A program made the position numbers and the translations under genes. A stretch of DNA of 64,000 nt from Hoyosella sp. YIM 151337 (GTDB lineage Bacteria > Actinomycetota > Actinomycetes > Mycobacteriales > Mycobacteriaceae). The notes below the pieces were generated by a model. That model had not been told where the DNA came from. It saw nothing but the letters and a program-made list of their open reading frames with translations, and did no database searches. The DNA lies in assembly GCF_026041215.1 (NCBI RefSeq), contig NZ_JAPEIQ010000048.1:1-64000 (forward strand), given 5' to 3'. Of the stretch, positions 1 to 64,000 are shown piece by piece. Within the stretch, counting starts at the first letter, position 1, and every line of letters begins with the position of its first letter.

Positions 1-367
1 TGCGGAGCTTGACGGCGACGAGGCCCCGCCGAGAATCGGCGTGTCAGGGAAAGCAACCGCGCCAATAAGCACTGCCCCGGCCGTCAGGCCGGGTCCAAAC
101 AAGCCACCACGCGCAAGCGTGATGATCCGCCTAAGGCGCCCACCAGATCACATCCTTGCGCTCCGTGGCCGTGCCCGCGCTGACTAGAGTCGCGGTCACC
201 TGCTGCAACTGGAACCAAATTCCCGCCCTCCTCGGAACAGGTGCCGCTCCAGGCCGACGGTGCTCACCGACACGGCCGCACTGGCTGCCAAGATGCGTAA
301 GCCGCATGAGCACGGAGACAATTTGGTTTCTCCTTCAGATGTGATGCGGAGCTTTAAGTCATCTGGC
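1..367. other. Left edge, no supported gene
   Basis: I find no convincing coding sequence here. Short open frames on both strands lack ribosome binding sites and do not resemble proteins. The stretch is downstream of the leftward gene that ends at 368, so it may simply be its 3' flank. Confidence 0.5.
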
Positions 368-2065
368 TTAGCTTCCCGACCTGACATAGTTGCGCAGTGC
401 GAGGATAAAAATCACAAGCGGCACCGCGATGAACGCCCGTACGAGGTACTGCCACGAGTCGATTTCGGTTCCGGTTCCTGACCCGACGATGGCACCGAAC
501 GGGCTGGCAGCGCGTTCCACCCATCTGAACATGAAGTTGCCGACATCAGGCCATCCCGTAGGGAAAACTTCAGCCCATGTCGTTGGGAAGTTGGCCACGC
601 AGACAACAACAAAGGCGAGTAACAGCCAGGTGACAAATGGCGGTCCAGGCCGCTCACCGTAGCCGAGCACGCGATACACCCAAAGTGCGGCACGCTCCGT
701 TCTGCCTTGCGTGGTCTCGTGCCTAAGACGTTGCGCGCACCACCCCACTTTGGTTCTGGCTGCCCCTGATGCTCCCTTCTCACGAGTTAGCTCACGCATT
801 TTTCTCATCAGCTCAGCATCATGGCGAAGTGCAGCACCCGACTGCCTCACGCGGGCTTCCGCTCTGGTCTTCCCCGATGTCAGCCACCCTGTAATTCCGA
901 GTTCCCAGCCGGGCAATGACTTAGTCGATGGCTCGATGTGGTGCGCGTCGTCCAGGAGATTGAGCATGCTGCGGCCCCTCAGTCCGTCTGGTACACGAAA
1001 CCCGCTAAGAAGGGCCCCTTTACACGGAGTATCGAGAGGCTGACCGCCGATCTTGTGAGTGTCCTTAATTTGCTTAATAAGGAATCCCCCTGGGGCACCT
1101 GATATCTGGGCGCCTTGGATTCCTGCGATGGTCAATTCACCTTCAACGCCTTCTATCACGGCACCGGGCTTCGCACTCACGGACGGTGCCTCGTTTCGAT
1201 TGCTCTCAAAGATCACGCGATCACCAACAGATGTGCCGTCAAAGTCCACATTTACTGAGCCACGGAACCGAGTGTTCGCAGCTTCGTCCTTCACCGCGAT
1301 GGTCATCGATGAGTCTGCAGCCACGATGATGTCTCGGATCTTGTTGACAGTAAGGGGTCGGGTGTCGCGGCGCTGGCCTACCGACTGCACACTTAACACC
1401 GCTGGGCGGTCTCCAGATGACTCGATCAGATCGAGTTTTGACTGACCGTTGTTTCCTGCCAAATTCAGGATCGCGTTGTCATTCCGGACGATGAGTTTTT
1501 CGATGGATAACACGCCACTCGATGGGAAGATCTCCCCCCGGTGTGTCAGGTGTACCGTCCTGAACTCACCTCCCGCGAGCTTCCCTCCGTTGAGTTCCAC
1601 ACGGAGCCCGCCGAGTCCCTTAGAACCGGCTACCAGTGCGCCGTTCTTGTGGACCAGCGTGCCTGCACAGTGTTCGTCAGCAGTCGCCTCGATCTGCCCA
1701 TCGTCCAAATCAAGCTCTACACGGCCTTTGACTGACTCATCGAAATGCAGAGCACCCTTCACGCCGTATGAAGTCTTGTACAGCTTCAGATGTACTCCTG
1801 AATCCGAGCGGACATCTGAGATTGTCCACTCAGCCACGGAAGGTAAGTGAATCGATACCGACTGCCCTGCAGGAATTGCATCTGCGGAGATGTTTCCCGC
1901 CGCACCGGAGCGAACTCCGCCGGATATCTCGAAGTACACGCACACCCCATTCGGCGCGTCAGGCGCATCCTTCACCTTCGGGATAAGGCCTCTCTGGCTC
2001 TTGTTATCTCCAAGGAACGTACTTAGCCAATCAGGGCGTGCACTCGCCGCGGGCGACCTTGTCAT
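368..2065 (-). CDS. Hypothetical protein: beta-rich N-terminal region and C-terminal membrane domain
   Basis: 565 residues. I do not recognise the family of the large N-terminal part (about 1-400), which is rich in alternating polar and hydrophobic residues, Gly and Asp, as in beta-helix or beta-sandwich folds. The last ~130 residues hold a short basic coiled segment (ARVRQSGAALRHDAELMRKM) and the string VYRVLGYGERPG, followed by two predicted transmembrane helices, around FVTWLLLAFVVVCVANF and FIAVPLVIFILALRNYV. A similar GYGERP plus membrane-helix tail occurs in many actinobacterial pentapeptide-repeat and ion-channel-like proteins, so I infer membrane tethering of a sensor or effector domain. 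The ATG start is well supported by GGAGG about 8 bases upstream. No operon partner is visible: the next leftward gene ends about 500 bases upstream. Function unknown; a defence or envelope role is speculation. Confidence 0.75.
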   Translation of the reverse strand: MTRSPAASARPDWLSTFLGDNKSQRGLIPKVKDAPDAPNGVCVYFEISGGVRSGAAGNISADAIPAGQSVSIHLPSVAEWTISDVRSDSGVHLKLYKTSYGVKGALHFDESVKGRVELDLDDGQIEATADEHCAGTLVHKNGALVAGSKGLGGLRVELNGGKLAGGEFRTVHLTHRGEIFPSSGVLSIEKLIVRNDNAILNLAGNNGQSKLDLIESSGDRPAVLSVQSVGQRRDTRPLTVNKIRDIIVAADSSMTIAVKDEAANTRFRGSVNVDFDGTSVGDRVIFESNRNEAPSVSAKPGAVIEGVEGELTIAGIQGAQISGAPGGFLIKQIKDTHKIGGQPLDTPCKGALLSGFRVPDGLRGRSMLNLLDDAHHIEPSTKSLPGWELGITGWLTSGKTRAEARVRQSGAALRHDAELMRKMRELTREKGASGAARTKVGWCAQRLRHETTQGRTERAALWVYRVLGYGERPGPPFVTWLLLAFVVVCVANFPTTWAEVFPTGWPDVGNFMFRWVERAASPFGAIVGSGTGTEIDSWQYLVRAFIAVPLVIFILALRNYVRSGS

Positions 2066-2348
2066 CCTTTGTCCTCCGCAGGGAATGCACCGTGCCTAAT
2101 CACGAGGACTAACTCCTTATTCCAGGACGAACACACCGACATAAAAGTCCATCTTGCTATGTTCGAACACGCGGAGCACGCTCCGACCGCACCAGTCCGC
2201 GCTGACCGTGGTCTTCGCCGGGTGGGTAGCTCACCGGTTTCTGGTTTGATTTCTGTTCAGCTGCACTAACGGGTCGCAGGTCGGCGTTGACGGTCCGGCA
2301 GGCTCGGCCGCTTCCCTCGATCACCCCTGCCGCACCGGCCCTACCGTA
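2066..2348. other. Intergenic stretch
   Basis: No gene is apparent. The region lies between a leftward gene starting at 2065 and a small rightward gene, so it should hold divergent promoters, but I cannot assign -35/-10 boxes with confidence apart from the LexA-type box at its right edge. Confidence 0.4.
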
Positions 2349-2364
2349 TCGAACATAGGTTCGA
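2349..2364 (+). promoter_or_regulatory. Perfect LexA (SOS) box
   Basis: The sequence TCGAAC-ATAG-GTTCGA is a perfect match to the mycobacterial/actinobacterial LexA operator TCGAAC-N4-GTTCGA and lies inside a slightly longer 7-bp-arm palindrome (2347-2366). It sits 11 bases before the first possible ATG of the small zinc-ribbon gene, and a TAGGAT -10-like hexamer follows at about 2372. This suggests damage-inducible transcription of the small gene from a promoter overlapping the box. Confidence 0.75.
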
Positions 2365-2375
2365 TAAGGGTTAGG

Positions 2376-2561
2376 ATGGGGTGTGTGTCCCCGCTGGTTG
2401 AGTGGTCTCCACGCATGTGCGGGAACGGCCACAAACTGGGCCCGGGAACGATGCTGGTGGGCTGGCAAACCACCGAGGAACCCTACTGCCGGATATGGGT
2501 ATGCCGCCGGTGCGGATGGACACTCCTCGACCGCTCCCGCTACTCACACAGGAGCCGCTGA
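2376..2561 (+). CDS. Small zinc-ribbon-like protein, probably SOS-controlled
   Basis: 61 residues from the first ATG. The core CGNGHKLGPG...VGWQTT...WVCRRCGWTLLDR has a CxxxH pair and a CxxC pair, as in a small zinc ribbon. I know this pattern (C-x-N-G-H-x-LGPGRVLVGW ... CRxCG) from short uncharacterised proteins common in mycobacteria, rhodococci and their plasmids or phages. An alternative ATG at 2415 would start directly at MCGNGHKLG. If the promoter uses the TAGGAT hexamer near 2372, that later start would be the real one. The gene lies directly behind a perfect LexA box, so SOS regulation is the best inference. Molecular function is unknown; it could bind nucleic acid or a partner protein. 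Confidence 0.6.
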   Translation: MGCVSPLVEWSPRMCGNGHKLGPGTMLVGWQTTEEPYCRIWVCRRCGWTLLDRSRYSHRSR

Positions 2562-2579
2562 CTCGGCGCCAGTATGGGC

Positions 2580-5500
2580 TTAGAGTCCGGCTTCGCTGCA
2601 CTTTTCTTGTTGTAGTTGTGGTGTGTGCGAGGTGTGGTGTTCGCTGAGCTGCTGGTGGTGGGTGAATTTGGGTTTCACTGCGGCAGTGTTCCCGAGACCG
2701 GCAGCGCGGAGGTCGTTTTCGAGGTTGTCCTTGTTCGGGGAGGTGTGTGTGCGCGCGGTGTAGCGGCGGAGACTTTCGCGGGTGAGGTCTGCGTGGGTCA
2801 GCTCTTTTGCGGGGGTTTTCAGTTGTCCGTGCAGTGCTGACTCGGCATTGCTGCGGGCGCGGACTTGGGTATTTGCGGCGCCTGCGGCGAGTTCTCCTTC
2901 GCTGTTCCAGGCTTGCCAGTGCCATTGGTGTGCGTGCCAGTAGGTGCGTGCGCCTGGTTTGCCGCTGTCGGGGTCGTGTCCGTAGCGCAGTTCGTGTGCG
3001 CTGGGGCTAGTGGCCTGCCATGGGCTGGTGCGTGCTCGTTGTTCACGGTCCGCTGCGTCTGCGTGCCAGCGCTTTTGTGCGTCTGCCATGCGTTGGGGGA
3101 CGGAGGCGGTGAGTTGTTCACGGGTGGTGCCGCGTGCTTGTGCCCATCCTTCGGTGGGGTTGAGGTCGCGAGTCCAGCCACGGTATTGACCTTCGGAACG
3201 TCGGCGTTGTTCGTCGGCTGCTTGCCGCTCGAGGGCTTCGGGGGAGTTTTCGCGGGCGTTGACCTCGAGTCGGAGTTCGTGAGCTTGGAGTCGGGCGAGT
3301 TCGAGTTCTTCTGTTTCGGTGAACACGGCTTCGGGTTCTTTGAGTGCGGCGTCGAGTTTGGCGTTGTTTTCCTGGAGCTGGCGGTGCAGCGCTTCGGTTC
3401 GTGCGGGGACTTCTGCGGCCATGTTCCGCATAATTTTGAGCATGCCGTGTGCTGCTGCGTCGTTACGCAGGGTGTCGGTGACTTTGTCCCGGGCGAGGTA
3501 GCGGGTGCGTCCGTGGAGGGTGAGTCCGTACATCGCTGTTGCTGAGTTGTACGAGAGGGTGACCGCTGAGTCTTTGGTGATTGTTGCGACGGTCGGTTGC
3601 TGGTCGAGTGCGTGTTTGTTGCGGATTATTCCGGTGAGGGAATCGCGTAAGCCAGTGATGAGGCCGTTGGTGTCGTTGTCGGCGATGGAGCGGCCGTTGA
3701 ATTGCCAGTGTTTGCGGTCGCGCTGGGAGTTGATCCATGTGTCGATGTGACCGGTCGCCTCTTGTAGTTCGGGCAGCTGGTTTTCGATTGTCTGGATGCT
3801 GCGGCGCAGTGCTGCGATGCTGGCGCGGCGGGCTGCGTTCGCGTTGTCGACGGCTTTCTGCCGGGCTTCGAGGGTTTCTGCTTTCTGGTCAGCCTCGACT
3901 TGTTTGATGTAGACCTGGTCTCCGGTTGCTGCTGCTTTGGTTTGGGCCCAGGAGAGGGTGAGGTCCGCGCCGATGTCTTCCATTGTGGGCGGGAGGTCTT
4001 CGCTGCGGATCTGGGCGACGGCGCTGGCTTTGCGTTCGACGACTTGATACATGGTGGCGTCGTAAGAGCGGCGGGCGACGAGGTTGACGATGTTGACCTC
4101 GTCGTTGACGTTGCCTTGCCGGATACCTCGCCCGATTCGCTGTTCCATGTCGGCTGCTGTCCAGGCGGAGTCCATGTTCAGCACGGTTTTTAGTAGTCGC
4201 TGCGCGTTGAGTCCGGTGCCGCCTTTTTTGGTGGAGGTGATGAGCACACGGATGCGGCCGTCGCGACATGCTTCGATCATCTGGGTCTTGGCTTTTGCGG
4301 TTTTCGCGTCGTGAAGGAACGCGATCTGTTCTTGTGTCATTCCCCTGGCGATCAGTGCGTCGCGCAGTTCGGTGTAGACGTTTTGCGCGCGGGGCCCGTC
4401 GCCGGGTTTGGGTGTGCCGCGGTCACAGAAGACCAGCTGGAAGACACCGTCGGCGGCGGGGCCGTGTTTGTCGGCGGGGGTGTGCAGGGATGCGTTGTCG
4501 CTGTGGACTTTCCATAGGTAGTCGGCTGCTGCTTCGACACGGGATTTGTCCGGCGGCGGTGGGGCGAGACCTGCGAGACGCGGGTGCATGGTGGCGTTGC
4601 GTCCGTCTGTCGCGATTTTGAGTGTGTTGTCCCATGTCGGCTGTATCGGTTCGTGCAGTTCGGGGTGGCCTTGTTTGAGGTCGGCGAGACGGTCGTCGAG
4701 GTCGGCCATGAAGTCGAGGACTTCTTGTGGCATGTCGAATTCGAGGTTGTGCGCTTGTCCGCTTGCGATTGCGGGCAGCTTTACCGGGATGTCGTCGCGG
4801 GTGACGACGTCGCGGAATTGGTCGACCATCGCGACGAGCTGGGGAACGTTGGCGTACTCGGCCATGCGTGAGACCATGCGCAGTTTTGTTCCGGTGACGT
4901 TCATTTCGGCTTTGGTGACCGATTCAGCGAATGTTTGCGCCCAGTTGTCGATGCGACCGAGCCCAGTGTCGGTGAGCAGGTCGGGGCGGAGGAATTTGTT
5001 CATGACCCACAGTTCGGACAGGGAGTTGCTGACGGGGGTTCCGGTGGCGAACGCGAGGGCTTTAACTGGTGCGCCGGGACGGCCCAGTGCTTCGTTGCGG
5101 CGGGCACCTTCGGCGCGCAGGTAGCGGGCTTTCATCTCGAGGTCGGAGGCGCGCTGGCTGCCGTCGTTGACGGCGAGGTCCCGTGAGGCTGATGCTCGTG
5201 TGAGGTTTTTGTATTCGTGTGCTTCGTCCACCCACAGCGCGTCGCAGCCGGATTGTTCGAAGGTGAGGCCCTCATCGCTGCGGGTCTGCTCGATGATCTT
5301 TCTGATGCGGTCCTCAGTGGCTCGGATCGAGCGTTCGATTTGTTTGACGGTGAAGTCGGCGCCGTTCTGGTTAGCGGAATCGAGGGCCTGGCGCATGTCG
5401 GAGATCTCGTTTTCGAGGTACTCGATTTGCGCTTCTCGTTTCATGCCGATGAGGGTGAACACGCTCTGGGGGACGATGACGAGGTCCCAGTCCGCTGCTG

Positions 5501-8500
5501 CGGTCTGGCCGATGAATCGCTGTCGGTCTTCGGGGCCGGACATGTCTGTTCCGATGAGAATCTTGGCGTTGGGGTATGCGTCTCGGGCTTCGTTGGCCCA
5601 TTGGCCCAGCAGGTGGTTCGGGACAACTACCCAGGGCTGGCGGACCTGTCCGAGTCTTTTTGCTTCCATCGCGCTGACGGTGATGGTGAGGGTTTTCCCG
5701 GCACCGACCACGTGGTCGAGCAGGATGGTTTCGTCGTTGAGGTATCTCTGCACGGCGCGGGCCTGATAGTCATAGAGCCGGTACTTCGGGTTCAGTCCCG
5801 GGTATGTCTTGTGGGCGCCGCTGTAGACGGGCTTGACGAAGCTGTTGAACTTCTCGTTGAAGATGTGTTTCAACCGCAGGTAGCGGTCGCCGTCCGCCCA
5901 CATCCAGTCCGCGAATTTTTGCTGTAGCCCGGTCGCGGAGGCGCGGGCGGCGGCGGTGTGCTCGGGATGGTAGGAGGGGTTTGGGTTCGCTTCGAGTTCC
6001 TCGGCGGTTTTGTTGACGACGACGGGTTTGTTGTTGGCGATCATGTTGAAGATGTCGATCCCGCTGATGCGGCGGCTGCCGTACGGGTCGGGGTAGCCGC
6101 GGATGTCGTCGACGTGCCGGTTGTTCTGCTCGGTGGAAAAGGACCACTGTCCGGTGACCGGGTCAAGCTCTGTGGTGAGCCGGTCGGCGTCGAGTGTGAA
6201 CTCTTGGGTGAGGAACTGGCGGTAGTACTCGACTGGTACCCAGGTCGCGCCCGGCCGGATGTGAATATTGGCGGGTTCCACGTCGGGCGGGATGACAGCT
6301 TCGAGCGCCTCAACTACTCCGTCGTAGCGAGCAGGGTTGTGCTGTGCTCGCTGCCGCGCGAGCGCGAGTTTGTCGCGGATATGCCCGGAGAGGAACGTCG
6401 CCGCGAATTCCCAGCGGTGGTCGTCGTCGAGGGAAGGGTATATCGCCCCTTTTGCTGCGGTGAGGGTGTCTTCAGCGCTGCGGCCGAGCAGCTCGGCCAT
6501 TCGTTCGGGCCTGATCTCGCCGGTCTCGTCGAAACTGATCGCGGCGGCTTCTTCGACTGTTTCCGCGCTGACGGCGGGGTCGGTGAAGGGTGTGACGTCC
6601 TCGGTGAAGATGGGGCCTTTGCTGGCGGTGGCGTTGCTGCCGTCGTAGTCGGAGGTGAAGTCTTCGGCGCCGAGCACCATTCCCAGCCGGGGATCGCGGG
6701 CGATCGCGCCTTCGAGGTGACTGCGTACTTTTCTCGGCGTGCGGGGTGTTGATGCTTCGTCGAACAGGCGGTCCCGTACTTCGGCTGGGATTTCTCCGGT
6801 GTACGGCCTGGCGGTGGTGGGGTCAAGCCCGTTTTCGCGGGCTTCGGCTTTGCCTGCGTCGGTGCGCCACTTGGCGATCTTTTCTTCGAATGCTCTGTTG
6901 ATCGCGTCAGCGCTGAGTGCCTGCACTGCTTGGAGTTTGAAGCGGTTTACCGGCCCGAATTCGGCAGTGTATTGGTCATGCAGTGTGTTCAGTTGCTGGC
7001 GGAGGGCGTCGCGGTCAGCGCGCAGCGAATGGGGATCGCGGCTGGCTTCGTTTAGGTCAAGGATGGTCTGGCCCATATCCGTGATGAGCCGCCACTGCTG
7101 CTGCTTGGCTGCGCCGCGGCAGGTGACGGTGTTCCATCCGCTGCCGATGCTGAACTGTTCGAAGGTGTCAGTGACTTCGTTGTAGCGCAGTGTGCCCGGC
7201 AGGGTGTCGGTATCTCGTTCGGTTGCGGACGTATCCAGCAGCCCCGGCTCCCGCAGTGTGTCCTTGCCGGGGCCTGGCTGTGCGGTTAACGCAAGTCCCG
7301 TGTTACGGGCCTGCGCGATCAGTGGATCAAGCTGGGTGCGCAGTTGCGCGGACAGTGGCGTGTCTGTGCGGGGTGTGACAGTCAGCCCGGTCCGGCCGTG
7401 CAGGCCGCTGCCGAGTGCGAGTTCCCCGAGCACACGCTGTGGGTGTTCGGTGAAGTACCGGTTGATTCGCAGTGGTTCGAGATGGCCGGATCGTTCATTG
7501 CGGACTTCTGTCTCATCGATAGGACCTGCCCATAGAAGAGTGTCCGCGCTGGCCTGACGATCGTGCTCGCGGCGGCGGAAGATCAGAACATCGGTGACGA
7601 CATCGGTTTTGGCTTGCCGGTCGAACGCTCCGGTTGGCAGCCGGACCGCGGCGATCAGGTCACCGAGTCCGGCCATCCGCGCGCGTGCCTCCGGGCGGAC
7701 CGCGTCGCTGGTGTGTGCTGAGGTGATCATCGCGACGTAACCGCCCGGGGCGGTCAATGCCAGGCTTTTGACGATGAACTGGTTGTGCAGGGAAAACCCG
7801 TCAGGGTTGTGGACCGGGTCGTAGACACCGGTTTTCGCGAAGGGCACGTTGCCGATGGCGCCGCTGAATGCGCCGTCGGGGGCGAAGCTACGTTCAAAGC
7901 CGTGGTTCCGGATCTGTGCTGAGGGATACAGGTGATGCGCGATGTGCGCGCTGATTTCTTCGATCTCGACGCCCACCATGTGCACACCGGCAGGTGCGGT
8001 GCCGATGAAATTTCCGCTGCCGCAGCCCGGCTCGAGGATAAGGGCACCCTCTGGCAGGCCCGCCCGCTGCAGGGCCCGCCACATTTCGTGCACAACAGCC
8101 GGGTCGGTGTAGTGGGCGTTAAGAGTGGTGGCTCGTGCTGCCCCGAAACCTTTGTCTCCGAGCAGCTCACGCAGTTCAGCTTGTTCGGCTTCCCATTCCT
8201 GCGCGAATCGCTGCCGGTTATCGAATACCTCTGGGGTGGCGCCCCAGCCTGACCACTGCGCGAGGATGGATTGTTCCTGCGCGGTTGCGGCGCGGCCTTG
8301 TTCATCGAGGAGACGGATCAGGCGGACAGCTTCGATGTTCGCGCGTACTCGCGCTTTAGCCCCTGACGGGACAACGACCTCAGCGCCCAGGGCGAAGTTA
8401 CGCCCGGCTGGCGCGCCCTGGCCCAATGCGGCGTGATGTTGCGGGGCGGCTGCCGGATCTGGGGTGGGCTGGTTCTGTGATGTGTGTTGTCCGGATGGTT

Positions 8501-9779
8501 TCTCAGCCTGGCCCGGCTGGTGTTCTGCGGCTGTTTCCCGGTACTGCGCGGCCTGCTCGGGGGTGAGGTAACGGATTGACCCGGATTCTGTGATCGCGGG
8601 CACGAGGGTGCGCTCGCGCCAGGCCGGGTGCGTGAGCGGCGGGCCCCACACGTCGTCCGGGATGACAATCTCCGGCCGTGGCGCGGCTATGCCCTCAGCT
8701 GGCTGCTGTGTGTTCTCCGCGGCGGCGATATCGATGGCGTCTTGCTGTTGTTCCACCTGTTCAGAGCGCTGCGCAGCGGCGGCTCTGAACGCGTCGGTGT
8801 CGTCGCTGATCTCCGCTTCCGCAGCCACGGACTCAGCCTCTGGCGGCGCGGTGGTATCGATGATGTCCTGGAGTGCGGACAGGAGCGGCTCGCCTGGTTC
8901 GCGTTGCTGCTCAACTCGTTCACGCAGCTGCGTAATCGCGGGGTCAGGCTCTGCGGCTCCGCGGCGCTGCTCCCAGTACGCGGCGGCGGCACGCTCACCA
9001 GTTTTCTGCCATCTCGTCTGGTCGTTGAGGAATGCGTGCAGCTCGTCGCGCAGCGCCAGAGTCGTGCCAGGATCGAGCGCGAGTTCCCCGGCCTCAAGGA
9101 CTGCACGCTGGGTGAAATGTGCGTGAGCGATTGCAGCGTACTGATCGAACGTGTTTGCCGGAGACGCTGCGACAGCGTCGATCTCCGGGTCATGCTTGCA
9201 GAGACGCTGGATAAGCAGGGTTTCCGCCTTAACCGGTGGTTCGTGCCCGGTCTCACTGGCTGGCCCCACGGATTCGCTGCGTGCGGTAATCGTGTGTGAC
9301 TCGGCCGGGGCCTGGCGGGGCGCTGGGGTGGTGAGGGCATGGATTAGATCGCTGGCTTCACCTTTCGTCAGATCTAGCTCAGGGGCGTAGTCCTGGCCAG
9401 CTTCACCGCTGAGGCGCTTGAGTGTCCGTAACTGGAGATCGGTTGCGGGCTCGGCCCGCCAGTCACGTCCCCGCTTGCGCCGCGGGGCCTGGATAGCGAG
9501 GGACTGCGAGACCTCAGCGGGGTCAATTCCGGCTTCGCGCAGCTGGTGTGCAAGCTGGGCGTCACGGTCAGCAAGTGCGCGCCATTCGTGACGCAGCCGC
9601 TCCAATTCACTGCGGAGCTGTTCGGCGCGGGCCGCATTGGTGGCAACGCCCTCGCTGAGGCCGCGAGCTTCAGCGGCTTCTAACGCCCGCTTAGCTGAGG
9701 CGAGACGCTTCGCGACTGTGCGCCCGCGCTCAACAATTCCCAGAACGTCGCGGTGCGCAACGGCCCACGCGTGCTGCAG
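2580..9779 (-). CDS. Giant N6-DNA methylase / SNF2-type helicase (DarB-like anti-restriction protein)
   Basis: About 2,399 residues if translation starts near 9779. Visible order: a helical N-terminus; a small domain around QLRTLKRLSGEAGQ; an N6-adenine methylase core with SAM motif EPGCGSGNFIG (about residue 583) and a modified catalytic motif GNVPFA (about 642, in place of the usual NPPY/F); then an SF2 helicase with Walker A GAGKT (about 1358), DEAH in WVDEAHEYKN (about 1517), ATGTPVSNSLSELW and motif VI RIGRGIRQGN (about 1880); and a long coiled C-terminus. The same methylase-helicase fusion is found in phage P1 DarB and in large proteins of conjugative elements, where DarB protects incoming DNA from type I restriction. 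That role is inferred here. Whether the NVPF motif is catalytic is uncertain. There is no ATG/GTG/TTG near the natural 5' end: the frame opens inside the upstream gene and the nearest candidate is a CTG at 9779, so CTG initiation, translational coupling or frameshifting is possible. Confidence 0.85.
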   Translation of the reverse strand: MQHAWAVAHRDVLGIVERGRTVAKRLASAKRALEAAEARGLSEGVATNAARAEQLRSELERLRHEWRALADRDAQLAHQLREAGIDPAEVSQSLAIQAPRRKRGRDWRAEPATDLQLRTLKRLSGEAGQDYAPELDLTKGEASDLIHALTTPAPRQAPAESHTITARSESVGPASETGHEPPVKAETLLIQRLCKHDPEIDAVAASPANTFDQYAAIAHAHFTQRAVLEAGELALDPGTTLALRDELHAFLNDQTRWQKTGERAAAAYWEQRRGAAEPDPAITQLRERVEQQREPGEPLLSALQDIIDTTAPPEAESVAAEAEISDDTDAFRAAAAQRSEQVEQQQDAIDIAAAENTQQPAEGIAAPRPEIVIPDDVWGPPLTHPAWRERTLVPAITESGSIRYLTPEQAAQYRETAAEHQPGQAEKPSGQHTSQNQPTPDPAAAPQHHAALGQGAPAGRNFALGAEVVVPSGAKARVRANIEAVRLIRLLDEQGRAATAQEQSILAQWSGWGATPEVFDNRQRFAQEWEAEQAELRELLGDKGFGAARATTLNAHYTDPAVVHEMWRALQRAGLPEGALILEPGCGSGNFIGTAPAGVHMVGVEIEEISAHIAHHLYPSAQIRNHGFERSFAPDGAFSGAIGNVPFAKTGVYDPVHNPDGFSLHNQFIVKSLALTAPGGYVAMITSAHTSDAVRPEARARMAGLGDLIAAVRLPTGAFDRQAKTDVVTDVLIFRRREHDRQASADTLLWAGPIDETEVRNERSGHLEPLRINRYFTEHPQRVLGELALGSGLHGRTGLTVTPRTDTPLSAQLRTQLDPLIAQARNTGLALTAQPGPGKDTLREPGLLDTSATERDTDTLPGTLRYNEVTDTFEQFSIGSGWNTVTCRGAAKQQQWRLITDMGQTILDLNEASRDPHSLRADRDALRQQLNTLHDQYTAEFGPVNRFKLQAVQALSADAINRAFEEKIAKWRTDAGKAEARENGLDPTTARPYTGEIPAEVRDRLFDEASTPRTPRKVRSHLEGAIARDPRLGMVLGAEDFTSDYDGSNATASKGPIFTEDVTPFTDPAVSAETVEEAAAISFDETGEIRPERMAELLGRSAEDTLTAAKGAIYPSLDDDHRWEFAATFLSGHIRDKLALARQRAQHNPARYDGVVEALEAVIPPDVEPANIHIRPGATWVPVEYYRQFLTQEFTLDADRLTTELDPVTGQWSFSTEQNNRHVDDIRGYPDPYGSRRISGIDIFNMIANNKPVVVNKTAEELEANPNPSYHPEHTAAARASATGLQQKFADWMWADGDRYLRLKHIFNEKFNSFVKPVYSGAHKTYPGLNPKYRLYDYQARAVQRYLNDETILLDHVVGAGKTLTITVSAMEAKRLGQVRQPWVVVPNHLLGQWANEARDAYPNAKILIGTDMSGPEDRQRFIGQTAAADWDLVIVPQSVFTLIGMKREAQIEYLENEISDMRQALDSANQNGADFTVKQIERSIRATEDRIRKIIEQTRSDEGLTFEQSGCDALWVDEAHEYKNLTRASASRDLAVNDGSQRASDLEMKARYLRAEGARRNEALGRPGAPVKALAFATGTPVSNSLSELWVMNKFLRPDLLTDTGLGRIDNWAQTFAESVTKAEMNVTGTKLRMVSRMAEYANVPQLVAMVDQFRDVVTRDDIPVKLPAIASGQAHNLEFDMPQEVLDFMADLDDRLADLKQGHPELHEPIQPTWDNTLKIATDGRNATMHPRLAGLAPPPPDKSRVEAAADYLWKVHSDNASLHTPADKHGPAADGVFQLVFCDRGTPKPGDGPRAQNVYTELRDALIARGMTQEQIAFLHDAKTAKAKTQMIEACRDGRIRVLITSTKKGGTGLNAQRLLKTVLNMDSAWTAADMEQRIGRGIRQGNVNDEVNIVNLVARRSYDATMYQVVERKASAVAQIRSEDLPPTMEDIGADLTLSWAQTKAAATGDQVYIKQVEADQKAETLEARQKAVDNANAARRASIAALRRSIQTIENQLPELQEATGHIDTWINSQRDRKHWQFNGRSIADNDTNGLITGLRDSLTGIIRNKHALDQQPTVATITKDSAVTLSYNSATAMYGLTLHGRTRYLARDKVTDTLRNDAAAHGMLKIMRNMAAEVPARTEALHRQLQENNAKLDAALKEPEAVFTETEELELARLQAHELRLEVNARENSPEALERQAADEQRRRSEGQYRGWTRDLNPTEGWAQARGTTREQLTASVPQRMADAQKRWHADAADREQRARTSPWQATSPSAHELRYGHDPDSGKPGARTYWHAHQWHWQAWNSEGELAAGAANTQVRARSNAESALHGQLKTPAKELTHADLTRESLRRYTARTHTSPNKDNLENDLRAAGLGNTAAVKPKFTHHQQLSEHHTSHTPQLQQEKCSEAGL

Positions 9780-9781
9780 GT

Positions 9782-10426
9782 CTAGAACGGAAGATCGGGA
9801 TTCTCGGGCGGGTTCGCCTGCAGTTCGTCCAGGATCATCTCCTCCAGCTCGTCCGCGAGCGGATCGTGCGGTGTCGCCGGGACCGGCTGATTGTCCTCGA
9901 TCCGCTGCGCTATAAGCGCTTCCGCTAACGCTTTGAACGCCCCTGGCTTGTGCATCCAGACCCGGTCCACGACCTTCGCTGCGACCGGATTCGGCTGAAC
10001 GTTCTGCGTCTTCCACCGGTCGGGCTCGCGGGCTTTGAGCGCCCGGTCGTACTCCCGCTGGATCTGCTGCTCCATTGCCGCGAGATACGTTTGCTTGTCC
10101 TGCTTCATTTCCGGCGTCACCAGGGAATACAACTCCTGGGCGAGCACCATTTCCCGCGCTTGCCTCCACGCGCTCTCCCGCGCCTGGATTTTCGTGCGGA
10201 AGCTCGGTGTCTGTCCCGGCGGAGTCCACTCCTGCAGCGCCTGATGCTCGAACGCCTCGGCCGCGTCCTCGGTCATCTGCTGCAGCCGCAGCGCTTCCCG
10301 ATCGATCTGGTCCTGCTTCTCGGACGGACTCAGCGCCGGGTCTAGCCCGACCCATTCGGTCAGAATCCGGTGCGTCTCGCTCGCTATCTGCGGATCGATT
10401 CCCTCGATCTGGTCCCTGTCCACCAT
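9782..10426 (-). CDS. Hypothetical helical protein paired with the giant methylase-helicase
   Basis: 214 residues from the ATG at 10426 (MVDRDQIEGIDPQIAS). The composition is that of a real soluble, charged, alpha-helical protein (for example QIDREALRLQQMTEDAAEAF and MEQQIQREYDRALKAREP), unlike the low-complexity overlapping frame. I recognise no domain. It ends (TTC TAG) only a few bases before the point where the giant methylase-helicase frame becomes protein-like, so the two are almost certainly co-transcribed and translationally coupled. Its product may be a small partner of the large enzyme. A longer N-terminus running to 10834 is open but looks non-coding. Confidence 0.75.
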   Translation of the reverse strand: MVDRDQIEGIDPQIASETHRILTEWVGLDPALSPSEKQDQIDREALRLQQMTEDAAEAFEHQALQEWTPPGQTPSFRTKIQARESAWRQAREMVLAQELYSLVTPEMKQDKQTYLAAMEQQIQREYDRALKAREPDRWKTQNVQPNPVAAKVVDRVWMHKPGAFKALAEALIAQRIEDNQPVPATPHDPLADELEEMILDELQANPPENPDLPF

Positions 10427-10603
10427 CCCCGTCGCTCCCCTCGCCGTAATAAAACTCGAATGCGCCCTGGCTCTCGCTGCGCTGCGCCACCCGGCCCCCT
10501 CGTACTCACCCCTGCACTCCGGTTGCATCCCCCTCGCGAGCACTGGAGGGGCACGACACGCTCCAGACCCTACCAGCCGGTAACATGAAAAATCGCTTTG
10601 ACC

Positions 10604-10615
10604 AGGGTTAACCCT
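10604..10615. repeat. 12-bp perfect palindrome in promoter region
   Basis: AGGGTTAACCCT is a perfect palindrome located between the small membrane-protein gene and the leftward methylase-helicase operon. It could be an operator for the operon that starts at 10426; this is inference from position only. Confidence 0.35.
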
Positions 10616-10649
10616 CGACGAGGGGGTGAAGGTTGTCAGAACCCGGTTT

Positions 10650-10865
10650 CTAGTAGTACATCGTCTGGTAGCGCACCGGCCGAGATGCGGAATAGACGAC
10701 CAGCATGATGATCGCGGGAATGATGAAAACCCCCGCGAAGGCTCCGAGTACAGCGCTTGTGGCTGTTCCGTGCCTGCGGTATGCGAGGAACGCAAGCCCA
10801 CCAGAGCACAGTCCGATAACCGCGTGGCCGGCAAGCAGAAACAACAGCCCTATCAGTAGGTCCAT
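10650..10865 (-). CDS. Small membrane protein with two helices
   Basis: 71 residues. Two hydrophobic segments are clear (LLIGLLFLLAGHAVIGLCSG and LGAFAGVFIIPAIIMLVVYS), separated by a short basic loop (YRRHG), and the C-terminus is polar. A purine-rich AAAGGGG sits about 7 bases before the ATG. It lies 67 bases downstream of the PH-domain membrane protein on the same strand and may share its transcript. No function can be assigned. Confidence 0.6.
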   Translation of the reverse strand: MDLLIGLLFLLAGHAVIGLCSGGLAFLAYRRHGTATSAVLGAFAGVFIIPAIIMLVVYSASRPVRYQTMYY

Positions 10866-10932
10866 TCAGGTGCCCCTTTATGTAGGTGGTCTGCCTGCCC
10901 CTAAAACTGGGGGCAGGGTTCGCGGCCCTCTC

Positions 10933-11493
10933 TCAGTGCCAGGGTGTGGTGTCCCAGCTATGGCGACCGCCCCCGTAGCGACGTGAGACGAGATCTTTAA
11001 CCGAGGTCTTGACTCGGTCAATGTCGTGAATGGCCCGGAGCTGAACCGGGGCCGGTTCCGATGGGTCATACAGGACCAGCGTTCCAGTTCCGAACACACG
11101 GTCAATGAGGGTTCTTTCAGACTCCACACTGGTGATCCTTCCCATCGGAAGCGTCCGTTCGGTACGCCGCAGTATCCCGGATCGGATCACGATCCGGTCC
11201 GGGTAGATGGTGAAAGTAGTTGCTAGCCAAGCAATGATCGCCAGGACACCGTTCGCGAGCCCAACGAGAACCAGAACTACCGTGAGGGCTCCGGGCACGT
11301 ACTTCATGACAGGGATGTCTATCCCGATTTCCTCCGGGGCCAGCAGCGCGGGCATCAAGAATCCTGTCATACCCGCGAGAATCAGAAGTACCACCGTAGC
11401 GGCAGCTGGACCTGCCAGGGTGCGGGCGTGCGGGCGCCCACGGAATAAGACTCCCCCCGCTAATGGCGAAGTCGGTGGTTGCCCCCAGTTCAT
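10933..11493 (-). CDS. Membrane protein with bacterial PH (bPH2/DUF304-type) domain
   Basis: 186 residues from the ATG at 11493, chosen because AGGAGA stands 7 bases upstream; a start at 11571 is open but has no such site. Two transmembrane helices (about residues 30-60 and 75-100) are followed by a ~75-residue domain with the bPH2 signature: FTIYPDRIVIRSGILRR, then LPMGRITSVESERTLIDRVF and GTGTLVLYDPS. Proteins of this kind (YdbS/YdbT/DUF304) are small membrane-anchored PH-like domains of poorly known function, often linked to envelope stress. Just upstream lies a TAGCGCTA palindrome cluster like the ones around the partition genes, so it may be controlled by the plasmid's own ParA/RHH system. 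Confidence 0.7.
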   Translation of the reverse strand: MNWGQPPTSPLAGGVLFRGRPHARTLAGPAAATVVLLILAGMTGFLMPALLAPEEIGIDIPVMKYVPGALTVVLVLVGLANGVLAIIAWLATTFTIYPDRIVIRSGILRRTERTLPMGRITSVESERTLIDRVFGTGTLVLYDPSEPAPVQLRAIHDIDRVKTSVKDLVSRRYGGGRHSWDTTPWH

Positions 11494-11581
11494 TCGATGG
11501 TCTCCTTTTCGCATTGATGCACCGCCATCTGTCCTGGCAGCAGCTTTTCTATCAGCTCGGACTGACACCATTCCGGGAATG

Positions 11582-11632
11582 TAGCATCGCTACATAACTA
11601 GCGCTACTTGCACGATTATGCTAGCAGCGCTA
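11582..11632. repeat. TAGCGCTA-type palindrome cluster
   Basis: Three inverted TAGC...GCTA elements lie here: TAGCATCGCTA (11582-11592), a perfect TAGCGCTA (11599-11606) and CAGCGCTA (11625-11632). The same core recurs beside the partition and maintenance genes at 45.5, 46.6, 46.7 and 47.6 kb. It lies between two diverging genes (11493 leftward, 11860 rightward), so a repressor operator or a secondary centromere-like site is plausible. The rest of the 366-base gap up to 11859 shows no gene. Confidence 0.5.
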
Positions 11633-11859
11633 GATCACTGAAGGATGCACGCACACGACGCATTCACTACGCCAATGAAGCCGCGGTACCGGCTCAACCA
11701 ACTTGTTTGAAGCCGGGGGGCATCCGACGGGCCCCACCGGGTCACCCATAATGTCGGTGCCTGCTGGTTTACTGAACGGGAGCGTGCGAACTACCGCAGC
11801 CGTTCGTCACGGACCGCACCGCACCACCCCATCTATGCAAGTCAACAAGGGAGCGCGTC

Positions 11860-13806
11860 GTGGACGATGTGACAGAGCTCGAGTCGCTGCCGGTCGAGCA
11901 GCTGATCGAGATGATTCGAGAGAGGACTGGGGCGGGGGTGAACCTCTCGTTCCCCGGCAAGGTACTGGCGCGCCAGCTCGGCCGCCGGGTGCGACCGCGG
12001 AACCAGCGGACGGTGAAGACCCACAGTGCAGGTGACGAGCACGGCCGCTCGCGCAACCTGGTGATCGAGGGCGACAACCTCCAGGCGCTGGCATCTCTCT
12101 ACCGGGAACGCGGCCAGATCGACATGATCCTTACGGACCCGCCGTACAACACGGGCGGCGACTTCCGGTACAACGACAAGTGGGACAAGGACCCCAACGA
12201 CCCAGACATGGGTGAGTTCGTGGGCAGCGACGACCCCGCGAAGCACACCAAGTGGATGAAGTTCATGTACCCGCGTCTCCAGATGATGCGGGCCATGCTC
12301 AAGCCCTCCGGAGTGCTCGCGATCTGCATCGACAGCCGCGAGCTGTTCCACCTCGGCCAGATGCTCGACGAGCTGTTCGGCGAGGAGAACCGGCTGGCGA
12401 TCATCAATTGGCAGAAGTCGTACTCGCCGCGCTCCGACAACAGGCACGTCTCCACAGCGACCGAGTACGTCCTTGTGTACGCCAAGAACGAGAAGGTCGG
12501 AAAGACCGGGCTCGAGCCCAGGACGGCCTCGATGGATGCCCGCTACCAGAACAGGGACGGAGACCTTCGGCTCTGGAAGCCCGGAGATTTCTCCGGCCCC
12601 AAGGCGTCGACGCACCAGGGCATGGTTTACGGCGTCCAGTCGCCGTTCACTGGCGAGGTCCACTACCCGCCTGCGGGCAAGTGCTGGCGGTCTCCGCAGC
12701 GAGAGGCCGAACGCTGGCTCGAGGAGTGGGGTGTGTCCTACGTCCTCAAAGCGATCGACGACGCGTCAGTGCGCGCTCGAATAATCGGGGTGGACGCGTC
12801 GGACGTCCGTCCCGTCAAGGCGCTGATGCTCGCGACGCCGCTTGCAGAGGCAAAGGAGAAAGCGACCAAGCGGTGGAAGGATGGCCCGTGGCCAAAGATT
12901 TTCTTCGGCGTCAAGGGGACTGGTCGCCCGCAGCAGAAGAACTACCTCGAAGACGTCAAACAGGGCCGCGTGCCGATGACGTACTGGGCCGACGAAGACC
13001 TCAATGATCCCGAGATCCTCGGCGACGTTTCGTGGGACCACGAGGAGTCGGGGCACAGCCAGACCGGTGTGGACGAGCTCACGGCGGTCGTAGGCGAGGG
13101 TCACGGGTTCGAGACCGTGAAGCCGATGAAGCTCATGACCAAGCTCATCCAGATCTGGTGCCCTCCAAGCGGGACGGTACTCGACCCCTTCGCGGGCTCC
13201 GGCTCCACCGGTCACGCGGTGCTCAAGCTCAACCGTGACCAGGGGGCCGACCGGCGCTTCATCCTCATCGAGCAGGGTCGTCCGGACAACGGGGACTCGT
13301 ACGCGAAGACCTTGACTGTCGACCGCCTCCGCCGCGTGATCGACGGGAGCTGGAGCAAGAAGAAGCACGCACCGCTCGGCGGCGGCTTCACCTTCAAGAG
13401 GCTCGAGAAGAAGGTTGACGCCAAGACTCTTCTGCTGATGGAGCGCGACGAGATGATCGACACGGTCATCGCGTCGCACTCCAGCACCGGCAGCCGGCGG
13501 AACGCCGTCCTCATCCCGCTGGGCGACGACGACGAGCCGTACACATACCTCGTGGCCAAGAACGCGAGCAACGAGGGCATCTACCTCGTCTGGTCAGGCG
13601 CGGGCTCGAACACCGATCTCACGGAGGAGGCGTATGAGGAGATCACAGAGGAGGCGGAGGCCGCGGGGCTGGCCGACGTTTATCACGTGTACAGCAGGCG
13701 GAACCTCATCGTCACCGACGACGTGATCTGGTACCAGATCCCCGACCGCATCCTGTCCGACTTCGGTCTGGACATCCGCACCGAGTCGTTCACCGAGGAG
13801 GGATGA
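11860..13806 (+). CDS. mod: Type III restriction-modification system, modification methylase (Mod)
   Basis: 648 residues, GTG start with AAGGGAG upstream. The catalytic motif IV LTDPPYNTGG comes first (about residue 90) and the SAM-binding motif DPFAGSGSTGHAV much later (about 445), the beta-class order used by type III N6-adenine methylases. The ~350 residues between them should contain the target-recognition domain. In type III systems Mod recognises an asymmetric site, methylates one strand, and is needed for cleavage together with Res. The stop overlaps the res start (ATGA), so the two are translationally coupled. It appears intact. Confidence 0.93.
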   Translation: MDDVTELESLPVEQLIEMIRERTGAGVNLSFPGKVLARQLGRRVRPRNQRTVKTHSAGDEHGRSRNLVIEGDNLQALASLYRERGQIDMILTDPPYNTGGDFRYNDKWDKDPNDPDMGEFVGSDDPAKHTKWMKFMYPRLQMMRAMLKPSGVLAICIDSRELFHLGQMLDELFGEENRLAIINWQKSYSPRSDNRHVSTATEYVLVYAKNEKVGKTGLEPRTASMDARYQNRDGDLRLWKPGDFSGPKASTHQGMVYGVQSPFTGEVHYPPAGKCWRSPQREAERWLEEWGVSYVLKAIDDASVRARIIGVDASDVRPVKALMLATPLAEAKEKATKRWKDGPWPKIFFGVKGTGRPQQKNYLEDVKQGRVPMTYWADEDLNDPEILGDVSWDHEESGHSQTGVDELTAVVGEGHGFETVKPMKLMTKLIQIWCPPSGTVLDPFAGSGSTGHAVLKLNRDQGADRRFILIEQGRPDNGDSYAKTLTVDRLRRVIDGSWSKKKHAPLGGGFTFKRLEKKVDAKTLLLMERDEMIDTVIASHSSTGSRRNAVLIPLGDDDEPYTYLVAKNASNEGIYLVWSGAGSNTDLTEEAYEEITEEAEAAGLADVYHVYSRRNLIVTDDVIWYQIPDRILSDFGLDIRTESFTEEG

Positions 13807-16148
13807 CCATGGCGATCGAGCTCTTCCAGTTTCAGCAGGACGCGGCCTCGCAGATGGCCGACCGCTTTATCGAGTACTCTGCGGAGCCCATCGTGATGGG
13901 GCGGCGGGCGAGCGTGCGCGACGTGCCGTTCTACCAGGCGCTCTCGTCGATCACCGGGTCCGGCAAGACCGCTATCCTGGCGCAGGCCGCCAGCGAAATC
14001 GTCGCGATGTCGGAGATACCGCCGGTCATCCTGTGGCTGTCCAAGGGCAAAGTAGTCGTCCAACAGAGCTACGCGAACTTGGCCGACGGCGGCAAGTACG
14101 ACCACCTGCTGCCGGACATCAATGTGCGGCTGCTCAGCGAGTACACCCCGGAGGACGTCGCCAACTCGAAGGAGGCACTGCTCTACTTCGCGACGGTCGG
14201 CACCTTCAACCAGAAAGACCGCGAGAACAGCAACCTCCGGATTTTCGCGTTCGACACCGACGACATCGAGTCGACGCGGTGGGAGGCACTGAAGGTCCGC
14301 GAGACTGCGGACGGCAAGCGCCGTCCGCTCGTGGTGGTCTACGACGAGGCGCAGAACCTCAGCGACCAGCAGACGAACCTGTTGCTCGAGCAGCAGCCTG
14401 CGGTGTTCCTCCTCGCGAGCGCGACTCTTCAGTTCCCCGCCCAGTTCGAAGCGGAGGTCATACAGCCGCTGAGGCAGCAGGGTGAGTACCGGGACGAAGA
14501 CCTCATCACCTCGGTGAAGTCCTCCACAGTAGTCGCGTCTGGCCTGGTGAAGGGGATGATCTCCCTGGATGGCCTCAACGCACCGATGGAGGAGACCGTC
14601 TCTGAGATGCTATCGGACATGCGCGAAGCAGAGGACGATGCGCGGATCGAAGGGTTGAATTTCTCGCCCAAGGCGATCTACGTCTGCAACACGAACATCC
14701 TCGCTCATGACGCCAGCCAAACGGACGACCCGAAGCAGCCGTTCGACCAGAGGCAGGCGCCGCCGATCCTAATCTGGCGATACCTTACTGAGCAGTGCGG
14801 CGTCCCCGCCGACGAGGTAGCGGTGTACGCGGACCTAAAGACACACAAGGACTTCCCACTACCGTCGGACTTCAAGTTCTTCAGCGGAGGAGAACGAGAC
14901 TATGAAGACTTCGTGGCTGGCGACTATCGGCACATCATCTTCAATCAAACCCTCCAGGAAGGCTGGGACGACCCGAGCGTCTACTTTGCCTACGTCGACC
15001 GGACCATGGAATCGTCGGTGCAGATCACACAGGTGGTCGGGCGCGTGCTTCGCCAGCCCGGCGCGATACACTACGAGTCTGATCGCCTGAACACCGCGCA
15101 CTTCTACGTGCGGGTGGACCGGAATGACTCTTTCGCGCAGGTCGTGGACGACGTGCGGCGAGGCCTGGGAGGGGACGCGCCGGAGGTGCGCATCCTGACC
15201 TCACCGCCCGGGACGGAAGAGCCCGAAAGCCTCGCTCCGAAGCAGTCCCGGACAGTGCCCCGAACCGCGATCGATAATCAGCCGACGCTGGGCCCTGTCG
15301 AGAAGGTACTGGCCAAGATCCACGACTACTCGCATGACGAGTTGAACACGCGAGGTAAGGGCCGCCGTCGCACGGTCCAGCAGACCATCGGTTCGGGCGA
15401 CGCGGTGGACTCGGAATGGGTCGACTTCGAGCAATCGAACCGTGTCAACGCTCGCTGGGTCTTCCGGCGCGAGGTCGCTCGGAGGTACCGGCCCGCATTG
15501 ATGGTGATGAACACCGACACGGAGAAGTTCGACGCGAAGGTCGGCGTAGGCAGCTGTGCCTATGCAAGCCTGACCGACAACGCCGCCGAGGCAGTCGACG
15601 AGTACCTCCGTCACGCTGTGATCAAGCAGCTCATGCCGAAGCCGTACGCAATCGGAAGCACGCTGGTGCGCCGCAGCAGCATGGAGACCTTCAAGAATGC
15701 CCTGCATGAGGGCTACGACGGTCTCAACGACCTCGAGCGGCGCTTCGCCAGGGCGCTCGACGATACTGGCCTGCCGTGGGCGCGGAACAGATCTCAGACG
15801 GGGTACAAGATCCCGCTGGTGTCCCTCGGCCAGACAGTGTGGTTCTTCCCCGACTTCCTCGTATGGGCGGGCGAGACCGTGATCTGCGTCGACACCAAGA
15901 GCGAGCACATAGTGGTGGGCGACGCTCGCCGCAAGTTGCTGGCGATCAAACCGCACAAGAAGGTGCCGACCACCGTCGGGGTGAAGTTCGTGACCGAGGG
16001 GACATGGAAGGCCGACGGCACGCCCGACGGCAGGGAGGGGTTCTCGGTGTGGGAACTCGGCAGCGGACGGGACCTCCGAGCGCTGCCCCACGACGATCTG
16101 GAGTCGCTTGTAAAGACGTTCATACCGGAGGCTGATTCTGACGACTGA
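13803..16148 (+). CDS. res: Type III restriction-modification system, restriction subunit (Res)
   Basis: 781 residues. An SF2 helicase core is visible: Walker A ITGSGKTAILAQ (about residue 50), motif II DEAQ within VVYDEAQNLS (about 180; DEAQ rather than DEAH), GWDDPS, and motif VI QVVGRVLRQPG (about 412). Near the C-terminus a PD-(D/E)XK-like endonuclease stretch reads WFFPDFLVWAGE followed by VICVDTKSEH (about 683-702), with Asp in place of the usual Glu of ExK. Res hydrolyses ATP and cuts after long-range communication between Mod-Res complexes. The start overlaps the mod stop; a second ATG follows two codons later. The length is a little short of the ~900-1000 residues of classic enzymes, but all key motifs are present. 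Confidence 0.92.
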   Translation: MTMAIELFQFQQDAASQMADRFIEYSAEPIVMGRRASVRDVPFYQALSSITGSGKTAILAQAASEIVAMSEIPPVILWLSKGKVVVQQSYANLADGGKYDHLLPDINVRLLSEYTPEDVANSKEALLYFATVGTFNQKDRENSNLRIFAFDTDDIESTRWEALKVRETADGKRRPLVVVYDEAQNLSDQQTNLLLEQQPAVFLLASATLQFPAQFEAEVIQPLRQQGEYRDEDLITSVKSSTVVASGLVKGMISLDGLNAPMEETVSEMLSDMREAEDDARIEGLNFSPKAIYVCNTNILAHDASQTDDPKQPFDQRQAPPILIWRYLTEQCGVPADEVAVYADLKTHKDFPLPSDFKFFSGGERDYEDFVAGDYRHIIFNQTLQEGWDDPSVYFAYVDRTMESSVQITQVVGRVLRQPGAIHYESDRLNTAHFYVRVDRNDSFAQVVDDVRRGLGGDAPEVRILTSPPGTEEPESLAPKQSRTVPRTAIDNQPTLGPVEKVLAKIHDYSHDELNTRGKGRRRTVQQTIGSGDAVDSEWVDFEQSNRVNARWVFRREVARRYRPALMVMNTDTEKFDAKVGVGSCAYASLTDNAAEAVDEYLRHAVIKQLMPKPYAIGSTLVRRSSMETFKNALHEGYDGLNDLERRFARALDDTGLPWARNRSQTGYKIPLVSLGQTVWFFPDFLVWAGETVICVDTKSEHIVVGDARRKLLAIKPHKKVPTTVGVKFVTEGTWKADGTPDGREGFSVWELGSGRDLRALPHDDLESLVKTFIPEADSDD

Positions 16149-16285
16149 ACGATGACTGGCGCTAGGCGCGCCGTAGATCGTTCAAGGACGTCGATCTGAC
16201 AGTCATACGCCGTTCCGGCAAAGATGTCCACTGGAACTGCCGCCAGCCTGCTGGCCTGTTCTGGGCGGTTGGGCCCGGCACTTAG

Positions 16286-16849
16286 CTAGCGCGTTCGTAG
16301 GTCAGCGGCTCGCAGGTAGCTGTATACGGTTTCGCGGCTGATACCGAATTCTCTAGCGAGAGCAGCCTTGCCTTCACCTGCACTGACGCGTTCACGTAAC
16401 TCGCGGACCTTCTCAGCAGTGAGTGCAGGTTTACGGCCGGTGTAGACACCACGAGTTTTCGCCTTGGCGATGCCCTCGCGCTGGCGCTCACGGATAAGCG
16501 CCCTTTCGAATTCAGCGAAGGCGCCCATGACTGAGAGCATCAAGTTCGCCATCGGTGAGTCCTCCCCCGTAAAGGTAAGGCTCTCTTTGACGAATTCAAC
16601 CCGCACACCCTTCCCCGTCAGGGTGCGTACGATTCGGCGCAAGTCATCGAGGTTACGCGCGAGCCGATCCATCGAGTGAACGATGACGGTGTCGCCTTCC
16701 CGGACAAAGTTCAGCAGTTCCTCGAGCCTTGGGCGTGCGATGTCTTTCCCGGAGGCTTTGTCGGTGAACGTCTTTTCCACGTCGATGCCATCGAGCTGGC
16801 GGACGGTGTTCTGATCGAGGGTGCTGACTCTGATGTAACCAACCCGCAC
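16286..16849 (-). CDS. Serine recombinase (resolvase/invertase, TnpR type)
   Basis: 187 residues from the GTG at 16849, which gives the standard TnpR length and N-terminus (VGYIRVSTLDQN, with the nucleophilic Ser in RVST). The catalytic domain continues with MDRLARNLDDLRRIV and the long E-helix GAFAEFERALIRERQREGI, followed by a C-terminal helix-turn-helix (ALAREFGISRETVYSYLRAA). Such proteins resolve Tn3 cointegrates or multimers at res sites. No complete transposon is visible around it. It lies between the type III RM genes and the repeat NTPase, so it is either a remnant of the older Tn3 element whose tnpA fragment is at 19.3-22.0 kb, or a plasmid dimer-resolution enzyme. Confidence 0.88.
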   Translation of the reverse strand: MRVGYIRVSTLDQNTVRQLDGIDVEKTFTDKASGKDIARPRLEELLNFVREGDTVIVHSMDRLARNLDDLRRIVRTLTGKGVRVEFVKESLTFTGEDSPMANLMLSVMGAFAEFERALIRERQREGIAKAKTRGVYTGRKPALTAEKVRELRERVSAGEGKAALAREFGISRETVYSYLRAADLRTR

Positions 16850-16976
16850 TGTCCCGGACCGCCTCTCTCCCAGCAAACCGTCAGAATGAACTCTCAGAAC
16901 CTATCAGACACGAGTCAATAAATGCTGATTTAGACCCTAACTTGACGCTCTTTGCTTTGAGTGCGACATGTGATCC

Positions 16977-17009
16977 TAGGGTGCACCCTAACACCACATT
17001 GGTGTTAGG
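16977..17009. repeat. Overlapping perfect palindromes (possible res or operator site)
   Basis: A 14-bp perfect palindrome TAGGGTGCACCCTA (16977-16990) runs directly into a hairpin with 10-bp perfect arms CCTAACACCA/TGGTGTTAGG and a 3-base loop (16987-17009). This lies between the resolvase gene and the NTPase gene, in a 325-base gap that otherwise shows no gene. The position fits a recombinase site, an operator, or an mRNA hairpin ahead of the NTPase gene. Confidence 0.5.
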
Positions 17010-17174
17010 CGGCGGGGTATTTCCCATTCGCAGCTGGGATCTCCGCCATGGCTCAGAACAAGTGATAAAGGAGGGAGGCACACTAACCTGCCGACGGAGA
17101 AGAGCCCATGCAGCATCGGCGGCCTGTTGCGGATCGCACCGCCTCAGCAGGAAGGGTGATGCACAATCGTCGAC

Positions 17175-19310
17175 ATGGCTCGCAGGACCGGTTGGATCAG
17201 GTGGGTGGTAGTGGCCGCGTTGCCGGTCGTGTTCGTCTTCATCGTGGTTGGAGCGTACTGGTATGGCGAAATGCAGGAGCAAGGTAAGGGCCTGCCGTAT
17301 GCGGTTGGGGCTGCGACCATTCTCGGCGGTTTCGGCGGCGCCGTTGGCTGGAGTGTGAACCACGCACGCCGCCGGTCTGCTGGTAGTGACGTCGGGCTCC
17401 CTCCGCTGGCCTCAGCCACCGATGAGAAGATCCGGTTCGGGGACGCTGACCCGGTGACGTCGCTCGGAGTGCACCAGGCAGTCCTGGCAGCTGATCAGAG
17501 TGACCATGATCCGTTCATCCCGCATGTGACCCACGGACTCGATGCGTTGACCCCGTATATGCCACGTGGCCACGACAAGAGGATTCAGGAGGCAATAAGG
17601 CCAGCGGCGACAGGCAATGCGTCCGTGCTGGTGATGGTGACCGGCGATTCCTCTACCGGCAAGACACGGGCTCTGTACGAGGCACTGCGCTATCTCGCGC
17701 CCGACCGTGTTGTGCTGCGCCCTTCGGATGCAGCGAGCCTCCTTGAGCAGTTGCGGGCGGGGCGAGTGAACGATCAGACCGTGTTGTGGCTCAACGAAGC
17801 TCAGCGGTTCTTCGACCGTTCCCACTCTGAAGAGGCCGCAGTGTGCCTGCGAGAGCTCCTGGTCAAGCAGATCGGCATTATCGCAGTGGGGACACTATGG
17901 CCCCAGCCTTGGGAGAAACTGACCCGGCCCGGCTCGGAAGGTGATCCGCACAGCCACGTCCGCGACGTGCTTACGCTGCCCCAAGTCACCGTACATGTGC
18001 GCGTTCCAGATCACCTCTCCGAGGACGAGCAAAAGAAATGGCGGGCGCTCGCCGAAAAGCAGGGTGATCAGCGGATGATCGACGCCCTCAATGCTGCAAA
18101 ATCCGACGGGCGAATAGTGCAGCACCTTAGCGGCGGGCCAGAGCTCCTACAAGCCTTCCTCGACGGTCCCAATCAGCACTTCACTTACGTTGAACACGCC
18201 CTACTCACCGCCGCAATTGATGCGCGCCGTCTGGGACACCGCACTCCCCTTTCGGCCAAATTGCTGGCAGATGCAGCCGATGGCACAATCATCTCCAAAA
18301 AGCGCCTGGCCGAGCGGGACTGGGCACGCAAAGCCCTGACCGCCCTAAGCACTGGGGAACGCGATAACCAGCAGCGCACTGATATCCGGTGTACCCTCAC
18401 CGCCCTCACCACCGTGCGCACTGCTTCCGGCGCCGAAGCGTTGTACGAGCCAGCCGACTATTTGGACCAGCGCTTACGTACGATCCGCGCGGACCAGCTC
18501 GGCAGCGCATCCCTGTGGCAGGCCCTGCTTGACCACACCACCGATCCCGACGACCTCTCTTCCCTGGCGGACGCAGCTAAGCACCGTGGCCTGCTCCAGC
18601 ACGCGGCACGGCTGTATCACCGGGCGATCCTCGCCCAACACCCCCACGCTGCTTGCGAACTTGTCGGACTGTTGTCATCGGACACTGACCCGCACCAGCA
18701 CGGTTCCTGCTGGGCCGCCGCCCACACATCCCTCACAGACCCGGTAAGCGTCACCTGGCTACTGATGAGTCTGCATGAGAAGGGGCAAAAGGATGCCACT
18801 GACCTGCTTCTCGCCCGCGATTTCGCCGTCGACGTGAACCTCTCTGATCTGTGGGCTGTTAGCAGGCAGCTGCTGATACTGGATGCGGCGAGACAGTCGC
18901 AAGCCGTCGCTGAGCTTGCCGCCCGCGCCGCCAACGATGCACCCCTCACCGACGCGGGGGACGTCGCCAGGCTGCTGAAGGCGTTGCACGAGGTGGAGCA
19001 AAACGACGCCGTCGCTGAGCTTGCCGCCCGCGCCGCCAACGATGCACCCCTCACCGACCCGTGGAATGTCGTCTTGCTGCTGAAGGCGTTGCACGAGGTG
19101 GAGCAAAACGACGCCATCGCCCAGGTGTTAGCCCGGAATCCTGCTGCCGAGGTCGCCGTTACCGACGCGGGGGACGTCGCCAGGCTGCTGAAGGCGTTGC
19201 ACGAGGTGGAGCAAAACGACGCCGTCGCTGAGCTTGCCGCCCGCGCCGCCAACGATGCACCCCTCACCGACCCGTGGAATGTCGTCTTGCTGCTGGAGGC
19301 GTTGTGTTGA
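17175..19310 (+). CDS. Membrane-anchored P-loop NTPase with near-identical C-terminal repeats, 3' end truncated
   Basis: 711 residues. Two N-terminal hydrophobic helices ([20 protein letters not shown], and a second near residue 45) suggest a membrane anchor. A nucleotide-binding domain follows: Walker [18 protein letters not shown] (about residues 155-170) and a Walker B-like [11 protein letters not shown] (about 210). A helical region leads to ~35-residue repeats of the type [17 protein letters not shown]...[12 protein letters not shown] (from about residue 576 to the end). This is the layout of STAND-like NTPases, several of which are anti-phage or self/non-self sensors; that role is inferred from layout and from the type III RM neighbour. 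The C-terminus is not natural: at about 19,300-19,306 the repeat is joined to a truncated Tn3 transposase gene on the other strand, which supplies the stop codon. Confidence 0.75.
18901..19306 (+). repeat. In-frame ~105-bp coding repeats in the NTPase gene
   Basis: Four units of about 105-108 bases encode 35-36-residue repeats. Three begin with an identical ~50-base block (gccgtcgctgagcttgccgc...) and alternate between [17 protein letters not shown] and [17 protein letters not shown] forms; one unit ([18 protein letters not shown]) is more divergent. Such high DNA identity between units implies recent expansion by unequal recombination. The fourth unit is cut at about 19,300. Confidence 0.8.
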
Positions 19311-22044
19311 TGTGGACCAGGGCGGACTGGAGCAGGTGAAGGGCAAGCATCGATACTTCGGTGTGTTCGCGGTCGGGGCCAGTCAGGTCGCCGTCTTTGC
19401 CGTAAAAGATGACGGTATTGCCGGAGTTCCAGTTCTCGACGACTTGCAGGCCGCCGTGGATCTCCCGCCGCAACTCTGGTGAGGCGAGAAAGTCGCAGGC
19501 GAAGATCGTGCGTACCGCGCGACCCAATTCTTCGAGGGCCTGGTAGGTGGGGTGTTTTGGTCCGCCTCGAGTGAACCGGCGCAGGATCGACTCGGATTCG
19601 GCGGTACCGAGCCGTAGTGCGGTGGCGTAGCGGACCATTTGGTCGTACTGCTGAGTGATCATGTCCCAGCGGATCGGGCGCGTGAGGACTGGGCTGAGTT
19701 GCCCGTATGCTGAGGTGTCGTCGGGACGGTAGAGCCGGATCGAGCCAATGCTTTTCAACCGGGGCAACAGCCGGAACCCCAGTAGTTCGGTGAATGCGAA
19801 GCCGACGACTGATGCGCCGTGGGTGTCGACGTAGCTGGTGTAGATGTCCGCGTCGGTGCAGTGCCGCAGCAGCCCTTCAATCATCGCTGCAACCTCAGAC
19901 GACGAGCACGATTTCAGCTGGGAGTAGATGCAGGTGGAGCGGCGTTCGACGTGCCAGTAGATCATCACCCCGGCGCCGCCGTAGCGTTGATGCCATTCAG
20001 TCATCAGGTTCGATTCCCACGACCCGAACTTCTTCGAATCGCTCGCACAGGTGGTGCCGTTGCCCCACCATGCTGGGTCACGCGCCTCGAATGTCGAGTT
20101 CACCAGTTTGGCGATCGCTCGGCGCAGGTTGTCGCGGGTGATGAAGTGCCGCCGCACATGCCGCAGCGCGGCTTCTGATTCACCGTGTTCACCGGTGGCC
20201 ACGATCGCGCGGATACCCATGTTCGTACCAAGGGCGAAAAGGCACAGCAGCAGGCGCCGCCGCAGCGTGTCGCGGTCGATCACTTCACGGGAGGCGACTG
20301 AGGTGAATTCGCCGGTGAACTCGGCAAGGAAGTCGGCTTCCTTGAGCACATCGAGAAGGTCCAGGGTGCCCCATCGTCGCTGTACTTCGTCTTTTACCGC
20401 GGCGAGGTTCACTGGTTCGGGCAGTGGTTCGAGTCGGGGCATGGTGATCCACGGCTGCCCGGCTCGCGTGGTGAGGCTGACACCAGCGCTGCGGTCGGTC
20501 AACGCGGCATCCAGTCGCGACAGGGCATCGCTCATCCGTTGCTGCAGGCTAGTGATGAATTCGCTGGCGTCGAGCGGCTTCCGCAACGCGGCGTAGTGGA
20601 TCTCGCGTGCAGTGTCGAAATCGCGAGGGAGATCCTCGTCAGGGTTGCGCCACCGGTTCCCGCCACCGGCGTAGATTTCTCGGCGTCGCAATGCATCCCG
20701 CAACGCGATCAATACGCACAGCTCATAGGGGATGCGTTCGATCCGACCCCGGTCATCAAGCACCGCGTCACGCCATGCTCGCGGAACAACCCCGTCGAGT
20801 GGCACCAGATCATCGGGTGCATAGAACCGGGCCTTCCCATCAGTGTTCGCGTAGCGGGCCAGCAGATCCAACGCTTGCATGACAGGCCGGTAGGCAGTGT
20901 TGTTGCAGCGGAAATCCAAGGCAACCAACAGTGCTGGGAGCATCCGCCGGTAGTAGCTGCTGTACGAGCCCCTCAGCACAGTGCGGACCCGGGCTTGGAA
21001 CGATTGCTCGTTGGCGCGGGCTTCCCGGACCAAATCATGCAGCTTCTTCTCACCGACCACCGGGAACAACACGTCACGAACCGTGTCATCAGGGTGGTCC
21101 ACCGCTGCTTCAGCGATCCGGAACAGGATCGACTCCTTGCCCCGAACTCGCCGCAGGTCGTCGATCAACTCGCGTTCGACGCGACGGTCGGCGCGGGCGT
21201 TGATCCGATGCACCAACCCGATCAACAGATCCACCAGCGCGTCGATGATCTCTGCCGACCGAACCCAGCACAACGCAGCCAGCAAGGTCAGTCGAATCGC
21301 TCGCGGTGCTGCCTTCAAATCCGATGGATACGAGCGGGCTGCGCGAGCACGCCACGCATGCACCAACTTGTCCGAGGCATCGGCGAACAAACCTTCCGGC
21401 AGCTGAAGACTACGGACCGAATCGAGCTTGCCGATCTCACGCAACAGTGTTTCGAGCCCGAGCTGGCCGGGATCGGCCTTCAACTCCGCCAGCAGCGGCG
21501 AACCGGCCAGTTCTTCCAGCCGCGCCACACAGTCTTCACCGAGACGATCCACCGTCGTGCTACAGAAACGCTGGTCGAAACCCGCTCGCGCCGACCGGAT
21601 GATCCGCTCGATCCTGCCCGGTGGCTCGATCCGTTCAACCCGGCACCGAACCAGCAAAGCCTCCCGCAATTGTTCATCGCGCAGCTCGACCGGACACACC
21701 TCAAGCGACAGCCAATCCGCGAGTTTGTCCTCGTCAGCACGGGTGAACTCCCGGAACCCGAACACCGCCCTAATCTGGGCGCGGTGGTACTCGATCGTCC
21801 TGCCCGCCCACCGATAGTTTGGGAACTCCGTCGGGTCGACCTTTACCTGTTCGGCGACGTAAGCCACCGCATCGGTAGGGATTTCGCTGGCCTGGCTCGG
21901 GAACCGGGCCTCGATCTCGAAGAATTTCAGCATCACCGCGAACGCCAGACGGGTAGCCCCAGTCTTGTTCCCGACAAGACGCCAGTCCTCTCCGATCAGC
22001 GTCCACGACGCGACCAGATCCTCAACCGACCAATCCTGGCGCAT
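19264..22044 (-). pseudogene. tnpA: Tn3-family transposase, 3'-truncated
   Basis: From [14 protein letters not shown] (ATG at 22044) this is a Tn3-type TnpA with DDE motif residues in [23 protein letters not shown] and [17 protein letters not shown]. It reaches the usual near-C-terminal motif [18 protein letters not shown] and then breaks at about 19,306 into unrelated sequence (the NTPase repeats read backwards), so the last ~50 residues and the terminal inverted repeat are missing. The sequence clearly differs from the intact TnpA at 22,237. The intact 22.9-kb transposon is inserted only 40 bases upstream of this gene's start. I regard it as an older, immobile remnant. Confidence 0.85.
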
Positions 22045-22083
22045 GAGCCGAACAGTAGACCAGGTCAAAGCCGACCGCTGACC

Positions 22084-22088
22084 GAGAC
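22084..22088. repeat. Target-site duplication GAGAC (left)
   Basis: GAGAC directly abuts the left inverted repeat and is repeated right after the right inverted repeat at 45,006-45,010. A 5-bp duplication is the hallmark of Tn3-family insertion. Confidence 0.93.
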
Positions 22089-22139
22089 GGGGTTCCGGTA
22101 GTAATCGCGCGGAAAACAACACATATGGCTGGACCAGCG
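22089..22139 (+). repeat. Tn3 transposon left terminal inverted repeat
   Basis: 51 bases identical to the reverse complement of 44,955-45,005, starting GGGG as in many Tn3-family ends. It is longer than the classic 38 bp; a few matching bases continue inward after one mismatch. Confidence 0.93.
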
Positions 22140-22236
22140 GCGATGGTGTTGTGATCGGTTCGGGCTGCGGGCGGGTGCGGTAGGTGCTTGGCTTGGCTGC
22201 CGATGAGGTTGGTCGGTGTGCTGGAGGTCGGGTTTC

Positions 22237-25200
22237 ATGGCGACGCAGGTATTCGCGGCTGAGGAGTTGGCGCGTCTGCGGGAGTTTCCAGAAGTCAGCC
22301 GCGAGGAGCTGTTCCGGTTCTTCACGCTGACGTCGGCCGATATCGCGTTCGTCGCGCCGGGGCGGGGGCGTGGTCCGGAGGATCAGCTCGGTCTGGCGGT
22401 GGCGTTGTGCACGCTGCCGTGGCTGGGGTTCGTGCCGGACAAGGTCGCCGCCGCGCCGCCGGTGGTGGTGGCACGGTTGGCGGATCAGCTGAAAGTCGAT
22501 GCGTCGCAGATCCGTTCGTACGGCCGCCGGGCGCAGACCCGCACCGCGCATCTGCACCTGGTGGCCCAGTATCTGAGCTGGCAGAGCGCGGGTGCGATGG
22601 AGTTGAAAGAACTCGACGAGTTCCTGTTGGCGCGGGCGATGGAGCACGATTCCCCGACCCTGCTGTTTCGGTTGGGGTGTGAGTATCTGATCTCGGCGCG
22701 GGTGATCCGGCCCAGCCCCGACACCGTGGTCCGCCGCGTCGTGCACGCGCGTGAGCAGGCCCAACGAGAGACCTACGACCGGTTGGCGCATGAGCTGACG
22801 CCGCAACGCTGCGCGGAGTTGGACGGCTTGCTGGTCACCGATGTCTCGATCCGGATGTCTCGGTTGCGGTGGCTGTCGACGCCTCCGGTGGAGGCGTCGA
22901 CAGCCGCTGTGCGCAACGAGGTCGAGAAGCTGGAGTTCGTGCGCGGTTTGGGCGCGGACACTCTTGATCTGTCGGTGTTGCCGACTGAGCGTCGCCGGTT
23001 CCTGGCCATGCTGGGCCGCCGTCTGACCGGGCAGGCGTTGGAGCGTCGCGATCCGCAGCGCCGGTATCCGATCTTGTTGACGGTGCTGGCGCAGTCGGCC
23101 GCTGATGTGCTCGATGAGGTGGTGGCGTTGTTCGATCAGGCGCTGTCGGGGAAGTTCAGTGCCGCGGAGAACCGGATGCGCGAGCAACTGGCCGACCGGG
23201 CGAAGACCGGGGAGGACCGGCAAGCGCTGCTGGATGACCTCCTATCCATCCTCATCGACCCGCAGATCCCTGATGAGGATGTGGGCGGGTTGATCCGGGG
23301 CGGAAGCATCGGGTTGGAGCGGTTGCGTGCGGCGATTGCGCAGGCCCAGCCGCGGTTGCCGCGTGATCACGGGCATCTGGCCGCTCTCGATAGTTCGTAT
23401 TCGTATCTGAGGAAGTTCACTCCGGCGGTGTTGTCGGCGGTCCGGTTCTCCGGTGGTACGGCGGCGACGGAGTTGCTGATCGCGGTGGACATGCTGCGCG
23501 AACTCAACGCGACCGGTCGCCGCAAGGTGTTCGACGACGCACCGGCGGGGTTCGTGCCGACCAAGTGGCGCGGTTATCTCGAGGAGGCCCGCAAGACCGG
23601 CAATACCGTTGCCTATCGTCACTTTTGGGAGCTGTGCGTGCTGCTCGGGTTGCGGGACGGGCTGCGTACCGGGGACGTGTTCGTGCCCGGATCACGCCGC
23701 TACGCCGACCCGGCCGCCTACCTGCTCACCCCGACCCAATGGGAGCCGCAGCGAGCCGAATTCTGCCGCCTGGTCGACAAACCCGCCGACCCGGCCGCCG
23801 CGTTGGCCGCGCTCACCGACGAGTGGTTGACGGCGGTCGGTGAGCTGGAGCAGATGCTCGCCGCCGGTGACGGGCCGGTGCGCTTGGACGAGACCGGTGA
23901 TCTGGTGATCTCCCCGCTGAGCGCCGAGGACATTCCGACCGAGGCCATCGAGTTGAAGGCCGAGCTGACCGAGATGCTGCCGTTCGCGCCGATCGTGTCG
24001 GTGCTGATCGAGATGGACAAGCGCACCGGCTACCTGGATTGTTTCACCCACGCGGGCGGCAAGCAGACGCGGAGCCCGGAGTTGAAACGCAATCTGATCG
24101 CGGTGCTGCTGGCGTACTCGACGAACCTCGGTCTCACCAATATGGCTGCGGCGTCGGGGATCTCCTACGACATTCTGTCCTGGACCGCGGAGTGGTATGT
24201 GCGGGAGGAGACGCTGCGCGCGGCGAACCTGGCGATCATCGGCTACCACCAGAGACTGCCACTGACCACGGTGTTCGGCACCGGCACACTCTCGTCATCG
24301 GACGGGCAGAGGTTCCCGACGCGCGGCAAATCGGTCACCGCCCGTGCGGTGAATCACTTCTTCGCCGAGGAGGGCCTGTCGACCTATACCCACGTCACCG
24401 ATCAGCACACCACCTACGGCACCAAGGTCATCGTTACCACCCGCCGCGAAGCCCACTACGTCCTGGACGAAATCCTCGGCAACGCAACGGATCTGCCAGT
24501 CACCGAGCATGCGACCGATACTCACGGGGTCACCCTGGTGAACTTCGCGCTGTTCGATCTGCTGGGGATGCAGCTGTCCCCGCGTATCCGGGATCTGGGC
24601 AAGATCACCCTGTACCGGCCGGTGCCGCGCGCCGAGGCCGACACCCTGTTCCCGCACGCCGGCGCTCTGCTGACACGGAAGTTGAACCTGGACCTGATCG
24701 CCGAGCATTACGACGACCTGCTGCGGCTGGCCGGATCGCTGAAGTTCGGGCACGCCACCGCCTCGCTGCTGGTCGGCAAGCTCTCGGCGTCGGGAAGACA
24801 GAACGCCCTCGCCGCAGCATTGAAAGAGTACGGGGCGATGCGCCGCACCATCTATGCCTGCCGGTATCTGACCGACCCTGACTACCGGCGCAAGATCTCG
24901 CGCCAGCTCAACAAGGGCGAATCCATCCACGCCCTCAAACGTGGCCTCCTCTATGCCCACGAAGGAGCCTTCCGCGCCCGTCACTTGGAAGCCCAGACCG
25001 AGCAGGCATGGTGTCTGACCCTGGTCACCAACGCCCTCATCACCTGGACCACCGAGTATTACGGGCTGGCGGTCGAGCAGATGCGCCGGGCTGGGCGGCG
25101 CATCGACGAGGAGGTCTTGGCCCACATCTCGCCCGCGCACAGCGCCAACATCAACTTCTTCGGCGCGATCGAGGTCGACATCGACGCCGAGTTGGCTCAG

Positions 25201-25251
25201 CTCGGACCCACCGGCTACCGGCCGTTGCGGGTCCGCGACACCCTGTTCTGA
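22237..25251 (+). CDS. tnpA: Tn3-family transposase (intact)
   Basis: 1004 residues from the ATG at 22,237, with GGAGG about 9 bases upstream; the length is normal for TnpA. DDE catalytic residues are visible in [13 protein letters not shown] (Asp, about residue 688), [19 protein letters not shown] (Asp, about 762) and [13 protein letters not shown] (Glu, about 894). The C-terminus ends normally ([20 protein letters not shown]). It makes a cointegrate between donor and target, later resolved by the resolvase at 44,292. Its start lies ~100 bases inside the left inverted repeat and it reads inward, an arrangement that leaves tnpA and tnpR at opposite ends of the element. Confidence 0.95.
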
Positions 25252-25319
25252 ATCCGAACCGACCGCGCGCCGGGGTGCGCAGACGAGGCGATCGGGCAGC
25301 GTGGCAGGGCTTTTGCCGA

Positions 25320-25812
25320 CTACCCGCGGTGGGCGGTGAGGAAGTCGTCGACCAGGCGCGCGCAGTCGTCGTGATCGATGCTGTACAGCCCGGTCAGGCG
25401 GGCGAAGACGATCGGGCCCAGGAGTTGGATGATGGCGAAGCTGGTGTCGAGGTCGCCGAGGTGGGCGCGGGCCTCAGGGCTGGTGAGGATGTGGTCGAAC
25501 GGTTCGCGGTAGCGGCGGATGACCTGGGCGCGCAGGGAGGTGACCGCGCCCGAGTCAGGGGGTGCGCCGGGGTCGGGGGTAATGGATCCCATGGCCAGCC
25601 AGGACAGGGTGGTCAGCTGGAGGGGAGCGTTCTCGATCAGGTCGGCTTGGGCGGTGAGCAACGCGATCAACTGCTCGCGCACGGGCCCGTCGTCGGGTGG
25701 GGTGTCCACGCGTGGGAGTAGGCGTTCGAAGGTGGCCGCGAGCAGGTGGGTGCTGCTGCCGAAGTGCCGGTAGAGGGTGGTGCGCGCGACTTTCGAGGTG
25801 CGGGTGACCGCG
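25320..25812 (-). pseudogene. TetR-family regulator, N-terminally truncated second copy
   Basis: Reading leftward from 25,812 the frame encodes VTRTSKVARTTLYRHFGSSTHLLAATFERLLPR... to a natural stop, matching residues from within the HTH onward of the full TetR at 41,224-41,910. The first part of the HTH domain is missing: upstream of 25,812 the sequence becomes unrelated, where an insertion or recombination joined it to the IS21 region. 371 bases appear identical to the other copy, while the last ~40 codons are diverged, so the two are mosaic alleles. It is unlikely to be functional. Confidence 0.82.
25442..25812 (+). repeat. 371-bp direct repeat (copy 1 of 2)
   Basis: By eye identical to 41,361-41,731 in the same orientation. 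The two copies bracket the whole P450 cargo, so homologous recombination between them would delete about 15.9 kb (IS21, araC and all P450 genes) and leave a smaller tnpA-tetR-MFS-usp-tnpR transposon. Confidence 0.88.
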
Positions 25813-26016
25813 CCCGTCCCGGGCTTCTTCGGCGAGGTCGATGCTGAACATGCGGTTGCCCAGGTCCGCGCCTTGCAGGGCGAGGATACGGAGGATCCAG
25901 CCGTCGCTGGAACACGGCCGTGTGTTAGGAACGCGTTTCGAGTAGCACGGTTCTGACGATCGGGTAGCGCGAGTATGAGCATCCGGTAGCGGTAGCCGAG
26001 GCGATGTGCTCGTCTC

Positions 26017-26052
26017 GGGTTCACGCGTGGCAATTCGGCTGCGCGTGAACCC
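26017..26052. repeat. Inverted repeat upstream of istA
   Basis: GGGTTCACGCG and CGCGTGAACCC form perfect 11-bp arms around a 14-base spacer immediately before the istA ribosome binding site. IS21-family ends carry transposase-binding repeats near the left terminus; this may be part of that set, or a hairpin limiting read-through translation of istA. I could not identify a matching right end after istB. Confidence 0.55.
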
Positions 26053-26068
26053 GAAACAGGAGGCACGG

Positions 26069-27715
26069 GTGACTGATTACCGATTGGTGATGTCACAGTT
26101 GCTGCAAGGCAGGTCGTACCGGGAGATCGAAGCGATCGCAGGATGCTCGCACCGCACGATCGCCAAAGCGAAGAAGATCTGCGGTGAACGGGAGCTGACC
26201 ACCGAGGACCAGATCGAGGCGTTGACCGCCGAGGAGATCGACGCCTTGTTCACCGATGGGCGAAAGAACGCCTCAATCGATTTCGTGATGTTCGATGTCG
26301 CCGCCGCGGTGAAGAAGCGCTCAGGCAAGAAGAAGCTCCCACTGCGGGTGCTGTGGGCCAACTACCTGGAAACCGAAGGGGCGCCGGGGCAGCGGCACTA
26401 CAGCTACCAGCGGTTCTGCCAGATCATCGGTGAGTACGTCGAGGTCAACGATCTGACGATGCGGATCGCGCACGTACCCGGGCACACGATGCAGGTCGAC
26501 TGGGCCGGCACCACGATGGCGATCTTCGACCCGGTCACCGGCAGCAGGACCCGGGTGTCGGTGTTCGTGGCATCGCTGCCGTACTCGGGCATGGTCTTCG
26601 CCTGCGGATGCCTGGACGAGAAGGCAGCGAACTGGCTCGATGCCCACGTGCAGGCATTCGAGTACTTCGGCGGCGTCACGCAAGTGGTCGTGCCCGATAA
26701 CACCTCGACCGCGTCGAACCAGATCACACGCGGGGACAGGGCCCGCGAGGTCAACCACGCCTACCGGGACTTCCTCGAGTACCACCGCACCGCCGCGGTG
26801 CCCACCAGAGCGGTGCGGCCCCGCGACAAGGGGCACGTCGAGTCCGGGGTCAAGATCGTGACGAACTGGGTGATCGGCCGACTCGCCGACCGCCGGTTCG
26901 CCAGCCTGGACGACCTGGGCGAGGCCATCAACGTCCAGGTCGATCAGATCAATGACCGCATCCCGTTCCGCGGACAGAAGATCAGCCGGCGGGAGTTGTT
27001 CGCCGAGCACGAGCAGCCACAACTGCTGGCGCTGCCCGACGCACGGTGGCAGCCGGTGACCTGGAGGAAATCCAAGGTCAACAGGGATTACCACGTCGAG
27101 ATCGCGACGGTGAAGTATTCGGTGCCCCACACCTTCGCCGGTCAGCTCGTCGATGTGAAGATCACCGGCGAAACACTCGCAATCATGTGCGACGGAGAAG
27201 TCATCGCCTCCCATGCCGTCTCCGGGCGCCGGCACTCGTACGTCACCGACCCCGAGCACGTGCCCGCCCAGCATCTGCAATCCTCGGATCTGTGGTCCCG
27301 GGCGTACTTCGTGCGCCAGGCCCACAAGGTCGGTCCGTGCACCGTGGCCGCGATCAGCGACCTGCTCGACCGGCAACGCATCGAGGCCCAGGGCTACCGC
27401 TCGTGCCAGAACATCCTCGCCCTGGGGAAGAGCGACAAACAACTCCTCGAGCGGGCTTGCGGGCAACTTGTCTCCGAACAGACCCGACGGGCGATCTCCT
27501 ACACCGCGGTCAAGCAACGCCTGGCGGCGCTGCGGGCCCAGGCCGCCGCACGACCGACCACCGCGGCGGAACCAGCGACTGCTGCGTCGGTAGCGCCACC
27601 GGCGGGACAGCGCGACACCACCGGGGCGCATCTGGCCGGGCCCGAGCAGTTCAGCCTTTCTGCCTTGACCGGAGCCACCGGAGCCGACTTGACGGATGAG
27701 GGAGGGGCCAAGTGA
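26069..27715 (+). CDS. istA: IS21-family transposase IstA
   Basis: 548 residues from the GTG at 26,069, behind AGGAGG. An N-terminal helix-turn-helix (SYREIEAIAGCSHRTIAKAK) is followed by an rve integrase core with DDE residues in MQVDWAGTTM, VVPDNTSTASN and KGHVESGVKI. IstA cuts and joins the ends of IS21 elements with the help of the ATPase IstB, which is encoded next and overlaps by GTGA. It looks intact. It sits between the truncated tetR copy and the araC gene and may have supplied a portable breakpoint when the P450 cargo entered the transposon. Confidence 0.94.
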   Translation: MTDYRLVMSQLLQGRSYREIEAIAGCSHRTIAKAKKICGERELTTEDQIEALTAEEIDALFTDGRKNASIDFVMFDVAAAVKKRSGKKKLPLRVLWANYLETEGAPGQRHYSYQRFCQIIGEYVEVNDLTMRIAHVPGHTMQVDWAGTTMAIFDPVTGSRTRVSVFVASLPYSGMVFACGCLDEKAANWLDAHVQAFEYFGGVTQVVVPDNTSTASNQITRGDRAREVNHAYRDFLEYHRTAAVPTRAVRPRDKGHVESGVKIVTNWVIGRLADRRFASLDDLGEAINVQVDQINDRIPFRGQKISRRELFAEHEQPQLLALPDARWQPVTWRKSKVNRDYHVEIATVKYSVPHTFAGQLVDVKITGETLAIMCDGEVIASHAVSGRRHSYVTDPEHVPAQHLQSSDLWSRAYFVRQAHKVGPCTVAAISDLLDRQRIEAQGYRSCQNILALGKSDKQLLERACGQLVSEQTRRAISYTAVKQRLAALRAQAAARPTTAAEPATAASVAPPAGQRDTTGAHLAGPEQFSLSALTGATGADLTDEGGAK

Positions 27716-28467
27716 TCGATCGTCACCTCACCGACGCGGACATGCCGTTGTTCACGCAGCTGCGTATGACCGCGTTCGGGCAGACCGTCATCGAGCTGGC
27801 CAACGATCCCGCCTGCGACGAGTGGACCTTCTCCCAGAAGATCTTCCACGCGCTGGATAAGGAGATCACGGCCAGACAGGAACGTCGGACCCAGAAACTA
27901 CTCAAGGCCTCCAGAACGCCAAACCCTGATGCCTGCGTAGAAGAGATCCGTTATCTGGCTGACCGCAACCTCAATCGGGAGCTAATCGCACGGCTTTCCA
28001 GCTGTCAATGGATCGAGTCGACCCGCAATCTTGTCGTGCTCGGTCAGTCCAGCGTGGGCAAGACCTATGTGGCTCTGGCACTGCTCAATACCGCGTGCCG
28101 AAAGTACTACAGCGCGAGGTTCTTCCGGCTCGACGATCTGGCCAACCGGCTCGCCGTGTTGGAACCGACCTCGCAGCGGCGGTTGGATTTCCTGACGGAT
28201 CTGCACAACTGTGACCTGCTGGTCCTGGATGACTTCCTGACGACGCCGGTGGCTGCGCACACCGCGGCCGAGTTGCTCAACATCCTGGCCGCTCGTGAAG
28301 GTCGAGGTTCGACTCTGGTGACCTCGCAGTTCGATCCGCCGGACTGGTACAAGTCGCTCCAGGACGCGGTCATCGCCGAATCGATCCTCAACCGGATCGT
28401 CGCCGGCGCCGAGATCATCGCCCTGGACGGGCCGAACATGCGCCGACATCTGGCGGACAGCCGATAG
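27712..28467 (+). CDS. istB: IS21-family helper ATPase IstB
   Basis: 251 residues, starting at a GTG that overlaps the istA stop. An AAA+ fold is visible: Walker A variant LGQSSVGKTYVAL (about residues 108-120), Walker B CDLLVLDDFLT (about 165-175), and sensor-like VTSQFDPPDWY. IstB oligomerises on target DNA and activates IstA. The tail NRIVAGAEIIALDGPNMRR is typical of the family, so the gene is complete. The right IS terminus should lie between 28,468 and about 28,590 but I could not define it. Confidence 0.93.
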   Translation: MIDRHLTDADMPLFTQLRMTAFGQTVIELANDPACDEWTFSQKIFHALDKEITARQERRTQKLLKASRTPNPDACVEEIRYLADRNLNRELIARLSSCQWIESTRNLVVLGQSSVGKTYVALALLNTACRKYYSARFFRLDDLANRLAVLEPTSQRRLDFLTDLHNCDLLVLDDFLTTPVAAHTAAELLNILAAREGRGSTLVTSQFDPPDWYKSLQDAVIAESILNRIVAGAEIIALDGPNMRRHLADSR

Positions 28468-28594
28468 TTGGGCGCCGCGGTCGGGCAAGCTAGTATTCAT
28501 CAATATGACTCGCTGATCACTGTGCATGTTCGAGGCTGATCCGAAGTCCACCACTTCGCGCAGCCTTTTTTATACCAGCGGCGGGACGGGTAGG

Positions 28595-29596
28595 TTATTC
28601 GTGCCGAAATTCGCGTGGAGAGCGACCAGTCCACCGCTTGAAGGCGTGAGAGAAGTTGGCGAGGTCGCTGTATCCGAGATCCGCAGCGATCTCACTCACC
28701 GACATCGATCGGTCGAGCAGCCGCAGCATCGCACGATCACGCAGGAATGATTCGCGCAACTCGCGAAAGGTGGTCCCCTCCTCGGACAGGCGCCGCTTGA
28801 GTGTGCTACGGGATATCGAGAGCTCGTGTGCGACCCAGTCGTTACTTCGTTTGCCGGGATCCTCCTCCAGGAGCCGTCGCACCTTCTCCGAGAAAGACGT
28901 GGTTCTGCTTCGCTGTTCGAGGGTTTGCTGCAGATCAACGATGGCGAGGCGATAGGCGACGGGATCGGAGAACCTACATACCTCGTTGAGGGTATCCGCG
29001 GGGACACGAAGGAATGACGTCGGAGCGTCGAAGTACAGGCGCCCAGCTAGGGCGTCCTCATGATTGGCCAGAAAGTTCGGCGCCGACCAGCTCAGATGGA
29101 GGGTGACGGTCGGCACATCGCCAGCGAGCATGTCAAGCAGGCGCAGGAGCGCCGACCCGCTGTACGCGACGACCAGGCAGTTCAGGGCCGGATCGCCTGT
29201 ATGTGCGCTGAGCCCCACAGTAAGCCCCTCGTCTCTTGGGTGGAACTGTGGGCTGAGGGCCGTCGAGATCAAAGGCAGATAGGTGAGCAGCTCGACGATC
29301 TCGGCTACCGAACCTGCACTGACCAGAGGAAAGCTCAACGGGCCAAAGGACGTCAACTGAGCCTGCTCGGCGAACGCGAAGCCGAGCGTAGTTGCCTGGT
29401 CGACATCGAGTGCGGGGTACACCTCGCGAAACCACCGTATCGGGGCCTGGATGTTCCGCTGGATCAACGTCGTCTCGTCGATTCCTTCGCGAGCCATGAT
29501 GTTGCGAAGCCGCGCGACAGCGTCTGAGTCGAGTGCTTGGCTCTCGAGCAATTGCGCGAACATGAGTGGAGGCACACCCTCGTCGTTGAGGTTCAC
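28595..29596 (-). CDS. AraC-family transcriptional regulator
   Basis: 333 residues from a GTG start. The N-terminal ~190 residues resemble the ligand-binding domain found in OruR/ArgR-like AraC regulators; the C-terminal ~100 residues hold two helix-turn-helix motifs (DWVAHELSISRSTLKRRLSEE and EIAADLGYSDLANFSHAFKR, ending TGRSPREFRHE). The gene faces away from the ferredoxin-CYP153-reductase operon across a 120-base gap. AraC regulators of this kind control CYP153 and alkB alkane-oxidation operons in other bacteria, so activation by alkanes or fatty alcohols is the natural inference. The effector is not known from sequence. Confidence 0.88.
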   Translation of the reverse strand: MNLNDEGVPPLMFAQLLESQALDSDAVARLRNIMAREGIDETTLIQRNIQAPIRWFREVYPALDVDQATTLGFAFAEQAQLTSFGPLSFPLVSAGSVAEIVELLTYLPLISTALSPQFHPRDEGLTVGLSAHTGDPALNCLVVAYSGSALLRLLDMLAGDVPTVTLHLSWSAPNFLANHEDALAGRLYFDAPTSFLRVPADTLNEVCRFSDPVAYRLAIVDLQQTLEQRSRTTSFSEKVRRLLEEDPGKRSNDWVAHELSISRSTLKRRLSEEGTTFRELRESFLRDRAMLRLLDRSMSVSEIAADLGYSDLANFSHAFKRWTGRSPREFRHE

Positions 29597-29716
29597 CCTG
29601 GTCCCCTTTGAGCCGAATTCACAAGTTTCTGACTCTGCCGAACATAGCCGCCGCGCTCGTCTTCGACAACACTTTGACCAAGTTCACATTGAGGACGACG
29701 TATCCAGGAGTTGGCT

Positions 29717-30037
29717 ATGGCAGTTGTCACCTTTGTCTCCCACGATGGCCAGAAGCACGAGGCGCCCATCGAGGAAGGGCAGTCGCTGATGCAGGTCGCG
29801 ACCAACAACGCGGTGCCCGGCATCGACGGCGACTGCGGAGGCGAAGCCGCGTGCGGTACCTGTCATGTGATCGTCGATCCGCAATGGTCCGAGCAGGTCG
29901 GCCTCTCGGGTCCCGAGGAGGAGGAGATGCTCGCGATGAACCCCGAGCGCCAGCCGACCTCCCGGCTGTCCTGCCAGATGGCGGCGTCGGCGGCGTGGGA
30001 CGGCTTGATCGTCGAACTACCCGAATTCCAGATGTGA
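29717..30037 (+). CDS. 2Fe-2S ferredoxin (adrenodoxin/CYP-partner type)
   Basis: 106 residues from the ATG at 29,717, with AGGAG upstream. The cluster-binding cysteines appear as CGGEAACGTCHV (C-x5-C-x2-C) and a fourth in SRLSCQM, the pattern of adrenodoxin-like ferredoxins that feed bacterial P450s. It is the first gene of the operon, 23 bases before the CYP153 gene, and should carry electrons from the reductase encoded at 31,446 to the P450. This ferredoxin-P450-reductase set is the classic class I bacterial CYP153 arrangement. Confidence 0.93.
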   Translation: MAVVTFVSHDGQKHEAPIEEGQSLMQVATNNAVPGIDGDCGGEAACGTCHVIVDPQWSEQVGLSGPEEEEMLAMNPERQPTSRLSCQMAASAAWDGLIVELPEFQM

Positions 30038-30060
30038 CGGCGAGAAACGGTTAAGACCTG

Positions 30061-31449
30061 ATGAAGATTCCTGAAGCAATCACCGCCAAGGTTCAGTCGA
30101 CCATCCCGATGGATCTGCAGATCCAGGGCGCGCATCTGTATGACAAGACCCGGCGATGGGTGACCGGGACGAACGGAGAGAAGCTCTTCGTCGAGAGTCC
30201 TATCCCGCCGGTCGAGGACGTCGAGCTCGCCGACATCGACCTCAGCAACCCTTTTCTCTATCGCCAGGGGCGCTGGCAGTCCTACTTCGAGCGCTTGCGC
30301 AACGAGGCGCCGGTCCACTACCAGCCCAACAGTGCGTTCGGTCCGTTCTGGTCTGTCACGCGGCATGCCGACATCGTGGCCGTGGACAAGAACCACGAGC
30401 TCTTCTCCGCCGAGCCGTTCATTGTCATCGGGGCCCCGCCTCGTTTCCTTGATATCGCGATGTTCATCGCGATGGATCCGCCACGCCACGACGCGCAGCG
30501 GGCCGCTGTCCAAGGCGTTGTTGCGCCGAAGAACCTGCGTGAGATGGAGGGGCTGATTCGATCGCGTGTGCAGGAGGTGCTGGACGACCTGCCCGTGGAT
30601 CAGCCGTTCGACTGGGTGCAGAACGTCTCGATCGAGTTGACCGCTCGGATGCTTGCCACCCTTCTGGACTTCCCGTACGAGCAGCGTCGCAAGCTCGTCT
30701 ACTGGTCAGATCTCGCGACGTCGCTGGAGCAAGCCAACGGCGGGCCCTCGGACAACGACGAGGTGTTCCCCGGCATGCGCGACATGGCGCGAGGTCTCAG
30801 CGCTCTCTGGCACGACAAGGCAGCGCGGATGGCTGCCGGGGAGGAACCCGGCTTCGATCTGATCACCATGTTGCAGAGCAACGAGAACACCAAGGACCTG
30901 ATCGACCGCCCGATGGAATTCTTGGGCAACCTCGTGCTGCTGATCGTCGGAGGCAACGACACGACCCGCAACTCGATGAGCGGCGGTGTTCTTGCGCTGA
31001 ACCGCTTCCCCGATCAGTTCGAGAAGCTGAAGGCAAACCCCGACCTGATCCCCAACATGGGCTCGGAGATCATCCGGTGGCAAACCCCGCTGGCTTATAT
31101 GCGCCGGGTCGCCAAGGCCGACACCATTCTGAACGGGCAGTTCATCCGCAAGGGCGACAAAGTAGTGATGTGGTACGCCTCGGGCAACCGCGACGAGCGC
31201 GTGTTCGAACGGCCCGATGAGTTCATCATCGACCGGGCCAACGCCCGCAACCACATCTCCTTCGGCTTCGGCGTCCATCGTTGTATGGGCAACCGGCTGG
31301 CCGAGCTCCAGCTGCGGATCCTGTGGGAGGAGTTGCTTCCCCGTTTCGACAATATCGAGGTCGTCGGCGAGCCAGAGTACGTGCAGTCCAATTTCGTGAG
31401 GGGCATCAGCAAGATGATGGTCCGCCTCACCCCGAAATCCAGCGCATGA
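30061..31449 (+). CDS. Cytochrome P450, CYP153-type alkane/fatty-chain terminal hydroxylase
   Basis: 462 residues. Diagnostic stretches match CYP153: LLIVGGNDTTRNSMSGG on the I helix (about residue 295-310), SEIIRWQTPLAYMRRVA around the ExxR, and the heme loop ISFGFGVHRCMGNRLAELQ with the axial Cys near residue 407. CYP153 enzymes hydroxylate the terminal carbon of C5-C16 alkanes and some fatty acids. Partner ferredoxin and ferredoxin reductase flank it, and the stop overlaps the reductase start (ATGA). The genetic set resembles the ahpGHI operon of Mycobacterium sp. HXN-1500. Subfamily and chain-length preference cannot be read from sequence alone. Confidence 0.9.
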   Translation: MKIPEAITAKVQSTIPMDLQIQGAHLYDKTRRWVTGTNGEKLFVESPIPPVEDVELADIDLSNPFLYRQGRWQSYFERLRNEAPVHYQPNSAFGPFWSVTRHADIVAVDKNHELFSAEPFIVIGAPPRFLDIAMFIAMDPPRHDAQRAAVQGVVAPKNLREMEGLIRSRVQEVLDDLPVDQPFDWVQNVSIELTARMLATLLDFPYEQRRKLVYWSDLATSLEQANGGPSDNDEVFPGMRDMARGLSALWHDKAARMAAGEEPGFDLITMLQSNENTKDLIDRPMEFLGNLVLLIVGGNDTTRNSMSGGVLALNRFPDQFEKLKANPDLIPNMGSEIIRWQTPLAYMRRVAKADTILNGQFIRKGDKVVMWYASGNRDERVFERPDEFIIDRANARNHISFGFGVHRCMGNRLAELQLRILWEELLPRFDNIEVVGEPEYVQSNFVRGISKMMVRLTPKSSA

Positions 31450-32648
31450 CCTCGCAGCGGGCCCTCATCGTCGGGGCCGGCCATGCCGGGGCCCAACTCG
31501 CGGCCAGTCTGCGCCAGGAAGGGTGGACCGGTGAGATCGTCCTCATCGGCGAGGAGTCGGCGCTGCCCTATCAACGCCCGCCGCTGTCGAAGGGTTACCT
31601 GGCGGGGAAGAGCACGCTCGACGAACTCGCGATCCGCAGCGCCAAATTCTACACCGAGCAGGGGATCCAACTCCTGAATGCGAAGGTGGAGGCGATCGAC
31701 CGCTCGGCTGGTCATCTCGTGTTGAGCACCGGCGACGCGCTGCCCTACGACAAGCTCGCGCTGTGCACTGGGGCCCGCCCTCGACGGCTTTCCATCCCGG
31801 GGGCCGACCTGGTCGGCGTCTACTACCTACGCACCGCTGCGGACGTCGAGATGATCCGAGAGGCCACCAGCCCCGGGTGTCGGGCTGTGATCATCGGCGG
31901 CGGCTACATCGGACTGGAGACGGCCGCCTCATTGCGTGCGCTCGGTCTGGAGGTCACTGTACTCGAGGCGACCGAGCGCGTCCTCGAACGGGTCACCGCC
32001 CCCGCTGTATCGGCGTTCTTCGACCGGATCCACCGGGAGGAGGGCGTGAACATCCGGACGGGCGCGCTGGTCGAAGCTCTATCAGGTGACGGCAGGGTCC
32101 GCGAGGTGTTCCTGTCCAGTGGCGAATCAATTCCCACCGACCTCGTCATTGTCGGTATCGGCGTTGAGCCGAACACCGAGCTCGCCGCCGCCGCGGGTCT
32201 GGTCGTCGACAACGGCGTCGTGATCGACGACCAGACCCGGACCAGCGACCCCGACATCGTGGCGGCTGGGGACTGCGCCAGCCATGACATGGCCCGTTAC
32301 GGCCGTCGCATACGCCTGGAGTCCGTGCCGAGTGCGGGTGAGCAGGCCAAGGTGGCGGCCGCGACCGTCTGCGGCAAGTCCAAGATGATCGCGGCGCTTC
32401 CATGGTTCTGGTCGGATCAATACGATCTCAAGCTCCAGATCGCCGGTCTCAACACCGGGTACGACGAAGTCGTCCTCAGCGGCGACCCGACCCGGGACCG
32501 CGACTTCACCTGCTTCTACCTGCGTGCGGGCGAGCTCATCGCCGCCGACTGCATCAACCGGCCCCGTCACTTCATGTTCAGCAAGCGGGTCATCACGCAG
32601 CGACTCCCCATTGGCCGGACCGAACTGGTGCTCGCAGGCTCTGTCTGA
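31446..32648 (+). CDS. Ferredoxin reductase, FAD/NAD(P)H-dependent
   Basis: 400 residues from the ATG overlapping the CYP153 stop. Two Rossmann dinucleotide motifs are visible: ALIVGAGHAGAQLAASL at the N-terminus (FAD) and VIIGGGYIGLETAASL (NADH, about residue 145), plus the FAD-contacting TSDPDIVAAGDCA. This matches rubredoxin/putidaredoxin reductase-type flavoproteins. It should pass electrons from NADH to the upstream ferredoxin and on to the CYP153. No defects seen. Confidence 0.94.
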   Translation: MTSQRALIVGAGHAGAQLAASLRQEGWTGEIVLIGEESALPYQRPPLSKGYLAGKSTLDELAIRSAKFYTEQGIQLLNAKVEAIDRSAGHLVLSTGDALPYDKLALCTGARPRRLSIPGADLVGVYYLRTAADVEMIREATSPGCRAVIIGGGYIGLETAASLRALGLEVTVLEATERVLERVTAPAVSAFFDRIHREEGVNIRTGALVEALSGDGRVREVFLSSGESIPTDLVIVGIGVEPNTELAAAAGLVVDNGVVIDDQTRTSDPDIVAAGDCASHDMARYGRRIRLESVPSAGEQAKVAAATVCGKSKMIAALPWFWSDQYDLKLQIAGLNTGYDEVVLSGDPTRDRDFTCFYLRAGELIAADCINRPRHFMFSKRVITQRLPIGRTELVLAGSV

Positions 32649-32719
32649 GGTGATCGGTCCCTTGGCGGCGATGGTACGACAACAGCGAGTACGGGCCCAC
32701 ATTTCGGAAAGGAACGTCA

Positions 32720-34180
32720 GTGACGAACATCATCCAGCTCCCGCTGGCGAAGGGTCGTGAGCGGCTCTCGTCGGTATTCCTGGCACCATTGCCGAGTCGG
32801 GCCGACGCGACCCTGCTAGGGGTCAGCGACCAGTGGCCTGTTCGTGAGCTCGCCCCGCCCCCGGCGGGGTCGGGGCTCGAGCCCGTCCGAGGGACCGCGG
32901 GCATGCCTCTGCTCGGTCACACCCTGGACTACATCAGGTTCGGCTCCAACTTCACCCGGGCCAGGTACCAACGCTTCGGACCGGTCTGGTGGATGGGCGC
33001 CTTCGGCACGAGAATCGTGATGGTGGCGGGCGCGGATGCCACACAGGAGGCGCTGACGACCAAGGCGAAGTCGTTCTCCCAGGACGGGTGGACCTATCTC
33101 ATCGATGCTTTCTTTCACCGGGGCCTGATGCTGATGAGCTTCGACGAGCACAGGATGCATCGGCGGATCATGCAGGAGGCGTTCACCCGCGACCGGCTCG
33201 CCGGCTACGTCGACCAGCTCGGCCCGACGCTGGAGACCAGCATCCGCAGGTGGACAGCGGGCCGGTCCACGCGCATCTACCCACTGTTGAAGGCCCTGAC
33301 TCTCGACGTCGCAACGGAGGTCTTCATGGCAGGTCGGGGAGGGAGCGAGGACACTGACGCCATCAACGACGCCTTCGTGGCCACCGTGCGCGCAGCCAGC
33401 TCGATCATCCGTTTCCCGCTGCCGGGGACTCGGTGGCGCGCCGGAGTCCATGGGCGCACGCTCCTGGAGGACTACTTCACCCGGCATCTGCCGACGGCTC
33501 GAAGTGCCCAGGGAGACGACCTCTTTGCGGGGCTGTGCCATGCGCGCACGGCCGACGGTGAGGCGTTCACTGATGAGGACGTCGTCAACCACATGATCTT
33601 CTTGATGATGGCGGCCCACGATACCTCGACCATCACCACCACCGCTGCCGCCTACTTCCTCGCCAAGCACCCAGCCTGGCAGGAACGGGCTCGGGCCGAG
33701 TCCGACCGACTCGGTGAACGCCGCCCCGACATCGACGACCTGGACTCGATGGCGACTCTCGACCTGGTGATCAAGGAGACGCTGCGCCTCGTGGCGCCCG
33801 TGCCGATCGTGATGCGCAAGACGATCGAGAACGTGGAGATTGCCGGACGCCACATCCCGGCGGACACCCTGGTGGCCGTGGCTCCTGCGGTGAACCACTT
33901 CGACGAGTCGTGCTGGACCGAGCCCGACACCTTCGACCCCGACCGTTTCAGCGAGCCGCGCCATGAGGACCAGAATCACCGTTTCGGGTGGATCCCCTTC
34001 GGCGGAGGAGTGCACAAGTGCATTGGTCTGCACTTCGGCACCCTCGAGGTCAAGGCGATCCTGCACCACATGCTGCGCACTTACACCTGGTCGGTCCCCG
34101 ACCAGTATGAAGTGAGATGGGACAACACCTCGCTCCCCATTCCTGTCGACGGGTTGCCGATCACCCTGGAGCGCAGATGA
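32720..34180 (+). CDS. Second cytochrome P450
   Basis: 486 residues, GTG start. The N-terminus has PVRGTAGMPLLGHTLDYIRF, then the I-helix MMAAHDTSTITTT (about residue 299), KETLRLVAPVPIVMRK (ExxR) and the heme loop WIPFGGGVHKCIGLHFG with Cys near 433. It is quite unlike the upstream CYP153 and closer in style to mycobacterial CYP51/CYP136-like P450s, so the substrate is probably different. A 71-base gap after the reductase could hold a second promoter. Its stop overlaps the next gene (ATGA), tying it to the transglutaminase-like, dehydrogenase and acyl-transfer genes downstream. It could draw electrons from the same ferredoxin. Confidence 0.9.
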   Translation: MTNIIQLPLAKGRERLSSVFLAPLPSRADATLLGVSDQWPVRELAPPPAGSGLEPVRGTAGMPLLGHTLDYIRFGSNFTRARYQRFGPVWWMGAFGTRIVMVAGADATQEALTTKAKSFSQDGWTYLIDAFFHRGLMLMSFDEHRMHRRIMQEAFTRDRLAGYVDQLGPTLETSIRRWTAGRSTRIYPLLKALTLDVATEVFMAGRGGSEDTDAINDAFVATVRAASSIIRFPLPGTRWRAGVHGRTLLEDYFTRHLPTARSAQGDDLFAGLCHARTADGEAFTDEDVVNHMIFLMMAAHDTSTITTTAAAYFLAKHPAWQERARAESDRLGERRPDIDDLDSMATLDLVIKETLRLVAPVPIVMRKTIENVEIAGRHIPADTLVAVAPAVNHFDESCWTEPDTFDPDRFSEPRHEDQNHRFGWIPFGGGVHKCIGLHFGTLEVKAILHHMLRTYTWSVPDQYEVRWDNTSLPIPVDGLPITLERR

Positions 34181-34902
34181 ATCCGGCACCGGTGGCGTTC
34201 TTGGGGGCGACCGACTTCCTCGACATCGAGCACGAGTCCGTCCGGGCATTCACCGCCGCCGCGGTTGGGGATGCGAGCACCGACCGGGACAAGGCCAATC
34301 GCCTCTTCACCGCCGTCCGTGACCAGATCTGGTACGACCCCTACACGGTGTCGGACAATCCCGCCCACTATCGAGCCAGCTTCGTCCTCGAGTCCGGGCG
34401 CGCCTATTGCGTCCCGAAGGCGGTGCTCTTGACCGCGGTGTGCCGAGCGGCAGGGATTCCGGCGCTGCTGGGTTTCGCTGACGTCCGCAATCACCTGCAG
34501 ACCGAAGCGCTGCGAGCGCTCATGGGCGGCACAGACCTGTTCGTCTATCACGGCTACAGCCGTCTCTACATCGACGGCCGGTGGTTGAAGGCGACGCCTG
34601 CGTTCAACACCGAGTTGTGTGCGCGTTTCGGTGTGCCGCCGGTGGATTTCGACGGTGATCGCGACGCACTCCTGCACGCCTTCACCGCCGACGGAGCCCA
34701 GCATATGGAGTACGTCCGCGAGCGCGGCATCTTCGACGATCTGCCTTTGAACGCGATCCTGACCGAGCTTCGGCATACCTATGGACCGTTGATGTTCAAG
34801 CGCGCTGACGTGATCGCTGACGCTTTCACCGACACACCCACCAGCCGCACCCAGCCCGACGGGATCTCCGGTGGGTTCCACTCACCCCTGGAGGACCGAT
34901 GA
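34177..34902 (+). CDS. Transglutaminase-like cysteine protein
   Basis: 241 residues from the ATG overlapping the P450 stop. The core ESGRAYCVPKAVLLTAVCRA puts the nucleophile Cys at about residue 78, and LFVYHGYSRLYIDGRWLKATPAFN holds the His at about 125. In classical family members a catalytic Asp follows in a DP[ST] motif; here that position reads ATPA, so the Asp is absent or supplied elsewhere. A known subgroup with KATPAFN...LCxRFGVPP shares this. Such proteins can be proteases, amide-forming or acyl-transfer enzymes. It sits between a P450 and an aldehyde dehydrogenase with stop-start overlaps on both sides, so it belongs to the same pathway, but its reaction is unknown. Confidence 0.82.
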   Translation: MNPAPVAFLGATDFLDIEHESVRAFTAAAVGDASTDRDKANRLFTAVRDQIWYDPYTVSDNPAHYRASFVLESGRAYCVPKAVLLTAVCRAAGIPALLGFADVRNHLQTEALRALMGGTDLFVYHGYSRLYIDGRWLKATPAFNTELCARFGVPPVDFDGDRDALLHAFTADGAQHMEYVRERGIFDDLPLNAILTELRHTYGPLMFKRADVIADAFTDTPTSRTQPDGISGGFHSPLEDR

Positions 34903-36428
34903 GCACGGCGACCGCAGCGGACGCCTTGGACGTGTGCAACCCAGCCGATGGCCGGCTGATCGCAACCGTCCCTGTGGATGATCGCGAGACCGTGAACGGT
35001 GTCGCGGCTGACCTCCGCTGCGCCCAGGTCGGGTGGGTCGAGGCTGGCCCGCGGCAACGCGCCAGATGGTTGCATCGCTGGCGGGACTGGATCCTGGCTC
35101 ACACCGACGAGCTCACCGATCTGCTGCAAGCCGAAACGGGCAAGGTGCGCCCAGATGCCCTCGTGGAGACGACCGCGTCGTGCGAATTCATCACCTACTA
35201 CGCTGACAACGCCGAGAGGTTTCTCGCTGGCGAGCAGGTCAGGTCCTCGAGTCTGTTGAGTCTGCCGAAGCGGCTGTCCAAGACCTACCACCCATATCCG
35301 GTTGTCGGGCTCATCACGCCCTGGAACTTCCCGATCACCCTCTTCCTCATGGATGCAGCGCCCGCGTTGGCTGCCGGATGCGCGGTCCTGGCGAAGTCCT
35401 CGGAGGAGACGCCACTGACGTGTGCGCGGGTCGTCGAGGGCTGGCACGAGATCGGCGCCCCTCCGGTCTTGGCCCATGTTGTGGGTGCCGGCGAAGCGGG
35501 TGCGTCGGTGGTGGACGCCGCTGACTTCGTGCAGTTCACCGGCTCGACAGCCACCGGGCGTGCGGTCGCGATCCGCTGCGCCGAGCACCTGAAGCCGGTG
35601 AGCCTGGAGCTGGGCGGTAAGGATCCGGCGATAGTGCTGGAGGACGCCGACCTTGCTCGTGCGGTGGAGGGGATCGCGTGGGGCGGTCTGTTCAACGCAG
35701 GGCAGGTCTGCATCTCCGTCGAGCGGGTATACGTGGTAGCTGAGATCTACGACGAGTTCGTGGCCCGGCTGACGCAGAGGGTGCGCTCCCTGGCCCAGGG
35801 TGCGGCGACAGGTGACGACGTGGGTGCGATGGTCACTGCGAGGCAGGTCGAGATCGCCGATCGCCACGTCAGCCAGGCGGTGGCGGCGGGTGCGCGGGTC
35901 CTGGCCGGCGGAACCCGGAGTGCGGTCGGGAACTACTACGCTCCGACCGTCCTGGTCGGTGTCGACCACACGATGGCTTGCATGACCGAGGAGACCTTCG
36001 GCCCCACGATCCCGGTGATGCTGGTCGCGGATGAAGACGAGGCCATCCGTCTGGCCAACGACTCGGCGTACGGCCTGTCTGCGACGGTGTGGACCCGCGA
36101 CCACGCTCGGGCACAGCGCATTGCGAAACGCCTGGACGCGGGTGCGGTCAACATCAACGACGTCTTCAGCAACCTCTTCGCCACCACACTGCCGCACAGT
36201 GGATGGAAGGCATCGGGTATCGGTGCGCGGCTCGGCGGTGCCTACGGGCTGCACAAGTACTGCCGGGTCCAGGCGGTGACCGAGCCGCGGATTCCTGTCC
36301 CGGCACGAGAACTCACGTGGTACCCGTACACCTCCCGGCGTGCGGCCATCGCCGAAAGAGTATTGCGCGCGGCAGCCGGCCGCGGCCTGTGGCAACGCCT
36401 CGGCCTGAACAAGGAGAACAGCAAGTGA
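34899..36428 (+). CDS. Aldehyde dehydrogenase (NAD(P)-dependent)
   Basis: 509 residues. Signatures: TPWNFPITLFLMDAAPALAAGC, FTGSTATGR, the general-base Glu in SLELGGKDP (about residue 237) and the catalytic Cys in NAGQVCISVERVYV (about 270). The family oxidises aldehydes to acids. In this operon it would convert fatty aldehyde, made from the P450-derived alcohol, to fatty acid. ATGA and GTGA overlaps with its neighbours point to one polycistronic message. The C-terminal ~50 residues (YPYTSRRAAIAERVLRAAAG) extend a little beyond the usual end, as in membrane-associated or fatty aldehyde forms. Confidence 0.92.
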   Translation: MSTATAADALDVCNPADGRLIATVPVDDRETVNGVAADLRCAQVGWVEAGPRQRARWLHRWRDWILAHTDELTDLLQAETGKVRPDALVETTASCEFITYYADNAERFLAGEQVRSSSLLSLPKRLSKTYHPYPVVGLITPWNFPITLFLMDAAPALAAGCAVLAKSSEETPLTCARVVEGWHEIGAPPVLAHVVGAGEAGASVVDAADFVQFTGSTATGRAVAIRCAEHLKPVSLELGGKDPAIVLEDADLARAVEGIAWGGLFNAGQVCISVERVYVVAEIYDEFVARLTQRVRSLAQGAATGDDVGAMVTARQVEIADRHVSQAVAAGARVLAGGTRSAVGNYYAPTVLVGVDHTMACMTEETFGPTIPVMLVADEDEAIRLANDSAYGLSATVWTRDHARAQRIAKRLDAGAVNINDVFSNLFATTLPHSGWKASGIGARLGGAYGLHKYCRVQAVTEPRIPVPARELTWYPYTSRRAAIAERVLRAAAGRGLWQRLGLNKENSK

Positions 36429-37261
36429 CGACGCACATCCCCCACACTGCCGCCAAGACTGTGGCGATCACCGGCGGAGCCCGCGGCATCGGCTACCAGA
36501 CCGCGAAGGAGCTGATCCGACGAGGCCACCGCGTCGCCATCGGCGACGTCGACGAGGCACGTGCCAAAGAGGCCGCCGTCGAGCTCGGGGTGAAGGTCGT
36601 CACCCGCCTCGATGTCACCGATCCCGACTCGTTCCGCGAATTTCTCGACCTGGTCGAGGGGGGCCTCGGCCCCCTCGACGTGCTGATCAACAACGCGGGC
36701 ATCATGCCCACCGGGCACGCCCACGAGGAAGCCGACGCGGTGACCCGGCGGCAGGTCGAGATCAACGTCCTGGGAGTCATCTTCGGGACCAAACTCGCCC
36801 TCCAACGGATGCTGCCGCGGCGTGCCGGGCACATCATCAACACCGCATCACTGGCCGGTGAGCTCGCCGTACCCGGTCTGGCGACCTATTGCGGCACCAA
36901 GTTCGCGGTCATCGGGTTCACTGAGGCAGCACGACAGGAATACCGCAAGTCCGGGGTCCAGCTGTCCACGGTCCGGCCTACGTTCACCAACACCGAGCTC
37001 GTCGCTGGGACGGCTGGGGCCAAGGGACTGCGCAACGCCGAGCCCGAGGAGATCGCTCGAGCGACAGCCGATCTGATCGAGAATCCGCGTTCTTTCGTGC
37101 GTGTCACCCGCCTCGCCGGCGGCATGGTCGCCGCGATGAAGTTCGTCCCCGGTCGGTTGGCTACCTGGCTCGGATCGGCCCTGGGCACGGACTCGGTGTT
37201 CCTCGACGACGTCGACATGAGGATACGCCAGGCCTACCTGGACAGAATCCGGAGCAACTGA
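36425..37261 (+). CDS. Short-chain dehydrogenase/reductase
   Basis: 278 residues from the GTG at 36,425, which overlaps the dehydrogenase stop. The SDR motifs are TGGARGIGYQ (NAD(P) binding), NNAGIMPTG, NTASLAG (catalytic Ser) and YCGTKFAV (Tyr-x3-Lys near residue 155). A C-terminal extension (FVPGRLATWLGSALGTD) resembles that of membrane-linked SDRs acting on lipids or fatty alcohols. It could oxidise the alcohol product of a P450 to the aldehyde used by the neighbouring aldehyde dehydrogenase, or run in reverse. Substrate not determined. Confidence 0.92.
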   Translation: MTTHIPHTAAKTVAITGGARGIGYQTAKELIRRGHRVAIGDVDEARAKEAAVELGVKVVTRLDVTDPDSFREFLDLVEGGLGPLDVLINNAGIMPTGHAHEEADAVTRRQVEINVLGVIFGTKLALQRMLPRRAGHIINTASLAGELAVPGLATYCGTKFAVIGFTEAARQEYRKSGVQLSTVRPTFTNTELVAGTAGAKGLRNAEPEEIARATADLIENPRSFVRVTRLAGGMVAAMKFVPGRLATWLGSALGTDSVFLDDVDMRIRQAYLDRIRSN

Positions 37262-37310
37262 TCCAGTCTTCGAACCCCGTCGTGCGCCGATCCACCGAAG
37301 AGGAACTCCT

Positions 37311-38378
37311 ATGCCCCGCAGAACCCTGATCAAGGACTACCCGCATCGGATGGCGGGGCATTGCGGCTCTGGCGCGATGCGCGATCTTCTGCACTGGCAT
37401 GGTCTGGGGTGGGATGGACCGCCCGACGAAGGTCTGGTGTTCGCGCTCGGTGGCGCGGTGGGGCTATCCTACCTCCGGTCGAGCGACCTCGTCCCACCGC
37501 TGTACCTGGTGGGACGAGGTGCCGACTTCGAAGTCGATCTACCCCGCCGACTCGGCGGACAGGTCCACGTTCTCACGACCGACGATCCTCGCGAGGGATG
37601 GTCATGGGTTCTCGACGAGATCGAAGCAGGCAGACCCAGTCTGGTGTGGGGCGACATCGGTGAGTTGCCGTACCTGCGGGTCCAGTTGCGGATGAGTCGC
37701 CACGATATCGTCGTGATCGGTCACGACGAGGCCGAGGGGATCGCTTTTGTCGTGGACAATGACCGCGCCGAGGTGCAGGAGGTCCCGCTCGATGCGCTGG
37801 CTCGGGCGCGGTCCTCGAAGTCTTTCCCGGAACCGACGCGCCACTGCACCTACCGCATCATCTGGCCGGACGCGCTGCCAGACGTGGCGGAAGTAGCGGC
37901 AGAGGCATTTCGCCAGTCCGCGGCCAGTATGCGCCGCCCGTCGCAGCCCGGGATCGTCGATCTCACGACAGCGGCGGCCGGGGCCGAGGGCCTAGCTGCG
38001 GTCGTACAGCTGGCGGCCGACGTTCGGACCTGGGCCGATCTTCCGATAGACGACCTCGAGATCCTCCTGTTCAGCCTGAGCGCTTTTATCGAGAAGGCAG
38101 GTACCGGCGGCGGGCTGTTCCGCCGATTGCTCGCCGATGGCTGCGCGGATGTCGCACGCCTGACCGGCGACTTCGCCACCGCTCAACTCGCCGTCTCCGC
38201 CAGCCGTTGTGCGCAGGCATGGACCGAGACTGCACGTGCCGGTATCCGGCGCGACGTTGATGTGCGAGCGCGCGCGGCCGGGATGTCTTTGGCGGCTAGC
38301 CGGCTGCCAGAGCTGGAGTTGGACCTGGTCGAGTCCCTGGAGTCTGCTTCAAGCTCGCTTATGGCTGCAGATCGCTGA
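37311..38378 (+). CDS. BtrH N-terminal / DUF4872-like cysteine protein
   Basis: 355 residues. The opening YPHRMAGHCGSGAMRDLLHWHG, with a likely nucleophile Cys18, and the later RHDIVVIGHDEAEGIAFVVDN resemble BtrH_N, the N-terminal domain of the butirosin enzyme BtrH, an acyl-ACP:aminoglycoside acyltransferase with a papain-like fold. The helical C-terminal half resembles the DUF4872 domain usually fused to it. Family assignment is from memory of these patterns. In this operon an acyl-transfer or amide-forming role on a fatty chain would be consistent with the acyl-CoA ligase next to it. The gene follows the SDR by 49 bases, probably on the same transcript. Confidence 0.75.
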   Translation: MPRRTLIKDYPHRMAGHCGSGAMRDLLHWHGLGWDGPPDEGLVFALGGAVGLSYLRSSDLVPPLYLVGRGADFEVDLPRRLGGQVHVLTTDDPREGWSWVLDEIEAGRPSLVWGDIGELPYLRVQLRMSRHDIVVIGHDEAEGIAFVVDNDRAEVQEVPLDALARARSSKSFPEPTRHCTYRIIWPDALPDVAEVAAEAFRQSAASMRRPSQPGIVDLTTAAAGAEGLAAVVQLAADVRTWADLPIDDLEILLFSLSAFIEKAGTGGGLFRRLLADGCADVARLTGDFATAQLAVSASRCAQAWTETARAGIRRDVDVRARAAGMSLAASRLPELELDLVESLESASSSLMAADR

Positions 38379-38452
38379 CAGCCCCACTTTTCCCCGGACG
38401 CTCGGTCTCCGGATCGCTGTGTTCGAAGGCAACTCTCTCAACAAGGAATGCT

Positions 38453-40084
38453 ATGCAGAGCACGATGATGAACGTCCCGTTGACAACTGCGGCGATTCTG
38501 CGCCACGGCTCGAGTGTGCATGGCTCGGCAACCGTGCGGACCTTGCAGCCCGACGGGAGCGTGAAGGTCGCCTCGTTCGCCGAGATCGGACGGCGGTCCG
38601 CCCAGTTGGCCAACGCGTTGCGCGGTTGCGGGATCACAGGCGATGAGCGCGTCGCAACCTTTATGTGGAACAACCAGGAACATGTGGAAGCCTACTGTGC
38701 GGTGCCCTCGATGGGCGCGGTACTGCACACTCTCAATCTACGCCTCGCCTCAGATCAACTCGTCTACATAGGCAACCACGCCGAGGACCGGGTCGTGATT
38801 CTCGACGGAAGCCTGGTCCCGCTGCTGGCCCCCGTGCTGCCGCACATCACCAGTGTGCACACCGTCGTCGTGACCGGGGGGGTGGACCTCACCCCGCTGC
38901 ACCGTGACGGGCTCACAGTCGTGGGTTACGAGGAGTTCATCTCCGCTCAGCCCGAGACGTTCGACTGGCCTGACCTCGATGAGCAGTCAGCAGCCGCCAT
39001 GTGTTACACCTCCGGTACCACCGGGACCCCCAAAGGCGTCGCCTACAGCCACCGGTCGACCTACCTGCATTCGATGGCGGCCTGCGCCGCCGACGGACTG
39101 CGAGTCGGCTGCGATGACCGGATCCTCGCTATTGTGCCGATGTTCCATGCCAACGCCTGGGGACTGGTCTATGCCGCCCTCATGGCAGGTGCCGACCTTC
39201 TCATGCCTGACCGGTTCCTGCAGGCCGAGCCGCTGGTACGGCTCATCGATGCCCAGAAGCCAACCGTCGCAGGCGCGGTCCCGACGATCTGGAACGACGT
39301 GCTGAACTTCGTGGAGGCCAACCCCAGCTACGACATCTCCTCTCTCGGCCTGGTTGCCTGCGGTGGCTCCGCCGTGCCCGTTCACCTGATGGAGATCTTC
39401 GAGGAGAAGTACGGCGTACAGGTTGTCCAGGCGTGGGGAATGACCGAGACCTCGCCGCTGGCCACCGTCGCGCGTCCGCCGGCATCGCTCGACACGCAGG
39501 AGCGGTGGCGCCTGCGAGCCACTCAAGGCCGTCCGGTTCCAGGTGTGGAATTGAGGATCGTCGGCGACGCGGGCAATGAGCTCCCGCACGACGGCGAAGC
39601 CGTCGGCGAGCTGCAGGTGCGCGGACCTTGGATCACCGGCTCGTACATCGGCGAAGAGGATGACGGGGAGAAGTTTCAGGACGGTTGGTTGCGCACCGGC
39701 GACGTCGGTCGGATCGATGAACGCAGTTTCGTCACGCTGACCGACCGCACAAAGGACGTGATCAAGTCTGGCGGGGAGTGGATCTCCTCGGTCGAGCTCG
39801 AACTGCTGCTCGCCGGACACCCCGATGTGCTCGAGGCATCTGTGATCGGGGTGCCGGACGAGAAGTGGCAGGAACGTCCCCTCGCGGTGATCGTCGTACG
39901 TGACGGGCGCGAGCCCACACCTGCCCATCTGCGTGACTTCCTCGTTGGCAAGGTCGCCAAATGGTGGCTGCCCGAGCGTTGGTGCTTCGTCTCCGAGGTG
40001 CCCAAGACCTCGGTCGGCAAGTTCGACAAGAAGCGCCTGCGCTCCCTGCATGCCGAAGGAGAGCTTGCCGTCGTCGAAATCTAG
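38453..40084 (+). CDS. Fatty acid-CoA ligase (AMP-binding, AlkK-like)
   Basis: 543 residues. Adenylation motifs are clear: CYTSGTTGTPKGVAYSHRS (about residue 184), GMTETSPLATVA, WLRTGDVGRID, KSGGEWISSVELE and the C-terminal lysine region KTSVGKFDKKRLR. The N-terminus and motif style match medium-chain fatty acyl-CoA synthetases such as AlkK of alkane-degrading pseudomonads. It activates a fatty acid to acyl-AMP and then acyl-CoA. As the last gene of the cluster it would commit the alkane-derived acid to beta-oxidation or to an acyl-transfer reaction by the preceding BtrH-like protein. Confidence 0.9.
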   Translation: MQSTMMNVPLTTAAILRHGSSVHGSATVRTLQPDGSVKVASFAEIGRRSAQLANALRGCGITGDERVATFMWNNQEHVEAYCAVPSMGAVLHTLNLRLASDQLVYIGNHAEDRVVILDGSLVPLLAPVLPHITSVHTVVVTGGVDLTPLHRDGLTVVGYEEFISAQPETFDWPDLDEQSAAAMCYTSGTTGTPKGVAYSHRSTYLHSMAACAADGLRVGCDDRILAIVPMFHANAWGLVYAALMAGADLLMPDRFLQAEPLVRLIDAQKPTVAGAVPTIWNDVLNFVEANPSYDISSLGLVACGGSAVPVHLMEIFEEKYGVQVVQAWGMTETSPLATVARPPASLDTQERWRLRATQGRPVPGVELRIVGDAGNELPHDGEAVGELQVRGPWITGSYIGEEDDGEKFQDGWLRTGDVGRIDERSFVTLTDRTKDVIKSGGEWISSVELELLLAGHPDVLEASVIGVPDEKWQERPLAVIVVRDGREPTPAHLRDFLVGKVAKWWLPERWCFVSEVPKTSVGKFDKKRLRSLHAEGELAVVEI

Positions 40085-40261
40085 GAATCCTCTCTAGATC
40101 ATCGAGCACGGGTCCCTGCTCACATCGTGGGGTTAGGATCCGCGGCGGACAGTCCGACTTCGAGTACCTTGCCCGGCCTTAGTGGTCACGCCTCTCTTCA
40201 GTCACGCCGCGAACGCAGACCGGGTGGTGCGACATACCCCACGCTGAGTCAGCCGAGAACC

Positions 40262-40374
40262 TCGCAGGCCAAACCTCGACTGCCGCGCGATCACGGCCAC
40301 TTGGCGGCCCTGGATACTTCCTGCTGGTACCTGCGAAAATTCCCACCTGCAGTGCTGGCGGCGGTCCGGTTCGA
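40262..40374 (+). pseudogene. Tn3 tnpA fragment
   Basis: The translation [20 protein letters not shown] and onward corresponds to a segment of the intact TnpA at about 23,340-23,450 ([20 protein letters not shown]...). Only about 37 codons remain and they are diverged, so this is a relic from a second Tn3 transposon of the same lineage. Between the acyl-CoA ligase stop and this relic (40,085-40,261) I see no gene. Confidence 0.75.
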
Positions 40375-40375
40375 C

Positions 40376-41176
40376 CATCGCAAGGTGTGGGCGATGTGCC
40401 GTTGCGACGGGCACCCGGTGTCGCAGGCGACCGTGCTGCGGTGCCTGCGAGACGAGGGTCTGCTGCCGCCAGCCGCAAGGCTGCGTTCGCCGCCGAGCCC
40501 ACCGGCCCGAATCAGGTGTAGCGTTTGGACTTCAGTGAGTTCGAGACCACCGCTGGCGGGACGTGGCGTATCGCGGATTGCCGGGACTACTGGAGCAAAT
40601 ACGAGCATCCCTGGCATGTGTCGCCGACGGCGAACCAGCACGAACGCGATCACCGCGATCGAGCGCGCTTTGGCCGACTACGAGCAGTCGTACGACCACC
40701 CGCTGGCCGAAACGTGCCCACGCGAGCCCGGCCGTGGTCTCGAGCCCGCGGCGACGATCGTGACCTACAACGGCGGCCCGTTCCGGTCGTTCCGCTTCGA
40801 GGCGTTCGTCACCGCACACCCCGAACTGCGCCACGTCGGTACCCGAGTCAGGTCGCCGGGCCAGAACGGCTCGCGCGAACGCGGTTTCGGGTCGCTGAAG
40901 TACGAGCGACTGTTCCTCGAGGAGATCGATGACGTCTTGGCCGTGGTGAAGCACGCTGACGCCTACCGGGTCGAGCACAACACCGTCCGGCCGCACGAAG
41001 CCATCGCTTGGAACCGGCCGATCCAGATCCACCCTGGCCTGGTCGGCCCTCGGATCCCCAACTTTCCCCGAGACCGAAAACCTGCCAACTACTTGACACG
41101 GGACACGACGACGCAGCAGCGGCCTCGTCCAGGAGTGTTCGATCAACGGCTCTGGTATCCCTCACACCCGAATTGA
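40376..41176 (+). pseudogene. Degenerate IS3-family transposase
   Basis: Pieces of a common actinobacterial IS3-type transposase appear in more than one frame: HPVSQATVLRCLRDEGLLPP, then DFSEFETTAGGTWRIADCRD in another frame from about 40,525, then ITAIERALADYEQ onward to the C-terminus RVEHNTVRPHEAIAWNRP. At least two frameshifts (near 40,520 and 40,640) break it, and the second catalytic Asp of VTDNGGPF is changed to Tyr (VTYNGGPF). It is inactive. It abuts the tnpA relic on the left and the TetR copy on the right, marking an old rearrangement point. Confidence 0.82.
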
Positions 41177-41223
41177 GCCAGAGCCGTTGACCCGACCTCC
41201 GTACGTGCGGGCTTTTGTCGGTT

Positions 41224-41910
41224 TTACTTGCGGGTGTTGTGGTTGTGGTGGGCGGTGAGGAAATCGTCGACCAGGCGTGCGCAGTCGTGGTGGTCGATGC
41301 TGTGCAGCCCGGTGAGGCGAGCGAAGACGATCGGGCCCAGCAGCTGGATGATGACGAAGGTGGTGTCGAGGTCGCCGAGGTGGGCGCGGGCCTCAGGGCT
41401 GGTGAGGATGTGGTCGAACGGTTCGCGGTAGCGGCGGATGACCTGGGCGCGCAGGGAGGTGACCGCGCCCGAGTCAGGGGGTGCGCCGGGGTCGGGGGTA
41501 ATGGATCCCATGGCCAGCCAGGACAGGGTGGTCAGCTGGAGGGGAGCGTTCTCGATCAGGTCGGCTTGGGCGGTGAGCAACGCGATCAACTGCTCGCGCA
41601 CGGGCCCGTCGTCGGGTGGGGTGTCCACGCGTGGGAGTAGGCGTTCGAAGGTGGCCGCGAGCAGGTGGGTGCTGCTGCCGAAGTGCCGGTAGAGGGTGGT
41701 GCGCGCGACTTTCGAGGTGCGGGTGACCGCGTCGATGGTGACCGCGTCGATACCGCCGGTGGCCAGCAGATGGGTGGCCGCGTCGAGCAACCGTGCCCGC
41801 GAGCGCGCCAACCGCGGATCGGCCTGATCGAGATCCGCGTCCTGCTCGCCGGTGGCGGAGTGGGGCGCGGCGGGTCCGGTGCGGGTGTCGGCCTGGTCGC
41901 GGGTGGTCAT
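41224..41910 (-). CDS. TetR-family repressor of the adjacent MFS pump
   Basis: 228 residues from the ATG at 41,910, which has GGAGG about 11 bases upstream; an ATG at 41,928 is also possible. The N-terminal HTH reads LLDAATHLLATGGIDAV then TSKVARTTLYRHFGS. The C-terminal ligand domain is unremarkable. It is divergent from the MFS gene with a ~130-base shared promoter region, the usual layout for a drug-responsive TetR controlling its own efflux pump. A second, truncated copy is at 25,320-25,812. Inducer unknown. Confidence 0.9.
   Translation of the reverse strand: MTTRDQADTRTGPAAPHSATGEQDADLDQADPRLARSRARLLDAATHLLATGGIDAVTIDAVTRTSKVARTTLYRHFGSSTHLLAATFERLLPRVDTPPDDGPVREQLIALLTAQADLIENAPLQLTTLSWLAMGSITPDPGAPPDSGAVTSLRAQVIRRYREPFDHILTSPEARAHLGDLDTTFVIIQLLGPIVFARLTGLHSIDHHDCARLVDDFLTAHHNHNTRK
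41361..41731 (+). repeat. 371-bp direct repeat (copy 2 of 2)
   Basis: Partner of 25,442-25,812, same orientation and identical by eye. Here it lies inside the complete tetR gene. Confidence 0.88.
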
Positions 41911-42040
41911 GGTCGGGAAGACCTCCAAGGAAACGGGCGGCGGTGAATGTGTCCGATTTCGACTCTATCGCAACCACTCTCGCCTGTGATACTCATGGTA
42001 GCGAAGCGATACCGATGGTTTCGTCGGGTGGGAGGTGCCG

Positions 42041-43639
42041 GTGAACGCACCGGAAACGACTGACGGTCACAGTGTGCTGGCGCGGGCCGAATGGTGGATG
42101 CTGACGGTGTCGTGCCTGGCGGTGGCGCTGGTCGTCGCGGCGATGGCTGCACTGTATTCGGCGTTGCCGCTGATCGCGGTCGCGACCGGGGCGACCCAAT
42201 CGCAGCTGACCTGGATCGTCGACGGCTACACCCTGATCCTGGCGTGCCTGGTCCTGCCCGCCGGCGCGGTGGGTGACCGCTACGGGCGCCGCGTCGTGCT
42301 GATCGCGGGCCTGGCGGTGTTCTCCGTGGCCTCGGCGCTGCCGCTGCTCATGTCGGGGCCGGTGTGGCTGATCGCGGCCCGCGCGGCGGCGGGCGCGGGC
42401 GCGGCACTGGTGATGCCCTCGACCCTGTCGATCCTGACCGCGGGGCTGCCCGAAGCGCATCGCGGGCGCGCGGTCGGGGTGTGGGCTGGGGTCGCCGGGT
42501 CCGGTGCGGTGCTCGGGATCCTCGGCTCGGGACTGCTGCTGGCGCGGTGGTCGTGGGAATCGGTGTTCGTGGGACTGACCGTGGCCGGGGTGGTGCTGGC
42601 CGCGCTGGCGTGCACCATCGCCGAATCCCGCGAGCGGGAACACCCGCCGGTGGACTGGGTGGGCGCGGTGGCGGTGGCGATCGCGATCGCGGCGATCGTG
42701 TTCGCCTGCGTCGAGATCCCCGCGCGCGGCTGGCTCGACCCGCTCGTGACCCCCACCCTCGCGCTCGGTGTCGCCGCGGCGGTGGTGTTCGTGATCATGG
42801 AGTTGCGGGTCGCCGCGCCGCTGCTGGATGTGCGGTTGTTCGCCCGGCGGGGGTTCGGGGCCGGGTCACTGTCGGTGACCATCCAGTTCCTGGTCACCTT
42901 CGGGGTGTTCCTGCTGCTGGTGCAATACCTGCAATTGATCCTCGGGTACGGGCCGCTCGGTTCGGCGCTGGGCCTGGTGCCGATGGCGGTGCCGCTGGTG
43001 GCGATCTCGGTGATCGCGCCGTGGCTGTCGAGCCGGGTCGGGCTGCGGGCGATGACCGTCACCGGGCTGCTCGCCATCGCGACCGGACTCTTCCTGGTGA
43101 GCCGGTTGACCCTGGCCGCCGACTACCCAGACCTGTTGTGGCCGTTGCTGATCCTGAGCGCCGGGCTGGGATTGTGCACCGCCCCGGCCACCTACGCCAT
43201 CGTCGCCGACACCCCCGTGGCCAAACACGGTGTCGCCGCCGCCGTCAACGACGCCGCCCGCGAGATCGGCGCGGCCATCGGAATCGCCGTATCCGGCAGC
43301 GTGCTCGCCGCCGGATACACCCACCACATCCAACCCGCCCTGCCCCAGCTGCCCGAACCCGCTCGCGGCCCGGTCGCCGACTCCCTCGCCGCCGCCCTGC
43401 AGGTCGCCGACCGCGCCGGACCCGCCGCCCAGCCACTGGCCGAATTCGCCAAGACCGCGTTCGTACACGGCAGCACCCAGGCCGCGCTCGCGCTGGCGGC
43501 CATCACCGCGGCCGGAGCACTCGCGCTGGCCATCCTCGCCCCCGGACGCACACCCCGGCCCACCCCCACCACGACCACGACCACGACCACGACCACGGTG
43601 CGCGAACCGGCATCCACACTGCAGGACCCCCACAGCTGA
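42041..43639 (+). CDS. MFS multidrug efflux transporter (DHA2/QacA-EmrB type)
   Basis: 532 residues from the GTG at 42,041, with GGGAGG 5 bases upstream; a GTG two codons earlier is possible. About 14 hydrophobic helices are visible. Motif A-like GAVGDRYGRRVVLIAGL and the preceding LTWIVDGYTLILACLVLPAG are typical of proton-driven DHA2 exporters. The C-terminal cytoplasmic tail contains a run of threonines encoded by a hexanucleotide repeat. It is divergent from a TetR gene that probably represses it. Likely exports toxic organic compounds or biocides; specificity unknown. It may protect cells from hydrocarbon or solvent stress linked to the P450 cargo, but that is speculation. Confidence 0.9.
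   Translation: MNAPETTDGHSVLARAEWWMLTVSCLAVALVVAAMAALYSALPLIAVATGATQSQLTWIVDGYTLILACLVLPAGAVGDRYGRRVVLIAGLAVFSVASALPLLMSGPVWLIAARAAAGAGAALVMPSTLSILTAGLPEAHRGRAVGVWAGVAGSGAVLGILGSGLLLARWSWESVFVGLTVAGVVLAALACTIAESREREHPPVDWVGAVAVAIAIAAIVFACVEIPARGWLDPLVTPTLALGVAAAVVFVIMELRVAAPLLDVRLFARRGFGAGSLSVTIQFLVTFGVFLLLVQYLQLILGYGPLGSALGLVPMAVPLVAISVIAPWLSSRVGLRAMTVTGLLAIATGLFLVSRLTLAADYPDLLWPLLILSAGLGLCTAPATYAIVADTPVAKHGVAAAVNDAAREIGAAIGIAVSGSVLAAGYTHHIQPALPQLPEPARGPVADSLAAALQVADRAGPAAQPLAEFAKTAFVHGSTQAALALAAITAAGALALAILAPGRTPRPTPTTTTTTTTTTVREPASTLQDPHS
43568..43597 (+). repeat. Hexanucleotide repeat (ACCACG)5 in the MFS gene
   Basis: Five tandem ACCACG units encode a Thr-Thr run in the C-terminal tail of the MFS transporter. 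Gain or loss of units keeps the frame, so length polymorphism rather than on/off switching is expected. Confidence 0.8.
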
Positions 43640-43664
43640 TACTCACCGTGAAAGGGAGGTCGTC

Positions 43665-44174
43665 ATGACGGCCTACCACACCATCCTCGTCGACACCGAC
43701 GGCTCCGACCGCTCCTACCGGGTGATCGACCACGCCGCCGAACTCGCCCGCGCCAGCCACGCCCGCCTGCTCATCCTGTGCGCCCGCCACGACATCGACG
43801 CCCACACCCTCGGCCCCGACCTCGACCGGCTCGGACCCGACGCCTACCAACTCCGCGGCACCACCCCCACCGACACGATCCTGCGCACCGCCCGCCACCA
43901 CGCCACCGCCCACGGCGCCACCGACATCACCACCCACATCCTGGCCCCACCCACCCTGCACGCCCTGCTGCACCTGGCCGCCACCACCGGCACCGACCTC
44001 ATCGTCACCGGCCACCCCCACCGCCACCCGCTGCTGGCCCGCTGGCTACCCACCCTGCCCATCGAACTCGCCCGCCACGCCCACTGCGACATCCTCATCG
44101 TCCACGCCCCGCCCGACAATCCACCCCACCTGCCACCGAACCCCGCAGACCGGCACTCGACGACTGTCCCGTAA
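43665..44174 (+). CDS. Universal stress protein (UspA)-like
   Basis: 169 residues from the ATG at 43,665, behind GGGAGG. The N-terminus YHTILVDTDGSDRSYRVIDHA and the C-terminal HCDILIVHAP follow the UspA fold. The ATP-binding loop, normally G-x2-G-x9-G-[ST], reads GHPHRHPLLARWLPTLP, lacking the second and third Gly, so ATP binding is doubtful. Composition is unusually rich in His and Thr. It follows the MFS gene by 25 bases and is probably co-transcribed. Confidence 0.82.
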   Translation: MTAYHTILVDTDGSDRSYRVIDHAAELARASHARLLILCARHDIDAHTLGPDLDRLGPDAYQLRGTTPTDTILRTARHHATAHGATDITTHILAPPTLHALLHLAATTGTDLIVTGHPHRHPLLARWLPTLPIELARHAHCDILIVHAPPDNPPHLPPNPADRHSTTVP

Positions 44175-44189
44175 GCCGATCGGCCACCG

Positions 44190-44291
44190 GAACACCACGA
44201 TCCGCGGACTGCCGCCCAGCTCGCAGGTGTTCCGTAGAGGTGTTCCGCGTACCGTCCCGCTCAACCCCCGCTATCCGGAACAATTCCGGGT
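44190..44291. other. Probable res site of the Tn3 transposon
   Basis: The ~100 bases before the resolvase gene contain repeated and inverted GGAACA/TGTTCC elements: CCGGAACACCACG, GGTGTTCCGTAGAGGTGTTCCG and the palindrome-like CCGGAACAATTCCGGG. Arrays of paired resolvase half-sites directly upstream of tnpR are the rule in Tn3 elements. Exact subsite borders cannot be fixed by eye. Confidence 0.65.
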
Positions 44292-44912
44292 ATGGGTGAA
44301 CCGTTCCGCGTCGGATACTGCCGTTGCTCCACCGATGAACAAGACGTCGAGATCCAAACCGACCAACTCCTCACTCTCGGCGTTCCACGCGACCGGATCT
44401 TCATCGACACCGGGTTCTCCGGCACCACCCGCCGCAACCGCACGGGCCTCGACAACGCGCTCGCCGCAGTGACCTCGGCAGCGGCGGCCGTCAGCGGGCG
44501 GCAGGTCGTGCTGACCACAACGAAATTCGACCGATTCGCCCGCAACATGGCCGAAGCCGGAGAAATCCTCACCGACCTGCGCAAGCGCGATGTCCTGTTC
44601 GGGCTCGGCAGCTCCGTCTACGACTGGAACGACCCGTTCGGCAAACTCTTCCTGCAAACCCTGGCCATGGTCGCCGAATTCGAGGCCAACCTGGGCCACC
44701 TGCGCACCCGTGAAGGCATGGCCAAGGCCCGCGCCAAGGGCCGCCTCAAGGGCAAACAGCCGAAACTGCCTCTCGCAGCACGCAAAACGATCCACCGCCG
44801 CTACCACGACCCCGGCGACGACGCCAGCCTGGCCGACCTCGCCGAGGAATACAGCGTCGGTCGCTCCACCATCCACCGCATCATCAGCAGCCCCGCCCCA
44901 CCCCGCATCTGA
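44292..44912 (+). CDS. tnpR: Serine resolvase of the Tn3 transposon
   Basis: 206 residues. The catalytic domain starts FRVGYCRCSTDEQDVEIQTDQ (Ser nucleophile in RCST) and includes TKFDRFARNMAEAGEIL and the E-helix AMVAEFEANLGHLRTREGMA. A C-terminal HTH reads SLADLAEEYSVGRSTIHRIIS. It resolves the cointegrate made by the transposase at the other end of the element. The gene ends 42 bases before the right inverted repeat. It differs clearly from the resolvase at 16,286. Confidence 0.92.
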   Translation: MGEPFRVGYCRCSTDEQDVEIQTDQLLTLGVPRDRIFIDTGFSGTTRRNRTGLDNALAAVTSAAAAVSGRQVVLTTTKFDRFARNMAEAGEILTDLRKRDVLFGLGSSVYDWNDPFGKLFLQTLAMVAEFEANLGHLRTREGMAKARAKGRLKGKQPKLPLAARKTIHRRYHDPGDDASLADLAEEYSVGRSTIHRIISSPAPPRI

Positions 44913-44954
44913 CGCAAACCAGCGCACCGCCCGAGCCGATCACGACGGCATCGT

Positions 44955-45005
44955 CGCTGGTCCAGCCATATGTGTTGTTTTCCGCGCGATTACTACCGGA
45001 ACCCC
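44955..45005 (-). repeat. Tn3 transposon right terminal inverted repeat
   Basis: 51 bases that are the exact reverse complement of 22,089-22,139, ending CCGGAACCCC at the outer edge. Confidence 0.93.
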
Positions 45006-45010
45006 GAGAC
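45006..45010. repeat. Target-site duplication GAGAC (right)
   Basis: Matches GAGAC at 22,084-22,088. Joining the two flanks across one copy restores the continuous pre-insertion sequence upstream of the older tnpA. Confidence 0.93.
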
Positions 45011-45480
45011 AGCGCTACCTTGCGGCTCAGGCCAGCTTCGGGAGTTCCGGGCCTAATCGTGTCATCAACAATGATGCCCCTGCTGCCACTCCTCGCTGAC
45101 GAAGAATCGTCAGCCTCGGCCGTTGGCTAGCCACCTCGTCGAGGTGTGTGATGTCGATCCAGGAGTAGTCTTCGTCGCAGCCTCTGGATCGCGTGCAGTT
45201 TGATGTCAGTGTCGGACGTGTGTACACGAATCGCCTGTAGTCGGCTACACGCATGTGCGGGCTTCTGATGTGTGGCGCTCAACCACACATGAGCTTGGCG
45301 CTGCCGATTGAACAAATGAAAAGGGCTCGAATCAACTCTGAACGTAAGGAAGCCATGGAGCGGCTGCGGCGAGAATCAAAAGCTCGTGGAGACCGAGGGG
45401 TTGGTAGACAGGACAACCGCAACAGCACTGTGGCCCTGGGAACAACACCCAGAGCCACACTAAACCTCCGTCGGTTCGAG
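45011..45480. other. Gene-poor stretch with hairpins
   Basis: No convincing gene. The left part continues the sequence upstream of the older truncated tnpA, interrupted by the 22.9-kb transposon. Hairpins occur at 45,098-45,115 (CTGACGA/TCGTCAG), 45,268-45,290 (ATGTGTGG/CCACACAT) and 45,429-45,459. A short open frame near 45,316 (MKRARINSERKEAMERLRRE) lacks support. Confidence 0.5.
45429..45459 (-). terminator. Stem-loop downstream of the par operon
   Basis: TGTGGC-C-CTGGG / CCCAG-A-GCCACA pair into a 12-bp stem with one mismatch and a 7-base loop, about 60 bases past the stop of the leftward RHH gene. No T-run follows on the minus strand, so termination is only a possibility. Confidence 0.4.
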
Positions 45481-45516
45481 CATCGCTAGCGTACAAGCGC
45501 TAGGACGTTAGCTATG
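45481..45516. repeat. TAGC/GCTA repeat cluster next to the partition genes
   Basis: Closely spaced half-sites (CGCTAGCG, AAGCGCTAGG, GTTAGCTATGCTAG, continuing to TAGCCTAGC at about 45,530) sit at the 3' end of the RHH gene. They share the core of the TAGCGCTA palindromes upstream of parA. A centromere-like binding array for the RHH protein is a reasonable inference. Confidence 0.5.
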
Positions 45517-45789
45517 CTAGTAGCCTAGCTCTTTGAGGTAGCTCTCAAAGGCTGCCTCAACGAATGAGGCTTTGGATATCCTGCGTTTTTGCTTGTAGGA
45601 GATGGCCAGGATTGCTTCGTCGATCCGCTCGGCGATGGAGTGGTCGATTCGCAGATTGACTTGCACCTTCTGACTGATCTTCCGGCCTTCCGGCACTGCT
45701 GGCAGTTCGGGTTCAGTCGGCGGCTTGGGCGGAATGTCGTCCGCGGGGTTTCCCCTTCCCCCCTCAGGGAGTGCTGATCTGCGCGCCAT
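45517..45789 (-). CDS. Ribbon-helix-helix protein, probable ParB/ParG-type partition partner
   Basis: 90 residues from the ATG at 45,789, with GGAAGGAAG about 5 bases upstream. The C-terminal half (KVQVNLRIDHSIAERIDEAI then ISKASFVEAAFESYL) fits a ribbon-helix-helix DNA-binding fold; the N-terminus is a flexible Pro-rich tail, common in small centromere-binding proteins that activate ParA. It overlaps the 3' end of parA by 26 bases, so it is translated from the same mRNA. It probably binds the TAGC-type palindromes nearby and autoregulates the operon. Confidence 0.8.
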   Translation of the reverse strand: MARRSALPEGGRGNPADDIPPKPPTEPELPAVPEGRKISQKVQVNLRIDHSIAERIDEAILAISYKQKRRISKASFVEAAFESYLKELGY

Positions 45790-46573
45790 TGTTCTTCCTT
45801 CCATCCACTTTGAGGCCGAGCTCATCGAGCAGTCCGTCGTAAGCCACCCGCAGCGACACCGCTTTGCCCCTAGTCCAGGCGTAGGGTGACTGCTGCGATT
45901 CATGGGCGTCCGCGCGGGCAGTGAGATGCGGGACGATCGTGCGAGCGACGAGATCGCCGTAGTAGCGCCGTAGTTCCCCTTCGTGGAAATCGTGGGAACT
46001 CCAGCGACTGTCTTTGTCCGAAATGATGATCTTCTGGAGTTCGGGACCTCCAGTGATGGCCTGAACCTTTTCGAGTATTGTCTCGACGTCACGGAAGCCC
46101 TTGACGGAGTCGACTTCAGGCTTAATGACCCCGACTACACCGTCCGCGGCCATTAGCGCCGCGAACAGTAGACGTCCAACTGAAGGCGGGCAGTCAATCA
46201 GCACTGCCGTGTATTGGGAAAGATCCGCCCCTTCCAGCGCGAGCTTCAGCCTCCATGGAATGTCCTCGTCACCGGACTTTGCTATGTGCGACAGGTCCAA
46301 TCCCGCTGGAATGATGTCGACCCCATCCCAGGACGTAGGTGTGATGCACTCTCCCGCTCCGCCGCGGTTCAGCTGACCGAGGATATGCGCGACGTTAGGT
46401 TTCGAGTCGTCACAAACGACTCCGACCCCCGTGGTCGCGTTTCCCTGAGGGTCCATGTCTATAAGAAGCGCGCGACCACCTTTAGCGGCAATCGCCGCCG
46501 CGAGCCCCGTGGTCGTTGCCGTCTTCCCTACGCCGCCTTTGTGATTCGCAAAGGCCATCACCCGTGGTGACAT
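45764..46573 (-). CDS. parA: ParA partition ATPase
   Basis: 269 residues. The deviant Walker A motif is AFANHKGGVGKTATTTGLA at the N-terminus, followed by LLIDMDPQGNATTGVG and the Walker B-like LIDCPPSVGRLL. It lacks the N-terminal HTH of type Ia ParA, so it belongs with the small ParA/Soj-like ATPases that work with a short centromere-binding protein, here the overlapping RHH gene. It drives plasmid segregation. Palindromes just upstream probably mediate autoregulation. Confidence 0.94.
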   Translation of the reverse strand: MSPRVMAFANHKGGVGKTATTTGLAAAIAAKGGRALLIDMDPQGNATTGVGVVCDDSKPNVAHILGQLNRGGAGECITPTSWDGVDIIPAGLDLSHIAKSGDEDIPWRLKLALEGADLSQYTAVLIDCPPSVGRLLFAALMAADGVVGVIKPEVDSVKGFRDVETILEKVQAITGGPELQKIIISDKDSRWSSHDFHEGELRRYYGDLVARTIVPHLTARADAHESQQSPYAWTRGKAVSLRVAYDGLLDELGLKVDGRKNNGAQISTP

Positions 46574-46612
46574 AGAAGCTACCCTTCAAACGAGTGTTGT
46601 ATAGAGAAGATA

Positions 46613-46622
46613 GTAGCGCTAC
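46613..46622. promoter_or_regulatory. TAGCGCTA palindrome in the parA promoter
   Basis: GTAGCGCTAC is a perfect 10-bp palindrome 40 bases upstream of the parA start codon, well placed to act as an operator. Confidence 0.6.
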
Positions 46623-46672
46623 ACAGGAAGCAACCACGGTGCCGTTGCGGGCCTGTCTTCATCCCGAAATGC

Positions 46673-46700
46673 GCTTGATATGTAGCGCTACATATCAAGC
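46673..46700. promoter_or_regulatory. 28-bp perfect palindrome upstream of parA
   Basis: All 28 bases are a perfect palindrome centred on TAGCGCTA (arms GCTTGATATGTAGC). It lies 100 bases upstream of parA in a 222-base gap, near further partial copies (TACAGTAGCAACTACG). It is the best single candidate for a high-affinity operator or parS-like centromere in the window. Confidence 0.7.
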
Positions 46701-46795
46701 TTTGCAACTACAGTAGCAACTACGTATGCGCTGCTGGGCCTCTGAGATGGGTGTTATAGAGGACGCGAAGTGGAGTGTTGCTGCGCGGTTGGCCT

Positions 46796-47512
46796 CTAAG
46801 GTTTTCCCTGTAGCCAGTGATGGATTATTTTCGCGGTGATTCGGCCTTCTTCGCTGACGGCCAGTGCTGTGAGGAGGTCGCCCCATCCGGCAGCGTTCCA
46901 GGTCTCTTGCGCTTGCTGGTAGGGCTGTAGGTTGCCGTTAACGTAGTCAGCGTCGATGATGCCGCCACGTCCCCATGGGCCCAGTGGGTGCCGGAGAGCT
47001 TTGTCGAGGGTTAACCACACGAACGCTGTGTCATCGAGAGGAGCGTTGGTCCAGCAGCCTGTCGGGTAGGCCAGAACCTGGTTGTTGTATCGGCCAGGAA
47101 GATGCGTGCAATACCCGTGCCTCCCATTTATGTGAGCGTTTCCCTTCACTTCGACAACGACTCGTGGCACTGGGGGATCGGACGGGTCGCTCGCCGGAGT
47201 TGTCAGTATCAAGTCCGGTTCGTGGGGGCAGCAGTTTGCTGGCGGATAGTAGTGAGCGAAGTCGCTTGCATATGTACGAATCCGGGTTCCGGCAGGAGGC
47301 GTGCCAGCGACGTTCGCCGCTTTCCAGAAGAAGTCCACTAGGAGACTCTCGAGGTCTCCGGTCGCGGCGGCAAGCAACTCGGTGATGTCACTCTCCGTGG
47401 GCCGCCGGGCGCTTCCGTCGAAGGCTGCGTTGAGGCTCTTCTTACGCCGGTCAGTCCAGGTGCGGGTGTATCCGGTGTAGAGATGCGTGAGCAGCAGCCG
47501 GTGGAGGGTCAT
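46796..47512 (-). CDS. PD-(D/E)XK nuclease-like hypothetical protein
   Basis: 238 residues from the ATG at 47,512 (GAGAGG upstream); an ATG at 47,557 is also open. I do not recognise the family, but CCPHEPDLILTTPAS followed ~15 residues later by RVVVEVKGNAHINGR has the spacing of a PD-(D/E)XK active site (Asp ... Glu-x-Lys), and a helix rich in Glu precedes it. The rest (FVWLTLDKALRHPLGPWGRG, IIHHWLQ) gives no further clue. Sited between the par operon and a toxin-antitoxin-like pair. It could be a nuclease in plasmid maintenance or defence; catalytic activity is unproven. Confidence 0.6.
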   Translation of the reverse strand: MTLHRLLLTHLYTGYTRTWTDRRKKSLNAAFDGSARRPTESDITELLAAATGDLESLLVDFFWKAANVAGTPPAGTRIRTYASDFAHYYPPANCCPHEPDLILTTPASDPSDPPVPRVVVEVKGNAHINGRHGYCTHLPGRYNNQVLAYPTGCWTNAPLDDTAFVWLTLDKALRHPLGPWGRGGIIDADYVNGNLQPYQQAQETWNAAGWGDLLTALAVSEEGRITAKIIHHWLQGKP

Positions 47513-47580
47513 CGGCGAGCCTCTCTGCAGTGCGGAGGTACGGGGCAAGCGCCACATGGGTGCACTTGTTACTACATTTG

Positions 47581-47610
47581 TAGCGCTAGCAATGTTGCTT
47601 TGCTAGCAAG
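47581..47610. promoter_or_regulatory. TAGCGCTA and TTGCTAGCAA palindromes in a divergent promoter region
   Basis: TAGCGCTA at 47,581-47,588 and a perfect TTGCTAGCAA palindrome at about 47,600 lie between the leftward nuclease-like gene and the rightward toxin-antitoxin-like pair. They suggest shared control with the par region. Confidence 0.5.
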
Positions 47611-47661
47611 TAGGAGTCTCTCAGCTGAGGCTCACGCCGTACACTAAGGCGAGACGACACG

Positions 47662-48021
47662 ATGCGGCAGGAGGTGAGCAACTTGCTGGAGCTGGAAACA
47701 CGTAAGGCTGTCCGGCAGAAGCTCATGCAGACTGCCGTTCTGGAGAAGATTGAGCGGAACCATCTGCGGATGGACACGCCTGCTATTCGCGAGCTGCTGA
47801 CTCTGACTCGGAAAAGGGTGCAGGGTACCGCCATGATTGACCGTGTGCAGCGGTGGGAGAGAATCGTCCGCACCGGTGACCTGGAGTCGGTACGCCGGAT
47901 TGTGGAGTCAGATGACGAGGATTCGCTGGAGATGCGGAATCTCTCTCCGCTGTCGGTTCTCCTTGAGGAGAATGAGCGTCGGGACGTTATCCGCGCCACG
48001 CGGCGGCGTTTCGAGCGGTGA
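47662..48021 (+). CDS. Small protein upstream of nucleotidyltransferase, probable antitoxin
   Basis: 119 residues, highly charged and helical (RKAVRQKLMQTAVLEKIERN, then LLTLTRKRVQGTAMIDRVQRW). No known domain is evident. Its stop overlaps the start of the nucleotidyltransferase gene (GTGA). This small-gene-first, overlapping layout is typical of toxin-antitoxin pairs, and small partners are common upstream of such nucleotidyltransferases. The antitoxin role is inferred from position only. Confidence 0.65.
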   Translation: MRQEVSNLLELETRKAVRQKLMQTAVLEKIERNHLRMDTPAIRELLTLTRKRVQGTAMIDRVQRWERIVRTGDLESVRRIVESDDEDSLEMRNLSPLSVLLEENERRDVIRATRRRFER

Positions 48022-48761
48022 AGCGCGAGGAGATCGCGAGAGCGGTGCGCGCGGCGTGCGCACATCTCGAGGAGCCTTACGTCGTCGTCTTCGGCTCCCA
48101 GGCGATTCACGCCAGCTTTGAAGAATCCAGGCTTCCGGAGGAGGCCCTGATGTCGCGAGAAGTCGACATCACTCCCGGAACTGCTTTTGCGGCACAGTCA
48201 CAATCGGTGGTCGAGGAAAAGATCGAGATTCTCAACGCGCTGGTGGGGGAGGCATCCCCCTTCCACCGGACCTATGGATACTACGTAGAGGGCATCCATA
48301 AGGATGTGGTGGTGCTTCCGCATGGCTGGGCGAACCGGCTTGTAAAGCTCGATGCCTCAGACGGTGTCGGTGGCGAGTACGGCCGTACAGGGTATTGTCT
48401 TGACGCCGTCGACTTGTGTGCTGCGAAAGCGCTCGCAGGCAGGGGCAAGGACCATGACTTTGTTTCCGCCCTTTTCCGCACGGGTTTGGTGTCCCCTGAA
48501 GCGGTACTGGAACGTATCGCGGAAAGCGGAATCGAGTGGCCTCCTACCTACTCTGGGGATTGTGCGGTCGCGCTCTCGCGCGCTACAGATTGGCTGAAAG
48601 CCCAGGTCACCTCGCCGCCGGCCGACCTTACTGATGCCCTTCAGGCTGTTCGCCAGGCGCACCCGCATTCACTCGCTGACATGACAGTGGAAAACGTCGG
48701 CGACGTTTCGAAGAGCGAGCAGCGAAAAGGCAGCACACCTGAGCGCGGTCTCGATATCTAG
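48018..48761 (+). CDS. Nucleotidyltransferase (DUF6036/AbiEii-MenT-like), probable toxin
   Basis: 247 residues, GTG start overlapping the upstream gene. The N-terminus VVVFGSQAIHASFEES and SREVDITPG form the GS...[DE]xD catalytic signature of minimal nucleotidyltransferases. TYGYYVEGIHKDVVVLPHGW and DLCAAKALAGRGKDHDFV match a widespread family (DUF6036) related to AbiEii and mycobacterial MenT toxins, which modify tRNA. Plasmid location and the small upstream partner favour a stabilising toxin-antitoxin system or abortive infection. A polar C-terminal tail of ~40 residues is extra. Activity and target are not predictable from sequence. Confidence 0.75.
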   Translation: MKREEIARAVRAACAHLEEPYVVVFGSQAIHASFEESRLPEEALMSREVDITPGTAFAAQSQSVVEEKIEILNALVGEASPFHRTYGYYVEGIHKDVVVLPHGWANRLVKLDASDGVGGEYGRTGYCLDAVDLCAAKALAGRGKDHDFVSALFRTGLVSPEAVLERIAESGIEWPPTYSGDCAVALSRATDWLKAQVTSPPADLTDALQAVRQAHPHSLADMTVENVGDVSKSEQRKGSTPERGLDI

Positions 48762-48769
48762 CAGCGCGA

Positions 48770-49855
48770 TCAAGCAGGGAGGACATCGTGACCTTCCGTT
48801 TGCGCTGTGTGAGTACACCGTTTGACAGCTCCCTCAGATGCTTCGATCCATCCGAGTTCATCGCAATGCGGGCACGCCGCGATCGCTGCTTTGCGCGCAG
48901 CGGCCCGATCGCGGCGCTCGGTTTGCTCTGCGGCTGGCCGGTGTGTGAGGTCAGCCGATTTGAGAATCCGTGCGAGTAGCCCGATCGGGCGGTGAGGGGC
49001 GTCGGGTATCCAGGTCTCACATGCCCACCGTGAGATTTGATGCACCACATCGTCAGCGGTCCACCCAGCTGCAGCCGCTGCCTGCAGACTTGCTGCCCAT
49101 GCAGCAGGGGAGTGGCGGTGCACCCAGCGCGGAGTGCGGGGGTGAGCGCGGAGCGCGAGACTGAGCGCCAGCCCTTTCCGGGGGGGCGTATGAGCCACGC
49201 GGCGGTAGCCGCGCAGGGTAGTAACTTCTTTCATAACAGAGGATTTCGCGCTTACGCGCTTACCCTTCGGGTGGGGTGACAATTTCTGTCTACCAGTGGA
49301 TTCCGCGTGTGATTTATCCACAAGTGGTCGCCGGGGGTGCAGGTGCCACACTGACGCCCATCCGCGGGAACTGTCGCCGCGCCGCCACCGCAGCTCTATG
49401 CGCTCAGTGCGTGTACATAGCCGTCCCCGCGCTATTTCGCTCGCTACGCCGAGGGCTCGCAGCACACATCGGGCGCGTTGCACGGTGCGTTCGCAGCAGC
49501 CCGCACGGGCGGCGAGGGTGTGATTACTTAGCCGCATTTCGCGGCCTGTGCTGTGGTCGGCTGCCATCGCCATTGCAGCGGCAATGGCGAAGAGTGTCCG
49601 GGCGCGGATGCTGAGTCCCCGCCGCCGTAGTTCTCTCTGGTGAACAAGGAAGGCGGTTTGCACTGCCATGAGCCACTGCGCGCGGTGATTCCAGCAAGGC
49701 ACTGCGTGTGGCCGCGACCTTACAGATTCTGCGAAGGCGGCTAGTCCAGAGCCGAGCAGTGTCGGCACATCATCTGAGATTGTCCGGTGGACATTCTGCG
49801 GAAATTCTTGGTACTGACGAGGGTGTGCGCTACCCTCATAAGTGCCTGGAAGCAC
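48770..49855 (-). CDS. Plasmid replication initiator-like HTH protein
   Basis: Up to 361 residues from the GTG at 49,855; a shorter start, such as the GTG before PTLLGSGLAAF, is possible. The motif HRAQWLMAVQTAFLVHQREL, then RARTLFAIAAAMAMAADHSTG and the HTH LSNHTLAARAGCCERTVQRARCVLRALG match the helix-turn-helix replication proteins of actinobacterial plasmids as I know them. Near the C-terminus a pattern AWAASLQ...GLLARILK and a Cys pair ACPHCDELGWI are also typical. I call it Rep-like from pattern, not alignment. The hairpin-rich leader and nearby par genes support a replication/maintenance locus here. Confidence 0.7.
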   Translation of the reverse strand: MLPGTYEGSAHPRQYQEFPQNVHRTISDDVPTLLGSGLAAFAESVRSRPHAVPCWNHRAQWLMAVQTAFLVHQRELRRRGLSIRARTLFAIAAAMAMAADHSTGREMRLSNHTLAARAGCCERTVQRARCVLRALGVASEIARGRLCTRTERIELRWRRGDSSRGWASVWHLHPRRPLVDKSHAESTGRQKLSPHPKGKRVSAKSSVMKEVTTLRGYRRVAHTPPRKGLALSLALRAHPRTPRWVHRHSPAAWAASLQAAAAAGWTADDVVHQISRWACETWIPDAPHRPIGLLARILKSADLTHRPAAEQTERRDRAAARKAAIAACPHCDELGWIEASEGAVKRCTHTAQTEGHDVLPA

Positions 49856-49963
49856 TTATGTTCCTCTCTATGGGAGGAACACCCGATCAGGATTGAGCTG
49901 CCAACCCGACCCTGATCACCAACAACATGATCCGAGAACCCCGGCCGCTAACCGGGGTTTTCT
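49838..49963 (+). ncRNA. Candidate antisense RNA over the rep leader
   Basis: On the plus strand, opposite the 5' end and leader of the rep gene, three hairpins occur in a row: CATAAGTGC/GCACTTATG (49,838-49,861), TTCCTC/GAGGAA (about 49,861-49,879) and ATCAGG/CCTGAT (about 49,887-49,918). A strong terminator follows. A short structured plus-strand transcript ending there would be complementary to the rep mRNA leader, as in countertranscript copy-number control. No promoter could be defined by eye. Confidence 0.45.
49937..49961 (+). terminator. Rho-independent terminator
   Basis: AACCCCGG and CCGGGGTT form a perfect 8-bp stem with a 7-base loop, and the right arm runs into a TTTT tract on the plus strand. 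No plus-strand protein gene precedes it, so it may end a short untranslated RNA. Confidence 0.7.
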
Positions 49964-49993
49964 GCTGTTGTAGGCGTTCCGTGTTTGTTTTTG

Positions 49994-50239
49994 CTACGCG
50001 GTTTCGCGGAAGGCCAATACCTCCTGGTTGTCCTCGTCTAGCCCTGTGTGCTGAATGATGAGTTCAGCGATCAGGTCATTCGCGGTCATGCCGCGCGCGC
50101 GCGCCGCTTGATGCAGAGCATCTTTGATATCGGGGCGCAGCCTCGTGAGAAACGGAGTCCGTGGTCCTTTATGGGGCATAGCCATGCGTCCCATTCTGAT
50201 ATCCGCCCGCCGCAGACTGGTGTCCGACACGCCGGCCAT
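49994..50239 (-). CDS. Small ribbon-helix-helix-like protein
   Basis: Up to 81 residues; internal ATGs (at MAMPHKGPRTPF or MPHKG) could be the true start. The sequence RPDIKDALHQAARARGMTAN followed by DLIAELIIQH is like a ribbon-helix-helix/Arc-type DNA-binding unit. It lies upstream of the replication gene and may control it or pair with a toxin, but no partner is visible. Divergent from the nucleoside hydrolase gene. Confidence 0.55.
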   Translation of the reverse strand: MAGVSDTSLRRADIRMGRMAMPHKGPRTPFLTRLRPDIKDALHQAARARGMTANDLIAELIIQHTGLDEDNQEVLAFRETA

Positions 50240-50355
50240 ATCTCATAATAATGGTAGAGGTTGTTGCTTCTGCCCGGTCTGTGTGGCGCAGATTGCACTG
50301 AGAACAGTGGAAACTGGCCTAAGCTCTGCAGGTCGCTTGTTTGGAGGAGGTTTGC

Positions 50356-51273
50356 GTGCGTGAGGTGGTTGTCGATACTGACTGCGGCATCGACGATGCG
50401 CTCGCGCTGCTAACGCTCCTTTGTGATCCTGGCATTAAGGTCGCGGCCGTGACGTCGGCGGCAGGGAATTGCGCTGCTGCGCAGGCGGCACGTAACGCTG
50501 CAGCGGTGTTAGCTGTTGCTGAGCGTTCTGATATCACGATTGCTGTGGGGATCGAGCCTAAGGGCAAGGACTACAGCGGGTCTCCTCACGGCAGTGACGG
50601 CTTAGGCGATACGGAGCTGGGGGTCGCGGCACCGGCTGAGTTGTCTGCTCTCTCAGCCCCAGCGTTGATTAGTGATCTCGCTGAGCCGTCTCGTGACTTG
50701 CTCTGTCTGGCGCCGCTGACGAATGTCGCGGCCGCCCTCCGGGAAGATCCGGGGGTTCTGCAGCGCTACGGCCGAGTCATAATTATGGGCGGAATGGGGC
50801 CACAGGCGAATACGAGCCAGGTTCTCGCTGGTTACCCACAGTTCCTCATGAAGGGGGACACGAACACGAACCATGACCCGGCCGCGTCTGCGGCTGTCGC
50901 TTCGGCCGGGGATTCGCTGCTGTGGGTAGGCATGAACGTGACTGCCCCGCTGCATGTGCCGTTCACTCTCTTTGAGAGTGCGACAGGGAGCCGGGGCGCG
51001 TTTGTGCGCTCGGTTTCGGCGGGGTATGCCGAATACGCGACCCGCATGTACGAGAGCCCAGAACTGATTGTCACAGCGCATGATTCGGTAGCTGCAGCTG
51101 TCTTGGCGCAGCCGGATGCTGTGATCAAGTCGGAAAAGGGGACTGGCGAGGTTATCCAGACAGACGGCCGCTCGGTGCTGTGGGCTGTCGGGGACGGTCC
51201 GCATGAGTTTGTGACTGAGGTGGACTACGAAGCGGTGCTGGCCCGTATTCACAGCGCGATCGGGGCTGGCTAA
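50356..51273 (+). CDS. Inosine/uridine-preferring nucleoside hydrolase family protein
   Basis: 305 residues from the GTG at 50,356 (GGAGGAGG upstream). The N-terminal DTDCGIDDALALL is the calcium-binding DxDxxxDD signature of IunH-type N-ribohydrolases. CLAPLTNVAAAL, IIMGGMG and a later THDS-like TAHDSVAAAVLA complete the fold. These enzymes cleave ribonucleosides to base and ribose, usually for salvage. Here it is only 16 bases upstream of an ImmA/IrrE protease gene and likely in one operon with it and a membrane protein. A NAD- or nucleotide-depleting defence role is conceivable but not shown. Confidence 0.9.
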   Translation: MREVVVDTDCGIDDALALLTLLCDPGIKVAAVTSAAGNCAAAQAARNAAAVLAVAERSDITIAVGIEPKGKDYSGSPHGSDGLGDTELGVAAPAELSALSAPALISDLAEPSRDLLCLAPLTNVAAALREDPGVLQRYGRVIIMGGMGPQANTSQVLAGYPQFLMKGDTNTNHDPAASAAVASAGDSLLWVGMNVTAPLHVPFTLFESATGSRGAFVRSVSAGYAEYATRMYESPELIVTAHDSVAAAVLAQPDAVIKSEKGTGEVIQTDGRSVLWAVGDGPHEFVTEVDYEAVLARIHSAIGAG

Positions 51274-51289
51274 TGGTTGGCGGCGACTG

Positions 51290-51775
51290 GTGAGTATCGG
51301 TGATAAGCGGGCCGCTGAGCGCCGGGTCCGTGACGTCTTGTCGCGACTGAGAATGCCTGAGCCGTGGAGCATTGACGCACTTATTGATGACGTCAGTGAG
51401 GTTTTGGGACTTGAAATTCAGGTTCAGGAGGTACCGCATCAGGCACTTGCCGACTCGCCGTGCGGCATGACGTTCATCTGCTCAGGGCTGGCGATTCTGG
51501 TTGTCGCGGAGGGTAGCCCGAAATGGCACCGTGAACTCGTGATCTGTCACGAGCTCGCACATATGCTGCTTGGGCATCAGTCGGGAGAAAAGCCGCCCTG
51601 GGAGCTTCTCAGAGAGTGGTTTCCTTCGTTTGAGCCTGATGCTGTTGAGATGATGTTCGGCCGTACCACCTTCGACACTCGCGATGAGCGGGAAGCCGAG
51701 CTTCTGGCCACGTTGATGGTGGATCAGGGGACGGCGAAAAGGTCGGCTCGCATGTTCGGCACATTTCTGGGGTGA
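51290..51775 (+). CDS. ImmA/IrrE-type metallopeptidase
   Basis: 161 residues, GTG start. The zinc motif HExxH is in LVICHELAHMLLGH (about residue 88), with a third ligand likely in DEREAELLATLM. Family members cleave HTH repressors (ImmA acts on ImmR in ICEBs1; IrrE acts on DdrO). An XRE-type HTH regulator gene lies within 1.5 kb on the other strand and is a candidate substrate. It is followed after 4 bases by a 7-helix membrane protein, a combination common in actinobacteria. Confidence 0.88.
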   Translation: MSIGDKRAAERRVRDVLSRLRMPEPWSIDALIDDVSEVLGLEIQVQEVPHQALADSPCGMTFICSGLAILVVAEGSPKWHRELVICHELAHMLLGHQSGEKPPWELLREWFPSFEPDAVEMMFGRTTFDTRDEREAELLATLMVDQGTAKRSARMFGTFLG

Positions 51776-51779
51776 GCCC

Positions 51780-52856
51780 GTGATTAACAGTCTTCCTGCG
51801 GTGCCGCACCTGCTGCTCGTGGTGTTCGTCTGGTGCATCATCGTTGCCCGGTTTTTGTTTCTGCCGCGTTCACTCGATACCAGCCGGTTGACCGCAGCGC
51901 TGGCCTTCGGTGGTGGTGCACTAGTGCTGAAAGATCCCTCGGTGGGTCAGCTGGTCGCTGAGGTAATTGGTCCGGTGAATATGCGCGTGGTCGTGCACGT
52001 GACGGTGATGCTGTCAGTAACTGCGTTGTCTGGCTTGCACAATGCGTGGCAAATCAACCCGGGCGGTCGGGTGATGGCTTTCCGGTACGCTGCCGTGCTC
52101 GCGATGGGGGCGGTGATGTTCGTATTGGCCCGCCCCGCCAGCGAAGCTGGCATCACGGTGGAGTCGCTGGCGAGCTGGCGATCAGTCACCTATTTTGCGC
52201 TTTTCGCGTTCCCGGTAAGCGCTGGGCTGTTCAGCGTGACGGGCGCGTATTTTCGGTCGATAGTAAGACGCGGCCGTTCAGCGGGTAACGCGACGGTGCT
52301 CGGCGTGATTGTGGTGCTGGGCCTGATGTTCCTTGACGCTGTGACAATGCTAGTGGCGGCTGTGATGAAGGCACTTGACTCCGCTTCAGCGGTGGTGTCC
52401 GCGAAGGAATCGGCGAATACATGGGTTTTCGCCGTACTGATGACTGCGGCTGCAGGAGTGTGTGCGCGTGCTCTGATCACACGAGTCAAGGGCCGAAAAG
52501 TCGATGGAGTCGCCACGGTGTGGTCAGTGGTGACAGCAAAGGTACCGGAAGTCGTTCTGCGGCCGGGCAATGCGCTTTCCTCGAGACAGGCCCGCTTGCG
52601 GATGGCAGCTGAAATCTACGACGGGTTGCGCGCTCTGGGAGCTTGCGAGGCCCCAGGAGTCGAGCATCATGTGGACCCGCGCGAAGTAGCGCGACTGGTA
52701 ATGGGCAGTCTGCGGGACCAGGTGCTATCTAGCGAGGTTTTCTACGTGCCCAAGTGCGAGACAGCCGATGAGTGGCTGGGTTTCGTGGATTCGGTAGGCC
52801 GGGAGTTAGCGCTGATGCTTCCCGAGAAGCTGGCTGAGCAGGCGCCTCGTAGCTGA
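51780..52856 (+). CDS. Polytopic membrane protein (MAB_1171c-like)
   Basis: 358 residues with about seven transmembrane helices in the first 235 residues (for example LPAVPHLLLVVFVWCIIVAR, VLGVIVVLGLMFLDAVTMLV) and a soluble C-terminal domain of about 120 residues. The architecture and its position right after an ImmA/IrrE gene match a family often annotated as MAB_1171c-like putative transporter in actinobacteria. Function unknown; co-operonic layout suggests a membrane sensor or immunity-type partner for the protease. The 3' end overlaps the converging HTH gene by about 50 bases. Confidence 0.8.
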   Translation: MINSLPAVPHLLLVVFVWCIIVARFLFLPRSLDTSRLTAALAFGGGALVLKDPSVGQLVAEVIGPVNMRVVVHVTVMLSVTALSGLHNAWQINPGGRVMAFRYAAVLAMGAVMFVLARPASEAGITVESLASWRSVTYFALFAFPVSAGLFSVTGAYFRSIVRRGRSAGNATVLGVIVVLGLMFLDAVTMLVAAVMKALDSASAVVSAKESANTWVFAVLMTAAAGVCARALITRVKGRKVDGVATVWSVVTAKVPEVVLRPGNALSSRQARLRMAAEIYDGLRALGACEAPGVEHHVDPREVARLVMGSLRDQVLSSEVFYVPKCETADEWLGFVDSVGRELALMLPEKLAEQAPRS

Positions 52857-53216
52857 GGTAGGGGCTCCTCGCAGATAGAGCTGTGTAACTCCGCCATCTT
52901 TCATTCTGCGAATGAGGGTTGCCTCGGCGTGGATCGGGCCGTACACCGCGGAATCGCTGCTTGTGAGGTACTCAGGCTGGGCTCGGAAGTGTCTGGCGAG
53001 CGCAGCGAGGATCTCCGCTGATAACTCCTGCCCTCCGGCCGCTGCGGCTTCGAGTTCGCTGGCTGTGACCGCTGTTCCTGCGGACGTGAGTGCTGCCGCT
53101 ACGTCATCTAATGCGGTCGGCATGGAATCCACGCCCTCCCACAGTCGGATGAGAGTGTGGATTCTTTCTGCTGTGGAGATCTGCGGGTATATCACTGCGC
53201 GGTCGATGCCTTCCAT
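52806..53216 (-). CDS. HTH regulator, EspR-like arrangement
   Basis: 136 residues. Helical N-terminus with TALDDVAAALTSAGTAVTAS and LSAEILAALARHFRAQPEYL, the latter resembling the end of an XRE-type HTH as in mycobacterial EspR. The C-terminus contains VTQLYLRGAPTSATRRLLSQ. It overlaps the upstream XRE gene (start within the last 25 bases of that gene), so both are co-expressed. Probably a DNA-binding regulator; targets unknown. Confidence 0.6.
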   Translation of the reverse strand: MEGIDRAVIYPQISTAERIHTLIRLWEGVDSMPTALDDVAAALTSAGTAVTASELEAAAAGGQELSAEILAALARHFRAQPEYLTSSDSAVYGPIHAEATLIRRMKDGGVTQLYLRGAPTSATRRLLSQLLGKHQR

Positions 53217-53836
53217 CGGGCATGAAAACGCTCGGCGGTTGCCTCGTCAGGGTTGAACATACCTGCCAGCCACCGCCGGTATTGCCTCTCTTCGTCGTCC
53301 TCTGGGCTGTTGCTGGTTTTCAGCAGATGCTCGAATATCGGGACCAGCGGATTGAGGTCCGCTGCTGGCTCTCGCCGGTTTCTTTCGAGCAGGTGGGTGA
53401 CGTACGACCCGTAGATGGGCTGCAGTATTGCGGCCAGATCACGGTGCACGCGATTTAGCCTTTTCCGCAGTTCAGCAAGGTTCAGAGTGGTGTCGTCAGC
53501 TAACTGACCGATCCGGTCGGCGACGCCGATTAAGTCAGTGACAACCGCAATCGGGACTGTGCTCGATCCCCGTCCCGGAATCCAGGACTGCTGTTCAGCG
53601 AGGCTAGGTTCAGTCCCGTCCTCCACAAGCGCCTTCGCTGCTCCTGGCTTCCATCCAAGGGCGCGGTCCAGCTTTGCGAGGGTCACGCTGCTGGGAAGAG
53701 GCACTTCTGCATGCTCGATGCGCACGATTGTGGGGCCTGATGGCCCGCCACGGCCCCGGAGCTGAGATTGGCTGAGCCCGAGCTCTTTTCGCCTGCCACG
53801 GACTGCGTTGGCCAAGCGATCTGCAGCAGCGTCCAT
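53192..53836 (-). CDS. XRE-family HTH protein
   Basis: 214 residues from the ATG at 53,836 (GGAGTGGG just upstream); an upstream GTG at 53,863 is possible. The HTH reads RRKELGLSQSQLRGRGGPSG then PTIVRIEHAE, near the N-terminus. The remaining ~140 residues are helical with no recognised domain. The HTH plus long helical tail is a common substrate-type architecture for ImmA/IrrE proteases, and such a gene lies 1.5 kb away. It forms a two-gene operon with the following HTH gene. Confidence 0.78.
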   Translation of the reverse strand: MDAAADRLANAVRGRRKELGLSQSQLRGRGGPSGPTIVRIEHAEVPLPSSVTLAKLDRALGWKPGAAKALVEDGTEPSLAEQQSWIPGRGSSTVPIAVVTDLIGVADRIGQLADDTTLNLAELRKRLNRVHRDLAAILQPIYGSYVTHLLERNRREPAADLNPLVPIFEHLLKTSNSPEDDEERQYRRWLAGMFNPDEATAERFHARWKASTAQ

Positions 53837-53964
53837 CCCACTCCAAGACAAATTTAAGGGCACATTGATTAAGCGTAGCGGTCCATCAGTTTCGCAGAGG
53901 CCCTGTTTACGTAGCCATTCTTATATGTAACCCAACTCACAACTACAAGGAAACGACGACGCTT

Positions 53965-53976
53965 GTGTTGCAACAC
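53965..53976. promoter_or_regulatory. 12-bp perfect palindrome between HTH genes
   Basis: GTGTTGCAACAC is a perfect palindrome in the 170-base gap upstream of the XRE operon (start 53,836) and downstream of the tandem-HTH gene. It is a plausible operator for one of these regulators. Confidence 0.45.
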
Positions 53977-54008
53977 TGACTTCGAGTGCTTAAATTTAAC
54001 GCATGCCA

Positions 54009-54506
54009 TCAGGGTGGGGTGCCAGGCGGGCGGGAGCGCACAGCTTCATGTGCAGCTACGACCGTCTCTACAGGGAAGGCGAGCACGTCAGCGAGCCGTT
54101 GCGCGATTTCAGGCCGCAAGCGGCGCTGCCCGCGTTCAAGTTCGGCGAGTGTGGCGGTGTTGATTCCGAGGCGAGCGGCGAGCGCGGGCTGGGTCAGCCC
54201 GCGCAGAATACGCAGGTCGCCGAGGAAGCGGTCATCCGGCGATATCTCAACGAAGTGTTCAATGGGCTCCCCGAGAACCTCGGCCACACGCGCGAGAAGG
54301 TCGATCTGGGGCGTCCGTTCACCGTTTTCCCAGCGGCCGACAACAAGCCCAGCGCTCAAGTCCGCCATGCGGGCAAGATCTTGCTGCGATATACCACGCG
54401 CTTCGCGTAGCTCGCGCAGCCGCTCCCCGCGGAAGCCCCGCATGACACGCCTGCTCACAGTTTCAGTTCTCCCGCGTTGTAGGTCACGAGCGTCACGGGA
54501 TTTCAT
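54009..54506 (-). CDS. Tandem XRE-HTH regulator
   Basis: 165 residues from the ATG at 54,506, with GGGGGA upstream. Two complete XRE helix-turn-helix domains are visible: LRELREARGISQQDLARMAD with VVGRWENGERTPQ (first) and RILRGLTQPALAARLGINTA with LAELERGQRRLRP (second). Such double-HTH proteins bind longer or bipartite operators. It is divergent from the cutinase-led transfer operon, across a hairpin-rich 470-base region, so it is a good candidate regulator of transfer genes. Confidence 0.82.
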   Translation of the reverse strand: MKSRDARDLQRGRTETVSRRVMRGFRGERLRELREARGISQQDLARMADLSAGLVVGRWENGERTPQIDLLARVAEVLGEPIEHFVEISPDDRFLGDLRILRGLTQPALAARLGINTATLAELERGQRRLRPEIAQRLADVLAFPVETVVAAHEAVRSRPPGTPP

Positions 54507-54978
54507 AGTTCCCCCAGTCCATCGGCAAGTCACAACGGTTATGAATAGAGGTAGTGTGCATTTTTCTAAAATAGCGGTAGAGTAGTGGCGTGAAATAAAC
54601 CTCGCCGTCAGCAGATCAAGTTTGGCGACATGGCTGCTGACGGGAGGCTCAAGGTCCCCGCCCGGGTAATTGCCGCCCGGCGGACAGCAAACCGGCAGCA
54701 GGGGCATCTCCGATTGTAGGTGCCCCCGCTGCCCGCAGAAACGTGGCAGCGAAGGAGGTCACTGATCGTGATCTCGGCGTAATGGACGTTGGGATTCTCA
54801 TTTTTGCAGTCGTCTCGGCGCACCCCCTGGCCGAGTTCGGTGCGGGGGCCAGGTTCAGCATCGATTTCCTCCCTTGACCTGGTCCCCGCAGTTCCCTCTT
54901 CCACGTCTCGTGGAGGACTGCCGCTTGTCCGGTTCCATCCCTGGTGTTCCGGACGCTGGAGTAGGAGAAGGATCGGAG
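54507..54978. other. Hairpin-rich leader before the transfer operon
   Basis: No gene is convincing in this 472-base stretch. It holds an 8-bp-arm hairpin GTCAGCAG/CTGCTGAC with a 19-base loop (54,607-54,641), a GC-rich repeat pair CCGCCCGG (about 54,658 and 54,673), and an 11-bp-arm hairpin with one mismatch, CAGCAGGGGCA/TGCCCCCGCTG (54,696-54,731). The A/T-rich segment near 54,560-54,600 is the likely promoter area. This could be an oriT, a structured 5' leader or an operator region. Confidence 0.5.
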
Positions 54979-56592
54979 ATGTATCTTTTGCGCCGGGTGA
55001 GTGCTGCGGGCGTTGCTGCTGTCGCGGCTGCCGCGGTTTCTGCGGTCCCTGCTCATGCGACACCCGACTGGCGTGACCAGCTTGTTGATTCGTGTCCTGC
55101 GCTGTATGTGCTGGCGATGCAGGGGACGGGGCAGTCTTCACCGAATGCGCCGGTCAAGACTGATACGGGCGCGCTGAGTGAGGTTTTGTCGCCGTTTCTG
55201 GACCGGACGCGTCAGGCCGGAGTGAAGGTTGATCGCGCCTATGTTCCGTATCCGGCAGGGTTCGGAAGCATGGTGCCCGGTGGCCCGGAGCCTTACATCG
55301 AGTCGGTGGCAAAGGGTGTTGAGAATCTGAGGTCCGCGGCCGAGCGTGTTCTTGCGGAATGCCCGCAGACGAAGCTGGCAGCGGTGGGGTACTCGCAGGG
55401 GGGACACGTCGCCTCGAGGTTCCTCTCGGAGATAGGTGCGGGCGCGAGTTCGATTCCTGCTTCGTCGGTCGCGGCTGGCGCGGTCCTTGGTTCCCCGACC
55501 CGCGGTGCCGGTGCGGGACCCTTTCCCGGCACCCAGGCAGTGTCGCCTGCCCCGGTCCCTGGCACGGCGGGGGAGGCTGTCCGCTCGCTGCCGGAGCCTT
55601 CCTACGTTGCCCCGGAGGGTGCTGGGATCGGGCCAGACGAAGACATCGCGCTTGATTACGGTCAGCTCACAGGCCGGGTCGCGGAGTTTTGCACACCGGG
55701 CGACTTGGCGTGTGATGCCCCGGTAAAGGCGCCGATCGCCCGTGCGGTGGTGCAGGTTGCAGGTCAGACCGCGATCGGCGGGGACCCGATCGTGGCTCTT
55801 GAAACGATTGGCCGGTCTTTGTCGGAATCAGCGTTCGCCGTTGCGGTCGACACGCTTAACGAGGACATTCAGGTCCCCGGTAATGCCCTGGAAAACCTGT
55901 CGATTGAACCGCGGAAAACGATCTCTGAGCGTGTGGCTGAAGCAACCGCGCCTAACGCAAGCATCCCTTCCCCGGACGATGCGCTCGCGGCGCTGACCAA
56001 GGTGGGCCTGGTCGCGGCGAGTGCGGTGATCTCGGTCGCGCAGAAGGTGATTACTCCCGACACGATCGCGCAGATGGCTGCGGTCGGGTTATCGCATCCG
56101 CCAGCTGCTTTCGCCGTGCTGGCCGCGAAGGTCGCTGATGCTGTGGTTGAGGTGATTCCCCCGGCGACTGTCTCCCGTGTTGTGCAGCAGACTTTCGACA
56201 TTGTCTCGGCGGAGCTCGAAGCAAATGAGGATCTGTTCGATTTGCAGGCGCTGTCGACGTATGCGCGCAATCCCGCCGCCCACGGATCGTATGGCTCGGT
56301 ACCGATCACCGCTTCTGGATGGTCACCCACGAAATTCGTGGCGGAGTGGCTGACTGCGGCGGCTTCGGATATCGCCGCGCAGGGGGAGGGAAAACAGGCG
56401 AGTTCGGCGTCAGCGGCGACCACTGCCGTAACACCGTCTCCCGCACGTGATACGCCGCCCTCCTCGCTCCCGCCGGTCGTTTCTTCCGGAACTACTGTGC
56501 CGGTCTCTCCTTCATCCTCCGCACCGCCGGGACGGCTCCCGATCGGCGCTGCCCAGGCGGCTGTGCCAGATGAACAGGACACGCAGTCATGA
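54979..56592 (+). CDS. Secreted cutinase-family serine hydrolase
   Basis: 537 residues from the ATG at 54,979 (GGAG just upstream). A signal peptide (RRVSAAGVAAVAAAAVSAVP, cleavage after AHA) is followed by the alpha/beta-hydrolase nucleophile AAVGYSQGGH (Ser near residue 137). The catalytic Asp is probably in EFCTPGDLACD (about 240), and the only later fitting His is in NPAAHGSYGS (about 434), so roughly 190 residues separate Asp and His, far more than in compact cutinases. A Pro/Ser-rich tail ends the protein. Long cutinase-like proteins occur in transfer loci of mycolic-acid actinobacteria, where envelope esterase activity could aid mating; this is inference. The stop overlaps the next start. 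Confidence 0.88.
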   Translation: MYLLRRVSAAGVAAVAAAAVSAVPAHATPDWRDQLVDSCPALYVLAMQGTGQSSPNAPVKTDTGALSEVLSPFLDRTRQAGVKVDRAYVPYPAGFGSMVPGGPEPYIESVAKGVENLRSAAERVLAECPQTKLAAVGYSQGGHVASRFLSEIGAGASSIPASSVAAGAVLGSPTRGAGAGPFPGTQAVSPAPVPGTAGEAVRSLPEPSYVAPEGAGIGPDEDIALDYGQLTGRVAEFCTPGDLACDAPVKAPIARAVVQVAGQTAIGGDPIVALETIGRSLSESAFAVAVDTLNEDIQVPGNALENLSIEPRKTISERVAEATAPNASIPSPDDALAALTKVGLVAASAVISVAQKVITPDTIAQMAAVGLSHPPAAFAVLAAKVADAVVEVIPPATVSRVVQQTFDIVSAELEANEDLFDLQALSTYARNPAAHGSYGSVPITASGWSPTKFVAEWLTAAASDIAAQGEGKQASSASAATTAVTPSPARDTPPSSLPPVVSSGTTVPVSPSSSAPPGRLPIGAAQAAVPDEQDTQS

Positions 56593-58052
56593 GGATTTCC
56601 CTGGACGAGGTCCGTGACCAGCTCGCTGCGGCAACAGAATGCGACCCCCACGTGGACTACGAAGAGACAGCCTGCGCGTATCTGCAGCTGTACGGCGAGA
56701 AGCCGCCGTGTGAGGTCAGTCCTGCGGTGATCCGTCAGCTGGTCGGCGCGTTCAGAGGGACCCGGATTCGGCGTGAGGACACATATGCCGCGCCACCCAC
56801 TGTCTCTGTACCCCCGGAGGGCTCCAGTTTTCGCCATCACCACATCACGGAGAGGAAATCGAGGAAGTCAATGAAACAATTGGGAAGGCGAGTGACCGCC
56901 ACATCTGTCGCGGCACTGGTCGCCACGGGTTCTTTCGGGGCCGCGATCGCGGCGGCGAATCCGCTTGAGCGTCAGGGAGGTGTGACCGAAGCTCCGTCGC
57001 AGGCACCTTCCGGACAGGGAGGAACAGCAGCACCTGCGCCCGCTCCCGCTCCTGCTCCGGCGCCGCAGCGGCAGGTATGGGTTGAAGTCCCGCAGCAGCA
57101 GCGGTACGAGAACGTGCAGTGGCGCCAGTATGACGCGCCCGCGCAGACCGCTCCCGCTCCGGTGCAGAACACCGCCCCCGTGCAGAACGCTGCGCCTGCG
57201 CAGGCCGCTCCTGCTCTGGTGGAGGATTCCGCGCCGGTTGCTGAGACGGTTCCGCAGAGCGGGGTGATTGCTCCGATCGCTGCGCCGGAGGGCCGTTTGC
57301 GCATTGGTGATTTCATCACTGATCGGCCGGACTGGATGAGTGAAGACGATCTGGAGAAGACCAACAACCAGAGCGCGCTGATTGAGGCAGACATCGCCAA
57401 TGCGTGGGTTGACGCTGGTTTGGGTGATGTGGACCGTGCTGACCGGGTGGCTGCGGCCACGATGGCTGGCGGTGCGACAGGCGTGCTGGTCGCGGGCGGT
57501 GCTGGCGCCCTGGTTGGTGGCGCTGCGGGTGCTGCTATCGGTACGCCGATCGGCGCCGCGGGCGGGTCGGTGGTCGTGCCGGGTGTGGGCACGGTGGCCG
57601 GCGGTACCGCAGGCGCAGTCACGGGCGGTGCGATCGGTGCGGCCGCGGCCGGTATCCCGGCTGCGATCGCAGGCGGCGCGGCGGGCGCATTCGCGGGTGC
57701 CGCGTTCGGTGCCGGTGACACCCTGCCGGACGAGGAAGCCCGCGAACTTTTCCCCGAGCCCCTGGTGATCCCCGGTGCGGAGAACATCCCCGGCCTGGAA
57801 GCGTTCGCGCCACAGCCCGAAGAGACAGCGGAGCCTGAGGAAACAGCGGAGACCGAACCTGTTTCGGTGGCTCCTGCACAGCCTGCCGCTGCCCCAGCAG
57901 CGGCAGCACCAGCGCCGGAGCAAACCGTGTTCGAGGAGCCAGTGGCGTTTACGGATGTCCTCGCCGCGGTCCAGGTCGTCGAGCTGTCTGCCGACGCGGA
58001 GGCCGCGATCACAGACATTGAGTCCGGCCTGGCGGGATTCTTCGGCCAGTAA
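56589..58052 (+). CDS. Glycine-zipper membrane/secreted protein of the transfer operon
   Basis: 487 residues from the ATG overlapping the cutinase stop. Residues 1-90 form a small acidic domain (DEVRDQLAAATECDPHVDYE). A signal-peptide or membrane segment follows at about 95-121 (KQLGRRVTATSVAALVATGS), preceded by its own strong GAGGA-type site and an ATG at about 56,871, so an internal start giving a secreted ~393-residue protein is possible. Then come a Pro/Ala/Gln-rich linker, a long glycine-zipper region (GGAGALVGGAAGAAIGTPIG, about 295-380) and an acidic tail. Similar proteins on related plasmids are loosely called insoluble-domain proteins. Function unknown; pore or surface association is plausible. 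Confidence 0.72.
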   Translation: MRISLDEVRDQLAAATECDPHVDYEETACAYLQLYGEKPPCEVSPAVIRQLVGAFRGTRIRREDTYAAPPTVSVPPEGSSFRHHHITERKSRKSMKQLGRRVTATSVAALVATGSFGAAIAAANPLERQGGVTEAPSQAPSGQGGTAAPAPAPAPAPAPQRQVWVEVPQQQRYENVQWRQYDAPAQTAPAPVQNTAPVQNAAPAQAAPALVEDSAPVAETVPQSGVIAPIAAPEGRLRIGDFITDRPDWMSEDDLEKTNNQSALIEADIANAWVDAGLGDVDRADRVAAATMAGGATGVLVAGGAGALVGGAAGAAIGTPIGAAGGSVVVPGVGTVAGGTAGAVTGGAIGAAAAGIPAAIAGGAAGAFAGAAFGAGDTLPDEEARELFPEPLVIPGAENIPGLEAFAPQPEETAEPEETAETEPVSVAPAQPAAAPAAAAPAPEQTVFEEPVAFTDVLAAVQVVELSADAEAAITDIESGLAGFFGQ

Positions 58053-58107
58053 GAGCAGGGCGGGGCGTCCCGGCAGATGTCCTGCCCTTCTAATCATGGA
58101 GTGAAGA

Positions 58108-58947
58108 TTGTCCACGGACTTTTCAGACGGCGGCGGTGACCTTTTCCCCGATCTTGCAGAGGATTACAGCGATGATCCCGCGCTGTGGAGCGGCGAAGCA
58201 GATACCGGCGCTGCTCCTGAACCCGATGACGGGTTTGACCTTGACGACGATTTCGGCGCTGTAAGCCTCACCGCTGGCACTGGGCACGTTCCTGCCTGGG
58301 TGCAGGCACACGTTCCACACGAGAATCTGGCCGATGCTCTCACGCAGAGACAGCAGGCGGGTTCTCCGTCACGCAAAAGGGCTGTTGTGTGGGCAGCCGG
58401 TGCGGCCGCCGCACTGGCGCTGGGCACGCTGATCGGTGTCAGTGTGCTGGGCGGAGACAATAACGACGCCGCTGAGCTCACGGCCGCCACGCCACCGGCG
58501 GCACCGGTCACCGAGGCTTCTCCTGAACCAGAACCTGGCACGGAGTCTGCCCCGGATCCTGCGGACGAGTTCGCTGCGTGGTGTGTGCCGGAAACCACCG
58601 AGTACAGCTTGGTGTCAGACGGGCCTGGTGACCAGCGCACGCCCGTTGGGGTGATTCTGGCGTTCCAGCATGCGTATTACGCCGATCGTGATGCGCCGCG
58701 CGCTGCGTCGCTGATGGACCCGGTGCGTGACACCGGCCAGCTGCAAGCCGGTATCGACGAAGTACCCCGCGGGACCGACCACTGCGTGACCGTGAGCACC
58801 ACGGACCGCCCGCAGGTCTTTGAGGTAACGATGCACCTGCGGACACCGTCTGATGACGAGGGCATGTTCACGCAGCGGGTCGTGGTAGTGCCTGCTGGCG
58901 GGGAGTACCGGATCGCTTCCATTGAGGCGGTGACCGAGGGTGTCTGA
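58108..58947 (+). CDS. Single-pass membrane protein with extracytoplasmic domain
   Basis: 279 residues from a TTG start at 58,108. An acidic cytoplasmic N-terminus (about 90 residues) precedes one transmembrane helix (AVVWAAGAAAALALGTLIGV), a Pro/Glu linker and an extracytoplasmic domain of ~130 residues with two Cys (FAAWCVPETTEYS, DHCVTVSTTDRP) that resembles an NTF2-like/VirB8-type fold in layout. Such proteins are common in actinobacterial type IV secretion loci. The 3' end overlaps the next gene by 8 bases. Confidence 0.7.
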   Translation: MSTDFSDGGGDLFPDLAEDYSDDPALWSGEADTGAAPEPDDGFDLDDDFGAVSLTAGTGHVPAWVQAHVPHENLADALTQRQQAGSPSRKRAVVWAAGAAAALALGTLIGVSVLGGDNNDAAELTAATPPAAPVTEASPEPEPGTESAPDPADEFAAWCVPETTEYSLVSDGPGDQRTPVGVILAFQHAYYADRDAPRAASLMDPVRDTGQLQAGIDEVPRGTDHCVTVSTTDRPQVFEVTMHLRTPSDDEGMFTQRVVVVPAGGEYRIASIEAVTEGV

Positions 58948-59716
58948 CACGTCCCGGATCGTCACTCTCATGCGCGCCCCGCAGATCAGCAGCCCCGCCT
59001 CGCTGAGCGCTGTTGTGGTCGCAGGCTCCGGCGGAGCGTCATCAACGACGACAGCGTACGGACTTTCTACCGCGCTGCGGCTGGGCACCGGCTGCGAGGT
59101 GTCCCTGGTTGACGCCACGACTGACGGGGGAAACCTGCTCGCGCGCACGGCAGCCGCGGCGGTCACGCCTGCGCAGCGGTTGCGTCAGTTTGACGACACG
59201 ATGGCTCTCACCTCGGCGGGCGCGATCGTGGTCGGCGCGACCGAGGAGGGGCCTGTCGGTGAGCCAGCGCTGATTGACGAGCTGCTCGCGGTGCGGGGAT
59301 GTGCGCGTGTTTACGACGCGGGCACAGCGTTGCGGGCTGCGCGGCTGACCCGGCTCATCGACTCCGGGCCGCCGCTTGTGGTGACTGCTCCGGTTCGCGC
59401 GGAACCGCTTGAGCGGCTGCGGGCTGCGCTCCAGTGGCTCACTGCCACCTACGGCGGGGATTTCCTTTCTGAGACCGTGGTCGTGCTGTCTCATCAGGCA
59501 CCCAAGCCGATGGTCGAGGTCAGCAGAGTGCGCGAGGCTTTGTCTTCCCGCACCGCAGGGGTGGTGGAAGTTCCGTTCGATCCGGTTCTGTCCCGGCCAG
59601 GCGTGCTTGATCACACCAGAATCAGCCGGGCCACCTTCGATGCCTGGACAGATGTGCTCGACATTCTCGGCAGCCTTGCCGCTCCCGTTTCTGAGGAGAA
59701 GGAGAACCTCGCATGA
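58940..59716 (+). CDS. ParA/MinD-like protein with degenerate Walker A
   Basis: 258 residues, GTG start. The N-terminal VVVAGSGGASSTTTAYGLST aligns in layout with the deviant Walker A of MinD/ParA proteins (KGGxGKTT), but the signature lysines are absent and GASSTTT replaces them. VSLVDATTDGGN stands where the switch Asp lies, and VVVLSHQAPKP fits the family. It may bind nucleotide weakly or act as a structural relative. In secretion and transfer loci of actinobacteria such ATPase-like proteins often sit beside a VirB4/TraC-type ATPase. Overlaps both neighbours. Confidence 0.7.
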   Translation: MSDTSRIVTLMRAPQISSPASLSAVVVAGSGGASSTTTAYGLSTALRLGTGCEVSLVDATTDGGNLLARTAAAAVTPAQRLRQFDDTMALTSAGAIVVGATEEGPVGEPALIDELLAVRGCARVYDAGTALRAARLTRLIDSGPPLVVTAPVRAEPLERLRAALQWLTATYGGDFLSETVVVLSHQAPKPMVEVSRVREALSSRTAGVVEVPFDPVLSRPGVLDHTRISRATFDAWTDVLDILGSLAAPVSEEKENLA

Positions 59717-60258
59717 CAACCGTTGCGGTGTGGGACCGGCTGATCCCGTCATGTGCGCCGCCGGGGCCCGCGGTGTGGCTGCTGGGGGCGACTGGCGGCG
59801 CGGGAGTGTCCACTCTCGCGGCGTTCTTTGATTTCGCCGAAGACTGTCAGCATCAATGGCCGTCCGGCACGGATATCCAGGCGGAGTCACCTTTCGTGGT
59901 CATTGTCGCCCGGGAAACGATTGCCAGTCTCAAGGCCGCGCACGCACTGATCATGCAGCACCAGACCGAGCAGCTCGCCTGCACGCTGCTCGGTGTCGTA
60001 ACCGTCAGCGCGGCACGTGAAGACACGAAACCGGTACGCCAGTACCGGGAGGTGGTGCGCGCGGCCGCGCCCGCACACTGGGCTATTGGTCACCATCCGG
60101 GCCTGATCTCGGCAGGACCGGACAGTCTCCCGAACTGGCGCGCGGCGGATGGTCTTCCGCAGGGGCGCCACCACTTCCCCGGCGACGTCCTTGCTGCCGG
60201 AGCCGGAATCATGACCGCTATTCAGCAGCAGCTTCCCGGGCTGGGGGTGGCGCGGTGA
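59713..60258 (+). CDS. P-loop-like protein of the transfer operon
   Basis: 181 residues, ATG overlapping the previous stop. The N-terminal VWLLGATGGAGVSTLAAFFD is similar to a MinD-type P-loop but lacks the GKT/S lysine. The middle (FVVIVARETIASLKAAHALI) fits the Rossmann-like core, and CTLLGVVTVSAAREDTKPVR follows. It seems paralogous to the preceding gene. No catalytic assignment is safe. Confidence 0.65.
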   Translation: MTTVAVWDRLIPSCAPPGPAVWLLGATGGAGVSTLAAFFDFAEDCQHQWPSGTDIQAESPFVVIVARETIASLKAAHALIMQHQTEQLACTLLGVVTVSAAREDTKPVRQYREVVRAAAPAHWAIGHHPGLISAGPDSLPNWRAADGLPQGRHHFPGDVLAAGAGIMTAIQQQLPGLGVAR

Positions 60259-60365
60259 ACGCTGTCTGGATTCTTTTCAGTTGCACGGTGCTCGCGGCCT
60301 CACTGGCCGCGCCGCGGCTGGCTCTGGCTGCGCGGTGGCCGCGGTTGCGGGATGCAGCCTCGTGA
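60255..60365 (+). CDS. 36-residue membrane peptide
   Basis: A GTG at 60,255 overlaps the previous stop (GTGA) and opens a 36-residue frame, MNAVWILFSCTVLAASLAAP and onward to RLRDAAS, one hydrophobic helix with a basic tail. Its stop overlaps the next GTG (GTGA at 60,362-60,365). The chain of stop-start overlaps on both sides is the main evidence that it is real. It could be a small pilus or membrane-complex subunit. Confidence 0.6.
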   Translation: MNAVWILFSCTVLAASLAAPRLALAARWPRLRDAAS

Positions 60366-60562
60366 CGTGGGGCTATGTCTACGCGTGGGGGTCTGCGCAC
60401 CGCGCGGGCGAGTTCACTTTGACCGCCGATCATCAAGAAGCCCTCGGGTGGGGGCTGTGGCTGGCAAACGGACAGACCCTGGTCGCGGCTGCGGTCCTGC
60501 TCACGGCAGTGACCTACCGGACGCTGCAGCGCGCGGCCGCGAAACCTCCCGCGGCTGCCTGA
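60362..60562 (+). CDS. 66-residue membrane protein
   Basis: Starts at a GTG overlapping the 36-residue gene: MTWGYVYAWGSAHRAGEFTL, a polar stretch, then a hydrophobic helix LWLANGQTLVAAAVLLTAVT and a basic C-terminus. A longer frame from 60,281 is open but would overlap the previous gene. Small, single-helix, part of the coupled operon; function unknown. Confidence 0.6.
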   Translation: MTWGYVYAWGSAHRAGEFTLTADHQEALGWGLWLANGQTLVAAAVLLTAVTYRTLQRAAAKPPAAA

Positions 60563-60602
60563 ACTCTGTGTCGCCCTCGATTTTTCACGGAAGGAAACCA
60601 CA

Positions 60603-60893
60603 TTGATTATCGAAACGGCTGCTCAGGCCGCGGCGGTGAGCCACCTCGCCCTGGAGTTCAACATTGTGCCGGAGATGCCTCCCGGAGCGAACGGGTTCAT
60701 CCGGATCGTGAACTGGCTGCTGTGGGCGGTGGTGCTCGCGTGTGTTGCTGCGCTGATTTACGGCGGCGGCAAGTTCGCCTGGGAAAAGTACATGACCGGC
60801 CGCGGTGAAGCGGGCCAGGGGATGGTCTGGGCGCTCGTGGGTGCGGTTGTCGCGTACTCGGCCAACCAGATTCTCAACGCCGTCGTCGCATGA
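60603..60893 (+). CDS. Small two-helix membrane protein, TrbC/VirB2-like
   Basis: 96 residues from a TTG at 60,603, with AAGGAA upstream. Two hydrophobic helices (VNWLLWAVVLACVAALIYGG and MVWALVGAVVAYSANQILNA) flank a short charged loop (KYMTGRGEAGQG). The size and layout match pilin-like TrbC/VirB2 subunits or small channel proteins of actinobacterial type IV secretion systems. Overlaps the next gene (ATGA). The pilin role is an inference. Confidence 0.68.
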   Translation: MIIETAAQAAAVSHLALEFNIVPEMPPGANGFIRIVNWLLWAVVLACVAALIYGGGKFAWEKYMTGRGEAGQGMVWALVGAVVAYSANQILNAVVA

Positions 60894-61297
60894 TGCTCCT
60901 CGCGGCGGCGGAGCTGCCTGATTCAGTGGTCCGCGATATCAACATGCTGCTGGGCTGGGCAGCAGGCCTTGTCGGCGCGGCAGCTGTCGCGAAGGTCATC
61001 TTCGTGGGCGGCCGCTGGGCCTGGGACCGCCGCCATAATCCCGGCGTGGAAACGCCCACCACTGCGGAGCTCATTGCCGCTTTGGCGGGCTGGATCATCG
61101 CAGCGTCAGCGGCGCTGCCGATAGCGACTCTGCTGCTGACGTCGGCCTACGGCCCGCAAGCCACCGCCCCGGCGGGCAAGTGCCAGCACACCGCGGGTGA
61201 GGGTGAGCGGCAGTGCCTGGTGAACCAGATCAGCGACACATACGGCCGCGGCGGCACCAGCGGCGCGGGAGACGGTGATGGGGGGAGTGGCCGGTGA
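60890..61297 (+). CDS. Membrane protein related to the preceding one
   Basis: 135 residues. Two or three hydrophobic segments (INMLLGWAAGLVGAAAVAKV, ELIAALAGWIIAASAALPIA) with a short charged loop RWAWDRRHNPG, then an extracytoplasmic Gly-rich tail containing two Cys. The helix-loop-helix resembles the previous 96-residue protein, suggesting duplication. Stop overlaps the lipoprotein gene. Confidence 0.65.
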   Translation: MMLLAAAELPDSVVRDINMLLGWAAGLVGAAAVAKVIFVGGRWAWDRRHNPGVETPTTAELIAALAGWIIAASAALPIATLLLTSAYGPQATAPAGKCQHTAGEGERQCLVNQISDTYGRGGTSGAGDGDGGSGR

Positions 61298-61908
61298 AGG
61301 CACGCCTGATCGCTGTGGCGGCTGTGTGCATGAGCGTCGCCGCGTGCAGCTCGGCACCGGACAGTGACCCCGAACCGCAGGTGCAGGCTCTCGGTGTCGC
61401 TCCCGTGATCGCACAGTGGCGTGACGTGCAGGGGATCGAGGTGCCACTCGGTGCGGACGACGGCCCATCCAGCGGCCCGTACGAGCCATTCACCGGGTTC
61501 ACGCACACTCCGCAGGGTGCGGCCCTAGCCGCCATCACGCAATCGGTGCAGGTGTCGACCGCCGTGGATTCCCAGTGGCCGAAGATCTTGTCCACAGTGG
61601 CCGCGCCGGGTGCAGGGCGCGACCTGTACGCCGCGCACCGGGCGCTGGTTTCCGTGTCAGAGCGGGTTGATGCTGACGTCGCCCCGGACATCATCGGCTA
61701 CCAGTGGCGCTCATATGAGCCCGATCGCGCTGAGGTGAACGTGGTGCAGAAATACCCCGATGACTCACTCGGCGCGAACCGCGTCGTCGTGGTCTGGAAC
61801 GGGCAGGACTGGCAGCTCGACCTGCCAGCGCCCGGTGAAGACCGGGCCGCCTTAGCGCTCGCCGCGATCCCTGACGACACCGTACGCCTGAAAGCAGAGG
61901 ACGAATGA
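61294..61908 (+). CDS. Lipoprotein of the transfer operon
   Basis: 204 residues, GTG start. The N-terminus KARLIAVAAVCMSVAACSSA is a lipoprotein signal with lipobox VAAC, so Cys18 should be lipidated. The mature part has a conserved-looking segment FTGFTHTPQGAALAAITQSV, shared in style with the next protein (GFSRTSQGAGLAAAHYLAF). The two are likely paralogous envelope components of the transfer apparatus. Stop overlaps the next ATG. Confidence 0.78.
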   Translation: MKARLIAVAAVCMSVAACSSAPDSDPEPQVQALGVAPVIAQWRDVQGIEVPLGADDGPSSGPYEPFTGFTHTPQGAALAAITQSVQVSTAVDSQWPKILSTVAAPGAGRDLYAAHRALVSVSERVDADVAPDIIGYQWRSYEPDRAEVNVVQKYPDDSLGANRVVVVWNGQDWQLDLPAPGEDRAALALAAIPDDTVRLKAEDE

Positions 61909-62759
61909 TGAGGCGCGGCAGCAAGAAACGCGACGAGGCGCAAGAGCACCCGCAGCAAGCGGCCGAGCCGGTGGCAGCGAAAGTGACGATCGCGATCGCG
62001 GTGGTCACGGTGATCGTGGTCATGGGAGCGATCGTCAGTATCTGGATCATTCTCAACGGCGGGGATGAGCCCCTCGCATCGCCTGGGCCTGCCACTACCG
62101 GAGAACCCGGGCAGCGCCAGCCCGCGCCACGGTTCACCGGCGATCCGTTCTTTGACGAGCTGGGACGCCCGGTCTACACGCCCGCCGACGAGCGTGGTGC
62201 CCTGCTGACCCAGGTGACTGCTCCGTCAGGCCGGGCCGCGTCGGAGGCGCCCGGCGGCATCGTGCTGCAGGTGGTACACGGCAACCTGGTGCTCCCGTTC
62301 AGCACCACGGACGGCCCGACAGGCTTCACCGGCAACGGCATCGCCACCGGCTTTTCCCGTACCTCTCAGGGCGCGGGACTGGCCGCAGCGCACTACCTCG
62401 CGTTCCTCGGCGGAGGCAACGACCGGATCAGCCTCATGAAAGAGGCGGGCCTGGTCGACGACGAGGAAGGTTTGCTGCAGCAAGTTGTGATGCTCAACGC
62501 GCAGGGCGGTGAAGGGGCCGCCAGAGATGGGCGCACCCAGGGTGCGCCGGAGTTTGTGCGGGTGGAGTACCACGACGACCTCAGCCGGGTGTATTTCGGT
62601 CTGCGCCTCACAGCACCGAATGGGGAAACGGGCAACCTGATCGGCTGGATGGACCTGGTCTGGCGGGACGGGACCGGCTGGATCGTGAAAATCCGCGGCC
62701 CCGAAACCTTCGGTGATGGCTGGGCGGACTCGTTCGAAGGGTGGTCCCAGTGGTGGTGA
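61905..62759 (+). CDS. Single-pass envelope protein, paralogous to the lipoprotein
   Basis: 284 residues. A cytoplasmic basic N-terminus precedes one transmembrane helix (VTIAIAVVTVIVVMGAIVSI) and a Pro/Gly linker; the extracytoplasmic domain contains GFSRTSQGAGLAAAHYLAFL and WMDLVWRDGTGWIVKIRGPE, parallel to the lipoprotein's TPQGAAL and VVVWNGQDWQLDLPAP. Such membrane-anchored/lipoprotein pairs could form the extracytoplasmic ring of the secretion channel. The stop overlaps the following GTG. Confidence 0.75.
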   Translation: MMRRGSKKRDEAQEHPQQAAEPVAAKVTIAIAVVTVIVVMGAIVSIWIILNGGDEPLASPGPATTGEPGQRQPAPRFTGDPFFDELGRPVYTPADERGALLTQVTAPSGRAASEAPGGIVLQVVHGNLVLPFSTTDGPTGFTGNGIATGFSRTSQGAGLAAAHYLAFLGGGNDRISLMKEAGLVDDEEGLLQQVVMLNAQGGEGAARDGRTQGAPEFVRVEYHDDLSRVYFGLRLTAPNGETGNLIGWMDLVWRDGTGWIVKIRGPETFGDGWADSFEGWSQWW

Positions 62760-64000
62760 CCACCGGGCTGCGCCGGATCACGGGGATAGTCCTGCTCACG
62801 ATGGCACTGCTGCTCGGCAGCGCGGCCGCGGCTCTCGCGCAAGACACCGAGGAGGCACCCGAGGGCGGTCAATCCGGTCCTGAGGCACTCGCCGGGCTCG
62901 TCACCTGCATCCCTAGCGTGAACATGGGGCTGAGCACCCTCAGCAACGGTCTAGAACAGCTCGGTGTTGAGAACACTATCGGCTCGAACTGTCTGGAAAG
63001 TGTCGGTACCGCGGGCAGCCGGGCGCTGGAGGGCGCCGGGGAGGTCGCCAAGCGGGCGGCAGGCGGGGCGTTCGAGGATATGGCGCTGTCGTTCGGTGAG
63101 GCGGGCGCGATGTTTCTCGAGTGGGGCATCGGCTTGTGGATTCACGTTCCCGAGATGGAAGAGCAGACGTTTCGCAACGTGCTCTCCGAGATCGCCGATT
63201 ACACCTACAAGGTGCAGCTGGCGTGTCTTGCGCTGTCACTGATTGTGCTGGGCGGGCGGCTGGCCCTGGCCCGGTCTGGCGCGCTGCGCGACGTGGGTGA
63301 AGAAGGTTTTAAGCAGATGGTCCGCGCCACGCTGGCCGCGGGAGTGACGACTGCGGTGATCACCGCCGCGATGCGGATGACTGATGGGCTTGCCCGGTGG
63401 TTCATCGAGGGAACAGTGGGCAGTGACCCGAAAGCGCTCGTGGAAGCGATGGTCAACATCGCTTTGTACCCGGGCGGTACCGCGATTTTGTTCGTGATCG
63501 GGTTCATCGGGATTCTCGGCGGAATCGCAATGCTGCTGGTGATGATTTTCCGCAGCGGTGTGCTGGTCCTGGCGGCGGCAGCACTGCCGATCGCGGGCGC
63601 AGCTGGCGGGACACGGGTGGGCAGCCAGGCGTTCGACAAACTGATCGCCTGGATCATCGCGTTTCTGCTGATTAAGCCGGTCGGGGCGTTTGTGATCGGT
63701 GTGGCCGCGCTGCTGTTTATGCGATCGGCTCCCTCAAATGAGGATGCGGGGGGACCGTTTACCGCTGTGGTGGGGGCGATTCTGCTGGCGTCGGTGGCGC
63801 TGGTGCTGCCCGCGCTGATGAGACTGATCGTCCCGGCGCTGTCGGCGCTCGGTGGCGGCGGCAGCGGCCTGGCCGCGGCTGCGGGTGTGGTCGCGGCTGG
63901 TGCCGCGGTGGGGAAGCTGGCCGCAACGAAGGGCGGCTCGGCCGCGATGGCGGCTGGCCGCGGCGCGGGTGGTGGTTTGGGCGGCGGTAAAGGCGGTCCC
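62756..64000 (+). CDS. TrbL/VirB6-like polytopic membrane protein, 3' partial
   Basis: The GTG at 62,756 overlaps the previous stop, and the frame stays open for 415 codons to the window edge. A signal peptide (TGIVLLTMALLLGSAAAALA, then AQD) and an extracytoplasmic helical region (LSNGLEQLGVENTIGSNCLE) precede at least five hydrophobic helices (for example LFVIGFIGILGGIAMLLVMI, AWIIAFLLIKPVGAFVIGVA), followed by a Gly/Ala-rich tail. This is the layout of TrbL/VirB6-type inner-membrane channel proteins. The rest of the gene and the downstream ATPase and coupling genes lie outside the window. Confidence 0.8.
   Translation, partial: MTTGLRRITGIVLLTMALLLGSAAAALAQDTEEAPEGGQSGPEALAGLVTCIPSVNMGLSTLSNGLEQLGVENTIGSNCLESVGTAGSRALEGAGEVAKRAAGGAFEDMALSFGEAGAMFLEWGIGLWIHVPEMEEQTFRNVLSEIADYTYKVQLACLALSLIVLGGRLALARSGALRDVGEEGFKQMVRATLAAGVTTAVITAAMRMTDGLARWFIEGTVGSDPKALVEAMVNIALYPGGTAILFVIGFIGILGGIAMLLVMIFRSGVLVLAAAALPIAGAAGGTRVGSQAFDKLIAWIIAFLLIKPVGAFVIGVAALLFMRSAPSNEDAGGPFTAVVGAILLASVALVLPALMRLIVPALSALGGGGSGLAAAAGVVAAGAAVGKLAATKGGSAAMAAGRGAGGGLGGGKGGP

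Follow-up and report, generated by a model that had tools for sequence, protein, structure and literature searches.

A LexA operator between a small zinc-ribbon gene and a covarying RNA hairpin in Hoyosella: a probable two-way SOS promoter with relatives on chromosomes, plasmids and prophages

A perfect SOS operator in the genome of the soil actinobacterium Hoyosella sp. YIM 151337 probably belongs to a bidirectional promoter, from which the mRNA of a zinc-ribbon protein would be transcribed to the right and a hairpin RNA to the left. It was found in a stretch of 64,000 bases, hereafter the window, which corresponds to bases 1-64000 of an 84.7 kb contig (C43) in a genome of 4.9 Mb. The regulation of this locus appears well supported by comparison, through box conservation, promoter position, -10 hexamers, a covarying hairpin and the coupling of hairpin and box, whereas LexA binding, the existence of both RNAs and the roles and functions of the products are what we infer. 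The locus comprises the following features, given in window positions:

2349..2364, no strand: LexA (SOS) box TCGAACATAGGTTCGA, both half-sites perfect (motif scan and Hoyosella comparison)
2371..2376, + strand: probable rightward -10, TAGGAT (position relative to the start as in most boxed copies)
2385..2561, + strand: zinc-ribbon protein gene, probable leaderless GTG start, 58 aa plus stop (alternative start ATG 2376, 61 aa)
2343..2348, - strand: probable leftward -10, TACGGT (a TANNNT left of the box, as in other hairpin copies)
about 2291..2337, - strand: divergent hairpin, core 2301-2327, loop AGGGAAG at 2311-2317
2157..2234, - strand: short leftward ORF (VSYPPGEDHGQRGLVR...), from sequence reading

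The first-pass annotation had reported an exact actinobacterial SOS operator in front of a tiny gene, and this holds well beyond chance: in a motif scan, TCGAACATAGGTTCGA at 2349-2364 is the sole LexA site of the window without mismatch, the remaining 45 matches to TCGAAC-N4-GTTCGA carrying 2 or 3 mismatches each. Many boxes of the family carry the variant TCGAACANNTGTGCGA, which fits the LexA consensus measured in Streptomyces venezuelae, tCGAAC-N4-GNNCGa, as given in the available part of that study (PMC9380542). Seven perfect sites were detected genome-wide. Two of them precede members of the zinc-ribbon family (in the window and on contig C42), two have DUF222-HNH ORFs directly downstream, one lies inside an open frame just 5' of a DUF222 domain, one precedes imuA' (NCBIfam repair_Rv3395c), and one is flanked by genes for GNAT and HEPN_SAV_6107 proteins; in addition, two boxes with one mismatch lie ~220-250 bp 5' of a match to the LexA DNA-binding domain. 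Since perfect or one-mismatch boxes thus stand at the imuA', lexA, DUF222 and HEPN_SAV_6107 genes, the window box is of the host's own SOS operator type. With regard to membership in the Mycobacteriales LexA regulon, the operator lies at a promoter, in a host that has LexA and known SOS genes under the same operator. The 8.3 kb contig C42 carries a second module of box, gene and hairpin (L176), whose protein is 91% identical to that of the window.

The box is retained in four Hoyosella copies, one of them with a single mismatch, the search having covered three genomes of the genus, and its conservation extends well beyond Hoyosella. With at most two mismatches, it occurs within 200 nt in 45 of 83 family copies, versus 13 of 1241 control stretches from the same loci, and at 26 of 43 further loci. 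This second set comprises 43 of the 47 loci L104-L150 (L108, L110, L112 and L114 were already counted) and includes repeats (such as L118/L119, L105/L124 and L104, which coincides with L021) as well as L117, probably no true relative. Once near-identical regions, these repeats among them, were merged, such a box was found before 68 of 121 distinct copies, versus 1.05% of shuffles; the other 53 have no box at this threshold, and none was found in a mycobacteriophage-like subclade and in chromosomal Hoyosella paralogues. The weak matches L004 and L005 were left out of the box counts, as were 17 of 90 family places found by profile; these are weaker, at E 2.6e-7 to 9e-4, and nine contain stops that lie in frame or almost in frame. 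Conservation of the box upstream of homologues, which the first-pass annotation had named as a check, is seen on plasmids, prophages and chromosomes. The operator-position classes were mapped on a protein tree built from 98 sequences and 60 columns. Many of its forks are unresolved, but the well-supported branches by themselves require the three main classes to have been gained or lost at least 5, 4 and 3 times, respectively; the operator was apparently relocated or reacquired repeatedly and still retained. Two Hoyosella chromosomes carry boxless paralogues (L015, L016) with ~190 extra in-frame residues after the zinc ribbon.

To the right of the box, the predicted 61-residue protein with CxxxH and CxxC motifs proved partly right: the ORF (2376-2561, + strand) and its motifs are real, but the start is probably different. 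The ATG at 2376 overlaps the probable -10 TAGGAT, a GTG equivalent to 2385 is kept in all four Hoyosella copies compared, and the copies of plasmid pAS9A-2 and H. altamirensis have no counterpart of the ATG; translation therefore probably starts at GTG 2385 and yields a product of 58 aa. A -10 hexamer ends 6-7 nt 5' of an ATG or GTG in 50 of the 67 boxed copies, other spacings being represented by 1 to 13 copies each (overlapping bins 5 and 7 set aside), and in the remaining 17 no such arrangement was seen; 11 of 83 rows had been omitted from the first promoter comparison for want of the motif. So short a distance suggests that the rightward mRNA is probably leaderless. In these 50 copies, the spacing between box end and start codon is -10 or -8 (14 copies), 4 (1), 10 to 13 (23) or 19 to 20 (12), which means that the box covers the core promoter. 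Control by LexA, as first proposed from the box, thus appears strongly supported by box conservation, by identity with the host's SOS boxes and by promoter position wherever a -10 was recognised. The homologous gene of phage ReT1v-1, RPTV1_310 (L009 3908-4216), is annotated with a start upstream of the SOS box; its -10 and its relatives suggest a start ~84 nt further in.

That the product is a zinc protein, also part of the first-pass annotation, is supported by residues C12, H16, C40 and C43 (58-aa numbering), invariant across 28 aligned rows, and by an AF2 model of moderate confidence (mean pLDDT 78, pTM 0.59) showing a zinc ribbon in which a beta hairpin links two metal knuckles; metal binding is accordingly a prediction. 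Searches of Pfam (up to E 1) and NCBIfam (up to E 0.1) gave no match to the protein, a sequence search of the PDB returned just short, weak zinc-finger-like matches, and the Foldseek matches to zinc ribbons of TFIIS/RPB9 and archaeal Rpp21 are weak (E 0.19 or worse, Z <= 5.7). As a working guess, we take it for a small protein binding nucleic acid or RNA polymerase; that it might tune transfer, replication or host stress, as suggested in the first-pass annotation, is a conjecture.

The protein matches PHROG family phrog_12017 (E 3e-4), for which the PHROG library gives no function. By profile search, 69 of 397 Mycobacteriales genomes, from 25 of 86 genera, contain a member of the family; in a sample of the phylum the family occurs in 5 of 396 genomes, all five within the window's own taxonomic family. 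Named relatives belong to Rhodococcus, Mycolicibacterium, Dietzia, Nocardia and Hoyosella, and plasmid homologues to Rhodococcus, Gordonia and Hoyosella. Family members are present at 33 loci of IMG/VR, while a scan of viral contigs with the single protein gave no relative. That the small ORF is no gene, and its box a relic or a product of chance, appears extremely improbable: the ORF is indeed unannotated in all 13 plasmid records matched, whose gene table is incomplete, but such a reading is contradicted by the box conservation described above, by dN/dS values of 0.12-0.50 over six Hoyosella pairs, by the match of all 28 members of alignment A5 to phrog_12017 (E <= 0.01), and by the annotation of phage homologues as hypothetical proteins. 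The copy of phage ReT1v-1 has the lysis side on one side and the integrase on the other. A search for a conserved partner gene found none, the neighbours varying between loci. In five genomes of taxonomic family f4 (L158, L159, L160, L164, L167) the chromosomal zinc-ribbon gene adjoins an RNase II (RNB) gene, identified by Pfam in four of them and by BLAST cluster in L158; a LexA-type box with at most two mismatches lies near the gene in 4 of the 5 (L164 has none), and the RNase II neighbour was taken to reflect local synteny in these five genomes.

To the left of the box, aligning the four Hoyosella copies revealed an inverted repeat with a constant loop, a divergent arm that was absent from the first-pass annotation. 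We searched each of the 67 boxed copies for it, moving left from the box, with GGGAAG kept unpaired and the 3' arm starting directly behind it: 36 copies have a hairpin, versus 11 of 1340 shuffles. Dropping three doubtful ones (L027, L034, L035) leaves 33, the window included, and an earlier, stricter search had given 30. The motif usually appears as the loop AGGGAAG; the short form of the hairpin is stem-AGGGAAG-stem, and the long form has an additional inner helix 5' of GGGAAG. Twenty-nine of 32 hairpins lie near a box with at most one mismatch, many of them representing a single place under several locus names. A TANNNT starting 0-12 nt left of the box is found in 31 of the 33 hairpin copies, versus 6 of the 34 other boxed copies and 4 of 198 background stretches. 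A -10 within 3-10 nt of the folded 5' end occurs in only 6 of the 36, as the folds reach into the leader through weak pairs. The 34 boxed copies without hairpin include all 12 whose start codon lies inside the box. The window's own hairpin is imperfect and among the weaker ones (fold z-score -1.78, with 11 of 200 shuffles folding equally well), and its unconstrained minimum-energy fold pairs part of the loop.

Within an alignment of 28 rows that were not selected for pairing, the stem of this hairpin covaries. Paired cells amount to 77% (56% in shuffles), cells changed on both sides to 70 (23 in shuffles), and the covariation score to 0.499, versus 0.159 in shuffles and at most 0.23 in slid versions. 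Doubly changed pairs number 8, no more than in shuffles, of which 217 of 500 are as high. GGGAAG is constant by construction, as it served as the selection motif; the flanking loop base and the closing pairs are nearly constant too. The rows of alignment A9 were selected by motif and box only, with duplicates excluded as well as L178 and L180, two motif sites without a box; those of alignment A8 were mostly selected for pairing. Against Rfam 15, no covariance model matched any of 25 sources at its gathering score; four matches reached E 0.14-0.58 and 23.7-28.2 bits (gathering scores 72-100), one of which, CC2171 at E 0.51, overlaps sequence to the left of the phage ReT1v-1 box. We set aside a reading of the loop as a CsrA-type or anti-Shine-Dalgarno site, which it seems to fit poorly. 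Among open-licence papers, we recognised none on this hairpin or gene family.

The coupling of hairpin and box is also found by searching whole genomes. Three of the four best matches to the hairpin model in the host's own genome adjoin perfect boxes (C42, the window and C33), the window being third-best, and the second-best match lies inside an ORF and has no box. Matches at E <= 0.01 occur in 69 of 301 genomes of the window's taxonomic family. A box with at most one mismatch lies within 220 nt of 68 of the 83 matches examined (28/30 and 40/53) and the other 15 have no close box; the two left from a total of 85 (G002:C2, G000:C42) are Hoyosella loci with a known box. A pattern based on sequence only (perfect box, 15-45 nt, GGGAAGC) is matched in 87 of the 301 genomes, its reversed control giving 0 among the matches listed, and in an order-wide sample it occurs in 16 of 150 genomes, the reversed control in none. 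Matches of this sample beyond the own genome fall in families f5, f13, f14 and f16 (G006, G015, G016, G057, G142 and others), and some may be due to chance. We checked pairing at 30 of ~100 pattern places (19 distinct): the flanks pair ungapped over 3 to 10 of 10 positions, in full at 11 of the 30, and 13 pair at 6 or fewer, a level that the best of 21 control GGGAAGC sites reach as well.

Many chromosomal hairpins sit between the box and what is apparently the same gene; the two tested (L186, L211) encode HEPN_SAV_6107 (PF18726, Pfam). HEPN_SAV_6107-type readings, including L189-L192, L197-L199, L201-L206 and L210-L218, have a LexA box and an AGGGAAG leader hairpin, often together with a motif of the PafBC type. 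The damage motif tTGTCRgtg-N8-TannnT, searched with a loose pattern, is present in 23 of 53 promoters examined, and is tied to PafBC and LexA-independent induction in the available part of PMC5656591. HEPN_SAV_6107 itself is described as actinobacterial, with a 'No' in what appears to be the conserved-motif column, in the accessible portion of PMC3710099. In one genus an MFS transporter gene lies behind the hairpin, and at L252 (box with 2 mismatches) an ORF of the zinc-ribbon family lies downstream of it on the same strand.

These layouts bear on two other explanations of the left arm. SOS control might be limited to the zinc-ribbon gene, the box serving one promoter and the hairpin being another element, for example a terminator of neighbouring transcription on either strand. 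Some model matches are indeed followed by a U-run and resemble terminators (L236, L242, L258), and phage ReT1v-1 has a second, stronger hairpin further left, beyond which lie annotated + strand genes, the nearest ending ~160 nt away. Yet 31 of the 33 hairpin copies have a TANNNT just left of the box, a terminator would have no need of the near-constant flanking loop base and closing pairs, and in the own genome the hairpin stands between a perfect box and a HEPN gene of the same strand, with like layouts elsewhere; we thus consider this explanation unlikely. A U-rich tail behind the stem was found in just 4 of 33 hairpin copies, and a second, terminator-like hairpin with five Ts in prophage copy L136 would fit a short RNA.

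Alternatively, the hairpin could be a cis-acting 5' leader of the gene behind it, HEPN_SAV_6107 on chromosomes or a small ORF in Hoyosella plasmids, the mobile elements having merely acquired both the SOS promoter and its leader from a host. The position between box and apparent HEPN gene in many genomes agrees with this, and so does a 51-aa ORF downstream of the hairpin in pAS9A-2, for which the leftward RNA could be the leader; the window ORF at 2157-2234, into which its leftward RNA could lead, is apparently a truncated form of that gene. However, in phage ReT1v-1 the leftward direction is antisense to + strand genes, and the stems of chromosomal and mobile copies differ, which speaks against a recent uptake. 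We regard a cis-acting leader as a serious candidate, though one falling short of an even chance.

Under the two-way promoter that we favour, LexA bound at 2349-2364 would cover both promoters and would be removed upon DNA damage. Rightward transcription would then yield a leaderless mRNA for the 58-aa zinc-ribbon protein, and leftward transcription an RNA with a 5' hairpin exposing the near-constant 7-nt loop AGGGAAG. The occurrence of the same loop on unrelated stems, at host and at mobile loci, points to a shared trans-acting reader; as a working guess, the loop may be the recognition site of a host factor that would also read the leader hairpin of chromosomal HEPN_SAV_6107. It is conceivable, though on the whole doubtful, that the AGGGAAG hairpin represents a new class of SOS-controlled regulatory RNA of Mycobacteriales with a host reader, and that the phage and plasmid copies, with an unrelated stem and the same loop, act as mimics or decoys of the SOS leader of the host; co-expressed with a zinc ribbon that perhaps binds the hairpin or its reader, they would retune the host damage response during replication or transfer.

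The locus had been described as plasmid-borne, which remains likely on indirect grounds. The closest relative of the window gene lies on a MOBF plasmid, pAS9A-2 of Hoyosella subflava, also beside a helicase gene, and the window carries transposase genes, but no replication or relaxase gene was found among the ten large ORFs and four pieces of the window scanned. The - strand gene at 2580-10490 encodes a protein of 2636 aa that has SNF2-type helicase regions and others with weak likeness to methyltransferases, and a helicase-related gene beside or near the zinc-ribbon gene is found in a Rhodococcus ruber plasmid as well as in pAS9A-2. Further along (22216-25248, 26006-27712, 30061-34180, 54874-56592) lie Tn3 and Mu-type transposase genes, two cytochrome P450 genes and a cutinase-domain gene.

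If this reading is correct, a largely unannotated family of SOS-controlled proteins would span rhodococci, hoyosellae and their relatives together with their prophages and plasmids, and an SOS-linked RNA hairpin absent from Rfam would run through the same hosts and mobile elements. An RNA layer would thereby be added to the actinobacterial DNA damage response, into which mobile elements would plug via the shared loop.

By layout, the closest known cases seem to be symE/symR and tisB/istR of E. coli. In the latter, IstR-2 is LexA-controlled, and we know of no tisB/istR counterpart of the AGGGAAG hairpin. Zinc ribbons of TFIIS/RPB9 and archaeal Rpp21 share the knuckle-hairpin-knuckle arrangement with the window protein, a likeness too weak to imply homology. 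According to the available part of PMC8607333, the mycobacterial LexA operators of dnaE2, recA and rv3074 have the same 16-bp box as the window, directly followed by the -10-like TATACT in the case of dnaE2; they control other genes, and no hairpin arm is mentioned in that part. Like the module proposed for the window, symE/symR unites a LexA-repressed SOS gene for a small protein with a small RNA at the same locus (available part of PMC1891008), but there the RNA, SymR, is cis-encoded relative to the SOS-induced gene, whereas the putative RNA of the window is divergent and the protein a zinc ribbon. The tisB/istR locus likewise couples a LexA-controlled small protein to an RNA partner (available part of PMC8145889), TisB being a membrane-acting toxin and the system enterobacterial; both comparisons concern layout, not sequence. 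The sequence layout of the window, with its putative transcripts, fits the arrangement of one LexA operator over a small protein and an RNA, as in tisB/istR and symE/symR.
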